Shown here in pieces: positions 1-64,000 of a stretch of DNA of 64,000 bases. Origin of the DNA: Gymnopus androsaceus JB14 (Eukaryota > Basidiomycota > Agaricomycetes > Agaricales > Omphalotaceae). Numbering within the stretch: the stretch's first letter is position 1; the number at the start of each line of letters is the position of its first letter. Made by a program: the position numbers and the translations under genes. Below the pieces are notes generated by a model, which made no database searches, was not told the DNA's origin, and saw only the letters and a program-made list of their open reading frames with translations. The stretch is taken from the NCBI GenBank assembly GCA_009733575.1, contig ML769495.1, forward strand, positions 117,640 through 181,639. Direction: 5' to 3'.

Positions 1-791
1 GTGGGATAAATATCAAGGTGCGTGTGCTGTTGTGGGATTGAAAGCGATCTTTTAGATAGTTTCCGTCAGTTTGGAAAACCCTTTGATAGCTTCCTCGGTC
101 AAACTACTGAGCGAACTAACGATACAACGGTTGACTGGTCCAAGGTATGAAAATCTTTGACGTTGATGAAGTTGATAATACCTCTCCCCTATTGCAGGGT
201 GCAATGATGTTCGACTTCCCTGCTTTTGTGCCAACCAAGGGCGATCACCATCGTTACAATGAGGAATGGTATGTGTTTTGCAAGCCAATTTTCCGCCGCC
301 GCCGATCTGAAGCGGTCATCTAGGTACACAAAAGTGGCTAGAACGCTCATAGATGAAGTGGGTTTGATTGCAATGTTTCTTTCTCCCGTGCCTAACTTGT
401 GGTGCATCTGAATGTAGTTTCCAGTGCGACCACATTGGACTAAAAATACACGGGCGGTATTCAACCAGTCACTGAAGAACCTGAACCCGGACGTAAGTAT
501 TGCTCCTATCATATGTTCCATATGGCTATGTTCTGAAAAGATGAATGTAATCGAATAACTAATCGATGACATGTAACATATGTATCACAGCTATGAGCGC
601 TTGTCGACAAAACTCAGTCAAAAAAGAATATATCAAAATGTATCAAAAATCAAAAGTTCAGACAGAAAATACATATATGATGTCTAAATCATCTTGTTCT
701 GAATGTATCGATACATTGTACATTTCAGAGCTTGGCCAGGTTCGCAAAAGTACGCAAAACATTCGATCCAGATGACATCTTCAAAGTGTAG
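1..791 (+). CDS. FAD-linked oxidase, C-terminal exons only (5' end outside window)
   Basis: Five exon pieces join cleanly over introns 145-197, 269-323, 358-417 and 493-728, all GT-AG. The joined C-terminus contains PVRPHWTKNTR, then NLNPDSLARFAKVRKTFDP and DDIF. A 'xARxxxVRxxFDPxxxF' ending is typical of VAO/PCMH-type FAD oxidases such as the sugar-lactone oxidases. These enzymes oxidise an alcohol or lactone with O2, using FAD bound by an N-terminal domain that lies outside this window. The frame ends at TAG 789-791. One frame over, the next bases would read V-V-G-E-I-I-G, a natural-looking continuation, so a 1-nt deletion may have shortened the C-terminus by a few residues. The exact substrate class is not decided by this fragment. 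The family call is moderately secure and the splicing is secure. Confidence 0.5.
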
Positions 792-953
792 TCGGGGAGA
801 TTATTGGAGTTTCTCGAGCTTAGATACCTAACGATGTAGTAATACTAGATATGTATGGCTTTCTTTAGAATAATTAAAGAACTTTGCTCGTTCGCGTCGC
901 GACTGGGTGTGACTCAGCATCATTGCGTCATCAGCGCTTTCTTTCCGACCTTC

Positions 954-1573
954 ATGATCAGGTTTATCCTCGTCCAGGTAAGAACGATCGTTGAATCTTC
1001 TGAGAAGCTTTAAATGTTTTCGTAGAATAGACAAGGAAAGACTCGGCTCTCCAAGTGGTATGTACCCTACGACGACGATGAGAAGGTAAGCGAGAATGTA
1101 TTATGACGACTTGTTACTGACTTTTTAGGTTCGTCTTCGCGGTGAAGTTCATCGGCTAGTAGCCCCAAGAGACCAGAAATATCAGTCAAACTTTGTCGAG
1201 GTCGAGTGTTGCCTTTGCGTGAAGGAATTTTGACTGAGAGAAACTGCAGTTTCGGAATTTCAAGGTCGTATACAGGAGATACGCTGGTCTCTTCTTCTGC
1301 GTATGCGTAGACGCAAATGATAATGAGTTGGCGTATCTTGAAGCCATACATCTTTTCGTCGAAGTTTTAGGTTCGTTAACGCTTCTATCAATTGCTGTCA
1401 TGCTGATATGATTCACAGACTCATTTTTTGATAACGTTTGCGAACTCGACCTCGTTTTCAACTTTTACAAGGTTTACGCGATTTTGGATGAGATATTTCT
1501 TGCCGGAGAGGTAGAGGAGACGAGTAAAGACGTTGTTTTAACGAGGCTGGAAGAATTGGAGAAGCTCGAGTGA
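954..1573 (+). CDS. APS2: AP-2 adaptor complex sigma subunit
   Basis: Sigma subunit of the clathrin adaptor AP-2, which selects cargo at the plasma membrane for endocytosis. Exons 954-977, 1026-1085, 1129-1200, 1250-1370 and 1419-1573 join in frame to 143 residues, the usual length of this family. The start is [20 protein letters not shown], followed by [50 protein letters not shown] and [12 protein letters not shown]: the longin-type sigma fold from end to end. The presence of [15 protein letters not shown] and DDDEK favours AP-2 over AP-1, AP-3 or COPI zeta. Introns are 43-49 nt with GT-AG ends. No damage is seen. It is a single-copy housekeeping gene and a good anchor for placing this contig by synteny. 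Confidence 0.96.
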
Positions 1574-3093
1574 CGACCTTATCAAGTGAGTTTTCCCCAT
1601 CTGCTTTGAACCCTGCATTCTAAATATTGAGCCAACTGGCAGGCTTGTATTGTACTTTAAGTTGCTTGGATTATTTATTCGACCTACACGTGTATATCGT
1701 TCGCTCTCTGTGGCTAATCTCCAATATCTTTCCGTTATTTTGCCCTTGTATTGAACCCTGATTGGCTCGATATAGTTAAACACCAGCTCTCCCCGCTGAT
1801 GCTCCAGTCAACTCCATTCAACTCTATTCAGCTAACTTGTCCCACAGATGCTCTCCAAAGCCTCATTCTCACCTGCCGGATAAAAAAACATCGTAAAGGA
1901 AGCCCTCGAGTGGTGTTTCGGACAAACACTACCATGGTATTTTCGTCCTCGTATATTGCCCGAGAGCGTGAATCTAACGTTTAGTGAAGCAGTGACGCAC
2001 CAAGATTTATCTCCGACACGAGCAGCCAAATTTTGCTCCTCGATGAAACCCACGTTGAGGAATCGTGCCCGGATCTTTACAACCTGCTATAGCTACGGTG
2101 GTGAGTCGGCATGGTTCTACCTCGCCAAATCACTGGTGTTGTCACGGATTTTCAAGCTTCACATTTCAGAGTCATTTTCCCTGGACGTGTCCTGTTGACC
2201 ACTCAACTCACCGACTCCCAGGTGCTATCGCTCCAGTCAAAGCGTCTCTATGCCGCCAAGGAACGGAGAAACACCGAAGAAACGCCTTCCAGAATTGGCC
2301 GACACATGGTTGTCGCGTGGAGGGGGTTCTTGCAGTGATAGCATTCAATGGGTGGTGCTCTCGGCCACGATATTTTAGTGCATATGTTTCCAGGCAAGCC
2401 GTTTCGTAAATCGCATTATTACACGGGAACGTCGATCGCGATTCGCGAGGAGTAGTAATGAGTGTACAATTCGCGGGAATCTCCTTCTTTCAGTCCGAGA
2501 ATACAAACACCAGTGCCTGCATTTTTGTTTTTCTTGTATAAAGACGTCGACGTCGAAGTGGCTAATAGTATTTTTGAGTGTAGATCTATAACTGGGAGGT
2601 TACATCTCATCTTTCACGCGGTTTTGTAAATTAGGCATGTCCACATCGTCCTTTTCCTGGTTCCTGGCTCCATGCTGAACTCATTTTAGAGAGTTAAATT
2701 CATCGACCTCGCTCGTTTGTAATCTGGTGATGTAAGTGAATTTTATGTATGCCCCGCGAGGATTGGTTTTTGATGAATTCATTTCCTTTGCCCTTTATTA
2801 TTATCTTTCGGCTTTACTTTTTACGATACACTGCCCTTTCCGTCTCTTTAAGCCCCCCATCCTCCATCAGCTACTGCCCTCACAGTGGGACTCTGTTCCT
2901 TCAGTTTCCGTTGGTTGCGCTTCCGCAAATCGGAGATCCCTGTTCTGGGTTCACGCAGTGTTTTAGTTCCACTCCAAGACGATAATTGCCACGGCTCGCG
3001 TGCTAGACCCGCTTCTTATCCTCTCCGTCGACCCTTGTTCCCTTCAAGGAAGGGAATGCCCACCGCCCCACTAGCTTTTTTCGGATCTAATTA
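1574..3093. other. No assignable gene
   Basis: About 1.5 kb follows the AP-2 sigma stop codon. A plus-strand open stretch at about 1890-2198 contains KNIVKEALEWCFGQTLPWYF-like coding-looking sequence, but I could not build a convincing spliced gene or name a family. A second open stretch at 2111-2338 is in another frame. The last 350 bases are pyrimidine-rich and probably hold the promoter or a short 5' exon of the following F-box-like gene. Confidence 0.4.
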
Positions 3094-5065
3094 GTGTTAA
3101 TACCTCCGTCGGCGAATAGCGCTCCTGCTCCTTCGCCATCCACATCTGCATGGAACGCGCAGGGACCAGCCGGAACATCTAGAGAGCTAGATTTACTGAC
3201 TGGACAGGATAGAATGGAACTATCACTCGAAGCGTACCGAACTATCATCAAGAATGTCCAGAGCCGAAGTGATTTGGCGACGTTGTGTCTCGTGTCGAGG
3301 AGTTTCCGACGCGTCGCGGAACGCGCATTGTATAATACACTTTACATGCGAGAGGTGGACATGACGAAAAAGCTATGTGATGCGTTGGTGGGGCAGCCAA
3401 GGGTCGCTGATTGGGTGGAGGCTCTTACGATCGCGGTTGAAGAGGACGATGGAGGGCAGGAAGAGGAGGAGGAAGAAGAGGAGTATGACGAGACGGAGGA
3501 AGACGACCAAGTGGACCAAGATTTTAGAATGGACATGGCGGCAGCAGTAGCCCTGTCACTCCAGAATGTTGTCGAGGATAGTGGCGCACCAGTGGCGTCC
3601 ACGTCTGCACGACCAGAGCCTCAAGAAAATCTCTGGCCAGTGATTTCTCGCGCGTTACAGAACATGACTAGACTTCGCCATCTGAATATCCTGGTTAACG
3701 GATCGCCTTCATCCTCCTACTCATACTCTGGGGACGGTAGCCTTGGATGGATCCTCGCTAACTGTGCTTTTCGCTTGAAAAGTTTTCCATACGGATATGA
3801 GATGGGACGAGGATCTGGTCAAGTTCTTGAACTCGCAGGTTGAGATCGAGGATCTGTTTATTGGGGATTATGAAGAAGGGGAAGAAGAACAAGAGCAGGA
3901 TGCCGCAGGACAGATAGAAGAAGTACTGCGGGAGGAGGATGGTGAATCGACACCACGGCTTCAAACACAGGCTCCGCTCGGGCTAGAAGCTTAGAGCCTA
4001 CGCCCGATAAATCCACCTAGTCCTCATCCAGAAGCCGGTCCTGGTGATACTATTCCTCTTCCTGCAAGTCAATCCCAGATAATATCTGCTCCCTCCCGTT
4101 CCCGTCCCCGTCCCGAACTTTTACTATCACCCTCCGCCCTTCCGCATCTTACCACCCTCGAATGCACCTTCTCAGAAGCCGCCGTCGCTCTGGTCCCGTC
4201 ACGCCCCGTCTCAAGATTAAAAACATGTTTTTCGCGCACGGACCCGGTCGGGAAAAGAGAGGAGATGAAGATTTTGTTTGAGGCGTTGGGGAAGGCTAGT
4301 CCGACTATAAAGCCTGCTGCTAGTACTACTTCTAGCAGATCTGGAGGAAATACTAGGAGCGGTAGAGAAGGTCGAGTAGCTGGAGGTTGGCGTGCATTGG
4401 ACATTGCTGATGCGGATTATCACGAAGACTTTGCGATGGAGTTGTTAAGGGCTGTCGTGAATGTGACTCTCATTGTTCCAAGAACAAGGCTCGGAGTAGG
4501 CAGTGGTTTGAGTATGAAGGGGACGTTAAGGTATTTAGGAACGTTGGTGTTGCCTGTGGGAGGAAACGAGGTTAGTCTTATTTATGTTTGCATTTCTTTC
4601 AGCTTTTTCGATGGGTCGTAAAATCCGTCTTTCGGTCTTTCATTGCCTTTACCGTTTCGTTCTTTCTTCCGTTCCTCATGTTGACGTGACATCCTTCCCA
4701 CCGGTTATCTATCCCTCTCTGTGTGTAACATCCAGCGTCTCCTGTTCTACGCTCTCCTAATGCAATTCCGCCGCCTCTGCTGCGTCGAGCTCGAAGTTAG
4801 CGCTTGGAGTCCCTCCCCAACTACTCTAGGTCCCGTAGCATTTCGCGCGTTAGCGAATGAACTAAGACTATATTGTCCTGGGGTGTCCAAAGTCGTTTTC
4901 GTTGCAATGGGAGGTGATGATGGTAATGGAGGTAGTGGTAGCAGTAATGGAATGGGGATTGGAGAACGAACGACGGTCGAGTATGTGGTAGGGGAGGGTG
5001 TAGGCAGGGTTGAGAGGGAAGTGATGAACGGTAGTGGGTCTGAGGGGTTTTGGAGGGATGTTTGA
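3094..5065 (+). pseudogene. F-box/LRR-like protein gene with a frameshift and an in-frame stop
   Basis: The N-terminal part contains AYRTIIKNVQSRSDLATLC and LVSRSFRRVAERALYNTLY, the pattern of the degenerate F-box helices common in agaricomycete F-box proteins. These recruit substrates to SCF ubiquitin ligases. An acidic stretch rich in Glu follows (about 3445-3520). Near 3783-3786 the frame must shift by one base (TTTT where TTT would keep frame) to continue into RWDEDLVKFLNSQVEIEDLF. A TAG at 3992-3994 then interrupts the same frame, which continues after it to 4570. An intron 4571-4735 joins to the last exon, ending at 5065. There is no ATG at the left edge of the open frame; the first in-frame ATG is 3214, or a short upstream exon exists. 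Both lesions could be sequencing errors, but two in one gene favours a pseudogene or relaxed paralogue. Confidence 0.6.
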
Positions 5066-6061
5066 TTTGGAGTCGACTGTGGCTTTGAGGGTGGTGACTA
5101 TGTTTTTGGTATGATTTTCTCGTTCGGCGTTGTATCCTACTCCATTCTTTTAATATCTGACGACTAGCATTGATTTCGCTTTTCTCTTTCCGTCTCTTCT
5201 TTCACTGCATTCACTAAAATTGCGTACAACACTCATTTGATTTTTTCATCTCTACGTCCAGAAACATTGTAGCCCTTTCTCATGATTGTTCTCATTGCTA
5301 TCCGCACTTGGTACTTATGATACCCCAATACCCTCATTCTTTCACATGTATATATACGTATAAAACATAACGAACTAGCTTACTGTACATACTTGCTGTA
5401 TCTATACTTTCGATTCGACGTATACCCATATCCCAACAGTACTTGGATTCAGTGCATGCTAGAAGAGTGCTCACTCTGAATCTTTCATTCTACGACCTTT
5501 TAGACTGGAACTTGTCGAGATGACCTCCTAATGCAGATGCATGCGTCCTGAGGTTCACCAACATGGTATTCGAGATGGATTACTGTATTGAGTCAGACTA
5601 AACAGTCTATAGATACCACTGGTATTCAGGAAAGGCAGGAACCTTTGAGAACTGAAGCAAAATACTGTTTACTCGATGGAGGGTAAAACTAGTAGTAGAT
5701 CTGCTGCGGATAGATGCAGGGAAATAAACGCCAGTCGCTGCCCGTTGACTAAAGGTACTTTGACCAGGATATGGCCTTCTATGAAAGTCCACGCCATATA
5801 GCGCCTTAGATCGCGTCCTTCCAAATCGAGCATCACTATTTCCAAATCGAGCGATGACGCGACGTCATACCTTGGCCTCTTCCTCCCAAAATGGAACTTG
5901 AAATCGGAGTCGTGTGACGTTGACAGAACAGGAGCGACGGGTATAAATTGGGTATAAAGGGCGAGAATCGATGGGGAAAAAAGACAATCGAATCTTGTCC
6001 TCGAACTACCACCATCGCCCAACTTTTGAACACTGTTTATATCACTCTAACTACTTGAACA
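5066..6061. other. Intergenic, no gene seen
   Basis: Contains only short antisense open frames without recognisable motifs. The last 120 bases, with GGGTATAAATTGGGTATAAA at about 5938-5957, look like the core promoter of the CsbD-like gene: two TATAAA boxes about 105-120 bp before its ATG. Confidence 0.5.
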
Positions 6062-6475
6062 ATGTCTTCTTCCAATGGCCCCGATAAGACCTCTGGTAAC
6101 TTTCACTCTGTCAAGGGTACCGTTGTCGACACTGTGCGTACTTTTTGCTTTCGATTCTCGTGTTTGTGTCTGACTTCGCTCGCTCGACAGATTGGTCAGG
6201 CAATCAATTCCACCGAGTGGCAAAAGGCGGGTAAGGAAGAGCATGCCAAGGGCGAGGCCGAGACCAAGGCTGCGGAAACGGAGGGATGGATCCAGGGTAC
6301 GGTGGACCAAGTCAAGGGATACACCAAGAATCTTGTTGGCGCTGCGACTGACGACAAGAGCAAGCAAGTTGAAGGTGCGTTTCTCTTTATTCCAGTTCTC
6401 TTTTTCTGATTTTTTTTTCACTCAGGAAACGTCCAGAAAACGTCCGGCGAGGCTCAACAAGCAGCTAACAGCTGA
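6062..6475 (+). CDS. CsbD-like stress-response protein
   Basis: Exons 6062-6133, 6191-6374 and 6426-6475 join to a 101-residue protein. It shows the CsbD-like pattern: SSSNGPDKTSGNFHSVKGT, then IGQAINSTEWQKAGKEEHAK, WIQGTVDQVKGYTKNLVGAA and a final NVQKTSGEAQQAANS. CsbD-family proteins are small, hydrophilic, helical and usually induced by stress. Fungal members have also been described as binding cruciform or mismatched DNA, which is family knowledge and not visible here. Two TATAAA boxes lie about 105-120 bp upstream. The gene appears intact, with introns of 57 and 51 nt. Confidence 0.88.
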
Positions 6476-7379
6476 ACGAACCTACTTTAGCGCGTCTCGC
6501 TCATCGATATCTTCATTCTCGAGTTTTTATAACCAGGGTACGACGACGGACGATTAACATGTTGTAGTAGTATTATTTTTCGTTACGAATTAAGTTCAAT
6601 CGCATCGAGGATTTACTGGCTGAAGTCAGACTTCAAAACTTGATCGAGATCCTCGGTAACTATATTATTATTCGGAAGAAGCTTCGCGTCGACAGTCTTC
6701 TTTCTTGATTTTCTCTGTCGATGTCAGTGTCATGTTTCATCTTAGGACCAGTCTTCTATCCTGATCCTGTCATGTTACTTGCTTGGTTTAGACCGCGGAC
6801 AGGTGCACAAAGAATCCTTTGTAAGTACTTAACGTGTTTTAGCCTGCCTTTTTCTCCGCAGCGAGTGTCACCTTTCGAACATCGAATCATTACCGAATTG
6901 ACTGGCTTCAAAAACAACTCCGAGTCGGAAGATGGAACAGCAAGGGTTCAGAACTTCGCGTCCAGCCGGCGAATGGTTTCTTTTTTCATAGTAAAACATG
7001 AACATGGTTAATTTGGAGGAAGAGTCGAGGTCCAGGAAAGTGCGTATAGCGTGCAGAGTATGTATTGTGCGTTGCCGAAGAGGATGTGAACCCGACCGCA
7101 AAGTTTAGGATTTAGAAATAGAGCAGCCCCAATACGGTCACGATGAGTGGGATGTGCTTCACTCGATAGTTGATAATTACCGTATTACCCTTTCAGACAT
7201 TGTAATCACCGTAGGAGGAACATGAGAGTTATAGCGCCTTGGGAGATGATTGCAGAGGTGATCATCTAGGCCAGGGCCAAAGTAGATAGATAGATAGATA
7301 TGTACAGATATGTACACAGCGTGGTCCCGTTCTTGGAACTGCCGGAGGCGATGGGGATTGTAAGTAATACAGGGTTACT
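6476..7379. other. Intergenic, no gene seen
   Basis: Short open frames only. Near 7290-7300 there is a small AGATAGATAGAT microsatellite. An inverted-repeat element begins at the right edge. Confidence 0.5.
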
Positions 7380-8808
7380 ATCAGCAAAACCTGGGCAATG
7401 GTTATAGAAGCCATAGCAAGCCATAGCAGGTCATAGCAGCCATAATTGTCCACAGAACTATGAAGTGCTATGGGCTTCTATGAGCTTCTATGGCTTCAAT
7501 GAGCTGTCAACACAGCTGTCAACTCATTTTGGCATTTCAACATCTGTCCCTACTAGGTATCAACTGTTTGACAACTGTCGATTGTCTCCCGCCGGCACTA
7601 TATAAGACTCGATGCATCGCACATGTTGCGACTTCAAGTTCATGTTTTTTCCAAGTCAATTTCGAGTCACTTTAGTTTGGAGCTCTCATTGGTTTTTTAA
7701 GCATTGGTAGTATGAGGGTCGCTGCTTATGATACACTAGTACTAGTATTGTTTCATTCTAGTTTGGCAATATGACATGAAGCACCACATGATGAACATAC
7801 ATCCTACTGCAAACCTTGCTACATACCAATACCTTTAGGATATGACAGTCCATGAGAAGGCAGGAATGCAAGACATCTGGAGAGATAGGGAAAAAGTGAA
7901 AGCTTCTCGCAAGGGTAAGGAGAAGGAATTGCCTCCATTGACCATATCTGAAGCTCATAGTTCATGGCTCACATTTCGGTGAGCTCCCAAAATTTAATTC
8001 AAGATTATACATTAGCACAAACCTCACAACACATTAGGGATATGAGTGCAAAGGAAGTCCCACAAGACTCTGAAGATGGCAGCAAAAGCAGCGAGGGCAG
8101 TGATGGTGACTCGGAAGACAACTTGGCCAGTGTTGGTACTGCCAAAGATGTCGATGGAGATACAAACATGGGAATGGAGAATGATTGTGATGAAGATCTT
8201 GGTTATTCAAGCAAAGAGAGTACAGGTGCATTCATTGTGGTTGGTGATGACTTGGATAAACCTTTGGAGTTTCCTTTGTCACCTATGGGTAAGTTAAGCA
8301 CACTGTCATTAGTTGTATTCTTTTCTGATGTTTTCCAGGCTCACCAATTCCATCTTCATGTGGCACATCACCAAAACCATCCCAGATTGATAGTACAATT
8401 GTGCTACAGGGAGATGCCATTTCTTGTGAGTCCATTGGCAAATTGTTCTATCCACTTTTTTGCTGAACTACTTCATAGATTCAGCTGAGATGGCTAAAAA
8501 TTACATATACTACAGTAAGCGGTAGCCCTCACCAAAAGGAGACATCAAATGAACCGAGAATGTCCAAAACCAAAGTCGCAACTCAGTATTGACTTGGAAA
8601 AAAATTGGGCAAGTTGCGACAATGCATCCTGGATGTGTCGATTCTTATATATGGTTAGCGGGAGAGAATGACAGCTGTCAAATGGTTGACAGTTGGCTCG
8701 AACACTCAGAAATCCCACAGGAGCTCATAGCAAACCATAGCAGGCCATAGAAGCCATAATGCTGTAGAGCACTATGGCTGCTATGACCATTACCCAGGTT
8801 TTGCTGAT
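7380..8808. mobile_element. Inverted-repeat element, copy A of the ATCAGCAAAACCTGG family
   Basis: The ends are inverted: ATCAGCAAAACCTGGGCAAT at the left and its near complement, ending CCAGGTTTTGCTGAT, at the right. Subterminal DNA on both sides is packed with CCATAGCA-type motifs in opposite orientation. Further in, ATATAAGACTCGATGCATC near 7600 mirrors GATGTGTCGATTCTTATAT near 8633, so the inverted ends extend about 200-250 bp imperfectly. Three other copies in this window share these ends. No long target duplication is visible; every copy has AT next to CAG. Unlike the short copies, this one encloses a spliced small gene. No transposase is recognised, so it is probably non-autonomous. 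Confidence 0.75.
7842..8525 (+). CDS. Small hypothetical protein inside inverted-repeat element A
   Basis: Not a family I recognise. Exons 7842-7978, 8038-8288, 8339-8425 and 8479-8525 join in consistent phase to 173 residues, with three GT-AG introns of 50-59 nt. The product starts MTVHEKAGMQDIWRDREKVK, has a Lys-rich segment (KASRKGKEKELPP), then a long Ser/Asp/Glu-rich middle, and ends SAEMAKNYIYYSKR. The acidic, low-complexity middle suggests a disordered protein. It lies between the inverted ends of element A, so it may be element cargo or the rump of a larger element gene. The start could be further upstream, because a TAG-ending acceptor (CTTTAG) sits just before the chosen ATG. The evidence is splicing consistency only. 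Confidence 0.45.
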
Positions 8809-8934
8809 GTTGCCCCACCTTCCTTGACTTGTTGGGTTACAAGCAGGAGTATGCATATTAGATAGATCATGTGGTCCTGATTCAAAGTACGACTGAATGG
8901 ACTGGTTTTCAGAGTGGTCTATCAATGTGAGACT

Positions 8935-9778
8935 TTAAAGATGGGCACGACTCCGGGTCCCGGTAAACCGGGACCTGTGATGCCGGTAACCGGAGGGTGA
9001 AACTAGCGACCTGCGACCGGGTCCTAACCCGTGGGAAACCGGTTAACCGGTACCGGGACTCGCCACAGGTAAACCGGCCGGTACCTGTGTAACCTGCTCA
9101 TACTAGTACGCATACTGATGAAACTAATATCAGTGCTAGTATTAGTACCTGTACTGGTACTATTCAAAAGTATTAATGCTTGTATTAGAATCTAGTACTA
9201 ATTTCAGCAGTAAGTCCTAATACTATTGAGAATTCAATCAGTATTAGTACAGTATTGTTAGTAATAATACTAAAAACATTCAAGCAATTGCTTTTGACAT
9301 AGAGATAACATCTGTGAGTTACTGTATGTATCCCCATTGCTATTACAGCTGCAACAATGAATTCTGATTCCCCCATTATTACTTATTTGCTAGTAGTAAT
9401 TAAATTGCCAGTAACAAATATTAGCACTAAAATCTAATACTACTCAGTGCAAGGATACTGCTATTAGAATATAATATTGGCACCAAATGGGACCCTGGAC
9501 TGATACTAGTGTAGGTATAAATACTAATATAGTGTATCAATAGTATATACTATATTAGTACTTACTACTAATATTTGCACAGATATTGAGACTAAACATT
9601 TTGTCCCACAGGTCTGCCGGTACCGGCCGGTCACCCCAAAAATAAAAATCGCGACCTGCAACCGGCCATAACCCGTGGGAAACCGGTACCGGGACCCGCA
9701 GGTTAAAAAACCGGCCGGTATTCCCACAGGTTAACCTGCAGGTACCGGGTCAGGACCCGGAGTCGTGACCATCTTTAA
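8935..9778. mobile_element. MITE with 836-bp body flanked by TTAA
   Basis: Perfectly placed TTAA at both edges (8935-8938 and 9775-9778) encloses inverted ends AGATGGGCACGACTCCGGGT and its complement, differing at one base. GC-rich subterminal sequence with repeated CCGGTA/CCGG palindromes covers about 150 bp at each end. The centre is AT-rich, full of ACTAATAT/AGTATTAG repeats, and has no coding frame. TTAA duplication is the hallmark of piggyBac-type insertion, so a piggyBac-mobilised MITE is the simplest reading. The sequence AATGTGAG also occurs outside both edges (8924-8931, 9777-9784), leaving an alternative 8-bp duplication possible. Confidence 0.75.
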
Positions 9779-9872
9779 TGTGAGTTCAGCTGTGATTGCT
9801 CGCCACTCTCTCCACCCCACATCATTGATTGGATCAATCAAGAATCATGTGTCAAGACTAAGTGCCTGAGAC

Positions 9873-9881
9873 CATATATAA
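9873..9881 (+). promoter_or_regulatory. TATA box of the NACHT-ankyrin gene
   Basis: CATATATAA lies about 55 bp upstream of the proposed ATG at 9933, a plausible core promoter. This is an inference from sequence and spacing only. Confidence 0.4.
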
Positions 9882-9932
9882 ACCTAACCCATTGCACGTC
9901 AAGAAGGATCTGCATTCTTTCCCCCCATCATC

Positions 9933-12900
9933 ATGAGTGAAGAACTCTCTCAAGACAATAGGTATGTAAGAATCAACATGATATAGGGATGGAAACTCAA
10001 TTATATTAAAAGCCATTCTCAAATGACTGTCAACACCTACAAGTGAGTAATGATTTCCAATGTGAACTTCCGTTTTCTTGTGATAATAGTCTCTACCAAG
10101 AATGTTTGACCATGCTTCCAATTTTGAAGTAAATGGTGGCATGTTTGTCAATAATTATCATATTATGTGTAAGTCGATGTTACATGTAATTAACATCAAT
10201 TACCAACTGACACTGCATTCCATCAAAGCAAATGATACAGAAGCCAAAATACGTGATTGGCTTAAAGCACCTGATTGCTCTGTCAATTTTCAAACGGCTG
10301 TTGACAAGAAAACACATGGTACTGGCCAGTGGATTATGGATCATCTTGAGTATCAGAAGTGGAAAGAAAGTTCCACTGTACTATGGATTCAAGGCAAAGG
10401 TAAGAGCTTTGTTTCTCTTTCAGGTGTATGGCTCACATTTTATTTTATAGCTGGATCGGGAAAGACTTTTTTATCGTAGGTTTACTCATAAAAAATCATA
10501 CCATGAATTGCCAATGTTTTCTTTTTTTCAACAGGACTACTATCATTGAGGATGTTCAAAAAAATGCCCCGAAGAGTGTATGGTATCATTACTTTGATAT
10601 CCGGGATAATAGTGGGCTGAAGTCAACATACCGAGGTTTCTTGTTGTCTCTTTTGCAACAAGTAGGATCAAACACACATGGAATCCATTCTGAGCTAGGA
10701 AATCTCTTTGATAAATGTAAGAAGGGTGTATTAGTTTCACAAGCCACAAACTTGGAGATAGAAGATACCCTGAAAAACATCTTCAATGATATTGAGCTTG
10801 GATATGTGATACTTGATGCCATGGATGAATGCCAGGAAAAGCAAGCAATTTACAAGTGGTTGAATGGAGCTGGATGTGCTCCCAATCTTCATATTGCCAT
10901 CACAAGTCGTGATCATGTTGGGGCAAACATAACTAGCCCTTCAAAGCAAATTTTCCTGGAATTAGGCAGCTCTGGAATGGATTATGATATAGCTTTGCAC
11001 CTTGATGGGGAAATAGTCAAGTGTGGTTTCAAAGGAAAATTGCAGGAGGAGGTAAGAGTATCATTAATGGCACAAGCCCATGGCCAGTAAGTCCAAATTC
11101 AATGTTGTTCTATACTTTAAGGAATAATCTATGATAAATCTTAGGTTCCGGTGGGTAGACTGTCAACTAAAAAGTTTGAGTAAATGTGGTTCTCCAACAT
11201 CAGTTCGGAAAGCTTTACAAAAGCTGCCAAAAGATTTGGAAGAAACATATACAATGGCCTTGAAAAAAGCTCATGAAAGTGATGATGCAGAACATGCTCA
11301 TCAAATTCTTCTTTGGCTCACCTATGCATTTGAGCCAATGAATACCAGGCAAATCAGTACAATTCTGGTTATTGATTTTGAGGAGCAGCAAGTGGAGGAA
11401 GAGAGTCAAATGGATTTGAAACTGGATGTAATCCTTGATTCTAATCTTGTTACTGTGGATCAAAACTATGAGGTGCAACTTGCACATGCATCTGTGAAGG
11501 AATTTTTGATCAACAACTGTAACAAGGGGAATTTTTTTAACATCAATAAGCAGATTGCTCATGAAAAAATAGCACAAGCATGTTTAATCTACTTGCTACA
11601 ATTCCTGGAACACAATGAATATTTTAAACGAGAAACTGTATGGGAGGAATCAATTTTGTTTGGGGACTATGCAGTGTTTCAATGGCTATCTCATGTAAAG
11701 ATTGTTGAAGAAGGAGATAAAGAGACTGCAGTACTAGGATTGACAAAGAATCTATGTAACGACACTCTCTTTGCCAGCTGGGCAGCTAGATATGAGGGTA
11801 GAAATGATGAAGATGTTTCCCTTGAACCACTTTATTGGACTGCAGCATCAGGTTTGGTGAAGACTGTTGAACATTTGTTGGAAATTGGGGCTGATGTGAA
11901 TGCTCAAGGGGGTGGATATGGGAATGCCCTTCAGGCAGCTGCAGGCAATGGTGATGAAGTAATTGTCAATCTTCTCCTGGAGAAGGGGGCTGATGTGAAT
12001 GCTCAAGGGGGTTTGTATGGGAATGCCCTTCAGGCAGCTGCAAGCAATGGTCATGAAGCAACTATCAATCTTCTCTTGGAAATTGGGGCTGATGTGAATG
12101 CTCAAGGGGGTGGATATGGGAATGCCCTTCAGGCAGCTGCAAGCAATGGTCATGAAGCAATTGTCAATCTTCTCTTGCAAAACAGGGCTGATGTGAATGC
12201 TCAAGGAGGTTTGTATGGGAGTGCCCTTCAGGCAGCTGCAGATAATGGTCATGAAGCAATTGTCAAGCTTCTCATAAAAAACAGGGCTGATGTGAATGCT
12301 CAAGAGGGTGGATATGGGAATGCCCTTCAGGTAGCTGCAAGAAATGGTCATGAAGCAATTGTCAATCTTCTCTTGGAAAAGGGGGCTGATGTGAATGCTC
12401 AAGGGGGTTTGTATGGTAATGCCCTTCAGGAAGCTGCAGGCAATGGTCATGAAGCAATTGTCAATCTTCTCTTGCAAAACAGGGCTGATGTGAATGCTCA
12501 AGGGAGTGGATATGGGAATGCCCTTCAGGCAGCTGCAGGCAATGGTCATGAAGTAATTGTCAATCTTCTCCTGGAAAAGGGGGCTGATGTGAATGCTCAA
12601 GGGGGTTTGTATGGGAATGCCCTTCAGGCAGCTGCAGAAAATGATAATGAAGCAACTGTCAATCTTCTCTTGGAAAAGGGGGCTGATGTGAATGCTCAAG
12701 GGGGTGACTATGGGAATGCCCTTCAGGCAGCTGCAAGAAATGGTCATGAAGCAATTGTCAATCTTCTCCTGGAAAAGGGGGCTGATGTGAATGCTCAAGG
12801 GGATTTGTATGGGAATGCCCTTCAGGCAGCTGCAGAAAATGGTCATGAAGCAATTGTCAATCTTCTCTTGGAAAAGGGGGCTGATGTGAATGCTCAAGGG

Positions 12901-12987
12901 GGTGGATATGGGAATGCCCTCAGGCAGCTGCAGAAAATGGTCATGAAGCAATTGTCAATCTTCTCTTGGAAAAGGGGGCTGATGTGA
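9933..12987 (+). CDS. NLR-type NACHT-ankyrin protein (frameshifted near its 3' end)
   Basis: STAND-type NTPase of the fungal NLR class, thought to act in self/non-self recognition. The model is ATG 9933, then introns 9966-10089, ~10170-10229, 10400-10450, 10476-10534 and 11087-11144, all in phase. The N-terminus has FDHASNFEVNGGMF, a short motif typical of basidiomycete NLRs. The NACHT core has Walker A GKAGSGKT (restored only by splicing), Walker B GYVILDAMDEC, sensor-like HIAITSRDH, then a winged-helix region LQKLPKDLEETYTMALKKA. Ankyrin repeats of 33 residues (ADVNAQGGGYGNALQAA type) follow and are almost identical to one another. At about 12920 one T is missing (GCCCTCAG where all other units have GCCCTTCAG), so the frame leaves the repeat and stops at 12987. 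Three more repeats continue in another frame to 13295. Either the protein is shortened or this is a base-calling error. Confidence 0.85.
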
Positions 12988-13281
12988 ATGCTCAAGGGAG
13001 TGGATATGGGAATGCCCTTCAGGTAGCTGCAAGAAATGGTCATGAAGCAATTGTCAATCTTCTCTTGGAAAAGGGGGCTGATGTGAATGCTCAAGGGGGT
13101 GAATATAGGAATGCCCTTCAGGCAGCTGCAAGCAATGGTCATGAAGCAATCATCAAGCTTCTCTTGGAAAATAGGGCTGATGTGAATGCTCAAGGGGGTT
13201 TTTATGAGAATGCCCTTCAGGTAGCTGCAAGAAATGGTAATGAAGCAATTGCCAATCCTCTGTTGGAAGAGGAGGCTGATG
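11887..13281 (+). repeat. Tandem 99-bp ankyrin-coding repeat array, 14 units
   Basis: Fourteen head-to-tail units of 99 nt, each starting around GCTGATGTGAATGCTCAAGG. Units alternate mainly between GGYGN and GLYGN variants. DNA identity between units is very high and variation is concentrated at a few codons: the positions after NAQ, around NGHE and at LLLEK/LLLQN/LLLEN. That points to recent duplication or homogenising recombination rather than old, separately diverging repeats. Confidence 0.93.
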
Positions 13282-13295
13282 TGACAGTAACCTGA

Positions 13296-13687
13296 TTCAA
13301 AGCTCATTGACACCCCAAGGAATGACCTCACTCTGAATACTTGGTGTTCCACAGGTGCTCCAGCCTTTCTTCCAGTAATCTGATATGCCTTGTTAAACAC
13401 AAGGGACTCAACTTTTTGTTAAATGTTAAATATGTTAAATAAAGCCATGTACCATACATAAAAGCATTGTATGGAATTGAATACACTACTTTTTCTTTGA
13501 TTAAATGTGTCTGCTCTACATGCTTATGTAGGTATTCACAAAGAAACCGGGCACAAGATGTTGACAAAAAGTCGGTGCTATACGCAGAAAGTATGAAAGG
13601 CCCCAATAAGCCTTCATCCAAGTCTGCACAGATAAAGGAAAAAGCAGAGCACACACAGGTGCATTGAAACATGAGCAAAGCTCTAAC
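13296..13687. other. Intergenic, 3' flank of the NLR gene
   Basis: AT-rich, with a few short open frames and no recognisable coding sequence. Confidence 0.4.
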
Positions 13688-13973
13688 ATCAGCAAAACCT
13701 GGATAATTGCCATAGCTGTTATAGCAAGCCATAGCAAGCCATAGCAGCCATAGAACTATGAACTGCTATGAATTGCTATGGGAAGCTATGAGTTACTATG
13801 GACTTCCCAAATTATATTGCCTGTTGACAGATGTCATGCTCTATAGCAATCCATAGCAGCCCATAGCAGTCCATAGCTCTGGATAGATGGGGACCTTGCT
13901 ATGGGTGCTATGGGTGCTATGAGTGCTGGATAGCACTATCCAGTGCTATCCACTTCACCCAGGTTTTGCTGAT
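13688..13973. mobile_element. Short inverted-repeat element, copy B of the ATCAGCAAAACCTGG family
   Basis: A 286-bp copy with ATCAGCAAAACCTGG at the left and CCAGGTTTTGCTGAT at the right. It is filled with CCATAGCA motifs on the left arm and TGCTATGG motifs on the right arm. It contains no coding sequence. It serves as the undamaged reference for reading copies C and D, which carry insertions. Confidence 0.8.
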
Positions 13974-14257
13974 GAATGATACAGCCAAGGACCAGTGATT
14001 TCCAAGTCAAGCAGAAATTTGGAGCAGACCCTGAGCTGACCACATTGGGGTCATATAAAATGACTGAAAAGGCAGGGTGACAGTGCTGCAAAATATCAGA
14101 TATGTATGGAGCTGCCACTGCCAATACAAACATGGAGCCAAGCGGGCCATTTATTCCGAAGTAAAAAGTAGAAAAAATCATTGAGCTCATTGTTGAAAAC
14201 AACACTGGCGAGACAAACTGAACCAAAATGCCTCCGAGCCAGAGATTCAAAGAGATA

Positions 14258-14472
14258 CTGTACCATTTCAATCAATTCGGCAGGCCCTTGTGTGTTACCA
14301 ACTTGACAAAATTTTGGATTCGGCACTACGCGCAAATTTTTGGCATTTTAGACCCAAAATTTGGGTTTTGCCAAAAAAAATCGGCACTTTCGAAAAGTGA
14401 CATGTGACCTAGTCAAAGCGCGTCAGAAGGCCTCCGTGACCCGTGACTGCCGAATCGATTGAAATGGTACAG
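14258..14472. mobile_element. Small MITE with TA flanks
   Basis: Inverted ends CTGTACCATTTCAATCAATT and its complement (one mismatch) are flanked by TA at 14256-14257 and 14473-14474, as expected for Tc1/mariner-type insertion. The 215-bp body has no coding sequence but includes CCCAAAATTTGGG, a short palindrome. The class is inferred from the ends alone. Confidence 0.5.
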
Positions 14473-15021
14473 TAGTGACCTTGAGGACTTCTTTCCGAAG
14501 TTTCGTGGTGATCCAGTAATAATAAAAGGATGGATTCGTCAATCAAACTTGGATGACCTTTGGAGATGGTGGTCATAGATGAGAGTATGTAAGTAACAAC
14601 AGTTTGAGTGCACACACATCTTAGGGTGCTTTTGGAATTCAAGCTGACTAAGTTGCCTATACTAAGTAGTCAAACTAGGCGCAACATGTTCAATGGGATT
14701 TGAGTCACTGTCTTTGCTTGGCACTTGCAATGTTGGATAACTTGGATAACTTCAAATCCGAGTCAGTTGCATGTGAGTATTCTTCAAACAGTTCAGACTA
14801 AATGGCACATGAATGATAATGTGGATGATTTAATCACATTTAATATCTGTAATTACCAAAGGATTAGAAAGAATGCAAATTATAGAACACTGGAGCACCT
14901 CTTATATGGTGAATGAAGAGTTTCTAATAATCTATGAGACTCAAGTAATCATCCCAATTTTTATGTGGAATGATATCAGCAAAACCTGGGTATATTGGAC
15001 AGCACTCATAGCACCCATAGC

Positions 15022-16123
15022 TAGGGCTGAACACTGTACCGTATACATTTGGTATACAGTTACAGCCATACATTTAATGGTGCAGTACGGCACTCATTAT
15101 AGCTGTCACCGTACCATATATTTTTACTGGAGTCCCTTAATGGTACGGTGTCCATATCATGATGGCCCGCTTACAGTTATACAACTTATACGGCACTTCA
15201 AAACCTGAAATACATTGATTCTGGCTATTTACCATTGTAAATTATAAGTATATATTGTTTCTATTAAACATACTAAATATGTCAAGTGAGATCCAAAACT
15301 GCATTACATGCAAGATGGAGTCTGTGCTTCACAATCATGAGAGCACAGATCATATCAGGCTTCAAACTGGCATGGCAAAGTGAGATAGTGCCCGGCCCTC
15401 AGGCTGAAAAGACTCTCTCAGCCACAACAGCAGATCCTAACACGCTCATCAAAATATTTGAGGAACACAATAGTTGAAGACACTCACCTGGTATAGCTAG
15501 AAGGTCACAAGCAAAACGGTACAGATTGGGAAACTGCACATGGTGAGCAAACCACCATTGAATCGGATCGCAATGGTTGAAATCTTCTGGAGACAGCTTG
15601 TAGCCTGAGAATTCCTCAAGCTCATTCTTGGCCACCCGTGTACTTTTGTAATGTGAAGTGAAGCTTCGTTTCTGAGGCAAGCCAGACAGTGAGCTCGGGG
15701 AAATAGCAGGCTCATCTTGAATAGCCTGTGTGGCAACAGTCTCTCTACAATAATGCTTTTCATAATATTCTTGAAGCTTGATTTCAATTCCTCAAGAAAG
15801 TCCAAGAGGTTATTGTCATTATTAAAATCATTGGCAATCCGTGAATACATGATTCATGGGTCAAGAACTGGGTACAGCATTAGTAACTAATCATGTAGAT
15901 TCACATTCATGTGTGGCTAGGCCATAGATAGAAAAGTTCATATGCTTATAAATGGGAACTGTAAATATGGCTGTGACGGCCATATTCTCAGACCCGTATA
16001 CGGTTGTATCCCGTACCATCTGCTGTACCATCTCAAGATCTGCCAAGGTCTCTACGGTATGGGGTCGTATACCGTATAAGCCAACCATATTCACCGTAAA
16101 TATGGATACAGTGTTCAGCCCTA
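15022..16123. mobile_element. hAT transposon, truncated, nested in copy C
   Basis: The 1102-bp element has terminal repeats TAGGGCTGAACACTGTA and TACAGTGTTCAGCCCTA, which are exact complements. It is flanked by an exact 8-bp target duplication CCCATAGC (15014-15021 and 16124-16131). Eight-base duplications and TAGGG/CAGGG-type ends are diagnostic of the hAT superfamily. The DNA inside carries the last part of a hAT transposase on the minus strand. Subterminal regions repeat ACCGTATAC/GTATACGGT motifs, probable transposase binding sites. Confidence 0.9.
15399..15850 (-). pseudogene. hAT transposase C-terminal remnant (dimerisation domain)
   Basis: Reading down the minus strand with one short intron gives KNELEEFSGYKLSP, then DPIQWWFAHHVQFPNLYRFA and CDLLAIPG. 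It then gives GSAVVAERVFSA and a stop. This is the hAT C-terminal dimerisation domain, whose usual ending is 'P-x-SS-x-x-x-ERxFS'. The RNase-H-like catalytic core and the BED zinc finger are absent, so the element cannot make its own active transposase. Confidence 0.8.
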
Positions 16124-16697
16124 CCCATAGCACCCATAGCAAGGTCCCCATCTATCCAGAGCTATGGAATGCTATGGGCTGGCTTGCTATAGAATTCACG
16201 GGAAAATCATCTGTCAGGGTAGGATTGAATTCAAAACTAAATATATGGCCGCTTGAATTGTTCCACTCAAATCTCAAGCAAGACCAAATAATTATAATAA
16301 AATCATATACTGTTGCATTCATGGTAGTACATACTAAGTAGACTTACTTAAACTACTAGTATGTACTACTGATGCTTAATTAGAGGTGTCGGGCAAGATT
16401 GGGGAAAATTTGACAATGTGCCAATTCTTATATAGCATTGGCAAGAGAATGACAGCTGGCTTGAGCACGTGGCAATCTCATAGGAGCTCATAGTAAGCCA
16501 TAGCAAACCATAGCATTTCATAGCGCTATGGCTGCTATGACATGCTATGGCCTCTATGGCCATTGCCCAGGTTCTGCTGATGAAGTTCCACACTTGGGGA
16601 TATCATCTCCACAATGCACAATAAAGCCTGTCAAATATAGGCTCATGCAGTGTCCCATTAGGGTTCCATGAGGACAGTGATTTGGTGTGTCTGAGCC

Positions 16698-19140
16698 TTA
16701 ATTTGGGCTTTGTAGTATTGTATTTAGCAGTGTCAGTGCATTCACTGGTATGGCTATGCCTTTCACAACAGTGTTGATTCTGAGGTAGGAGCCCAAAATG
16801 AAAGTCTAGACCATGATCATTGATGGTCAGCATTGAGCAATAATATTTTGTTACTTTGTGTTGACACTCACCTTCCACTGGTTTTAAAGAGTATGTTTGA
16901 TCTGGGGGCATTTGTGAAATTAATTCCCAGGTATTATCATCTAAGTCATTGTCATTTTCTGACACCACTTCAAGAACATTTAGAAAATATTTTGATATTA
17001 ATGCTCCAGTCACTTACTACTGCAATCAATCACCTCAAAATCATTATCATCCAGAGCCTCAAAGATGGGGTAGTGTTGTGCTTGTGCATAGTCCAAAGAT
17101 TTAGGATTGAAACCCTTGGATTTTATGTAGTAAGATACAGCAGAGAGTTCTGCAGCATTCCATTGCATTCCATTCTCAACAACAGCCCTATATGAGGGAA
17201 GGCCCAAAAGTTTTTGGGTCTGCTTGGTCATTGGGAGTGCCCCAGTGGAGTCCAAAGACCAGAAGTACGGCAGATCATTGAAGGAAAACTGCACATTAGA
17301 CTCTACTTTGGTTGTCTTGATAGGTGCAATGAAGAGATAAACATTGCGATACATGAGACCAGGATTGAAAAATGGTGAGACAACTGCATTCTCTGCCTCC
17401 AGAACCATACAGATATTTGAGCCAAAGAAAACTGATAGTGGATTTGAGTATATCAATACTTTGAAAAAAGAAGACAAAAATTATAAATACCAAAATTATC
17501 CAATGTATCTTTGAGAATGTGACCAGCTTGTGCTAGCCAAGCAGCTCCAAGCCTAGTAGTTGTCACTGATTGAGCAATTATATTGGTGGAGAAATGGTAT
17601 GGAAAAGCATGGTAATCATCAATGGTCATGGGAGCCTGAGGTTGGATGCATTTGAATTTAAACCTGTGGATATGATTAAATGATTAGAACAAATTAAAAT
17701 TAAACTAATGACCTTGTCCATCCATTTTGCTTGTATTTGGGAGCATTGTAACACCTCAGTTCCCATTGCCCAATTGAGTAACACAGCTCTGGCCCAAAAC
17801 GGACTTGTGCAGTGATCTGCTTGAGGACAGTAGGAAACTGCAAGTTAAGAGTTGATGATACAAGCTTTAATATTTATAAAAGATAGTTACACTTACAGAA
17901 ATACCGACCTCTTTCGACATTACTGATCCAAATGAAAATGCAGGAGCACCTTCACATGAAACAGGAATTATAGTACCAGCCCGTGACTCCACAAATGATT
18001 CCACTGTATCAAAATGGGTTTCAATATGCTTTATGATAATTTCATTTGAGGTGTAGTCCTGGAATTTTAGTGGAGGGACTTGTTCACTGAAGGGCTTGAA
18101 AAATCTGCAACTTGGGTGTTGAAGATCCCAAGAAAGAAACATATATTCCGAATTTGATATAGATTCTACTGGGCAACTTTGAGGACCACGGCATATCAAT
18201 CCAGATGATGGTTGCATCCAATGGTCATACGGGGTACTCAGAATGATCTAAACAAGATTTCAATTTTCAAAAATTACATATTTCAATATTTCAGAAAAAG
18301 TAAATCACCTCGCGGTTGGGAAAGATTTGTTTTTCTGCTGTAATAGAATCAGCAACCTATCCCTATAAGTTATTATCTCAGATAGTAATAAAGATGTAAA
18401 CACTTACATATCGATATTTGAGGTATATATATGCAAAGGGACTAGTATTGCCATTGTACAAGTCTGTGAGGTAGCTGAAGGGAATCAGCTCTGTATAGCA
18501 ATGTTAGAGATCTAAAAAGAAATTGAACGATAACACATGCACCATCATGGAATAACATTATTGGGAGGTCCCATTGAATGATTCCAAACAACTGTGCGAA
18601 ATTAGGGTGCCTAGAAAAGGATAAAGCCTTGGTCAGTATGTGATCCAGCTGCGAAACATATATTAATAGTTACCGTCCGTGAGTGTATAGGAGTATATCC
18701 TCTTCAAAGGCCTGAAAGATGATGATGATGATGTTAGTCTTGACCTACTACGGAGAGGCAGGCAAACCTGTTTCGCTTGTGATCCATTATATGTAACTGC
18801 AGTGAATATCTGAGATTCTTTTAATCCTACAACCTTCACAGTGCTGACCGAGCGTTGGACCTTTAGTGAACTCTTCGAGTCTTCATTTGCACTGCTGGAC
18901 ATGGTTCTGAGAAAAAATACGTCTCCCATGTGGATAACCCGAAACTAAGTTCCAGATATGATTGTCAGCTCGCTATAGCAGGAACGCAAAACACACCTCT
19001 TTCCCTGCAACCACTTCTCTTCGAGGACTATCACGATAGTAGTTGTTTGTAACTACAACTTGGTCTCCAGCAACTGCATTGAATTCAGATCCTTGAATGG
19101 TGAAGTTTGAGGCATTTTGGAAAAAATCGAGCGGCGCCAT
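16698..19140 (-). CDS. Multi-exon protein of unknown function sharing the NLR N-terminal motif
   Basis: I do not know the function. The start at 19140 reads APLDFFQNASNFTIQGSEF, matching the N-terminal motif of the NLR gene at 9933 (FDHASNFEVNGGMF). At least eight exons follow. Recognisable blocks are SQIFTAVTYNGSQAKQ (~18790-18840), HPNFAQLFGIIQWDLPIMLF (~18550-18610), ELIPFSYLTDLYNGNTSPFA (~18440-18490), IFPNREIILSTPYDHWM (~18210-18330), EGAPAFSFGSVMSKEVGISV (~17900-17970) and WSLDSTGALPMTKQTQKLLG (~17200-17260). The first stop is at about 17010, but an intron there would add NDNDLDDNTWELISQMPPDQ and end near 16698. The block HPNFAQLFG...LF resembles a kinase-lobe pattern, but no catalytic HRD or DFG motif is visible. 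Exact exon borders are approximate. Confidence 0.6.
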
Positions 19141-19560
19141 GGTGCACACTGTTATCCAGGGACCAGAACCGCAGAAGATGTCGGAAGTCAAGAGCAAGAG
19201 CAAGAGCAAAAGAGCAAGATCATGGTCAGACGATGCATTGGCTGCCGACACTGCAATGAGCACAGCATACATCATGATTTTCATTCGTTTCCTTATCAGC
19301 TTGTCAGCTATGTAGCACTGCCAAAATTAAGCTGCGTAGCGGCTTGAGGCAAAGGGCCTGGGGCTTGCAAACATGGGCTTTTCCGTAGACGAAATTTGGC
19401 AGATATAAGCGAGCAAAAGTTTTTAATGATGAATCACGATGTATTTAGACGGCCGAAGTAGATCCGGGTCACATCAAGTCGCAAGGAAAACGATCCCCAA
19501 AAGCCAAATAGCACTGCTCAGTACTTACGATATATAACTACCCAATTCATCGTCCTAGAT

Positions 19561-21269
19561 CTAGTGCCGTTCCGTTTTAACCTCCTCCTTCGACTTTCTC
19601 CTTCTCGCTAACAAAATCATCTCCAGCTGTCTCGTCCACACCAATTCCCCAAGGCTAGCCAACCGGTTCATATAATCGTTCCGTATGAGGTCCTCTGTAT
19701 AAGCAAGAAAATCAAGATCTCTGAGTCCCAACCGAATCCGAATCCAACTCATCTCATTCGGGATAGAAGGGCCAGAGCCATAAGAAGAGCGGATATTACT
19801 ATCCCCACTCCGACTCTGATCCTTAAAGCCACAGCGAGGTCCCAGTAGACTCGAGGTGGATTCCGAAATTACCAACAACTTTCGGTACAGTCCCTTCAAT
19901 TCTTCGATAATCTCGAACATCCTATGTCCATGCGGGCCGCCTCCAACATCCTGCGCTATAGCGTAAAAACTCTCTGGATTCCCGCGTACATCCATATCAC
20001 GAGGTTTCAGAGTAGCAACAGTACCAGAGATGATGTCGAGCATGTACAATATCTTGGCGGTATTGATGCTTTCGGGATGGGTTAGGCGGACGACGATGGT
20101 CCCCCCAGCTCGTGGTCGTGGCGTAATGGATGTGCACTGGAGCGCGACGAGGAGCTGGGATATGAGAAGGAGATCATCTGTGAATGCTGATGAGCTTGGG
20201 GCCACGGAATCGAATTTGGATGATATAGCATCTATGACAATGAGGTTGAATTTCCGAGTTGCGAGGGCTGAACTAGCATCTGGGATTCGTGATCCTTTCA
20301 TCAGTAGATCCTTCAAAAAATCGGGAGGCTCCAAGTCCGCCGGGTCACCATCTTCACATTGGCCCTCTTCCAAATTATCCACGTCTGGTGCAAACCGTAT
20401 ACTCCGAGTCTTCAGCTTGGATATGTTGCAAAAGTGAAGCTTGAATCTCGACCCAAAGGGAGAGTAGTGCCTCTGATGCACTGCTATGTATTCCAGTCTT
20501 ACGACGTCTTCAGGCTCTGGCAGATGCGCAATGCCTACACCAGATGACTTCGGATTGTTACGCATAATGAAGGAAGCAAAACCTCCAGGACGGCACCTGA
20601 TAATGGAATATGAAGACTCGGAATAAGCACTAACGCCACTGTAAGCCAGACGAAAAATTCACCCTATATCAAGAAAAGAAAAATGCTCATCCTCATGAAA
20701 GGGGAAAACAGTCGAGAATCTATCGACAATGTCTTCAAAGACACGTTCTTCAATTGCTTGCAATGCTCTTTGTTCGATCGAAAGGCTACTATCTTGCTCG
20801 TACTCCGGTTGAAAGACTAGACTGGGAGGAGCACCTCCTGTTCGACGTGATTCCTGGCAACACTAGTATGTGTATATGAGTAAGATGGCTAATTGTCACA
20901 TGAAAGACGGACCTCGTCCCAAATTTCAAATATTTCCTTCAACTCCTTCGCCCCGCAAGCAATAAGTTCCTCCGTTGAACGTTTCCGAGGCAGGCAGCAT
21001 CTTGTCCCAATGAATATGCAGTGGTCTCCATGGGTTTGGATGGGGGACTTTGGATAAATGTGCCTCCCGACTCGGATAATCATAGTGGCGTTGTGGTTCA
21101 GCACGCGAACGACGCGAGTCACTATGCCACTGTGGGTGTAGGTTCGAGTGGCTCTGCCAGTGGCTCTGCTTTTTAGCAGAACCAGTCCCATGACGCGACG
21201 CGTACGCGTGTCGGTTGGATTCGGATTGGGTGGAATTTCTAGAGTGGCTCGGACAGGGATAGAAAGCAA
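19561..21269 (-). CDS. FtsJ-like (RrmJ-type) SAM-dependent methyltransferase-domain protein
   Basis: Exons 20913-21269, 20663-20862 and 19561-20596 join in phase to 530 residues. The SAM-binding loop is FSFLDIGCRPGGFASFIMR (built across the second intron), the classic D-x-G-x-x-PGGF motif of FtsJ-type ribose 2'-O-methyltransferases. An acidic motif, FNLIVIDA, follows about 100 residues later, as expected for the catalytic Asp strand. GGTIVVRLTH stands where active FtsJ enzymes usually have a Lys (G-G-x-x-V-x-K), here replaced by Arg. Activity on a ribose 2'-OH is therefore uncertain, and a structural or altered role is possible. The N-terminal 120 residues are basic with no known domain, and the start there is the longest open choice. 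It is intact and close to the mobile DNA on either side. Confidence 0.7.
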
Positions 21270-21369
21270 AGTTTGTCATCGTATGGTTAATAATACGATC
21301 CATTGTGCAAGAACTTTGGACGACTCACGAGCGCTTCGCGGAGATGAAAAATCTGAAAAATCCTGATGG

Positions 21370-21980
21370 TACTTCCAAGTTCCTTTTTGGTTGTACAATG
21401 ATTTTCAATAAATTTAAAGTATAGTATCGCTCTATGTGTCGCTTGTAATTAATTTTGTTTTGCTTTCCCGGCCGCTACGACCTCTTAGTTCCATGGTAGG
21501 GCATGCATGATTCCGGCAAGTAATATACTTATTGCCCACTCTCGGTATCAGGCTCTTAAGACTGAATGCATTTACATGTACATAGACAAAACAGGGAGTC
21601 TTTCATTGAGCATTGCATTCAATATGTAGAAGGTTTCCGGAGTACTTGAAGTTGATATGGTACAGTACCAAATTGTGCTGAAGTTACATCTGGAACTGGC
21701 TTTCTGTTGTATAGTAAAGACCCCACTATATATTGTTCAAGCCTACGCGTGACCCGTGGGAATAGTAGGCTGCGTTTTCGTCACGTTGTCGCGATCTCAC
21801 GTTCAGAGTTTCCCCGCTTCTTGTCCTCTTACTTCTAACAAGTGACACTCAACTTCGAAGAAATTCCCCAACTCTTCCTTCCTTCGAATCAAATCATTTT
21901 TCCTTCCTTCCTCGCGAAATATCTCCGAATCGCTCGTTTACTTCTCCGGAAATCTACGACTCTTTATCTCTCCCGCTAAG
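21370..21980. other. Promoter-proximal/UTR region of the retrotransposon and intergenic DNA
   Basis: No gene. Pyrimidine-rich DNA just before the first ATG (21981) probably belongs to the 5' region of the tyrosine-recombinase retrotransposon. I did not find matching split repeats at its 3' side by eye. Confidence 0.35.
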
Positions 21981-22884
21981 ATGACTACAATGAGGCAACA
22001 ATCCAAGGACGCTGCGGGCACTGCTAGAGCTCCTCCACACCAGCCAGCAGAAACAGGTAACGAGGCTGCATCTGGGATCCCTGGACCCTCTCGTCATCGG
22101 CGAGTTCACCAGCAGCCACCGTCCCCACGGTGTCCACAACAGTTGCATTCTAATGGAAACCTCCTACACCTATTGAATGAACACCACATTGACCCAATCT
22201 CTTGTCAACAGGCACCACTCTCTGCACCACCAGCTCCTCCCCCATTCCGTGGTGTCCAACCACCTCCAGTCTCTCCGTGGAACGGGATTTGCGCACCACT
22301 GGTGCCTCCCACTCCTCCCTTGCAAGCTCAGTCCTCTGGTTCAGGTCGTTTGGCTCCTCCTACTCAGCGTAAGCAGCTGGGGTGGGATTCTGACCCCGAC
22401 CGCCTTCAATGCGGAATACGGTGGCCAGGATCTCGGCTCCTCAGCTTTCGAGACGTGGGCAGGAAGGTCATCCCACCCAGGGACAACACGGTGAGACTCT
22501 TCTCCTTCGTCATTTTTCTCCAAATGACTCGTCACTTCTCCATGACGATCCATCGTTTCTCCTCGATGCTCTCTCCCCATCTCCGAGTCATTTCTCCTTG
22601 ACCTCACACATATGTCTTCTCAACATATGCTGACCTAGTTTCTCCTCTAGGTTCTCACCCGGGCTCCTCACACTCTCACAGCTCAGCCTTTGAGAGATGC
22701 CTCAGAGGATCCAGACAAGGCCCAGCTCCACCTCTCCGAAGCCCTTTCCAAGCCCTCTGGCCCCTCCTCGCTCACCATGCTCCCATTGTCGAGACGACTC
22801 GGGTCGTTGCTCTCGCTCTCCTCGCAGACGAGAGACACACACTCCCAGCCACCAGGTTGCTCAGGCTCCTGAACAGCTCGCTGC

Positions 22885-23862
22885 AATGACTCGACAAACA
22901 CGGTTGAAGAGGAAGACCTGAAGGGCGGTTGGTCCGACCCCAGTAAGGCTCAGCTGTACTCCTACACAGAGCCTTTCCGCCTGGAGTGCATCGCAAACAA
23001 CCTCGTTGCCTCCACTCTAAGGAATGGCATGAAGATGTTCATCCCTCTGGCATACTTTGTGTCTTGCTATGCCGACTCTACCTTGAAGCCCATCAAATCC
23101 GCAGACGCCAGCGCCATCATTCTCGATGGCTCTGGTGGCATCAAGGTGAAGTCGAGGTCGTTCACTGAAGTCCCACTGTCTCAGATAGACATGAACGATT
23201 TCAACAGCATCTCTCGCGGTCTTTCCAGATCTATCCGCCAGCACTTCATTCCCAAAGGAGCTTCCGCCCCAGGTCATAAGTTGGCCCTCGCTATCGCTGA
23301 CATGTTCCAGGCGATGTTCGATATGGTCAGAGACTGGTCTGACTTTGAACTCGGGTTCGACATTTACAAGATCTACATTGACAGAGCCTATCGCCAATGG
23401 TTCACCTTCCCTAATGACAACATCCGCATTGACCTTTTCCATTCAGGTCTCTTCCAAGAATCCCTCCTCTCCTGGCAGACGCTTAAGGTGAAGGAGGAAG
23501 AGGCTCGGCGGAAGAACCAGAAGCAGTCCAATACGTCCTCACAACCATCCTCCAGGGGTCAAGGAAACAGCCAGAAGCGCTCCTTTCTAGACGGAGAATC
23601 ATCCTCGAAAGAGAATTCGCGCACAGGTACCAAATGCAAGTGCTACCTCTGCAGTTCCTACGACCACAACTGGAACTTCCACAAGCCCAAATCCTCCGAT
23701 TTCCTGCAGAAGTCCGGTCGTCAGTATGTTGATGCAGACGGAAATGCTTATTGCGTCAGCTTCAACGGTCTTTCTGCCTGCACCAAACCGCATTGCACGT
23801 TCACCCACAAGTGCGGATTGTGTGGCTCCTCGGAACACGGATCCCAGGAGCATCCACGCTAA
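22885..23862 (+). CDS. Gag-like zinc-knuckle protein of the YR retrotransposon
   Basis: The frame opens with EEEDLKGGWSDPSKAQLYSY and runs to TAA 23860-23862. The N-terminal half is helical and capsid-like (FQAMFDMVRDWSDFELGFDI). The C-terminal part has a basic Ser/Gln-rich linker and then Cys/His clusters: KCKCYLCSSYDHNWNFH, CTKPHCTFTHKCGLCGSSEH. These suit nucleic-acid packaging. Upstream open frames from 21981 (Pro-rich, with RHRRVHQQPPSPRCPQQ) probably encode the Gag N-terminus but are separated by stops or unspliced introns at about 22490-22660 and 22870. The next protein starts in another frame overlapping this stop. Confidence 0.7.
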   Translation, partial: NDSTNTVEEEDLKGGWSDPSKAQLYSYTEPFRLECIANNLVASTLRNGMKMFIPLAYFVSCYADSTLKPIKSADASAIILDGSGGIKVKSRSFTEVPLSQIDMNDFNSISRGLSRSIRQHFIPKGASAPGHKLALAIADMFQAMFDMVRDWSDFELGFDIYKIYIDRAYRQWFTFPNDNIRIDLFHSGLFQESLLSWQTLKVKEEEARRKNQKQSNTSSQPSSRGQGNSQKRSFLDGESSSKENSRTGTKCKCYLCSSYDHNWNFHKPKSSDFLQKSGRQYVDADGNAYCVSFNGLSACTKPHCTFTHKCGLCGSSEHGSQEHPR

Positions 23863-25657
23863 TGACATTTGCTTCTCCACACGCCTCATACCGGGGGCGT
23901 GGAAGCAACTTCTGGAGGAATCCAACGCCCCTCAGAAGTTTGCTGGGATTCCGAAAGATCTCAAAGAGGGTTTCCGCATTGGCTTAGACAATTTCTCACT
24001 CGCATTGACTTACATCCCGCCTAATCACTACAAGACTGAACAACATGCTAATGTCATTCGTGCAAAATTTGCACAAGAAATGGAACTGGGAAGAATCTCG
24101 CACCCTTTTCATCCCGACGAGCTTCAGGCTCAGATCGGTAATTTCACAACAGCTCCCATGGCTGTCGTTGAACAACGACCTGGCAAATTTTGTATTGTAA
24201 TTGACCACTCCTTCCCGCGAAAAACCCTACCTCCAGACTTTCCATGCGCTACCCACTCTACTCCCATCGACAGTCACCCTCTCCCTCCAATTGAATTTGA
24301 CGTGTCGGAAATCTCCATCAATGCTCTTATAGATGCAAACGACTTCCCTTGCAATTGGGGATCCTTCTCTGAATGCTATCTGATGGTAGCCGAGGCCCCT
24401 CCAGGTATAATAACTCACTTGTATCCCCAACAGACATTTCTAATGTATCCATACATTAGATACTCAAGCTGCAATCTTCGACGTCGATGCAGCTTTTCGA
24501 AACATCCCCATTCACCCCTCCGCCCGTCGATTTGTCACACTTATGCTCGACGGTCTTATCCACCTCGACCTCATGCTCAATTTCGGAAAGAGACCTGCGC
24601 TGGGTATCTGGGGTCACATTGCAGATGCAATGGCCTGGATTCTCAAGTACAAAGGCATAGAGGCTCTACTAAAGTGGGTAGACAATTTTGTCTTCTTCCG
24701 GTACCCAAAGGGACAGAACAAAGACGGCTCCTTCACCTTTGCCTACGACAACTCCTTCATTTGGTCCACTGCCGCTATTCTAGGATGGCCATGGGCGCCG
24801 AGCAAATTTGTTCCTTTTGCTTCCTTCTTTAAGTACATCGGCTTCCTCTGGCACATCGAGGAAAAAATGGTACAACTTCCAGAGGAAAAGAAGGAGAAAT
24901 ACATTGCTCGGTTAGCCCCATGGGTCGCGAAGGAATGCCAGTTTGTGGACAAGGTAGAGGAGCTCATTGGGATGCTCAACCACATCGCGCTTCGTCGTTC
25001 CCACTGGGAAGACAGAGACTGATCAATCTCTTCAACTTTCGCTCTGGCTTCAAATCCGCCAAACGTTTCATTCCCCATTCCATCCCAGCAAAACTCCATG
25101 AAGACATCGAATGGTGGAACAACCTCCTGCACCAGCCGTTCATTGGAATGGAGATCATTAAACTCCCCAACCTCATTGACATCGACCTTTTTGTGGATGC
25201 CTCGACATCTTGGGGGATCGGGCTTATTCTGAACGGAAAATGGCTTGCATGGGAGTACAGGACGGGTTGGACAGATGCAGAGCACCATATAGGCTGGCGG
25301 GAAATGGTCGCAGTAGAACTCGCTCTACGGACCCTCATCTCATCAGGCTTTCGAACCGTCCGCGTACGCCTCCATTCTGACAACATCGGCGTTGTGGGAG
25401 CTCTCAAGAAGGGCAGCTCGAGGGGCTACGAAATCAATCTAATTCTTAGAAAGATTATTGAGCTTATGCAAGAGTTCAAAGTATGGATCGACTGCGTGTG
25501 GGTCTCCACACACAACAATCCAGCAGACACACCATTGAGAGGAGCATTTTCCCCGCGCAAACAGCTTCACGCTCACCCTCCCTCCGTACCGCGACACCTA
25601 AAACCGTATATTCACAATTCGATACAACCAAACAATCCACGTCTCAATTCTCATTAG
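23853..25657 (+). pseudogene. Reverse transcriptase-RNase H of the YR retrotransposon, disrupted
   Basis: The RT fingers include QRPGKFCIVIDHSFPR. Motif A is AIFDVDAAFRNIPIHP. It is reached only by skipping a 50-60-nt intron-like stretch at about 24400-24460 that contains stops. Motif C reads WVDNFVFF where the second catalytic Asp is expected (VDD), so the polymerase is probably inactive. A one-base shift near 25000 moves into the frame of LGRQRLINLFNFRSGFKS. The RNase H-like segment is LIDIDLFVDASTSWGIGLIL, WREMVAVELALRTL, HSDNIGVVGALKKG and STHNNPADTPLRG, with Asp, Glu, Asp and a final Asp in the expected order. It ends at about 25657. Confidence 0.8.
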
Positions 25658-26781
25658 ACAACTTCACCTACAGTAATATAATTACCATATACTAAATACG
25701 TGCTACCCACGATGTACGAATACTACGCATAAATTCACAAGAAGAACCCTCAGATCATGCCAAATACACGTAGGATGACCGAGTCAAGTAACAGTCACAG
25801 CCTGTGACTCTCTTTCACCCAAACCTTCACGTCTGGTAGCAACCCAACCAATTCTCACCTCTCTCTACGCCTCACACTCACTTCACCATGCCACCTTTCC
25901 AACACAAGTTCATCCCCGAGACCGACCAGAATAATTCCCAAGTCACACCTCCTCACCGAGTCCACTTTGACAACCACAATGCTCTCCCAGCCAATACAAC
26001 CACCACGCTAGACCAGAACGCGAGAAACACAATGGATGCAGCAGTCTCGGATAAGACCAGGCATAGGAAGTTACAATATGCAGCCGAATTCCTGACCTGG
26101 GCGGGCGGACAAGGTCTGACGAAAGAGGACGTTCTCCCTCCTTCAGAAGCCACGCTCTGCAACTTCACTGTGTCTTTCACTGGGAAGCTAGCTGGTGGAA
26201 CCGCTAAGGCCAAGGTGTCAGTGGTTAAGAGCTGGGTCCAGAGGAGAGGTCTCGCATGGGAAGGGGGAAACAACCTACGAAATGTCCTCAATGGCGTCGA
26301 ACGCAAAGCTCCTCCTTCATCCTTTCGCGATCAGAGGCCTCCCGTGAAGAAGGAGCACCTCAGTATCCTATTCGACGAATTGGACCTATCAGGCTCATGT
26401 GGCTTTGACCACGCCATGGCGGCAGTCAGCGTGGGCTGCTTCTACGGACAGCTCAGAGGCGGCGAGATCCTTCCACAGTCCTCCGACCCAGCTGATTTCA
26501 ATCCCTCCTCGCTCCCTACGGTCAAGGACCTGAAAGCTCCCAACGCGAATGGTGATAGGAAGCTCAGGCTCCCAAAAACCAAGACCAAGCAGTCCAGAGG
26601 CGAGGAAGTCGTCTACTCAGCTGGTTCATTAGCAGTATTAAAATAAACCCCGACAAGTTCTCGGAGGTGTATTTTAATACCACTGACAACTGGTAACCGG
26701 AAAATTGGAATTACTATAGGGAGTGAATGAGAGCCCGTGGGAAAAAATGAACACTTTTCTCATGCTCGTACAGGTCACCTG

Positions 26782-26908
26782 CACCCAACCCTAACCCTAC
26801 CTTGTATCCTAACCCTAGTGATGACTAATATTATAACAGTGGGGGCAAGCCCCCACACCCCCATTTTTATCCTCAACCCCTAAACCCTAACCACCCTAAC
26901 CCTAACCT
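26782..26908. repeat. Interstitial telomere-like CCCTAA repeats
   Basis: Scattered CCCTAA/CCCTAAC units (AACCCTAACCCTA, CCTAACCCTA, CCCTAACCCTAACC), with more at about 26951-26981. TTAGGG is the usual fungal telomere repeat. Here the units are degenerate and sit inside a small transposon, so they are not a chromosome end. Confidence 0.7.
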
Positions 26909-26926
26909 ATGTGCACTGTTTGTTTG

Positions 26927-27002
26927 GCACTGTTTTGATCAGGTCTCTATGTTAGGGTAAGCACTTTGTGCTTACCCTAACGAGACCTGACCAAAACAGT
27001 GC
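26927..27002. repeat. Perfect-arm hairpin within the 621-bp element
   Basis: Arms GCACTGTTTTGATCAGGTCT and its complement (one mismatch) enclose inner arms GTTAGGGTAAGCA / TGCTTACCCTAAC around a 5-base loop. The whole 76-base stretch can fold as one stem, nested in the middle of the element. Confidence 0.75.
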
Positions 27003-27683
27003 TAAAATTTCCTTTTTTGGCATAATTCACTTTTAGGGTTAAGGTTAAATTGATACCACCATCAGAAAGAGGGCCGAAAATAACGGGGTGTAGCCCTTTC
27101 CGTTTGTTCTCACGGTCCTTCGTTCCCTCGATATGGCCTTATCTACTCATACTATGGTTAGGGTTCCCTTGCCAGTACTATAGGCTGTATATAGCTGTCG
27201 CAAATATTAAAACGCGCCTCCGACAAGTTGTCGGGCTTTATTTTAATACCACTATAGCCTCTGGTGGTCTACTCCCCTCAGCCCGGTCGTACTAGTCCCA
27301 CGAGAGCTTGGCGGGAGCACATACGAATAAACAGATTGGGCCCAGATGACCCTCTCGTAGCCTATCGGGACAAGAATGACAAGCTCAAGCTCCTCTCGAA
27401 AGCCGTCTTTCTGAAACGATGCAACACAATATGGTCAAGGCATAACATCCCCCACATGACCGGCCACTGTTTCTGCATTGGTGGCACGACCCATTACCTG
27501 GTACAAGGGATCCCACCCAACGTTGTCAAAATGCTGGGTCGCTGGAAGTCAGACGCCTTCCTCAAGTATTGGAGGGACCTAGACTCCCTGGCCTTCATTC
27601 ACCTCCACCGACATCACGCACAACTCTCCTATACGAACTGTTTGCAGGACTCAAGGGCCCAACATCACCACGCTCCTTACTGA

Positions 27684-28221
27684 TAACGTCATCCTTCCCT
27701 CCTCTCACCATCAATTTATCGAATCGTCTTGTTATTTATACTACAATCCCCCCCTACGCATACGCAATCATCATCCTCTCTATCTCACTCTACCATATCT
27801 CCCCTATGCCACAGAATTGGACACATTGCTATGCTAAACACATATGTATACGCAATAAACTCACTTATTTGATGACATCTATTCTCAGTCACCACAGTCT
27901 TGGGCCTATGCCCCTGTGGGTTTGTTGTCAACAGATCCCGACGCGCCTGTGGCTTCTTCGCACGGGTAATCGGTGTCTGTATCCTCCGCACCCCCAGGTT
28001 CGGAAATTAATTCCACTCTCTTCGCGACTTTTTGGAATTAATCTTCCTGGTGTGCCTTCGCCCAACGCACGTTAATAGTAATTTATATATTTATTGTTTC
28101 ACGTTCAATATATACATTCACCATAAGAAACTCAGATATGAGAACGCGTCAGAATCAGACGAAAAACCACTTAGTGCTATAGTGTTGCCTAGTAAATTAA
28201 GATAATTATCAGACCCTTATT
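27684..28221. other. 3' flank of the retrotransposon, no gene seen
   Basis: Contains one open frame without recognisable motifs and AT-rich DNA. It may include the retrotransposon 3' repeats, which could not be matched by eye. Confidence 0.35.
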
Positions 28222-28270
28222 GACAGGCAATATAATTTGGGAAGCTCATAGTAACTCATAGCTACCCATA

Positions 28271-29070
28271 GGATTATTCTATTTGACAACCCCCTTGCCA
28301 TGAAACAACCCTTTGCTTATTTAGCAACCCAGTTGTTGTCCCAAATGGTCACAGATCCCAAATACGCCAAAGAACAACCAAAGAAGTAAAAATTGAGTAT
28401 TTCATAAAATTTGCTGTTGTGACTTGTTGATTCCCTTCAGAATGAAGAGGGGGAAATGAACATAAGCAGTGAGGGCAGCAGCTAGGTAAGTGCCCAAACA
28501 GTAGACTAAGTATATTAGAGGAGTACTTACATTCTGGAAGGGAGTTGAGTACTATTACTTAGTGGTCCAGTAGGTAATTTTTAGAAGTTGGAACCCTGTA
28601 ACTTATGTTGTTTTGAGTGGGAATTGACAGAACACATGAAGCAGGATGTGGACTTCCCAATTTTTATGATCTTAATGTATTTCCAGGCCCAGTGCTGAGT
28701 GAACCAATGAAATTCCACTCTTGGTTGCCTAATCTGAAGCAGTGCAGTGGCAGATCCAAGCTGTAATGTATCACTATGGGTGTACTCTCACTCAAAATGA
28801 TACAGTACCATGAATGAACTCAAAATACAAACAGGATGTAAGGCTCAGGTACCCAATGCCATCTACTACCACAATAGTCAATAGTAGTGACAAAATGTGA
28901 GTAGACAGTGGTAATTGTCACTTTGCAAAATTAAGTAGGACATAAATATTTGAAAAAAAAGCAAAGTCACACTTCAAAATGTGTGACAGGGTTGCTGAAT
29001 AGCACTCCAAGAGGGTTGTCTGTTAAGGGGAGTTGTTGTCAAGCAAGGGGGTTGTCAAATAGAATGATCC
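28271..29070. mobile_element. 800-bp nested element with 9-bp target duplication
   Basis: Inverted ends: GGATTATTCTATTTGACAAC at the left and the complement of GGATCATTCTATTTGACAAC at the right, extending through CCCCCTTGC. An exact direct duplication CTACCCATA flanks it (28262-28270 and 29071-29079), and this 9-mer occurs once at the matching place in the related copies. Nine bases is typical of Mutator-like elements. There is no transposase, so it is non-autonomous. GCAACCC/GACAACCC motifs recur on both subterminal arms. Confidence 0.75.
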
Positions 29071-29121
29071 CTACCCATAGCAATTCATAGCAGTTCATAG
29101 TTCTATGGCTACTATGGCTTG

Positions 29122-29517
29122 CATCAGCAAAAACCGTTTTGGGCCCAGGAGGATTTAAGGTCACCTAGTCCTCTTAGGTAACCTGAGGCATCCTAGTTGG
29201 CCCAGGAAAAAGGGTAAAACTTTGGACACCTCAGGTATCCTAGTCATCCTAGGTGTCCTGGGAGATTCTGGGATGTCCTGGGGCATCCTGGGGCATCCTG
29301 AGGCATCCTGGGATGGAACTTCTTATCCTAGGATGCCTCAGGATGCCCCAGGATGCCCCAGGACATCCCAGGATCTCCCAGGACACCTTGGATGACTAGG
29401 ATACCTGAGGTGTCCAAAGTTTTACCCTTTTTCCTGGGCCAACTAGGATGCCTCAGGTTGCCTAAGAGGACTAGGTGACCTTAGATCCTCCTGGGCCCAA
29501 AACAGTTTTTTCTGATG
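29122..29517. mobile_element. Foldback element, 396 bp, almost entirely inverted repeat
   Basis: Two arms of about 190 bp are near-perfect complements: CATCAGCAAAAACCGTTTTG at the left against CATCAGAAAAAACTGTTTTG on the other strand. They continue through GGGCCCAGGAGGAT and TTTACCCTTTTTCCTGG to a centre near 29315-29325. Inside each arm GGCATCCTGGGGCATCCTG-like units repeat every 11-12 bp. As RNA this would be a very long hairpin and a potential source of small RNAs. There is no coding sequence. Confidence 0.85.
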
Positions 29518-29566
29518 TGCTATGGCTTGCTAGAACAGCTATGGCAATTATCCAGGTTTTGTTGAT

Positions 29567-30251
29567 GCCACTTCAAGTTAGAGACAATATCTGACACTGC
29601 TTTTGATATCTGACATGCAACTTCAGTCCTAATCCACCAATGCATGGAGTCTTTGAGCCTCTTCCTCAGTAGGTTCAGCTGGTGGGTTTGAAAAGAAAAT
29701 GCCACAGGAGTTTAATGGAATTTTCATCTGAACATGGCTTTCAAGGAAGGCCAGGAGAGCATTATATGCAAGAGGTGTTCAAAAAATTAAATCTATACAT
29801 GACCTTGTATTTCAGCTTTAAGGTCACTCATAGGCCCCTCCCTCCTACCTGCCATATAGGGAAATTATTTCCCACAATAAGATGGTTTTTCAAGGCAGAT
29901 TGTTCCAAAAATTTTCTCAAAATACCTTACAAGCATTTAGCAACCATTCCACATTGACATATCATTACCACATACACAAATGCACACCTTTAAATTGTGC
30001 ATTGGGTCATTTTGTGCAGAAATTTCACAACCAAGTTGTGACCAAGTCATGGCCAAGTCCTCTGAACAAGGGAAATCTCCTTATATATAGATGGTTATAA
30101 GCTTCCCAATTCCTTCCTCACCCAAGTCAAAAAAAAAGCTAATCTGAGCTGTCAAACCTGGTGTAAATGGCTGTATACCACTAAAAACCTTTCAGATTTA
30201 AGGACCATTCAGACCCCACCCCCCCCCCCCCCCCTAAGGTCATATGGGTGC
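29567..30251. other. Intergenic, no gene seen; C homopolymer near the right end
   Basis: Only short open frames. A run of 16 C at 30219-30234, preceded by CCCCA, is the longest homopolymer in the window and a likely site of sequencing length error. Confidence 0.45.
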
Positions 30252-31925
30252 CTAAATTCTTGAATACCTCTTGATTATATTGGAAGACTTGTTATCTCTG
30301 AAGCTGAATTTGATATGCTGGAGATTGGAACACTGTAGTGGAGTATAATCACCTTCTACAGGTGAGTTGGAAGCAAGGCTTGTAAGAACCATGACATCAA
30401 TGGCATGAGAGTGCAAAGGTGGAATGCCCTGAGATTCATTTCCTTCATCTATTGTCACAGTCCTGCTGAAGCCTGACAATTTCCAAAGACCTAAGGCTTG
30501 GCATAAGTAAGAGGCAGTCCAGCAATGCCCTTGGTGTCAATGGCATCTCTAATGACAGTACCTCAACTTCCTGCAGTGAGACCAATGCAGAGAAAGGCAC
30601 CTGTGTTAGAGCCGTTCCCCCCAAAACCTTCCATGAGGCAGATAGTTTTTTCAAGGATGGACAAAGGATTGAATGAAAGAAGTTTGGTAAAAATGTCTTT
30701 AAAAGCGAAAGATCTTGGTTCCGCCGGGGGTGTGTGAATGTGATATGCATGTCACGCATGGCGGGAAGGTTGACCATGGCAGTGTTGTTGGTGCTAGCAT
30801 GATCCCATTCAGATATGTCAATGAGCAGGGTGACTGATTGCAAGCGGCAAGTGCGTCGCAAGATGGTTTGGATTTCACCTGGAGAGAACTGGGGAATGGC
30901 TTCACGATAGGAGCTAGGCTGAGGTCTTAATGTGAGCTCAGTCAGATTCTCCCAATCCAACTCCAACCGAGTGTACTGTCTGCCCAGATGACTGAAGTCG
31001 TGCATTGCCAAATATTTCAAAGTGGGCATCTGTCGAACAACAGAGGCAAATGGAAGACCTTCACCCTCAGAGATTCTTCCCATTGCTGTACTTTGAATGG
31101 AAAAAAAGGTTAAGATTGGGAAATTATGTGAGGATATTTGGTCGAGGTGAGCATTCATCTCGGGAAAGCACCCCGAGAAAGTCAGCTCCTGGACTCTACT
31201 GCTGAATTCAAAAAGGTTTCGGCCATGAATCTATGTGTGCCTTGTATAGCTAAGGAGTCAGACTCGGAGATAACGATCTGCTGTCCTCGGTACTGGTACC
31301 GGAAGTGTATGCAAAGTGAAATCGATATCGGAAGCGACCCAGAACGTTCTAACCAAAGAGCAGAGCCTGTAGCTCTTCTCTCGAGAGCTTCGGGGGTCAA
31401 ATGTGAGGGGAGGAATATATGCAGTGACTTCCACAATGCAGGAGTACTGACAGCGGTTTGTCTCCATTCTCGAGAAACTCCTGTAAAAAGCAGAGGCGCC
31501 TCTGTTATGTCCCTGACTGCATATCGGTCCCCTGGAAGACAATGAACAAGGATTTCCGAGAGAGTCTCCGCAGAAAGACGGCGTATCGGAGACATCAATG
31601 CTCGATGGGCCTCGATGTATTCCTTCACGGAGTTCCTTTTCCGGAAGAGACTTTCCAGCAGGGCCTGCACACGAGCGATCTCCGATTCCAACTGAGCAAG
31701 TTGCAACTGTGGTTCGGCAAGAAGAACTTCTAAATGTACAAGATCTTCCTGAGATGGAACATAGTTGGTTTGGATAACAGAGGAGAAGGGTGATTGTGTA
31801 ATATCGAAGCCCGAAAGTTCACCAGTGGATGAGATTGGATTCATTGCTGGTCGTTGAGAAGAAATCGCGTTGCTGGCAGTTAGGCGCCCAACTATACTTT
31901 GAGCGCTGAGTATCGCTTCTTTCAT
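30252..31925 (-). pseudogene. F-box protein gene with two frameshifts
   Basis: The start at 31925 reads KEAILSAQSIVGRL. A coiled coil follows (LQLAQLESEIARVQALLESL), then the degenerate F-box seen across agaricomycetes: SPIRRLSAETLSEILVHCLP, with LLFTGVSREWRQTAVSTPAL and LW after it. The first frame stops at 31182. A one-base shift there leads to ELTFSGCFPEMNAHL and LRR-like segments (MPTLKYLAMHDFSHL, LENLTELTLRPQ-like). It stops at 30445. A second shift near 30480 leads to SGFSRTVTIDEGNESQGIP and a stop at 30252. The restored order is that of a normal SCF substrate-adaptor paralogue. Such families expand and decay rapidly, so a pseudogene is likely. Confidence 0.75.
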
Positions 31926-33513
31926 CTTCTCACTTTCTCAATGGTTTCAGGCGTCTGCATCTCTTCCCAATTTTGTATTATTTTGAAGATTGTTGGACGT
32001 TGCTGGTACAAGTTTGCGTGATTCCGCAGACTTTTAGATCTCACTGTTATTATCAGTTGCTACTGTCGCCTAGTTTTGCGATTAGCTCTTTTGGCAGGTA
32101 AGCTCAATTCATGTTCGGATTCTTCCTAATAACGGTACTATCAAGTAGGACTTATCACCAAGCTGAATCACGGGTTCTTCCTTGCTTTTTTAATACTATA
32201 GCCCAATTAGTCGCGGAACTTTTGGGTCAGCTTCAGTTCACATTCGACAACATCGTTTCCTGAGTCTGACGATCGCAGACTTTCATCTACGCAATGATTT
32301 TCAAGTTCTTACGGTTGAATCAAGATATCTGTCTTCATGGTGCGAAAATTATGCTTTTACCTTTCTTTCTTGCTGACTCTGGTGCTTTGATAGCTGTCCG
32401 TTGCCCAACGCGGACTAGAAGTCGTTGTATTGGGGTCTCCATATTACCTCTAGACCAAGTTCTAGTCGAGCTCGTTGGTCCACTGGACTATTAGAAGCAA
32501 ACCAAGCAGTCGGGTATAGTCTTTAGGTATGCTGAATTATACTATTTCTACCGCGTTATCGTGACTTGTACTTCTAGTCCTCTCTGCGTTGATGTTCCGA
32601 GCCAGCTCTTCGATTTGAATCTCCAACTCCGTCCCCAACTCCTCCAGAGATTCCACAGAATCGTTCGCGGATTTGGATGACTACATGTTGTTCATCTACG
32701 TAGGCGATTCCAGGCTTCTTCCCCAAGTCTCAGCCAAGGTCGACGATGCTATTCAATCTACTCAGCCTCTTCGACGGATGCTGGATCAGGTATGTTATGG
32801 ATTTCTCTCCTTGCTGGTACTGATTTCTGAACCCGTGTCAGTTTCAACTCTTCGGCCAGCTTCTTCGGGTGTGGCGTCCATTCCGAGGCGAACGTTTCTT
32901 GACCCGATGCTACTAGCTTATAGATTCCGAGCCACTTCGTTGCTGCTCTGCTCGGTGAGACGTATGACGAAGATTCAAGACAGTTCGTGTTGCGTATTTG
33001 GCATGGCAGGTCAACTCGAAGAAGCATACTGTTTATACTGACTGTTCTCCTTAGCCCTTACTTCTCCTTCGTTGAAATCCTCCGATTTTCGACCCAGTTG
33101 TTGGGTATTGATGGACCCAAATGTAGGCTCCGCGAGACATACATTCAACTTTGAGAGACATGGAGCTTGTTCGGTTCGTTTTTCTGATCCCGCTTCCGCT
33201 TCAGGCCTAATTCGGAGTGGCTTTCTATGCGAATTGGAGCTTCATTCTCGGAGCATTTCACGTCGTTCAACTTTGACGTTTTCTCCTGTTAATCAGTAGC
33301 TCGAAAGTCGAACCATTTTCTTTTTCTCAATAATTACCAACTTCCAAGCCACGATCGAGGTCACAATGACTGGCGCGATATCCGAGAAGACCGAGACGCG
33401 TCATGACCGATCGCTCACTCCTCTCGCCCAGCAAGCCAGAAACTCCTATAAAAGACAACTATTCTCGCTTTATTCTCCCACTATTCTTCTTCAAGACCAT
33501 CACTACTACGACT
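31926..33513. other. No assignable gene; promoter of the Rds1-like gene at the right end
   Basis: Several short open frames (32294-32494, 32673-33041) lack recognisable motifs. TATAAAAG at about 33449-33456 precedes the next ATG by about 60 bp and is a likely TATA box. Confidence 0.4.
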
Positions 33514-34461
33514 ATGAAGCTCTCGACTTCTTTCATTTCTCTCGCTGCTTTTCTCGGTGTCGCGTCGAGTCATGTCCTACCTGAAGCGCGAGACTCGAAC
33601 GGCATTGACGATACTATCGTTCTCAACTATGCTCTCACCCTCGAACATCTCGAAAACGCCTTTTATTCCGGAGCTCTGAGCAAATATACTCAGGAAGACT
33701 TTGTCAACGCTGGCTTTCCGGCCTGGGCGAGAGGTCGTATTGTAGAAATTGGTCAGCACGAAGCAGCTCACGTCGCGTTTTTGAGTAATGCGTTGGGCGA
33801 CAAAGCGACTCAGCCTTGCACGTACAACTTGTAAGCCTTTTTCTCATTTGTTCAATGTCAATCCTAACGACTTTTTTCTCGCTCCAGCCCGTACACGGAC
33901 CCCAAATCCTTCGTCGCACTCTCTTCGATTCTCGAGGGCGTTGGTGTTAGTGCTTACGCAGGTGCAGCACAATATATCTCGAACAAGGAGTACCTCACCG
34001 CTGCTGCTGCTGTTCTTTCCACCGAAGCTCGCCACCAAGCCTGGGTTGAGTCTACTCTTCTACATCAGAACCCTTGGTCTGGTCCTCTCGACACTCCTCT
34101 CTCGCTTGACACCGTCTACACGCTCGCAGCCTCGTTCATTACCAGTTGTCCCTCGTCGAACCCTTCACTCCCAGTCCAAGCCTTCCCTTCGTTCACCATC
34201 GCTTCACCGAAACCCGGCCAGTGTTCCGCCGTTACTGCTGCAAGCGGTATCACTACCGAGGGCAATTACGTTGCGTTCTTTAGTGGATTGGCACCGATCT
34301 TTGTGCAGGTACAGAATGGCGAGGTGACCGTTCCTTCTAGTTTGATGGGAACGTCTTACGCTGTTTTGACGAACAGTAGTTCGTCGGCGGCTGATTCGAA
34401 TGTTGTAGCGGGTGTTGTGGTTCTTGATTTTCCCTTTAATTCGAGTGGTGAATTGGAGTAA
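33514..34461 (+). CDS. Secreted ferritin-like (Rds1-type) stress protein
   Basis: Exons 33514-33830 and 33888-34461 give 296 residues. The chosen ATG starts a clear signal peptide (MKLSTSFISLAAFLGVASS). The ferritin-like fold follows: ILNYALTLEHLENAFY-type helix (here VLNYALTLEHLENAFYSGAL), then EIGQHEAAHVAFLSNALG, FVALSSILEGVGVSAYAGAA and AVLSTEARHQAWVE. The helix Glu and E-x-x-H residues expected of a di-metal four-helix bundle are present. The C-terminal 100 residues are Ser-rich with a GVVVLDFPF strand and no anchor. Fission yeast Rds1 is induced by stress and nutrient starvation; members in fungi are usually secreted. The longer open frame beginning at 33403 is 5' UTR, since the signal peptide fixes the start. 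Confidence 0.88.
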
Positions 34462-34722
34462 TGGATTGTTCACATAGTTTCTTTTATGAACTTTTTTTCT
34501 TCTAATGACCTCGTAGCTTTTTCACGATACCTAAGGACAGTAAAAATCTTCGATGAGATGTCCTCTGGGGCCTGTGTATTTTATGTACTTGCCCACAGTA
34601 CAGATAGGATAGTTTACTCGTTTCGGCACATATAATTGAAGCGATGTGATAAACTGCAACAAAATCATGATCTGAGAGCTATCGTTCGAAAAAAAAACAA
34701 CATATAAAAGAAAGATATCTTA

Positions 34723-34818
34723 CTCCCTGGCTGGGAGTCGAACCCAGCTTTCGCGCGGTTACTAAGAAAGACAGACACGAATGACAAGCGCGTGTACTAA
34801 CCGATATACTACCAGGGA
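34723..34818 (-). tRNA. tRNA-Asp (anticodon GTC) with intron
   Basis: On the minus strand: acceptor TCCCTGG pairs with CCAGGGA. The D arm has GTATATCGGTTAGTAC. Anticodon stem CGCGC is followed by loop TTGTCA. An intron of about 24 nt follows just 3' of the anticodon, and the stem closes with GCGCG. The T arm is CTGGGTTCGACTCCCAG, with G as discriminator base. The GTC anticodon and G73 are right for Asp. It appears intact. Confidence 0.93.
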
Positions 34819-35599
34819 CTTGTTTGCAGATTAACGCCAAGCTTTGACTACCTTCAAACTCATTTTCATTTTTGGCCAACCTTCACAGGGATGATAAACT
34901 TTTCTACTGTATCCAGGCGAACCAGGCTGGAAGAATTTGACCTCATGCAAGGCCAACTACAATGTGTCATGCTTAATCTCTCTTTAACCGCCGACTGATC
35001 CAAATTCTTCCAAACTCCAAACTTCAAAGTCCACAATTTACAAAGCACCGGGCCCTTTCATTGTTAATCCCCAACCTTTTTCGCAGACCGACTTGAACTT
35101 GAAATCAGCGAAAGTCTAATTCAGTTCAAGCGACTCTCAACTCAAGACCTGTTCTCTGAGCTGGGACGTAAAAAGGTAGTACTTATCACGCACCTCGAAA
35201 AGAAATATAATGCTCTTTTCACTGAAATGGGCACTATTTTCATTGATTTTTCATCACTGTTTCTTTCACTCAAGATGATCAAGCGGTTTCCGTGCCCGCT
35301 CAAGGATATCGAAACATCACAAGCAGTTCGAAGGTGCTCCATGACACTACAGATTATCAAAGCAGCATACTAGGTCTATCCCATCCGTTGGAACTTTGCT
35401 TGATGGTCCCACAGCTACTCGTATTCACAAAGTCATCTGAATCTTTTCTTGATATCTTTTGCTGATACTCATTGCTATGTTACTATCCGACTCACAATCT
35501 CTCCTTGGACTCATTTTCATCAAGCCCCTCCCGTATTCCTTAAAGCCTCCGATATTTAAAGCCCACCAATTGGACGAGGTAACTGCGAACCATCTCATA
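34819..35599. other. Intergenic, no gene seen
   Basis: Short open frames on both strands without motifs. A CATATAA/ATATTTAAAG stretch near 35551-35560 may serve the following gene. Confidence 0.4.
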
Positions 35600-37053
35600 A
35601 TGGACACCACCTCGGACGTGATCTCTTCCTTAGACACCGTTGGACATGACTTTGTACGGTCGTTTGTCGCTGTCTCCATTGAAACCTTTCTCATCGGTGT
35701 GTTCGTCTTACATTCCAGTTATAATTTCCTGACGGTTGCTCGGATCAACAGCTATATATGCGGTTTTGGTATCTAAAGCAATAAACATGCTTTAGTATGT
35801 GGCTTTTCTATAAAGGAGAGTTACCGGCTGAAGCTCCGATATCTAGCGGAAGGACGAAGAGTTATACAGTCAGAGTGCATCTGGGGATCATTGTTCTACT
35901 TTTCCTTCTAGCTCTCATTGAGTGGATTATCGACTGCATCAATGCAGTTGGGGAAGCCAGAATTACGCTAATTGACAACCCTGATGGTAATCTATCCTCA
36001 AAGTACGATGCTGCTCAAGAATTTATCTTCCGCCGAAATGCTATTCAAGCGATGCTTTACTCATACATGGTAAGACGTTAATTATACCTTCTTATGCTAG
36101 AAAACCCCTCACAACTTGCGTAGAGTATCATTGGAGACGCCGTGATCATCTGGCGTGTATATGTTTTCTGGTCAACGGAGAGATTAAAGCTTTTGGTCCT
36201 TATTCCTACTTTAATGCTGCTTGGCTCCTTCAGTGAGTGCATTCAAGACCTAGAATATCTCGCTAACTTGAATCCATTTGCAGTTGTCAGTATTATGCTC
36301 ACGTACTGTGTGGCCCATCTGGGGTCCGAGATCATCCTTGGGACATTTCAAAAGCCAGCCTTCTGCAGAAACATTCAGACAGCTTCATATGGCACTGCAG
36401 TGGCTACGACGTTGTTTGCTACCATTCTCATCGGACTCAAAGCATGGTAAAACAACACAAAACCCTACCGATATAAAAGATTGCTCACCACCTGACTCGA
36501 ATTAGGAGATATCATCAAGCAAATAAGTTACTCTTCTCTCGAAGGCATAGAAAAAGCAAGCTAGTAGTTCTAGTGGAGTCGGGAGTGCTTTACCTCTTAT
36601 TTTTTGTGAGTTCATTAGGAATGCGTTTGCTCGTTTATTCTTGACTCTAGTTTGGCGTTTGTAGCTGGCCCAAATGCTTATCAGCGTCTCCTCTGTCAAT
36701 GCGGCCATTACAGAACATCCTGGCGCAGTATTTGCCTTGACCATATTCGATAACATTTCAAGTATCATTGTTGCGCGTATTATTGACCTGAAACCTTTAT
36801 TTCCCTTACTAATATTGGACATGAGCAGGGTATTTATCCGACCTTTATCATCGTACTGGTCAATTCGGAGCAGTCTACAACTGAACCCTCTGGTGCCCCA
36901 ATTCCGATGACAAATAATAATAGATCACTCAACGTATCATTCTCTCGAATGATAGTAAATGACGCCCAGCCATCGAAGACGGATATACAATTGCAGGAAT
37001 TTAGTAGTCCACCTCCCAAACCACCTCCCAAAGTTGGTTCGGAGCGTAAGTAA
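35600..37053 (+). CDS. Multi-pass membrane protein of an uncharacterised agaricomycete family
   Basis: The start at 35600 reads MDTTSDVISSLDTVGHDFVR. Hydrophobic segments follow in successive exons: SIETFLIGVFVL, then LGIIVLLFLLALIEWIIDCI, IQAMLYSYM joined to SIIGDAVIIWRVYVFW, LKLLVLIPTLMLLG, VSIMLTYCVAHLG, TAVATTLFATILIGLKA, VVLVESGVLYLLFF, LAQMLISVSSVNAAI and IYPTFIIVLV. That is about seven membrane spans. The cytosolic tail is polar and ends SSPPPKPPPKVGSERK before TAA 37051-37053. Several short introns lie near 35771, 36073, 36233, 36448, 36608 and 36780-36830; the last is uncertain. The pattern is a 7TM layout seen in large fungal families with no assigned ligand. I would not call it a receptor on this evidence. 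Confidence 0.7.
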
Positions 37054-37580
37054 ATTTTCGAAATTGTATTTCTCACATCTCAGTATAATTTACAGCTATC
37101 AAACTGTCGGTTTAGTTCTGGTTCTTAGCGCATGGAGAAGAAAGAAATGTATCTGTATGTACTTGTACAAGACCGAAACCTATCCCTACCTGAATTCGAT
37201 AACAGTAAAGTGTTTATGTAGAAATTCACCGGCACCGAACATCGCAGATTTTCTTCCAATCATACTCATAGTATTGCTACAGGAATACAAAGTGATAGAG
37301 TAGTGATGCATACAGTGTACATGTAGGGTTTACAAGCGTGAAGATCGTAAAGATTGCTATGGGTATCCGAAGTCGGAGTCACTGCTACTTCGTACAACTA
37401 CGAAAGAGCAAGCAACAGTAGCAGGAAAGAGGACAGCGCAAGTGAAAGACCATCAAAATGGAAACCGAAAAAACCGCTGCAGGTGAGATAGTATACAGTA
37501 AGAGCAGGAGGTGCGGAAGGGGAAATAAGTTATGTAAGAAGAGAATACTTTTTTCAACAAGATGAAATACAGTAGTGAGC

Positions 37581-40397
37581 TTATGTGCCTTCCGCTGTTG
37601 AAAAGGCAGTGAAGCCGGTTACAACCACAGGCGTAACTGTTGCACCCAGGACGACAGCCCTATTGGTCGCCTCTAACTGCTCAGGTGAAAGTTGAAATGA
37701 CGTCCGAGAGCTGGAATGCGAATTTAGCTGCGAGTTGGAAGAGAACGGAGTATGAGAGGTAGAGTGTGAATGTCTCTTGTTTTCCGAGAATCGCAGCGCA
37801 CTGGCGTGTCCGCCATCTGATAGAGGCGCTGGAGGGGTACTTCCAGCGCGTTTATGCTTGATATTGTGCGGTTGACAGGAATTATGAAGGTCTAAGTGGA
37901 CTTTGGAATGACGATTGTGTTGGTGCAGATGTGGTAGTTGATGTTGGTGTAGGTGATGAGTACGCTCTAACGAAGAGCTAAGATGTCCCCTGCGAGCTGC
38001 GAAAGAATCGTGATTTGTGCGCATGGAATCTTCGATGTGGTGAGTAGGTGCTGAATCGAGACCAAAGCCGTTACTACTTCCGCTACTACTTCCACTACCC
38101 TCGCTCTTGGATTGTACAATGCTGACCGGGTTATGACGGAACAGCGGCCGAGTAGATGGTGGAGGAGGAGATATGTTGTGGTTAAAATAGGAATCCGCTG
38201 AGGTCAAGTAATCTTGATCCATAGCCATTCCTGGCACATGCGAGCTTTCGTTTATACCATCGTCATCAGCCTGGTCTAACCCGTCTTCGTCAGCAGGGAT
38301 GTGCCACCTTGATTCCTCCTGTCCTTCCTCTTCGGTGAACACCTCCGGAGTGTGACCCCGACTGTCCAGTGGGGTGTGTGTACCGGACTTTGTTTGATGC
38401 TGAGCAGCGAAACGGGAAAACCGAATTCGTCCTCTTGGTATACTCCTCGAGTTGGTCCTAGAGCCTTCTGCGCGCTCTTCGGTAAGAGGAGAAGGGGATA
38501 TGAACCTTGGCCTTATATCGATCGGCGTAGAGGGTAAGACGCTGGGACTGCGAGACCTCGACATTGAAGTAAAGTAGGAAGACTTTTTCAAGCGGCGGCC
38601 TCGCTCTTCGATACCACGCAGCGGCGAGGGAGAAAGTCGGACTTGATAGTCGGGCTCGAGAGGCTCTGACGAAGACGCAGAAGAATTGCTGGATAAAGAT
38701 GCAAGGCTGAGAATCGACGAATCGAGAGCGGAAACTGGAGATGAAGGACGAGGTGGTCCACTTCTCTGTGATGAAGACCTCCGAGCCGGTAATGGCGCTC
38801 GGGAAAGGGAACGCTGAGCGCGAGACGCGGAACGTCGAGAGGCAGCGTCAGAGCTTGCCGAGTATAATTCATCCCTCTCCACTTCTACAATAGGGTATAT
38901 GGATATAGGATGTGGACGGGAATGTGAGCGCGAGCCCGAAGAGCTAGACGTCTCTTGCCGCAGTTCCTCGTCAGTTCCACGAACACTATCACCTTCGTTA
39001 CCCCATCCGACACCCCAAGCGACTTCGTCTACCATGGCGATTGTCCAACGAGTTTCTACGTTCTTCTCGATTAGGCCTTGAAGAATCCGTTCGGTACTTC
39101 GACCGACACCAGAAGGCATATCAAAAACCCCTATAAAGAATGAAAATTTATAAACCATCAAGGTATCGATAAACTCACCATGCATGATTTTCATTTGAAG
39201 CCGGGGTTCAAATGAATCGACGAACGGCAGTCGACCGGAAAGGAGAGTGTATAGCATTACACCTAATGCCCACATGTCCTGAGCAGGATGTGGAGAAGGA
39301 GGCTCGGAGCTCAACGGTGGAAGAAGAAGCTCAGGAGAAGCATAAGGTAGCGAACCTGGCTGAAAGGTTCCTTTCGGCAAACCACGCTGCGCCGACGTGG
39401 TCGTCGAATTACGATGACGCGGACCATGACCTGGCGGTCGTATGAGGGAGTTATGGAGGAGTCTAGGTTTAACTGGTCGTTGTGGAGCGCTATAGGATAC
39501 AGAGGCAGCACGATGAAGACCATGCGATATGTCTACCCAGCCATCTGAGTTCTCTTGGTGCTCCTCCTCCTCCTCGGCTTCGACAACCTCACCAATCTTT
39601 CTAGCCATCCCAAAGTCCGCAATCTTGCATGTGCCAGACTCATCTATGAGGACGTTCTCGAGCTTCAGGTCACGATGAACGATACCTGCATCTTCGTGAA
39701 GATATCGAGTACCTCTGACCAGCTGTCGAAACATCATACCAACATCATCCTGTGGTAATGCTGGTCGACCTTCTCGTTTCAAGATGTCAAACAGCGAACC
39801 CGCTGGACAAAAAAGCGTGACAAAAAAGTCAGCGTACGAGTTGTGGACTGACGTGAACAGGGGCAAAATGTGTTCATGACAAAGCGAGGACCATATTTGG
39901 GTTTCGTGGTCGAGTCGTTTCTGAGCAAGAACGGCATTTCCTTGCTTAGAAAGTTCGGACCGACGCACAATTTTGACGGCAACGACTCCACCAGAGGTAG
40001 AGGATGAAGCACGTCTGATAGTGGAGAAGCCACCCTGACCAATGACGGGGCCAAGAGTGTACCCTGCAACTACCTCACCTTCGTCATCTGGGAGTGAAAG
40101 TGTCGAGGGCGAGACGCTGAAGCCAGAAAGAAACATGGCTGCAGGTGAAGTGGCTGAGTTGGAAGCAGGAAAAGATTGCGGAAGCGACGAAGAGACTGGA
40201 AGCCCATCGTATGGGGATTGTCGGGCACTGGTACCGAATATGCTCTCAAATCCTTCCACACTGTTAGGTACTCCTTCTACATCGTCAGTACGAACTCGTA
40301 GCTGTTCCGGATTAGCATCGGAATTTTCGGGTGTATGAACACCGGATTTTGAGAGAAAGCGTGCTAGAATTGACTGTGAAGGTACTGTGTACATCAA
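37581..40397 (-). CDS. Serine/threonine protein kinase with long disordered C-terminus
   Basis: Removal of a 48-nt intron (39131-39178) gives 922 residues. The kinase domain runs from about residue 110. Gly loop IGQGGFSTIRRA, VAVKIVRR (catalytic Lys), DHETQIWSSL (helix C Glu), GIVHRDLKLENVL and IADFGMARKIG (DFG) are all present. An unusual insertion of about 85 residues follows between DFG and the APE-equivalent, GSLPYASPELL. Then come DMWALGVMLYTLLSGRLPF and the segment interrupted by the intron. The C-terminal ~470 residues are Ser/Arg/His-rich and probably disordered, with poly-His stretches near the end. The catalytic residues are complete, so it should be active. The overall look is CAMK-like, but the exact orthologue is not evident. 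Confidence 0.88.
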   Translation of the reverse strand: MMYTVPSQSILARFLSKSGVHTPENSDANPEQLRVRTDDVEGVPNSVEGFESIFGTSARQSPYDGLPVSSSLPQSFPASNSATSPAAMFLSGFSVSPSTLSLPDDEGEVVAGYTLGPVIGQGGFSTIRRASSSTSGGVVAVKIVRRSELSKQGNAVLAQKRLDHETQIWSSLCHEHILPLFTSVHNSYADFFVTLFCPAGSLFDILKREGRPALPQDDVGMMFRQLVRGTRYLHEDAGIVHRDLKLENVLIDESGTCKIADFGMARKIGEVVEAEEEEEHQENSDGWVDISHGLHRAASVSYSAPQRPVKPRLLHNSLIRPPGHGPRHRNSTTTSAQRGLPKGTFQPGSLPYASPELLLPPLSSEPPSPHPAQDMWALGVMLYTLLSGRLPFVDSFEPRLQMKIMHGEFIDTLMVYKFSFFIGVFDMPSGVGRSTERILQGLIEKNVETRWTIAMVDEVAWGVGWGNEGDSVRGTDEELRQETSSSSGSRSHSRPHPISIYPIVEVERDELYSASSDAASRRSASRAQRSLSRAPLPARRSSSQRSGPPRPSSPVSALDSSILSLASLSSNSSASSSEPLEPDYQVRLSPSPLRGIEERGRRLKKSSYFTSMSRSRSPSVLPSTPIDIRPRFISPSPLTEERAEGSRTNSRSIPRGRIRFSRFAAQHQTKSGTHTPLDSRGHTPEVFTEEEGQEESRWHIPADEDGLDQADDDGINESSHVPGMAMDQDYLTSADSYFNHNISPPPPSTRPLFRHNPVSIVQSKSEGSGSSSGSSNGFGLDSAPTHHIEDSMRTNHDSFAARRGHLSSSLERTHHLHQHQLPHLHQHNRHSKVHLDLHNSCQPHNIKHKRAGSTPPAPLSDGGHASALRFSENKRHSHSTSHTPFSSNSQLNSHSSSRTSFQLSPEQLEATNRAVVLGATVTPVVVTGFTAFSTAEGT

Positions 40398-43300
40398 CTA
40401 GCAGGAAAAAGAATTAAGTCACTGCTAGGAAATTCAAGAAGTTCTGAGGGGGAAAAGAGGTATGGTGGTGGTCGAGATCAAACCAGGGCGACAGGCAGAG
40501 TCCGAAACTAAGCCGCTTCCGATTCGTGACTCAGCATTTTTTGTTCCGCTCCCGCCTGTTTGCCGGTTTTCGCCGGGCCCGCTGTAGTCACCTGACCGCT
40601 ACGCGTTCCTTTTTTCAACCTTGACGGCGAGACGCGTCGCGATACTATGACAGAGATATATCGCGTAGAAACGATGTTTCCAGAAGGAAAAAAAAGAACC
40701 AACTCGATTGAACCTGTTTATTCGCACGTTGGACCCCGAAATTCGAGGTGCATCTCAATTTGAAGAGGCTGGACCGACTGTAAGCCTATTTATTCTCCAT
40801 TTGGGTGTTCTGGACTAAGAGCTAGCTTTCGAGCAGCTAGGGGTAAGATTTTCCAGCTCGCATTGGATGCATAGCGTAAATCAACAATGAACCTTGTAGT
40901 AGGTTTGGTTCATCTCTACACCTTCTCCGCGACATCGTGTTTTTTCCTTCGGTAAAACTCGACCAGAGTTCACTGTGCACTTACTTTCAACTCTCCGAGT
41001 ACGCTCCTATCTCGAGGAACCTGGAAATCTGGGGCGCAAAGGTAAAGGCAAAGGTACAGTTCCCGATGTTGACATTGAAGGAGAACAGCTTGCCTGATTT
41101 CAAATTATAGGAAGATAGAGTCCTCAGCTGAGCTCTACTGTGGTATCCTTATCGTCCAGTCCGACTAACGGCTCGGGATTTGCGGTTCATAACTTACGCA
41201 CTTCTCCGCAAGATTTGGACAAGCATACGTGGGTTACGGCTGGCAAATCCAGCCGCATGCTAAACGACTCGATTCTGTTCTGTCTTAAAATCCTTATCTA
41301 CGATATTCTCAAACCAAACTCCCTCCTCGGTCGAGCTACCGTAATTCACAAACCATCCCATCGGTAACCAATATTTACTGGCAGGACCAGACCTAGATCT
41401 CCATGTCGAATTCTCCGTGCTGCATTGGACTTCCTCTCAGTGGCGTCTTCAGCAAACTTCCTGTCCCAGTAGATACTTGGCTAATCCTGGAAACAGACGG
41501 TAAGTGCATAGTCATCACCCCGGATTCTGCGACTTTGTGAATAAATTAGACCATCTGCAATCCCAGTCTTCAAGCCTTCTGCATATCGACGTCTCACCGA
41601 GAATGCACCGAAATTCAAGACAGTGCCTACCAATGTTTCTGTCTTCTCAAACACATATACTTTCTTTTAGCCCATGGGCGAACAATAGGCACGGGCAAAT
41701 GCTTGGATCTCTGGCAAATTATCTGGTCACGGTGGCCCCGATGGATGAACGAGAAACTAAGGTTCAAGTGTCTGTCTGTCATTGGACTGTGGTTGCAGCA
41801 TCGTACAACCTCTGGCACATGCTCCTCTTGCTATGTGTTCCAATTTACTTTCTGTATTCTTGGTCTCTATTTTACCGTCGCTGAGTCGCGGTTACACCCG
41901 TCGTCATGCATTCCCGGTTAATCCTATTGAATCCTACTTCCTTATGACGACTTTGCGTTCCTTCATACAAATCCTGAGACTCGGACTAGAATCTCGATGC
42001 AGAGTTTAGTACGAACGAGTCACTCGGAAGTCATTCTGGGGCGTTTCCCAGCCGTGTTCAAAATCGATTTGCCAATGGCATGAGATACAAATAACTTTAC
42101 TGACGACACATGCTGAACCTAGCTCTCTAAGCGTACCAGGACCCAACGAGTCTGATCCACACCTCTGATTTCGACGCAGAAACAAATCATCGGTATTTCC
42201 ATATAACTTCTCGTACTGCCTGCCACTTTCGACTCACTGGTTTATTTCTCCGCAATCCTCTGAGGTTTCGTGTCAAATGGCTCATAGTGTGGTACGTATT
42301 GGTGGCTGTCAAGGTCTTCCCAATAGCCAAAGAGCAAATTAAACTACGTTTTACCCCTGTTCGGTGAAACCACGGAAAAGGAGTCTCGACCTTTAGACTT
42401 GTCCTCACTTCTTTGAGCCAAATTTTCCTCGTTGATTGTAACAACAGCGAGTGGAGATACGGAAAAAATGGTTCGTGTTCTCGCTGTCCGGAGAAATTAC
42501 GGAGTCTGAGGGAGGCACTCGAGATTGAACGTACTGTGAAATACGCCACGAGGATAGTAATAGTGTTTGATGGTATATACAGCTTCGGCGTATACGTAAC
42601 GCTTATTGAAGATACATAGATGTTTTGTCTCGTTTGTCTCGGATACAAGTACTGTACCACTGAACCCGTTTCTTCACTCTCAATAGACTATTCCGTCTCG
42701 CCGCCTCCACAGTGGAGTGGCAGCATCTCAGCCTCTTCATAGATCCAAATTATAGTGTAAAAGAGAAAGTTGTATAATCGAGGTCGTGGACTATGGCGGA
42801 TGAAGGGTGTTCAAAGGGAGAGGCCGTGAAGAGATGTGTGGAGTTTAGACTGTCAGTGTCATGACAAGGGGGGCTTATACTCCCCAATTTCCATCTATGC
42901 GTGCTTCGTAATCCTTATTCCAGCAGTTCATCGCGGATACTCCATAACTTGGCTTTGTCGATATATCTGATAAGTTCCATCTCTCGTCTGTCTGGGCGGC
43001 GGGAAAGACTATCTGGTGTAGGTAGATTAGTTGATTCACTTCAATAAGGATGTGTTGCGCGCTGATCTTACTGTTCGTTCTGGTCTTGCATACGTAGGCT
43101 CGGAACCAGAGTCTCTCCAGCCCACGGCTCGCCGAGTAACTTTTGATTTAGCGTGAGCAGTGAGCACAAGCAGTAGCAGCGCCTAATGGTGTGAGCTGAA
43201 TGGCCGCGCTGATGCTTTGACGTCGACGGAAGAAGTGCGCGCCACGTCAGTATCTTTGAATAGTATCTGAGAATGAGATGCATCATGTAGCCTGCCAAAG

Positions 43301-44280
43301 TTGACTTCAATAACCCAACAGGGTGGCTAGTAGCCATGGTCGATCCCGCAACTTAGCAGGAGCTAAGATAGGGAATCAAAGTTGAATGACAAGTTGATAC
43401 TTGGCACTAGGCCAACACCAGGCTTGCCTAGTACTTACCTGGCATCAGCGAATCCGTTGAAAAGGATCCAAAGAGAAGCCGGCTATGGCTGCATAACTTC
43501 CAGCATTGGGGGCTGTAATACGGTAGATGAAAAAGACAGGTTTCGTAAAACGTACGCTAGCGCTGGTCTGAGCGCTAGAGTGATGTTAGTCTCGAGAATC
43601 CAGACTCTGACGATGTTCCAGAGTGATATAGTCTGAAGGAATTTATTTTCTAAGACCCGGGCCGGCCCAGTGAGTTTGGGCAGAGGCTTCAGTCATACGC
43701 CCTGTGCAGGAACGAAACATAATGCGAACATCAGCACCCATCTTTAGCCACAAGAACTTGGTCACTTAAATGGGGTTCGAGGACAATGCAATCTCTCGCC
43801 GTCCGAGGTAATTACGGAGTCTGAGAGAATCGGGAACAGTACGCAATATCACTAAAGTAAGTAGCTATAGCTCCCTTCTTGGGAGTTCTCAGTTGAGCCC
43901 AAGTTTTGGGCGGTATCTGCCATATCTATATCTATACGGTATACCAAATGCGCAAACTGACCATAATACCACTAGGGTGTTGAGAAACATAAGTGTTGAC
44001 TGAAGGCTGAGAAATTGGGTTCCAAATTCGAAAACCTAGTGGGCATGGTTTAATGATGGTCAGACTGGAAGGCCAGAAGTTGAAAGAACACGATTCACGG
44101 ATACCAGTTTATTATACTGGTCTGTAGACTACGAGTGTTGTCTAATGTGTCTGTTTCCGAGCCCTACTTAAATTTGCTGTGGAAAAGATTTAAGTAACGT
44201 GAAGCTTGATCGTGGTATTGTTGAGAGATGCAAAGAGAGAAAAAGCAAGATTACCTCAAGGTCCAATGCATTACGAACGA
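40398..44280. other. Long stretch with no assignable gene
   Basis: About 3.9 kb of short open frames on both strands without recognised motifs. A stretch GGAGAAATTACGGAGTCTGAGGGA near 42493 is echoed by GAGGTAATTACGGAGTCTGAGAGA near 43805 with flanks also alike. This suggests a dispersed repeat or fragments of one old element. Confidence 0.4.
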
Positions 44281-44315
44281 CTGCCTGGCTGAGAGTCGAA
44301 CCCAGCTATCGCGCG
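44281..44315 (-). pseudogene. 3' half of a split tRNA-Asp gene
   Basis: CTGCCTGGCTGAGAGTCGAA and CCCAGCTATCGCGCG correspond to the T arm and 3' anticodon stem of the intact tRNA-Asp at 34723-34818, with about three mismatches. The match stops exactly where the intron begins in the intact gene. The missing 5' half lies at 46994. Confidence 0.75.
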
Positions 44316-45242
44316 CAAAGGCAAATGTTTACGCTAGAATCTACTAACATCAATACTGTATCATCTTCCGGAGAAAAATATGAGCTAAAAGGTCGAAGAC
44401 CTTCCCATTGCTGAGTGTTGAAATGATGCAGTTCCTGGTCTTGTCTAGCAACCGAGTCAATTGGAGCGATTTGTAGTACAATCGCAAAATTTGGCTGCAT
44501 CCCGATGAATAAGTTGTATCACTTTTGATATCGGCTTTATTGCGGAAAGAGATATAAGTATGGTCAATGCTAGTGCGTGCGGATGTCTCGGGGGCGATGG
44601 TTAAATAACGCTTCAAGCTACTCACATTGCGCCCCGCGCGCGACTACACTGGGGACAGGTAGCGCACAAACATTGAAGAGAAGAATAGAGAACAAAAATC
44701 CAAAGGTAAGGACGAGGGAGTTGGTAGTGAAGTAATTGGACATGTCGAACACGTTGGAGCCTTAGCTTTAGAGACGTGCGTTGGGTTGAATCCACGATAT
44801 TCAGACGAGATTGATCTGGGAATAGCAGCAGAATGATTGCATGAATTGCGCAGGGTAGTTGAATTTGAGTTGAATGAATTTTTATATTTTTGGCTGGAGG
44901 CGGTCAAAGCTCGCGGAGGCGAAGGAAACATCAGGCACTCTCGTTTCGAGTGAATATGGCATACTACACTAGTTATTGCGCCAATGAACCGGTTTCGGTT
45001 TTGTTCGTGCTTTATCTGACCAGTAGTTAATGAGAAAAAAAAACAAAAGATGGACTGAAAGGAGATCAGGTCAACGTTCGATAATTTTAGGAGACTTAAT
45101 AATCATCCATAGCTATTAGTATGCTACAATAAAAATTTAGCAGTTCACAAAGTTCAAAAAGTCGACAAAGGTCAATGTAAAGCCAACGTATTTCTAGAAA
45201 GAAAGGTAGGTCTCAGTCCTGATAGGCTACAAATTACGTTTA

Positions 45243-46581
45243 TTATGTCTGCGAAATTCCGAACTTTGTCAGATCACCGGCAAGAAATTTTGTGACCTCC
45301 CTAGAACACACAATCGTCGTAACATCATTGGACCCTTCCACAAAGGACTCCCTCCAACAGGTATCTTCTATTTCCTTGAACAAGGCAAAGCGCATGGCTT
45401 CATCTTCCACCAATTCCTGAATGGCCCCTTTGATTTCGGCTACGGTTAGGCCAACCACATCGGCGTAGCAACGAAACATTGTGCAGTCGATCAAGCCCAG
45501 GCAGTCCACAATCCTCTTCGCCGGCGCATGGTGGTCCCGAATCCCACTTCCCATAACAATCAAATTTGGTCGACGCAGCCCATATCCCCCGAACACCACC
45601 AAAACATTCCTGTAAAACATATCTTCGATAATATCTTCCACAACTGTTAATTTTCCTGGTGGTGCATTCAAGAGAGGAGCGTCGTAGTTGTCAACAGTTA
45701 TGATGGTTTTATAATCAGACCGTCTCTGTAGTTAATAGTGAGACAAGAATGATAGCAAAAGAAAACAACTTACTGGTATATAATGACACATCTGCGTCAT
45801 AGAAAGTTGGGAAGGATCATCAATTGGAAAAAGGCCTAGCATCCCCTTCTCAGAATATTTGCTGATGTATTTTTCCAGTGCACCTCTGATTTCGGACATC
45901 AACCGATCACGAAAACCTGCCTCTGTAAACGTATCTGAAGCTCCGGGGTTGAGAAGGTTGCCGAAATCAAAATGGAGTATGAGGTAGTTTGCTCGATGTA
46001 TCGCAGCGTATGAGGTTTTGGTGTTTTCGGGCGAGAAATATTTGAGATTCTTATCGCTGTCGCTGCGCGAATCGCGAACTACATCGCAGAACTGACCCAG
46101 CTCTTTGAGAAAAGTCGTCTTCCCAAAGCCGGCTGGGCGATGTAAAAGCATCCCTCTATAACGAAATGCGAGTCCCATAGAAATCTCTGATTTAGAATCT
46201 TTAATCGGAATACGGGCAGCAACGCTCTACAGGAACAGATTAGATCCGAGAAATGAATGGTATTATATGCATACTCACTGTCGACGACTCCCACAACGGT
46301 TGAAGGTTATGCGGCGAGATAAAATCGGTACTCTGATTACGCGGGAGCGCATCAAGGCCCTGAGCAGCCGCAGTTGAGGTGCGCGGAGCTGAATCTTTGT
46401 TCAACGTTGCAACTAAAGGATAATTGGAGATGAAGTGACCCACGATATGTAGATATGAACGATTTGCGTCGAAATCTAAGCTTTGCCCCCAATCCAAGCC
46501 CTGCCAGAGCCTTGCGCATCGAGCGTGAGGGAAAGTAACCTTTCTTAGCATTTTTACTAGGCGGTAAACCAGAGTGTACAT
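45243..46581 (-). CDS. AAA-ATPase-like protein
   Basis: Exons 46279-46581, 45774-46226 and 45243-45725 join in phase to 412 residues. The P loop reads RGMLLHRPAGFGKTTFLKEL, close to the RPRRFGKS-type Walker A of the AAA-ATPase-like family (Pfam AAA-ATPase_like). The acidic strand is KTIITVDNYDAPLLN, matching the family's 'hxIDEYDxPL' signature with Asn in place of the catalytic-type Glu. MCHYIPRRSDYK links the two. The C-terminal part (FYRNVLVVFGGYGLRRPNLI, VGLTVAEIKGAIQELVEDE) is also family-like. Many members are fused to a PD-(D/E)XK nuclease domain; none is seen here. The gene lies in the DNA that separates the two halves of a tRNA-Asp gene. The start could be a nearby ATG in the same frame (46548). 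Confidence 0.75.
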
Positions 46582-46993
46582 CGCTGGACGACATGGTGGT
46601 AGTGTTTTTGGTTCTTACAGTTACGTGACATAGTTCATTGTTCGTTAACTCGTTTGTTGTACCGCGCCGTACGTGCCGGAACGCGCTAATCATTGTGCCG
46701 TGTGCGCCGTGTGCGCGCTAATTTGGGGATCCATGACCAGTGCGGAAAATGCCTTGACGCAGAGTGAAGCTGATCGATATAGCTTCCAGTCACCAGTGGC
46801 CAGGGTCTCAGAGGTTCGCGACCAGCGCTACTGTAAGTGGAGACAATGTCGGTAAAGTTTGAAATGTGACACTGATTAACCAGACTGCAGAAAAGAACGA
46901 AGCGCAACGAATCTTGTTTTAAATTTGAGAGTAGGTCGACGCGGTTAGGCATAGCTGAGCAAAGTGAAGAAGGAAAGAAGAATATAGAATACA

Positions 46994-47032
46994 TTTGACG
47001 AGCGCGTGTACTAACCGATATACTACCAGGGA
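46994..47032 (-). pseudogene. 5' half of the split tRNA-Asp gene
   Basis: TGACGAGCGCGTGTACTAAC and CGATATACTACCAGGGA match the acceptor, D arm, 5' anticodon stem and anticodon of the intact tRNA-Asp with one mismatch. Orientation is the same as the 3' half at 44281, so a single gene has been separated at its intron by 2678 bp. Confidence 0.75.
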
Positions 47033-47530
47033 TGTCTTTGGAGTAAGCAATACTTTACCAACTTCGAAAGATATTCAATCATGGTTGTCGGAGCGAGGGC
47101 TTTGGCTGTGACAGTAAAATTGAATGAACAAAGTATGATATACTGAATTTTGAACCTACAGAAACCTACCAGCTCTGTACCCTATATCCTCAGTTTCACT
47201 GTCCGATGTCTACCGAGTCCCTCGTGAAATTTAGAAAGAGAAAACCCCTCGAAGAGGGAGATTATAATTAACTTAAACTCACCGACTATAGGCTCGAATC
47301 GCAATGAACAAAGCTTACCGATACGTGTCTTGAATCAAGGACAGATAGACGGTTTCGAAGCTGCTAGTGCTCCGAGGTACTTCAATGTGCGTCAAAGGAC
47401 CCATCGACCCGTTCGAATGATTTGAACAACCGTCCTGTAAGCAAAAACTCACACAAACCGCATCCAAAAAAAAATTTGAGGTAGACGTCTGTAGAAAATC
47501 ATCATCATTTCTTCATCCTCCTAAACATCT
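47033..47530. other. Intergenic, no gene seen
   Basis: No coding sequence or repeat recognised. Confidence 0.4.
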
Positions 47531-47627
47531 AAAATTGGAATCGAACCCACGTTGGTTTTCTCAATTCAACGACAAGCGTGATCATGCCGAGTACCAAAGT
47601 ACTTAACCGATATGCTACGAGGAAGGT
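47531..47627 (-). pseudogene. Degenerate tRNA-Asp-like sequence
   Basis: The minus strand shows a CTCGTAGCATATCGGTTAAG D-arm-like region, ACGCTTGTCGTT around a GTC anticodon, an intron-like insert, and GTGGGTTCGATTCCAAT in place of the T arm. The acceptor stem no longer pairs. It is probably a decayed relative of the other two tRNA-Asp genes. Confidence 0.45.
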
Positions 47628-47847
47628 GCTTGGGCAAACAATACCTTTTCCAAGTCCTCGTCCGAAAAGTCAAGCGTAAAATTATTACCATCAGTATTAT
47701 GAATTGACCGGCTAGATGGGAAGGCCTATTGACAAAATTGGCAAGCTCGCATGCCGTACTGGGCCCGAGTCTGAGTACATTGGTCCTTTGTCAAATCCAA
47801 TACTCTAGTCTCTAGGCAATTATAATTTGAAGGAGGCTCATGGCGAG

Positions 47848-48244
47848 TCCACCTGATATTACCCAATGATGCTAAGTATACATATGATTGATCGGAGTGT
47901 CTTTGCTATGTAAACATAGCGTTAAGGGCTAGATCGTACATTTAACGAAATACACCAAATGTCTACTAATTATAATAGCCAATAAACTGAGGCCCAGGGG
48001 TTAAGGAGACTGGAGGTGCGGGTAGGTGCAGGTATGCCCGAGTCCTCTGAGGGCGCATGTCACATTCCTTCCCGCTCCCGAAGGCGGGGTAGGTGCGGGT
48101 ATGCCCGAGTCCTCTGAGGGCGCATGTCACATGCTCGGATATTCCTTCCCGCTCCCGAAGGCGGCTGATGTGACAGTTGAGCTCATTGTCCGGAGACGAT
48201 GAGCTCGTATATACAGCTATATAATACATAAAAAATCACTAAAA
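47848..48244 (+). repeat. Left terminal inverted repeat of the KDZ element
   Basis: It matches the complement of 62108-62444 along its whole length: AATGATGCTAAGTATACAT, GTCTACTAATTATAATAGCC, GCCCAGGGGTTAAGGAGACT, TTCCTTCCCGCTCCCGAAGG and GATGAGCTCGTATATACAGC. The left copy is longer because a ~73-bp segment (GGGTATGCCCGAGTCCTCTG to CCCGAAGGCGG) is present twice in tandem at 48029-48172. Several differences from the right copy are C-to-T or G-to-A at CpG. Confidence 0.92.
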
Positions 48245-48377
48245 TATGCACAAAAAAGCTATAGATCAGAGCTACAGTGAAGTATCGATACTGTAAATGT
48301 TGTAGTCCCTCTATAGCGAAATGTAGGGTGAAATGTAGGGTAAACAAAGTGAGCAAGGTTGAACGACGAACGATTCA

Positions 48378-51050
48378 TCAATCAGCTTCGCTATCGCTAT
48401 CGCTGTCATCATCGTTACTGCCAAAAAGGAGATCCGCACATTCAAGATGCTTTCCACCTTCAAGGCTCCCGGCACTCCCTCCTATGTCGTCCCTGTCCAG
48501 CAAGCCCCCATCATCGTCGTAGTCGTCATCGTCGTTGTCATCGTCGCAGTCGTTGTCGAAGCGGGAAGGCTGGTCGCCACCACCAAGGAGCAGGTCTTCC
48601 GTGTCCTCTTCATCGTCTACTTGTAGTTTCATTGCTATCTTCTTCAAGCTCTTCCTCCCGCTACTCTTCTGCTTCTCCTTTCCCTTGGACGGACCAGGTT
48701 TTCCTACAGAGGCGCTGATGACTTGCTTGACAACTTTTTTGGCGGTGCGCCCCTTCTTCTTAGGCCTTGGTTCCTCCTCCTCTTCATCGTCTTCCTCCAC
48801 AACTTTCTTCCGCTTAGTTGACGTCCTATGTACCCCTCCCTTATCCGATCGCTCCTTCCTCTGCTTCCCCTGGCGTCGATCATCTGCCGTTACTTGCTCA
48901 TGGGCCGCTACTTGCTTATTGCTCATCTTGTACCAAAACGCCTCCCCTGTCCTCCAAGCCTCGTGAACAGCCTTCAGATCATCAAGCTCCTCTATAGCAG
49001 AGGGAGCTTGCATCTCAACTCCTTTGGGCCACCCGCTGATGTTGACTTTGAGGGCTGAGACAATGTCGACATCGAAGTTCCGGTAGTTCATTTTGATGGT
49101 CTCTTTTCCTGTAATTTGGCCTTTACCAAGTCAGAGGATTCCGAAGGTTCAATGTAGAGGAAAAACTTACGGAGTCCCTCCACGATATAATGACGAGTTG
49201 CTTTCACCATCTCTGTCTTGTAAAGAGGCCGGGTACCCACTGTAAAAAGAAGCTTTGATACTCTGAAAGGTAGATATAGGAAACACGTACTGTGGTTGTA
49301 AGAAGTTACAAAGCTTTCGAAGAGGCATAGAATCTCCCAAACACTCTTGCGAAAGTACTTTGTGAAAAAGTCCGCGACTGGCCCGCCGCCAATAATCGTG
49401 GGTTGAATGGATGAGTCGTAAGCTCCTCTACAGAATATACCAAAGCCACAGAGCGTGCTTCTGTCTCTGAGCTCATGGAACTGCAATACGCTCATTAGAT
49501 CGAGACAACACAGCTGAGAAATCTACGTACCTCCTCTCGGAATCGTTTCAAAAGCTTTCCCGAACGTATCGCCACCGACTTGTTGGAGATACGAGCTACG
49601 GACCTCTTATCTTCTCGTGCGTCTTCCAGCTCCTCCCGGAACACCTTCATCTTCTCTTTGTTACCAAGGCAAGCCATTAGAGTCTTGTCTGCCTTCAGCC
49701 TCCGTTTGACTTCGCCAATTTTATGCCGTGAGCCTTTCGGTAGCCCTAAAGCATGGAGTTGAACGTTAACTCAGGGTGAGAAACAAACAGAAAAGCTTAC
49801 CGTCGTTCAACTCTTTCGATTTTGCGTGCACCAAGGCATCCATGTCCGTCATTTCCCTTTTCTTTCGCAAACGAGGTGATGATCCTAGCAACTTTTTCAA
49901 CCTCTCAACCTTATAGTCATGCTTGGCTGCAATAGCTGCCAGAGCTTTTTCCGTCATTTCGCGCCATTCATCCAGGTCCTTCATAATTTCCTTCCGCTTC
50001 AAAGCATTGGCCTGCCTAGCCAAGTTCCCTTCTTGGCGACCACATCCAGCCTTGACTGATGATGAATCTTTTTGGGGCCGCCGCTCTTCATCTTCCCAGT
50101 CACTCTCGTTATCCTCAGGCAGCATCCGCGCCATGATTAAGGTGACCAGCTCCCGTTTCCCCAGCACCAGTATCGGTAGCGCTTACACCAGCAGCAGCAG
50201 CAGCGGAGAAAATAGGCTGACCCGGCAACGGAGGAACACCGTTTTCTGGAGTATGGGACCGAGGCGTATGAGTTGGGGAAAGTGGTGCTCGAACGGTGGC
50301 AGGTGCCGATGAACATGGGATTTGCTGATAGAGACGTAGGGGCTGTGAGAAGCTGGTGCTGGAGATGCTGTAGATCTAGACAAGTTGGGACTTGCCGATC
50401 GAGCTGTAGAAGTGAGAGAAACTGGCCCAGGGAATGCCGTAGATGTAGGACAAACGGGGGCCCAAGATTGGGCCAATTCCAGGGGTGCAGGTGCTCCAAC
50501 AGGCTCTGGATCTTCTCCAAGAGCCAGGACCTTCCAATGCAGCAGAGCTACTTTGCTTGGCCTGGCTGTTGTTCATCATGGAGGCCAGGGACATGCCCCG
50601 AGAAGACATCTGAAAGCTGGGCCTCTGTGAAATAGGCTGAGATGAAGGCGGAAGAGCTTCGTGTGGAGTAGGAGTTCCATTTCTACTTCCGGGAAGAGTC
50701 GACGTGTCAACGGGGTAACCAACTTGGGGTGTATCCCATGTGAGAATCACAGGAGCAGGGGCTACGACAGGAGGACAGGCTATGGCAGGAGGACGAGCTA
50801 CGGCAGGAGGACGAGCATGCTCAAAATCCTGCTGTGCATTTGAACGATTCTGTATAGTCTGTCTGTTAGACGACGCGTTCACAACAAAAGGAGATGCGTG
50901 ACCACCAGAAAGCAACGCAGCACCTCTCCGGGCAGGAAAAGGTGAGTGAGTGCCGTCATTCGCAGCAAATTGGCTGGGATTTCCAGTAGGTAGATGGTGT
51001 ATGGCTTGCTGCCGAGGATGAGTTATAGGATGCTGCTTAGACAGAGCGGA
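48378..51050 (-). pseudogene. Companion gene of the KDZ element, 5'-truncated copy
   Basis: Function unknown. This copy retains the 3' part. Conserved blocks are DMDALVHAKSKEL, MACLGNKEKMKVFREELEDA, FHELRDRSTLCGFGIFCRGA, SVWEILCLFESFVTSYNH, EMVKATRHYIVEGLRKFFLY and MNYRNFDVDIVSALKVNISG with WPKGVEMQAPSAIEEL. The C-terminal ~200 residues carry basic clusters (PKKKGRTAKK) and a run of Asp/Glu/Ser to the stop at 48378. That layout suggests a nuclear, chromatin- or DNA-associated protein, but this is inference. The 5' end is lost at 51049, where retrotransposon sequence begins. A one-base difference from the other copy near 50310 shifts the frame, so this copy is broken internally too. Confidence 0.65.
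48984..51049. repeat. 2.05-kb direct repeat, left copy (partner 52666-54709)
   Basis: Nearly identical to 52666-54709 in the same orientation, covering the middle of the companion gene. The partner is 22 bases shorter, mainly through a missing GCTATGGCAGGAGGACGA-type unit. Each copy is joined at one side to different foreign sequence. Confidence 0.93.
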
Positions 51051-51772
51051 AAAAAAGAGAGAGGAATAATCCTTCGTTTAACCGGAGCCCAGCCAACTTT
51101 GACTCCTCCGTCAAACTTCAGGTCTGCGGAAACCTCAGGTATAGGAGGCGGAATAGCGCCGTTACTAGCCATGGTAAGATTTCAAGACGTAAGGATGAGG
51201 TGATGTAGATTTTCGAGTAGTGAGTCTAGACTTCTTGTGTCGTTTCTTCGTAGATAAATTCAGCGGCGGACGGGGCCCATAACCTGTTGAACGAAGTAAG
51301 TAAAATCCTCAGGACGACACACGAATAAAGGTGTCGAAAGACTCGTATATTTAGAAATGATAACTACCTGTTGAACGAAGTAAGTAAAATCTAAGTTTAA
51401 GTAATTAGCTTCGTATGCAGACAGGAAGTATTCGAATAAGCTTACCCTCAGGACGACACACGAACAAAGGTGTCGAAAGACTGAGGGTAGAGGATAGCTA
51501 AAGTCTGTATATAGGTAAAAAGTCCGTAACGACCGATCTTGCGCAGCAAGTCGGTCACCGTAATATGTAACTGAGAGGAAATTTGAATAAGGAGCGTTGA
51601 GAAGTTTAAACAGGTAAAACGTGTATGGAAAGTTGAAACTAAGAAACTAATGAAAAATGGAATCAGATAGAAAGGAAAAACTGAACTTGGTATATGGAAA
51701 CCGGAGGTTGGGATTTCCGGTGGGGCTCGACCAATATCTTACGCTTTGACCGACCCGTCACGTATCTTCAAC
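51050..51772 (-). mobile_element. LTR-retrotransposon fragment (gag start and upstream region)
   Basis: On the minus strand an ATG at 51172 opens MASNGAIPPPIPEVSADLKF, then DGGVKVGW. This resembles the start of Ty1/copia-type Gag proteins. It soon runs into the junction at 51049. To the right, two motifs are each repeated: ACCTGTTGAACGAAGTAAGT (51280, 51366) and CTCAGGACGACACACGAA (51309, 51449). This suggests LTR or leader sequence with an internal duplication. The fragment ends at the N gap. Confidence 0.5.
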
Positions 51773-51797
51773 NNNNNNNNNNNNNNNNNNNNNNNNN
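51773..51797. other. Assembly gap (25 N)
   Basis: A run of 25 N, a conventional placeholder for unknown length. Sequence on its two sides is unrelated. Confidence 1.
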
Positions 51798-52665
51798 TGA
51801 TACGGCTGGATTTTTTCGGCTACAGGCTTTAGAACTGCGCAAGAACCAATAATCCTAGGTTCTGTTTAGTAACAAAACACGGGTCTCAATAAGAGAATTA
51901 TACGTAGGCCCGATGCTGATAGTTAAAATCTACCGAGGACCTATGTTCTACCCAAGAGGTTGCAGAGTAACCGGTATCGCGCAATTGGTACCATTACTTA
52001 ACTTGTGAATGCGCCCTCAATCCAAAGTCCTATGCGCGTATGGTGTAGCAAGTCAAGCTTGTTGGGATACAGTTGCTGACCGAGGCCCAGATAAACGAGC
52101 CACTACCAGTTATACTAGGCAGGTCATCAAAGAGTATACCCAAGGGGATCGAAGTCTTAACGAGGCATCGGCTTCCGCGATACAGGCTCACCGAGGAGTC
52201 TAAACGACACTCAAGTTTTATTAAACGAAGCAAGTGGACCGGGAGATGGGAAGTACCCTAACAGGTGCCCTCAAAGTTGACGCCTTGCTGGAAGCGCCCA
52301 GGCATATAGCCGCGGCAGTCCAACGCGGCCACATGATCCACTTGCCTGGTAGCTACTTCTAGAAACACGGAAGGACCAGGAGTATTTCCTATCCGAGCCT
52401 CAGCGTTTTACCGAGATCCATATGCTACCAGGCATCTAGACTCGAGACCACGCGGAACTAAGAGATAATACCAGTCTCCCATTGGCAAGGAAAAACATAG
52501 AAATTACCTCCGAGGGCTGTTCTGCTAAAGGAACTGGCGAGCCTTGTAAAAAGGCAAATGACTCGATTCGATTCGGACCAAAATCCCAAAAGTCGACCCA
52601 ATCGAGGAAGACAAACGAACGCAGCCAGGAAAACGTCGCCCCAGGCAAAAATCTCTCTTCACAAA
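51798..52665. mobile_element. Unidentified foreign insert fragment right of the gap
   Basis: Has no similarity by eye to the left-hand fragment or to the KDZ element. A plus-strand open stretch ending at the junction (52482-52665) is Lys/Ser/Glu-rich (KNIEITSEGCSAKGTGEPCK) and could be Gag-like. The assignment to a retrotransposon is inferred from its place and from the matching situation across the gap. Confidence 0.35.
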
Positions 52666-54709
52666 AAGCTCCTCTATAGCAGAGGGAGCTTGCATCTCAA
52701 CTCCTTTGGGCCACCCGCTGATGTTGACTTTGAGGGCTGAGACAATGTCGACATTGAAGTTCCGGTAGTTCATTTTGATGGTCTCTTTTCCTGTAATTTG
52801 GCCTTTACCAAGTCAGAGGATTCCGAAGGTTCAATGTAGAGGAAAAACTTACGGAGTCCCTCCACGATATAATGACGAGTTGCTTTCACCATCTCTGTCT
52901 TGTAAAGAGGCTGGGTACCCACTGTAAAAAGAAGCTTTGATACTCTGAAAGGTAGATATAGGAAACACGTACTGTGGTTGTAAGAAGTTACAAAGCTTTT
53001 GAAGAGGCATAGAATCTCCCAAACACTCTTGCGAAAGTACTTTGTGAAAAAGTCCGCGACTGGCCCGCCGCCAATAATCGTGGGTTGAATGGATGAGTCG
53101 TAAGCTCCTCTACAGAATATACCAAAGCCACAGAGCGTGCTTCTGTCTCTGAGCTCATGGAACTGCAATACGCTCATTAGATCGAGACAACACAGCTGAG
53201 AAATCTACGTACCTCCTCTCAGAATCGTTTCAAAAGCTTTCCCAAACGTATTGCCACCGACTTGTTGGAGATACGAGCTACGGACCTCTTATCTTCTCGT
53301 GCGTCTTCCAGCTCCTCCCGGAACACCTTCATCTTCTCTTTGTTACCAAGGCAAGCCATTAGAGTCTTGTCTGCCTTCAGCCTCCATTTGACTTCGCCAA
53401 TTTTATGCCGTGAGCCTTTCGGTAGCCCTAAAGCATGGAGTTGAACGTTAACTCAGGGTGAGAAACAAACAGAAAAGCTTACCGTCGTTCAACTCTTTCG
53501 ATTTTGCGTGCACCAAGGCATCCATGTCCGTCATTTCCCTTTTCTTTCGCAAACGAGGCGATGATCCTAGCAACTTTTTCAACCTCTCAACCTTATAGTC
53601 ATGCTTGGCTGCAATAGCTGCCAGAGCTTTTTCCGTCATTTCGCGCCATTCATCCAGGTCCTTCATAATTTCCTTCCGCTTCAAAGCATTGGCCTGCCTA
53701 GCCAAGTTCCCTTCTTGGCGACCACGTCTAGCCTTGACTGATGATGAATCTTTTTGGGGCCACCGCTCTTCATCTTCCCAGTCACTCTCGTTATCCTCAG
53801 CAGCATCCGCGCCGTGATTAAGGCGACCAGCTCCCGTTTCCCCAGCACCAGTATCGGTAGCGCTTACACCAGCAGCAGCAGCAGCAGAGAAAATAGGCTG
53901 ACCTGGCAATGGAGGAACACTGTTTTCTGGAGTATGGGACCGAGGCGTATGAGTTGGGGAAAGTGGTGCTCAAACGGTGGCAGGTGCCGATGAAATGGGA
54001 TTTGCTGATAGAGACGTAGGGCTGTGAGAAGCTGGTGCTGGAGATGCTGTAGATCTAGACAAGTTGGGACTTGCCGATCGAGCTGTAGGAGTGAGAGAAA
54101 CTGGCCCAGGGAATGCCGTAGATGTAGACAAACGGGGGCCCAAGATTGGGCCAATTCCAGGGGATGCAGGTGCTCCAACAGGCTCTGGATCTTCTCCAAG
54201 AGCAGGACCTTCCAATGCAGCAGAGCTACTTTGCTTGGCCTGGCTGTTGTTCATCATGGAGGCCAGGGACATGCCCCGAGAAGACATCTGAAAGCTGGGC
54301 CTCTGTGAAATAGGCTGAGATGAAGGCGGAAGAGCTTCGTGTGGAGTAGGAGTTCCATTTCTACTTCCGGGAAGAGTCGACGTGTCAACGGGGTAACCAA
54401 CTTGGGGTGTATCCCATGTGAGAATCACAGGAGCAGGGGCTACGACAGGAGGACAGGCTACGGCAGGAGGACGAGCATGCTCAAAATCCTGCTGTGCATT
54501 TGAACGATTCTGTATAGTCTGTCTGTTAGACGACGCGTTCGCAACAAAAGGAGATGCGTGACCGCCAGAAAGCAACGCAGCACCTCTCCGGGCAGGAAAA
54601 GGTGAGTGAGTGCCGTCATTCGCAGCAAATTGGCTGGGATTTCCAGTAGGTAGATGGTGTATGGCTTGCTGCCGAGGATGAGTTATAGGATGCTGCTTAG
54701 ACAGAGCGG
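52666..54709. repeat. 2.05-kb direct repeat, right copy
   Basis: Partner of 48984-51049. Differences seen by eye are mostly transitions at CpG sites, for example 49073 C to 52754 T, 49230 C to 52912 T, 49318 C to 53000 T, 49539 G to 53221 A and 49570 C to 53252 T. A few go the other way. Confidence 0.93.
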
Positions 54710-54998
54710 GTTGAGGCATCGACTGAGAATCAAACGGAGGTGCGTGATGTCTGGAGTCAAAATGTTGCTGTACCCGCTGCTGCTGCTGATATTGTTGTTG
54801 CATATAGAGATGAGACCTGTAGTCTTGCTGAGAATGAACATATGGGGGTGAATGGGAAGGCGGAAAGGTAGAAGGCGGAAAGGTAGATTGCTGAGAGCTA
54901 TGGTGATTTTGCTGGTATGGACCATGATCTTGGTCAGACGGCCAGTAGTTCAGGCCGGTATGAGGATTATAAGACATACTCGACACAAATGAGCCCAA
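52666..54998 (-). pseudogene. Companion gene of the KDZ element, 3'-truncated copy
   Basis: This copy retains the 5' part missing from the other one. The start at 54998 reads MGSFVSSMSYNPHTGLNYW. It continues through a Gln/Pro/Ser-rich disordered region (QQQYQQQQRVQQHF, PPSQPISQRPSFQ-like) of about 340 residues to a TGA at 53970-53972. The other copy has CGA at the same place, so the stop is a CpG transition. Beyond it the same frame continues with PGQPIFSAAAAAGVSATDTG and the conserved middle. It is cut off after APSAIEEL at 52666, where foreign sequence begins. Together the two copies describe one full-length gene of about 900-1000 residues. Confidence 0.65.
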
Positions 54999-55191
54999 AA
55001 AACGGACTTGTAGAAATCAACAAACCAATTGACGCCCAGGCGCTCAAGTCATTGGACTTGCATTGGACCGTTTGTTTGATTTTCACCACCATCTTGCCTT
55101 CTACTACTACGATCATACCTGATACCTCAAAGTAGACGTCTTCAATACTTACTTCTCCTAGAGACTTACTCTTCCATTGACGCCACAGGTC
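54999..55191. promoter_or_regulatory. Shared divergent promoter region, companion gene and hybrid-binding gene
   Basis: Only about 190 bp separate the two oppositely directed start codons. No clear TATA box is seen. The spacing implies shared control of both cargo genes. Confidence 0.35.
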
Positions 55192-56370
55192 ATGTCTGGT
55201 AGGCTATCCAATCGCTTCAACAACTGTATGCTAATACTTTGTGTAGAACGTTCGGTTTCTCCAGTGAAAATTGCAAGGGCAGCAAGCGTTCTCGAGGATA
55301 CCAAAGGTAATGCTTAGTTAAACCTCAGCTATATCTCAACAGGCGTATGCTTAACGGCTTCTTTTAACAGAGCGCTCACCAGTGAAGAATTCCCGAGTAG
55401 CAGCTTTGGATAATATGGTGAAGGACACTGAAGGTACGTTTTGGCCAGATAACAGTCGAAACTCTACCGACCCTCATCAATGCAGATCTTGTGGACTTTG
55501 AAGAAGACCTCCAGTTTGCCGAACTGGATCTAGCTCTAGCTCAGGCCACCTATAGCCAAGCCTCTCAACGCCTGGTCACAAAGCTCGATCATGCTGAAGC
55601 CAACCTTGGTAAGTAAAGTCCAGCTTTTTTATACCTCTAATAACCTGGATATGGCTCTAGCTCAGCTCCGAGCTACAGTCTCGCCGCCTGGCAGCCCAAG
55701 CCGCCGACAGAACGTTTCCAGCCAGGCTCTGGCCGCTACTCCCATGACTCCTACCCACAAGCATGCTGGACTACGTTTCCAATCTCCCGCTGCTTCTGAC
55801 AAAGTCTCAGGCCAAGTTCCCTTTGTTCAAGGCGCCTTGTACACCGCTGTCAAACCAGAGCCTGATGTCAAAGCTCCTAACACTCCAGCAGCCCAATCTT
55901 CGTTCAGGAAGAAGGTAGGAAAGCTGTATGTAGTATACTTCAGGATAAACGGTCAGCAGGGTGTCTTTGAATCCTGGAACGAGGCCGAGAAGCTTTGTCG
56001 TGGCTATCCCGACGCGATTCAGCAAAGCTTCAACGATCACGAGCTCGGTAGGAGGGCTTTCAACGATTGGAATCAATACCGAACGTCGGAGGCATTGATG
56101 GAGAGTAGCGCTCAAGAGAAATTTATAGTAGTTGTTGGTAAACAGCCTGGTGTATACTCTCGCAAGTACGTCGTCTTTTCATGCATTCTTTGCTGCTTGC
56201 TAAGGTTTATGCTTCTAACAAACCACAGAGGCCTTGCTAAATTTGGCCTAGGATGGCGTGGAGGACAAGTTGCTCGATTTGACAGCAGTTGGGACAATGC
56301 TCATGAACTTTTTGAACAGTTCACTGAAGCAGGCACTGTCAGGCAACGTTCGCGCTGGGTACACAATTAA
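55192..56370 (+). CDS. KDZ-element protein with RNase H1-type hybrid-binding domain
   Basis: Splicing from ATG 55192 (a 7-base first exon, donor at 55199) gives MSERSVSPVKIARAASVLED, with SPVK-type motifs repeated in the next exon (ERSPVKNSRVAAL). A short helix (DFEEDLQFAELDLALAQATY) follows, then a disordered Pro/Ser region. The core is KLYVVYFRINGQQGVFESWN, then EAEKLCRGYPDAIQQSF and HELGRRAFNDW. This is the RNase H1 N-terminal / caulimovirus-viroplasmin fold that binds RNA-DNA hybrids or dsRNA. A second, weaker unit (KFIVVVGKQPGVYSR, then GWRGGQVARFDSSWDNAHEL) follows after the last intron. There is no RNase H catalytic domain. SPVK motifs are DNA minor-groove or CDK-site-like. All exons join in phase and no break was found. 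Confidence 0.7.
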
Positions 56371-57129
56371 GTTGATGGGTTTCATCAATCTGTATGGCAT
56401 CTTTTTTTCATATCTTTTTTAGATCTTTTCGCTGCTTTGAACCACTCTGCTTTGCTTTGTTTGTATTCCTCCGGCCTGCTTATGCTTGTATATACTGAAT
56501 ATCACGATCGTCAATGCTGTCTAACTGTTGAACTATACATTTAAGAGAAATGCGAACTACTACAGTAAGTTATACAATTAAGAGAGCCTGAAACGCTAGA
56601 GTAAGATTAAATACTTGATTAATAATTGCAAGTGCGGCGCAGCACTTTGCCATTGCTTCTCTGCATTTCTCTCTATTACAGATGAATATAAGATATATAA
56701 CGGTACGATAGAACTTTTATCCAAGCATAGAACAGGGACTACAAAAAAACGGACCATACTTACAGCTAAATCAATTCAAATTGACAATGGTAGTTGAAAC
56801 ATAGAAAGACGCAAAAGATAGGTCAGGTTCATATACGAATTAACAACTAAGGTTCATCCAACTCCAAGTAGTTCATTTACTGTTACTTATGCGGCATGGT
56901 AGTTCTATCACGGTTCATACATCTATGTAGGCTATGTACGTGCCAGATATTGGCCTGGATATAAATTACGGACTGAGCTTAAGGTATGCATTTCGAAGCT
57001 TTCAGAACCTTAAAGGTTGGTTCACGAATCTTTCAAGTTCAAGGTCAACAGAAGTGTACTATATACGTTGGCAACGATACTGGTTACAAATGTCAATGAA
57101 GGCTACTACGGTGCTAAGTTATAAATGAA
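56371..57129. other. Intergenic within the KDZ element
   Basis: AT-rich, between the converging 3' ends of the hybrid-binding gene and the TET/JBP gene. Short open frames only; no coding motifs. Confidence 0.5.
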
Positions 57130-58818
57130 CTAATCTCCCCTCATCATTTCCAAGCCCACTTTCCACATATTCTTCTTGTATAGCCTCCAGCCTGCGAGCT
57201 GCTGTGCGGACGCTCTTGCCATGAACTCTTTGTCAGACATGTACCCGTTATGATACCAGCAAAGAAGTCCCGCTGCAGTAAAGAATGCTGCAGAGTGTCT
57301 ACGTTCGCCTGGCCCGATAGGAATGTTGGAATGAGTAATAAGGGCAGAGGGGAGGATGATAACACAGCCGGGTGGAAACTCAAGGACAAGGCCAAGGTCC
57401 CAGAGTATAAGATGCCCTCCACGTGTGTAGTTGTAAGGTCCAAAAGCACCTACCGCACAACCAGTGAAGAACCCGTTAAGAAAGTCGTTGTGAGGTTTGG
57501 TGCTAGCTTTGTCCATGTTCATGTGAAACGCGGCGTAGCAGCAACCTGGAAAGATTCGTTGGAGCTCGTCATCTGCATTGGTGATTTTGTCGAGAGCGTT
57601 GGTCAGAAGAGCATGAACCTTTGGGAAGTAGGCCAAGAGCAAGCCTATATAGTCGTTAACCAGAGCATAAGCTAGAGACAGAACTGAGCTTACGATCACA
57701 GTATCTAGCAAGTTTGTGCATCTCCGGGTTATCCAAAACCTTCCGGAAGACGGCGGTGTTATGGCTGCTCATAGCAAAATTTCCTGGTTCAGTACGCCCG
57801 TTTCCAAAACTGACCCCTCCTCCAAAGCTAGCGTACTTTCCATGGCGGCCGTTTTGGTATTTCGCAGGGAGGTTGAACTCTTGATGTGCCGATATAAACA
57901 GTTGGTTGAGGCCGTTGAGCTCCAAAGCAGCACCCATCACAACCAGGCGCGTATCATCTATAGCTGTTATCAAATGAGTCTCCCTAAGAAAAATTATCAT
58001 CAAGGTCAAGGAGGATAAACAAAGGACTTACCTCCCATCCCATTGAATGAGAGCCAAGCCCGCATGGGAGAGTGCATCTGGGGTCGACATCACTTTGATG
58101 CTGTACTCTGCAGCAAAAACACGGGGCCCAGACCAACCCGTCAGATGAAACGGCTTGAAGTCAACCAAGAGCGCGTCGTCGACCGTCACCTTGGCCTTCT
58201 TAACAGCAACGATCTTCAAATTAGTCGCGTTGTTCTGCTGCTTCTGCCATCATTCCTGTCGCCTTCTTTCATGCTTAATATGCGTAGCCTTGCTCTTTCG
58301 TCGAGTCTCAGCATCAACAGACATATCAGGGGTGTAAAGGATGGGGGTAGGGCGAGGGATGGGTCGACGATGAAGTAGAGAGGAAAGTAAGTTAAACCGA
58401 GCAGGTCCAGTGTTCCGTACATAAGGTCGAGCACGAGGGGCAGTTTCTTCTACCTCGTCAACATCTTCCTGTGCCGTGGCTTCTTCTTGGCGACTGTGTC
58501 CCGAGATCATGAGCTGCATAGTGTTGATACCATCCAGGATGATGTCATTGCCACGGTGAGCAAACGGGTTGAATTCGCATTGGCTACACGTAGTGCGGAA
58601 GCCTAGAGTAATGTTAGTAAAGTTTCTGTATGTTATGATGAAAGGCAAGAAGAAAAACTCTCAGCTTTGCAGCTTCGGGGACGCTCAGCAACCCTCAGCT
58701 TCCCCAAGATCGGGGATGCCTGTCGATTCTTTGCGTAGAGGAAGAGAGGCTAAATAGGCTTACCAGGAAGAACGTTTTCAAGGTCAATTCCGGCCGCGTT
58801 CCTTGAGCGTTTGGTCAT
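57130..58818 (-). pseudogene. TET/JBP-family 2-oxoglutarate/Fe(II) dioxygenase with in-frame stop
   Basis: TET/JBP enzymes oxidise 5-methylcytosine (or thymine, in JBP) in DNA using Fe(II) and 2-oxoglutarate. The start at 58818 reads MTKRSRNAAGIDLENVLPG. Exons then include TTCSQCEFNPFAHRGNDIIL, the basic VAVKKAKVTVDDALLVDFKP with FHLTGWSGPRVFAAEYS, and the FGGGVSFGNGRTEPGNFA block. The catalytic core has the metal pair in STKPHNDFLNGFF (H-x-D). Then come RGGHLILWDLGLVLEFPPG, the distal His in ALITHSNIPI and the 2-oxoglutarate Arg in GPGERRHSAAFF. All catalytic positions are present. A TGA at 58250-58252 interrupts the frame between HERRRQE and WQKQQNN, where a TGG would restore it. Introns are short GT-AG. 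It is divergent from the transposase next to it. Confidence 0.85.
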
Positions 58819-58915
58819 GGTGGCGGTTGGCTGAGATAAACGGACTTGGTGAGTTTTATGTTTTAACACGTGCGGGTGCCAAAGCGTCTTTAGCGCTCAG
58901 TCTCGTCCAAAGTCC
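58819..58915. promoter_or_regulatory. Divergent promoter region between TET/JBP and KDZ genes
   Basis: About 100 bp lie between the TET/JBP start codon and the first in-frame codon proposed for the transposase, so one compact region must drive both. The true transposase start may be a few dozen bases away. Confidence 0.4.
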
Positions 58916-61900
58916 ATGGGCCCTCTACCAAAAACAAAGCTCCATGCAGGTCTACGAAAAATTTACGTGCAATCTGAGGTGCTACGCGCTGACTCTAACC
59001 GGCGTTCTTCTATGAAAGCTTTGACTCCTGGCGGCATGCGACGCCTGAAGGACAAGGCCCACTCTGAAACAGTTCGCGTGTTGAATGTTGAGCCCATGGA
59101 GGAAGAAGATAGCTCAGCGCCAGTAGGCTACATTTCGTCATCTTTCAATATGCCGTTGCCAGACTTTGGACGCGCGGAAGACTGGGTCGACGACGATGAT
59201 GCTTTGCATAACGAGGCAAAGCAAGTATATGAAGATCTATTGCAAGGAATTAGGAAAATGTAAGTAGTTTTAGACCTTATGGCTTCCATCTCATGCTGAA
59301 CTTGGATTACAGGCATAGAATTGATGGTAGAACTCGACGCGACGCTCTGGAGAAGTTGTACCAATATTGGCTGCCTCAATTTGACGAAATGGCGGAAGCA
59401 TTCAAGGATTGGGAGCACAACGAGTCGATTGGGTACGAGATGCCGCCAGTCTTGGACGGTTGCTACTCTCTGTCAGTGAAGACCATCAATGTTTACGGTA
59501 ATGATCTCTTCCATGAAAGGTATTGAGATTACTGACTTTCTACAGGTACCGCTATAAGATCAGTTCCTTTACCTGGAGACGTGAACCAGTCGTCAAGCAT
59601 GGTCCGCGCTGGGATATTTCCCTGCTCTCCTATCACACACAGCAGTGGAATCACCACCCGAACTCTTCAGCTCTTTCACAACCTCTTCACTCGATGTCCT
59701 CGGTTGTCTATCCAGCCGTTCGTTAAAGCACTGTGCGACCTTCACGGTGTTCCTTTCAGACCGTACCTCATGGTTCAGCTCCGTCAGGCGTATGACGCTT
59801 ACCTTGAGGTCAAGAGGCGTGTCAGAAAGCAGGTCATGGAGACTCTGGGGAGAGGCTCACCAGACTGGAGAATAACACATGCTTGCGTGCCCTGCCAGTT
59901 CCGACTTGAGGAAGACAAAGAGCTGGATATCAGGATGATGGTCGCATGTGATGGTAACGACTCTTTGAAGCGAGATGAAAGAGTCGATGAAGGTGCAGAT
60001 GAGACGGACATGGATCGTTTGAAAGAACGAAAGGATCCTCGGGAGGGCGGGGGTGATTACTTTCTTTCAGAAGCTGAGGTAGACCAATGGGAGGAAGAGA
60101 ACTGGGGGGAAATACCGAACCTGGTGGAAGAGTCTATGGAACAGGAGCATGATAGGTTGAAGGAATGGGTATGGGTCGGAGGGAAAATGCGAAGACAAAT
60201 GGCACAACGCCAAAGATGCCAACACTGCTCGAAGCGTGGGCCGAGTTCAGGGAGACCGGCCTCTTTCTGCTCATCTGTAGGCATGGACATGTCCTTCAGA
60301 TGTGTGATATGATTCGTTCCGGTGAAAAGTGAGCTCTTTCTTCTTCTTTTAGCCTACTCTAATGTTCTTATTATAGAGCTAAATACGCTCTGGCTGTTCT
60401 CCATGCGTTCATGAGCGCAGAGAAAAGGCAGCGTGAGGCTAACGGAGAGGGGTCGCCTAAAGGAGGCCTCTGTGTTGCCTACGACATTGTTTGCACCCAC
60501 AGCAAGACCATCGCTCGAAGTCCTCTCGCTACGCTTGCAAAGTGGTGTCGGTATATCGCTGCACTGATGATGATGCATGGGTACAGTCATGAACGTGCCT
60601 GCCAGCTTGCTTTCATGCTGCTCTACATCGCGGGTGCAGGTCTTGAGGATTTAGAGACCTGCGAGCGATACTTCTCCAAATCCAACGCATTGGCCACCGT
60701 TACTCGCCATGCTAGTATCTTTCACCGGCTGTCAAGCCATTGCCGAGTATGCCTACCATACTGACACCTTTGAAACCTACGGCAACCTCAGTAAATTTAT
60801 CTACAACAACTACAAGCAGGCTCTCAAGATTCTTGCGACGCAGGATGCTCTGGTTACACAGATGAAGAAGGCCAACCTCACTACTCCCGCTGTATTCTTG
60901 GATTGGTTGAAAGAGGAGGCAGAGTATCTGCAGAACCTTTCAACCAAACCGCCGAAAGAAACGCTGGAGATGGAATATTATCGGAAGCTATCGGACTTGT
61001 ACCAGGCCACAGCAATCCGAAAGGCAACCAAGGATAGCTGGGTTTCTTACGTTCGGCTGGAAGATGGTGGTGTAGATAATACCAGAGCTTTAGAGCGTGC
61101 GGCATGACACGCGAGGGAGAACGAGCGGAAGTTGACCGAGGAAGTTCAAGGGCTGGAAAACAAGCTGGACATCCGTATCCGGTGGGCTGAAGGAGGGAAG
61201 GAATGGAAGGCAGCAGAGGATTTGGTATCTGGAGCAAAGTATAGGAGGGCGCTGGATAAGCTGGAAGGGTTGCTGGTGAGACGGATGTTTGAAATGGGAC
61301 GCTTGAACATTGCCGGTACTGGTAAGCTATGTTTTTAACCCTCTAAAGCAGCTTCTTAGAACCCCACTACAGGCTATAAACTTCGGAAACATCTGGCAAA
61401 GGCACTAAAGACACGAAGCCAAAGCATTCGGAAGGCAATTGATCAATATAACGAGACAGCAAAGAAGATGAACCCACCTCGAGCTACAGTGAACTGGGAC
61501 GAGGTCGTAAACTACAGCTTCCTGTCGGAATTCGACATCCTCCAGGATACGCGAGAAGACGATTCGCGAGAAAGCGTGGGCAATGCCTGGTAACAGGGTC
61601 CTCCTGAACCAGTTCTTCAAGATAGTCCATGCAGGAGATGAGCTCCACCGCCTCCACCAAGAGATACAGCGGCTTGTCACTTTCATGAAGGTGGAACGGG
61701 AGGAGCTCATGGAGAAGGAGCGGGACTTGTGGGAGCTTGACCCAGGGCTAGCTTTATAGGTTCAGAGGTTCCGCCTGGAACGAGGTCGGTTCAACTCTCA
61801 GCATCGCAAGCGTCTTCTCTCCATCTTGCAGCTCAAAGGTTTCGAGCGAGCGAATGAGAAGTACTTCTCTCCCGGTATGCCAGTCGAACGTCGTCGGAAA

Positions 61901-62062
61901 GCTCAGGAAGATGAGATGGATACCGGAGTCCCAACTGAGAAGGAAGATGAGGAGCAGGAGGACGAGCAGAGTGAAGATGAGGAAGTATGGATAGATGAGG
62001 AAGAAGAGGAGCTGTTTGAAGCGGATGCATTGCTTGATTTGGCTGTGGATCAGACGGTCTGA
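58916..62062 (+). pseudogene. KDZ-family transposase, degenerate
   Basis: The N-terminal exons contain MKALTPGGMRRLKDKAHSET, NMPLPDFGRAEDWVDDDDAL and LYQYWLPQFDEMAEAFKDWE. A Cys/His-type region follows (VKALCDLHGVPFRPYLMVQL, HACVPCQF). The catalytic parts are MVACDGNDSLKR (first Asp), GLCVAYDIVCTHSKTIARSP (second Asp) and GAGLEDLETCERYFSKSNAL (Glu), in the D-D-E order of KDZ (Kyakuja-Dileera-Zisupton) transposases. Between the first and second, two shifts at about 60170-60230 move through CEDKWHNAKDANT into EFRETGLFLLICRHGHVL. Another break follows GYSHERAC... near 60715. A TGA occurs after RALERAA (about 61106) and further stops near 61590 and 61757. The tail is Glu-rich. This copy cannot make an intact transposase. 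Confidence 0.85.
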
Positions 62063-62107
62063 ATGTGTTCTATATGTTCCCTTCACTGTAGCTCTCTGTA
62101 GCATTTT

Positions 62108-62444
62108 TTTTGCATTTTTTAGTGATTTTTATGTATTATATAGCTGCATATACGAGCTCATCGTCTCCGACAATGAGCTCAACTGTCACATCAGCCGCCT
62201 TCGGGAGCGGGAAGGAATATCCGAGCAAGTGACATGCGCCCTCGGAGGACTCGGGCATACCCGCACCTACCCGCACCTCCAGTCTCCTTAACCCCTGGGC
62301 CTCAGTTTATTGGCTATTATAATTAGTAGACATTTGGTGTATTTCGTTAAATGTACGATCTAGCCCTTAACGCTATGTTTACATAGCAAAGACACTCCGA
62401 TCAATCGTATGTATACTTAGCATCATTGGGTAATATCAGGTGGA
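62108..62444 (-). repeat. Right terminal inverted repeat of the KDZ element
   Basis: Inverted partner of 47848-48244, lacking the tandem duplication present on the left. At several sites it keeps CG where the left copy has TG or CA (for example ATACGATTGATCGG on the complement versus ATATGATTGATCGG). Confidence 0.92.
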
Positions 62445-63062
62445 ATCAGTCCAGCGTCCATTGTAAATTCTGTAAGCCGGAGATCTGGCATCGTATATTG
62501 ACATGCTTATGTATGCCAAAATTGAACATCTGATTCCGGCTGCCGGATCATATCGGCATAGGCTTCATATCGGCATAGGCTCGGAAGCAAACGGCAAATA
62601 ATTTAATTTAATTTACTTGCAACTGAACCTGCATGTGTAACCGCCATGAGTTGGCCCACTTCACCCCAATGCGTCAAGTTGGAGAGTTGGTTGGGTCATA
62701 TAACGTGGCCGCATTTAAGCTGTATTTGAGTCATTCAAGTCCAAAGTGTCATGCTGGAGATGAGGGATGGAGGGAAGAGGAATGAAGAATGTTCACAGAC
62801 TGGATGCATGGATGCATGCGCAAATGAGAGAAAGTCGTTTGAGAGCAATGTTAGCCACTATGTACAGGAGTCTATTGACCAGGGAGTGTGAGCTTCAGAA
62901 CAAAAATATGGCACAATAACTGGTACATAGACGTCTGTTAAATGAGTCTCGGCTCGATAGCGGCGGACCCATACGCACTGGCCCAGTACTTCTAAGTACA
63001 TAAAACATGTTTCGTTTTTGGAGGTCGCATGATTTAATTGAAGTAAAGCTTAGTTGTCAATG
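62445..63062. other. Right flank of the KDZ element, no gene seen
   Basis: No coding sequence recognised. A short direct repeat, CATATCGGCATAGGCT, occurs twice at 62548-62581. Confidence 0.45.
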
Positions 63063-63317
63063 TCAATTTAGGGAGATGTACAGCTTGACAATGCACTGAA
63101 AACAACGCCCTGTACAACATCTTTGAGTGTGCTCTTGTATATCAGTGCAAACAGCCCGTGCGATCTTTGTTACCCAGTTCCCTCTAGCATTCCACTGGTC
63201 CACTAGTCCATCTATACTCACCTCGTCACAAGGCAATGGCTGGACCATATCTTGCCTTGGGAGTTGAATGATATATGTATTGACGGGGACTCTTTTTTGC
63301 ACAATATCCAACTTCAT
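63063..63317 (-). CDS. Hypothetical short open frame, possibly 3' exon of the next gene
   Basis: 84 residues starting MKLDIVQKRVPVNTYIIQLP, with CTDIQEHTQRCCTGRCFQCI near the end. No family is recognised. It directly follows the Glu/Gly/Lys-rich frame on the same strand, overlapping its stop, so an intron could join them. Confidence 0.25.
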   Translation of the reverse strand: MKLDIVQKRVPVNTYIIQLPRQDMVQPLPCDEVSIDGLVDQWNARGNWVTKIARAVCTDIQEHTQRCCTGRCFQCIVKLYISLN

Positions 63318-63976
63318 GAGAGAATAAATGGGGATTTAGTATTGCAGGAAGGTGATGAAAAGACTTGAATTTGTTTTACAACGTATTTTTTGGAGAGAGC
63401 ATCTGGTATAGGGAGGCTTGATACATCTTCATCATCATCGTATTCTTCTTCTGCTGCCTCAGCGTCACTGCTCTTGTGCTTTTCGCTCCTGCGCTCTTCC
63501 CTGTTGTCCTTTTTTTCCTCGGCCCCGCTGCCCTCCTTTTCAGGCTTACCTCCTTCGTGCTCCTCCGAGTCCTGACCCTCATGCTTTAGATCTCCCTCTC
63601 CACCAGATTCATCATCGTGACCTTTCCCTTCATCGCAGGTGGTGCTCCCCTCGGATGTTTTACCAGCTCCCTCATGCTCCTCCGAGTCCTTACACTCATG
63701 CTCTACTTCAACTTCAGTAACACCGGCGGAGTCCTTGTACTCACCTCCCTCACTTGAGTCTACACTCTCAGGCTTACACTCACTGCCCCTTCCTTCGGGT
63801 TCACTGTTGACAACCTTGCCTTTTACGTCTCCATTTCCCTCGGGTTCATTGTTAACGGTGTTGCCTCCCTCACGTCCCTTTTGCTCTCCCTCATCTCCCT
63901 TTGCTTCGGGCTCATTCCCTTTACCTTCCTTAGATTTACCATCGCTCTCCTTAGGGCGCCTTCGATCTCGCACCAT
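63314..63976 (-). CDS. Low-complexity Glu/Gly/Lys/Ser-rich hypothetical protein
   Basis: 220 residues from ATG 63976. The composition is strongly biased (Glu, Gly, Lys, Ser, Asp). It has imperfect internal repeats such as KDSEEHEGAGK / QDSEEHEGGKPE and NTVNNEPEGNG / VVNSEPEGRG. The N-terminus is basic (MVRDRRRPKESDGKSKEGKG) and the last 45 residues are less biased (SSLPIPDALSKKYVVKQIQV). It looks disordered. No function can be given, and the gene may extend past its stop by splicing. Confidence 0.4.
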   Translation of the reverse strand: MVRDRRRPKESDGKSKEGKGNEPEAKGDEGEQKGREGGNTVNNEPEGNGDVKGKVVNSEPEGRGSECKPESVDSSEGGEYKDSAGVTEVEVEHECKDSEEHEGAGKTSEGSTTCDEGKGHDDESGGEGDLKHEGQDSEEHEGGKPEKEGSGAEEKKDNREERRSEKHKSSDAEAAEEEYDDDEDVSSLPIPDALSKKYVVKQIQVFSSPSCNTKSPFILS

Positions 63977-64000
63977 GGTTGATTCCCCTATTAACCAAGC

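Follow-up and report, generated by a model that had tools for sequence, protein, structure and literature searches.

The locus studied here raises the question of whether a KDZ transposase, a TET/JBP-like dioxygenase and two further genes lying between one pair of inverted ends form a single mobile unit, and what the additional genes would contribute to it. In Basidiomycota, TET/JBP genes are linked with KDZ transposases, as Iyer et al. reportedly described in 2014. We analyzed a 64-kb stretch of the Gymnopus androsaceus JB14 genome (the window), which carries a KDZ DNA transposon at 47850–62442. We consider it likely that this element belongs, as a degenerate copy, to a four-gene KDZ family whose genes are co-inherited under purifying selection, with HBD and G4 as putative helpers.

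Architecture and state of the window copy

Four genes lie between the terminal inverted repeats (TIRs): the KDZ transposase, the TET/JBP-fold dioxygenase, the HBD gene, named after its RNase H1-type hybrid-binding domain, and G4, an undescribed gene. Their strand order across the element is G4 (−), HBD (+), TET (−), KDZ (+), with KDZ and TET divergent, TET and HBD convergent, and HBD and G4 divergent.

47850–48257 (+): left TIR, starting CACCTG; boundary from relatives
48020–48132: tandem duplication with a 67-bp period, inside the left TIR
48378–51077 (−): G4 copy 1, without its 5′ end, carrying the C-terminal acidic tail
48984–51049: first arm of the tandem duplication, pairing with 52666–54709 at 97.8% identity
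52525–54977 (−): G4 copy 2, with start codon and disordered N-terminal part; one stop in the family frame; 3′ end replaced past the duplication junction
52666–54709: second arm, pairing with 48984–51049
55192–56370 (+): HBD gene, 299 aa in six modeled exons, no stop or frame change
57130–58818 (−): TET/JBP-fold gene, from modeled exons, homologs and predicted fold
58818–58764, 58602–58032, 57983–57694, 57644–57130 (−): modeled TET exons
58252–58250 (−): in-frame TGA in TET
58916–62062 (+): KDZ transposase pseudogene, from PF18758 and a related transposase aligned with splicing; joins of the first exon set by eye
59260–59312, 59498–59545, 60329–60376, 61322–61372 (+): modeled KDZ introns
near 60175, 60245, 60732 and 61561: fitted KDZ frame changes
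61105–61107, 61757–61759: in-frame KDZ stops
62104–62442 (−): right TIR, ending CAGGTG; boundary from relatives

The TIRs are ∼400 bp long (5′-CACCTG..CAGGTG-3′), and the long inverted ends described in an earlier note on this DNA were recovered as a 219-nt match at 98% identity, far above chance expectation, followed by inner blocks of 104, 44, 27 and 24 nt. That note had placed the element at 47848..62444; the element stands, and its true ends lie two bases further in on each side, at 47850 and 62442, because relatives match only from CACCTG inwards. Both of the other cargo genes that it listed are present, HBD on the plus strand and G4 on the minus strand. No target-site duplication (TSD) was found around the window copy, where the sole common 6-mer sits at non-TSD offsets. 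The window copy is a degenerate pseudo-element: the transposase is broken by four frame changes as well as two stops, TET by a single stop, and G4 is split by a 3.7-kb tandem duplication. The G4 duplication, the interrupted transposase and TET genes and the missing TSD were absent from the earlier note.

By profile search the transposase falls in KDZ, as had been proposed: PF18758 matches at 60363–60764 (E = 3.3e-29, 102.6 bits versus a cut-off of 26.6), and two sibling transposases match over the first half of the domain (E = 1.9e-17 and 3.6e-18). The motifs ACDGN, AYDIVC and GLEDLETCER are all present in the middle of the gene, but ACDGN occupies a different open frame, separated from the other two by an intron and two frame changes. 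Matches to an N-terminal CxC cysteine cluster stayed below cut-off: of three sibling stretches, two matched CxC1 (E = 0.0037 and 0.015), and the window matched CxC3 (0.018) and CxC1 (0.026). No working element is evident among the nine aligned KDZ copies, since eight contain one or more in-frame stops and a single frame change was fitted in the remaining copy, C225.

The HBD gene is also found in the public annotation (P0081, BT96DRAFT_940855), and its protein opens with an RNase H1 N-terminal (Cauli_VI) domain, behind which lies a second conserved domain. PF01693 was detected in all seven HBD members scanned (the window sequence at full length, six partial), and no RNase H catalytic family was detected in the same scan. 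Against the PDB, HBD matched 1qhk (E = 2e-05) and 3bsu (0.045) amid chance matches to designed PPR proteins at 5e-4; the second domain had neither a PDB nor a domain match. A second HBD-like repeat, seen by eye, was rejected on profile comparison (E = 0.085, probability 0.7%). The G4 protein combines a basic stretch with a charged tail. Its Pfam matches across 22 members were taken as chance (best E = 0.0042, in one member), as was the widest of them, Pup (five members, best 0.014), and no PDB match fell below 0.35.

The dioxygenase and the record of CpG transitions

The PHND, THSN and GERR motifs were found in the TET-like gene, oriented divergently from KDZ as the earlier note had it, and all four residues of the Fe(II) HxD...H site and the 2-oxoglutarate arginine are present in the window copy. 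Among ten own-genome copies, HxD..H is kept in nine, and the arginine is kept in five and lost in five. H93 and D95 are invariant across a 36-sequence alignment, and the aspartate at the HxD position (D in nine of the ten own-genome copies, N in one) differs from the HxE of a PE-type TET. A Pfam scan of the window TET exon gave no match to Tet_JBP (PF12851), and membership was therefore judged through relatives and predicted structure. Of 19 aligned relatives, six matched PF12851 at E≤0.1, as did four of 36 at E≤0.01, without reaching its cut-off (best 25.4 bits versus 34.9); genome-wide, the model gave one sub-threshold match, outside the 96 TET loci. A profile of the 36 sequences run against PDB chains did not find CcTET, to which AG-type TETs are close, or NgTET1 at E≤10, and the PDB sequence matches obtained for TET (T antigen and others) were taken as chance. 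The predicted structure has TET/JBP structures as its top matches, with structural-alignment identities of 13% to CcTET and 18–21% to NgTET1. The assignment to TET/JBP is upheld by the predicted structure and not by the curated Pfam model; on the structural model, the dioxygenase has a TET/JBP fold.

Recent TET-carrying copies differ mainly by CpG transitions, as expected of methylated DNA, suggesting that the host methylates these elements despite TET. Short relatives that lack TET show the same damage, with differences at 30 of 177 CpG positions versus 25 of 2045 others in C408/C104, and at 6 of 94 versus 6 of 1201 in C319/C104, which weakens a reading of CpG damage as a sign of TET failure. 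Older KDZ pairs (about 67–78% identity) display little CpG excess, and C76/C225 and C368/C538, with one difference each, are uninformative. The proposal that this copy edits methylation and thereby escapes silencing is not supported as such: the copy is a pseudo-element, recent copies are heavily CpG-damaged, and the TET-less C614 has a perfect TSD.

Possible rather than probable, in our assessment, is that the dioxygenase is no eraser of 5mC, and instead acts on another substrate (6mA, RNA or protein) or persists as a decaying or regulatory leftover. The sub-threshold Pfam scores, the distance from CcTET in both profile and structural alignment, the absence of TET from C614, the arginine lost in half of the own-genome copies, and CpG transitions that prevail in recent TET-carrying divergence and are enriched in the short TET-less relatives too are all consistent with this alternative.

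CpG transitions also bear on the internal tandem duplication of 3.68 kb that doubles G4. With arms 97.8% identical in a draft assembly of 934 contigs, the duplication could be an artifact of assembly. However, 21 aligned sites differ between the arms, all of them by transitions and 19 at CpG, which is the mutation pattern seen between other copies and is unlike random misassembly, making an error unlikely. The arms may be alleles joined in tandem.

We find it rather doubtful that the element is an anti-silencing transposon in which a divergent, possibly fourth-type, TET would be guided or assisted by the HBD protein and a nuclear G4, with transcription of the element, through hybrids at its own loci, marking the sites of oxidation. 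The CpG-transition record makes the escape hypothesis testable by comparison of TET-plus with TET-less copies.

Recurrence and joint descent of the four genes

A genome search for other elements, as the earlier note had advised, showed the module repeating with its gene order unchanged and TIRs on either side, in agreement with its description of a KDZ transposon carrying a TET/JBP-fold gene and two more cargo genes as a four-gene module. At least 15 clusters hold all four genes, with constant orientation and mostly constant spacing. Genome-wide, TET and HBD proved convergent in 26 of 26 loci, and HBD and G4 likewise proved divergent in 26 of 26, although these are not 26 independent events because several loci resemble allelic or recent duplicates (C106/C544, C406/C428 and C803/C227). 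The genome is rich in KDZ, with at least 139 loci (139 kept among at least 161 matches, after removal of rows that were second exons of a locus already counted). TET accounts for 96 loci (99 rows less three second-exon rows), 70 of them without a detected HBD, whereas none of the detected HBD loci stands alone; for 12 G4 clusters, no partner gene was detected within 12 kb. HBD and G4 loci were each merged from several searches, and a short G4 match (C346:7772-7876) was dropped. Locus matches are lower bounds; the window and eleven loci were read as long DNA, the remaining clusters by match positions only.

In old element pairs (at least 68% alike), dN/dS is 0.07–0.13 for each of the four genes; more distant pairs give 0.15–0.59, with dS near saturation. 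The divergences of the four genes correlate (Mantel r = 0.94–0.98, 8 to 11 loci compared). At the level of sequence, these comparisons show that the four genes have been passed on together under similar purifying selection between elements. Because the layout recurs in old, diverged elements, HBD and G4 look like working parts, supporting the view that the element lineage would need them. Relative to the open-licence literature, what is new here is that HBD and G4 are conserved parts of TET-carrying KDZ elements.

Gene cargo capture is frequent among DNA transposons, and HBD and G4 might be captured host genes or fragments traveling as passengers, as the absence of a known domain in G4 and its 12 clusters without a detected partner would allow. 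We judge this very unlikely: HBD never occurs alone, order and orientation are fixed, dN/dS of both genes is as low as that of the transposase over the same divergence range, and the gene divergences climb together across 8 to 11 loci.

TIRs of the window copy and its relatives span about 110 to 400 bp, and in the relatives the same genes are enclosed by TIRs of different sequence. Three relatives have perfect 8-bp TSDs: C406 (CACCCGGC), C614 (GCTGGATG) and C106 (AGCGAATT). C614, with identical outer TIRs, has no TET gene, and C225 retains TET as scraps only. End matches in C544 are simple repeats rather than TIRs, the left end of C65 lacks the terminal bases, and no TSD was found for C428. 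The relatives with other TIRs and TSDs make it unlikely that the inverted repeats belong to a foreign element nested around the genes, an outcome that the earlier note had singled out as fatal to its account. That four independent units, mobile or host, cluster here by chance within TIRs from something around them is barely credible and largely refuted by these relatives and by the constant orientation and mostly constant spacing, despite the abundance of KDZ loci and the missing window TSD.

In the favored reading of a co-inherited four-gene family, the KDZ transposase would cut and paste the element at its TIRs, and the TET-fold enzyme would oxidize methylated bases of element DNA following host CpG methylation. 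The HBD protein, with its RNA:DNA-hybrid/dsRNA-binding-type domain, and G4 may be nuclear helpers that bind DNA/RNA and either sustain transcription of the element or aid transposition, roles that we guess from domain and composition.

Comparison with known systems

TET-carrying Kyakuja and Zisupton transposons of Agaricomycetes have been published (Kojima 2025, PMC12730594), and the elements of its main text likewise hold a KDZ transposase and a TET/JBP dioxygenase within one transposon. CA..TG ends are common to Kyakuja and the present element and had prompted a Kyakuja assignment, which was dropped on account of the 8-bp TSDs and long TIRs: the two Laccaria Kyakuja families described there have 7-bp TSDs and no TIRs, unlike the TIRs here and the TSDs of the relatives. 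The Zisupton trait of an 8-bp TSD with TIRs is seen in the relatives; the window copy has no TSD, and Dileera also makes 8-bp TSDs (PMC12730594). An HBD- or G4-like gene was not found in the main-text passages of that paper, and a search of open-licence papers gave no report that joins KDZ with viroplasmin, or an RNase H1 N-terminal domain with fungal transposons.

The dioxygenase shares the TET/JBP fold with CcTET (Coprinopsis cinerea) and NgTET1 (Naegleria), and the window copy has the HxD...H...R site, but it differs from both in its low structural-alignment identity and in a sequence profile that misses them. RNase H1 (PF01693; 1qhk, 3bsu) shares the first domain of the HBD protein, which, unlike RNase H1, has a second conserved domain where no RNase H catalytic domain was detected. 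Finally, the published KDZ-TET elements are presented in these main-text passages (PMC12730594) as transposase and dioxygenase, whereas the lineage described here keeps two further proteins, HBD and G4, which are concrete candidate partners for how a transposon-encoded TET finds its targets.

A degenerate four-gene KDZ element

The window spans positions 117640-181639 of contig C113. The element at 47850-62442 is a degenerate copy of a KDZ DNA transposon. In a profile search, its transposase matched the KDZ model PF18758 (E = 3.3e-29), and gene matches across the genome assembly (83.3 Mb, 934 contigs) formed 15 clusters holding all four genes, confirming the earlier note's proposal of a KDZ transposon that carries a TET/JBP-fold dioxygenase (TET) and two further genes. 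One of these encodes an RNase H1-type hybrid-binding domain (HBD, PF01693); the other (G4) is without a known domain.

47850-48257 and 62104-62442: terminal inverted repeats (TIRs), 93-100% alike, in blocks
KDZ: transposase gene; its alignment to a related transposase needs four frame changes (fitted) and contains two stops
TET: strand opposite to KDZ, four modelled exons, one TGA
HBD: 299 aa, six modelled exons, open frame; the annotated protein (P0081, 302 aa, with PF01693) departs from this model near the start only
G4: tandem duplicate, both copies incomplete

The G4 protein has an N-terminal part with abundant S, T, A, P, G, and N; its other sections are a stretch of basic residues, a core of ~300 aa that is conserved, and a tail of charged residues. 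The element boundary is fixed by relatives that match from CACCTG inwards but not outwards, namely a copy end on contig C464 and short elements on C104, C146, C308, C319, and C408. No target-site duplication (TSD) was found at the window element's ends. The C464 sequence (3188-6455) is the end of a second copy, 98.8% identical over its last 248 bp, with its TIR interrupted by a ~1-kb insertion that has inverted-looking ends of its own. The short relatives are non-autonomous, have ~105 bp of termini in common with the window element, and measure about 1.4-2.1 kb where both ends are seen.

Elsewhere in the window lie the following features.

11131-13284 (+): ankyrin-like ORF (by eye), 3' of an NTPase-like ORF, with a 99-bp tandem array (14.2 copies, 89% match); by its looks, presumably a fast-evolving NLR-like gene
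23029-26646 (+): overlapping ORFs resembling a retroelement, by eye of DIRS type, in which some parts look like RNase H and others like a tyrosine recombinase
29122-29517: inverted repeat of 193 nt, 96% complementary, 10-nt loop; its CATAG-rich flanks are found again near 7380, 13688, and 16532

Recurrence and gene order

Genome-wide, we used matches at 96 TET, 139 KDZ, 32 HBD, and 45 G4 loci (all lower bounds), clustered at a distance of 12 kb.

Gene content of clusters other than those with all four genes
Partial, with HBD: 5 TET-HBD-G4; 4 KDZ-HBD-G4; 4 KDZ-TET-HBD; 2 TET-HBD; 2 HBD-G4
Without HBD: 31 KDZ-TET; 2 TET-G4; 2 KDZ-TET-G4; 1 KDZ-G4
Single gene: 12 G4; 35 TET; 80 KDZ; 0 HBD

TET and HBD were convergent in 26/26 cases (24 of them at most 2.7 kb apart), HBD and G4 divergent in 26/26, and KDZ and TET divergent in 19/21 clusters holding HBD or G4. 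HBD accompanied TET at 21 of the 27 loci closest in sequence to the window's own TET, versus 5 of the remaining 69; thus, the four-gene element represents one KDZ-TET lineage among several, although poorer detection at larger divergence may partly explain the missing HBD elsewhere. Among 70 TET loci without HBD, 42 had no KDZ within 6 kb, and the others were divergent (10), tandem (14), or convergent (4) with KDZ.

We read 11 further loci in long DNA stretches, and seven (C65, C106, C145, C346, C406, C428, and C585) carried KDZ, TET, HBD, and G4 in alternating orientation. C614 has no TET gene; C225 retains only 13-residue TET scraps between KDZ and HBD, its G4 match falling outside the stretch read; the stretch of C544 that we read yielded no KDZ match; and the C803 locus starts at a contig end adjoining TET. 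TIRs surround the detected genes in C406 (9.0 kb), C428 (15.7 kb), C65 (11.1 kb), C614 (9.5 kb), and C106 (11.0 kb), and perfect 8-bp TSDs flank three of seven elements examined, the window's included (C406, C614, and C106). The loci are not all independent, since C106/C544, C406/C428, and C803/C227 each look like a pair of alleles or of recent, closely similar duplicates; with such pairs collapsed, the loci read represent about 10 separate lineages, counting the window. In a metagenome, relatives of TET (P0002, 95% identity) and HBD (P0082, 78%) each lie on a 3071-nt contig, probably one and the same.

Selection and the CpG record

We calculated dN/dS for the nine closest pairs per gene. Pairs at least 68% alike (dS > 0.8) gave low values for G4 (0.08-0.13), HBD (0.09-0.12), TET (0.07-0.10), and KDZ (0.07-0.11); more distant pairs, near saturation, gave 0.22, 0.59, 0.25-0.26, and 0.15-0.18, respectively. 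Recent pairs gave 0.30-0.73, as would be expected of decaying copies. When protein distances were compared between the four genes as matrices, they correlated across 8 to 11 loci (r = 0.94-0.98), and none of 5000 permutations was equally high in any of the six comparisons. Chiefly from the low dN/dS and correlated distances, we take HBD and G4 to be working parts of the element, with putative functions.

In recent pairs, CpG transitions account for 19/21 differences between the window tandem arms, 191/266 in C106/C544, 290/451 in C406/C428, and 42/69 in C227/C803; in the first three, the transition rate is 0.10-0.31 at CpG positions versus 0.001-0.014 elsewhere. Enrichment is also seen, though more weakly, among short relatives that lack a TET match (C408/C104, 30/177 CpG positions versus 25/2045 others; C319/C104, 6/94 versus 6/1201). 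Judged from these substitutions, CpG methylation therefore likely affects such repeats. Protection by TET was not visible in this record, and the suggestion that TET lets the element escape silencing is not supported by it. Between C406 and C428, one flank agrees at 738/739 sites and the elements inside differ at 451/8356; this could arise if the copies are allelic, through gene conversion, or through mutation targeted to the element.

A TET-less element and described systems

The C614 element (13241-22752) combines identical outer TIR bases (112/112) and a perfect TSD with the absence of TET, suggesting that TET may be dispensable in cis. Since its own transposase contains two stops, C614 may have been mobilised in trans. 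Our searches of open-licence literature, including a keyword search of Kojima 2025 (PMC12730594), turned up no description of a conserved four-gene unit that includes an HBD protein; KDZ plus TET in one element is already known.
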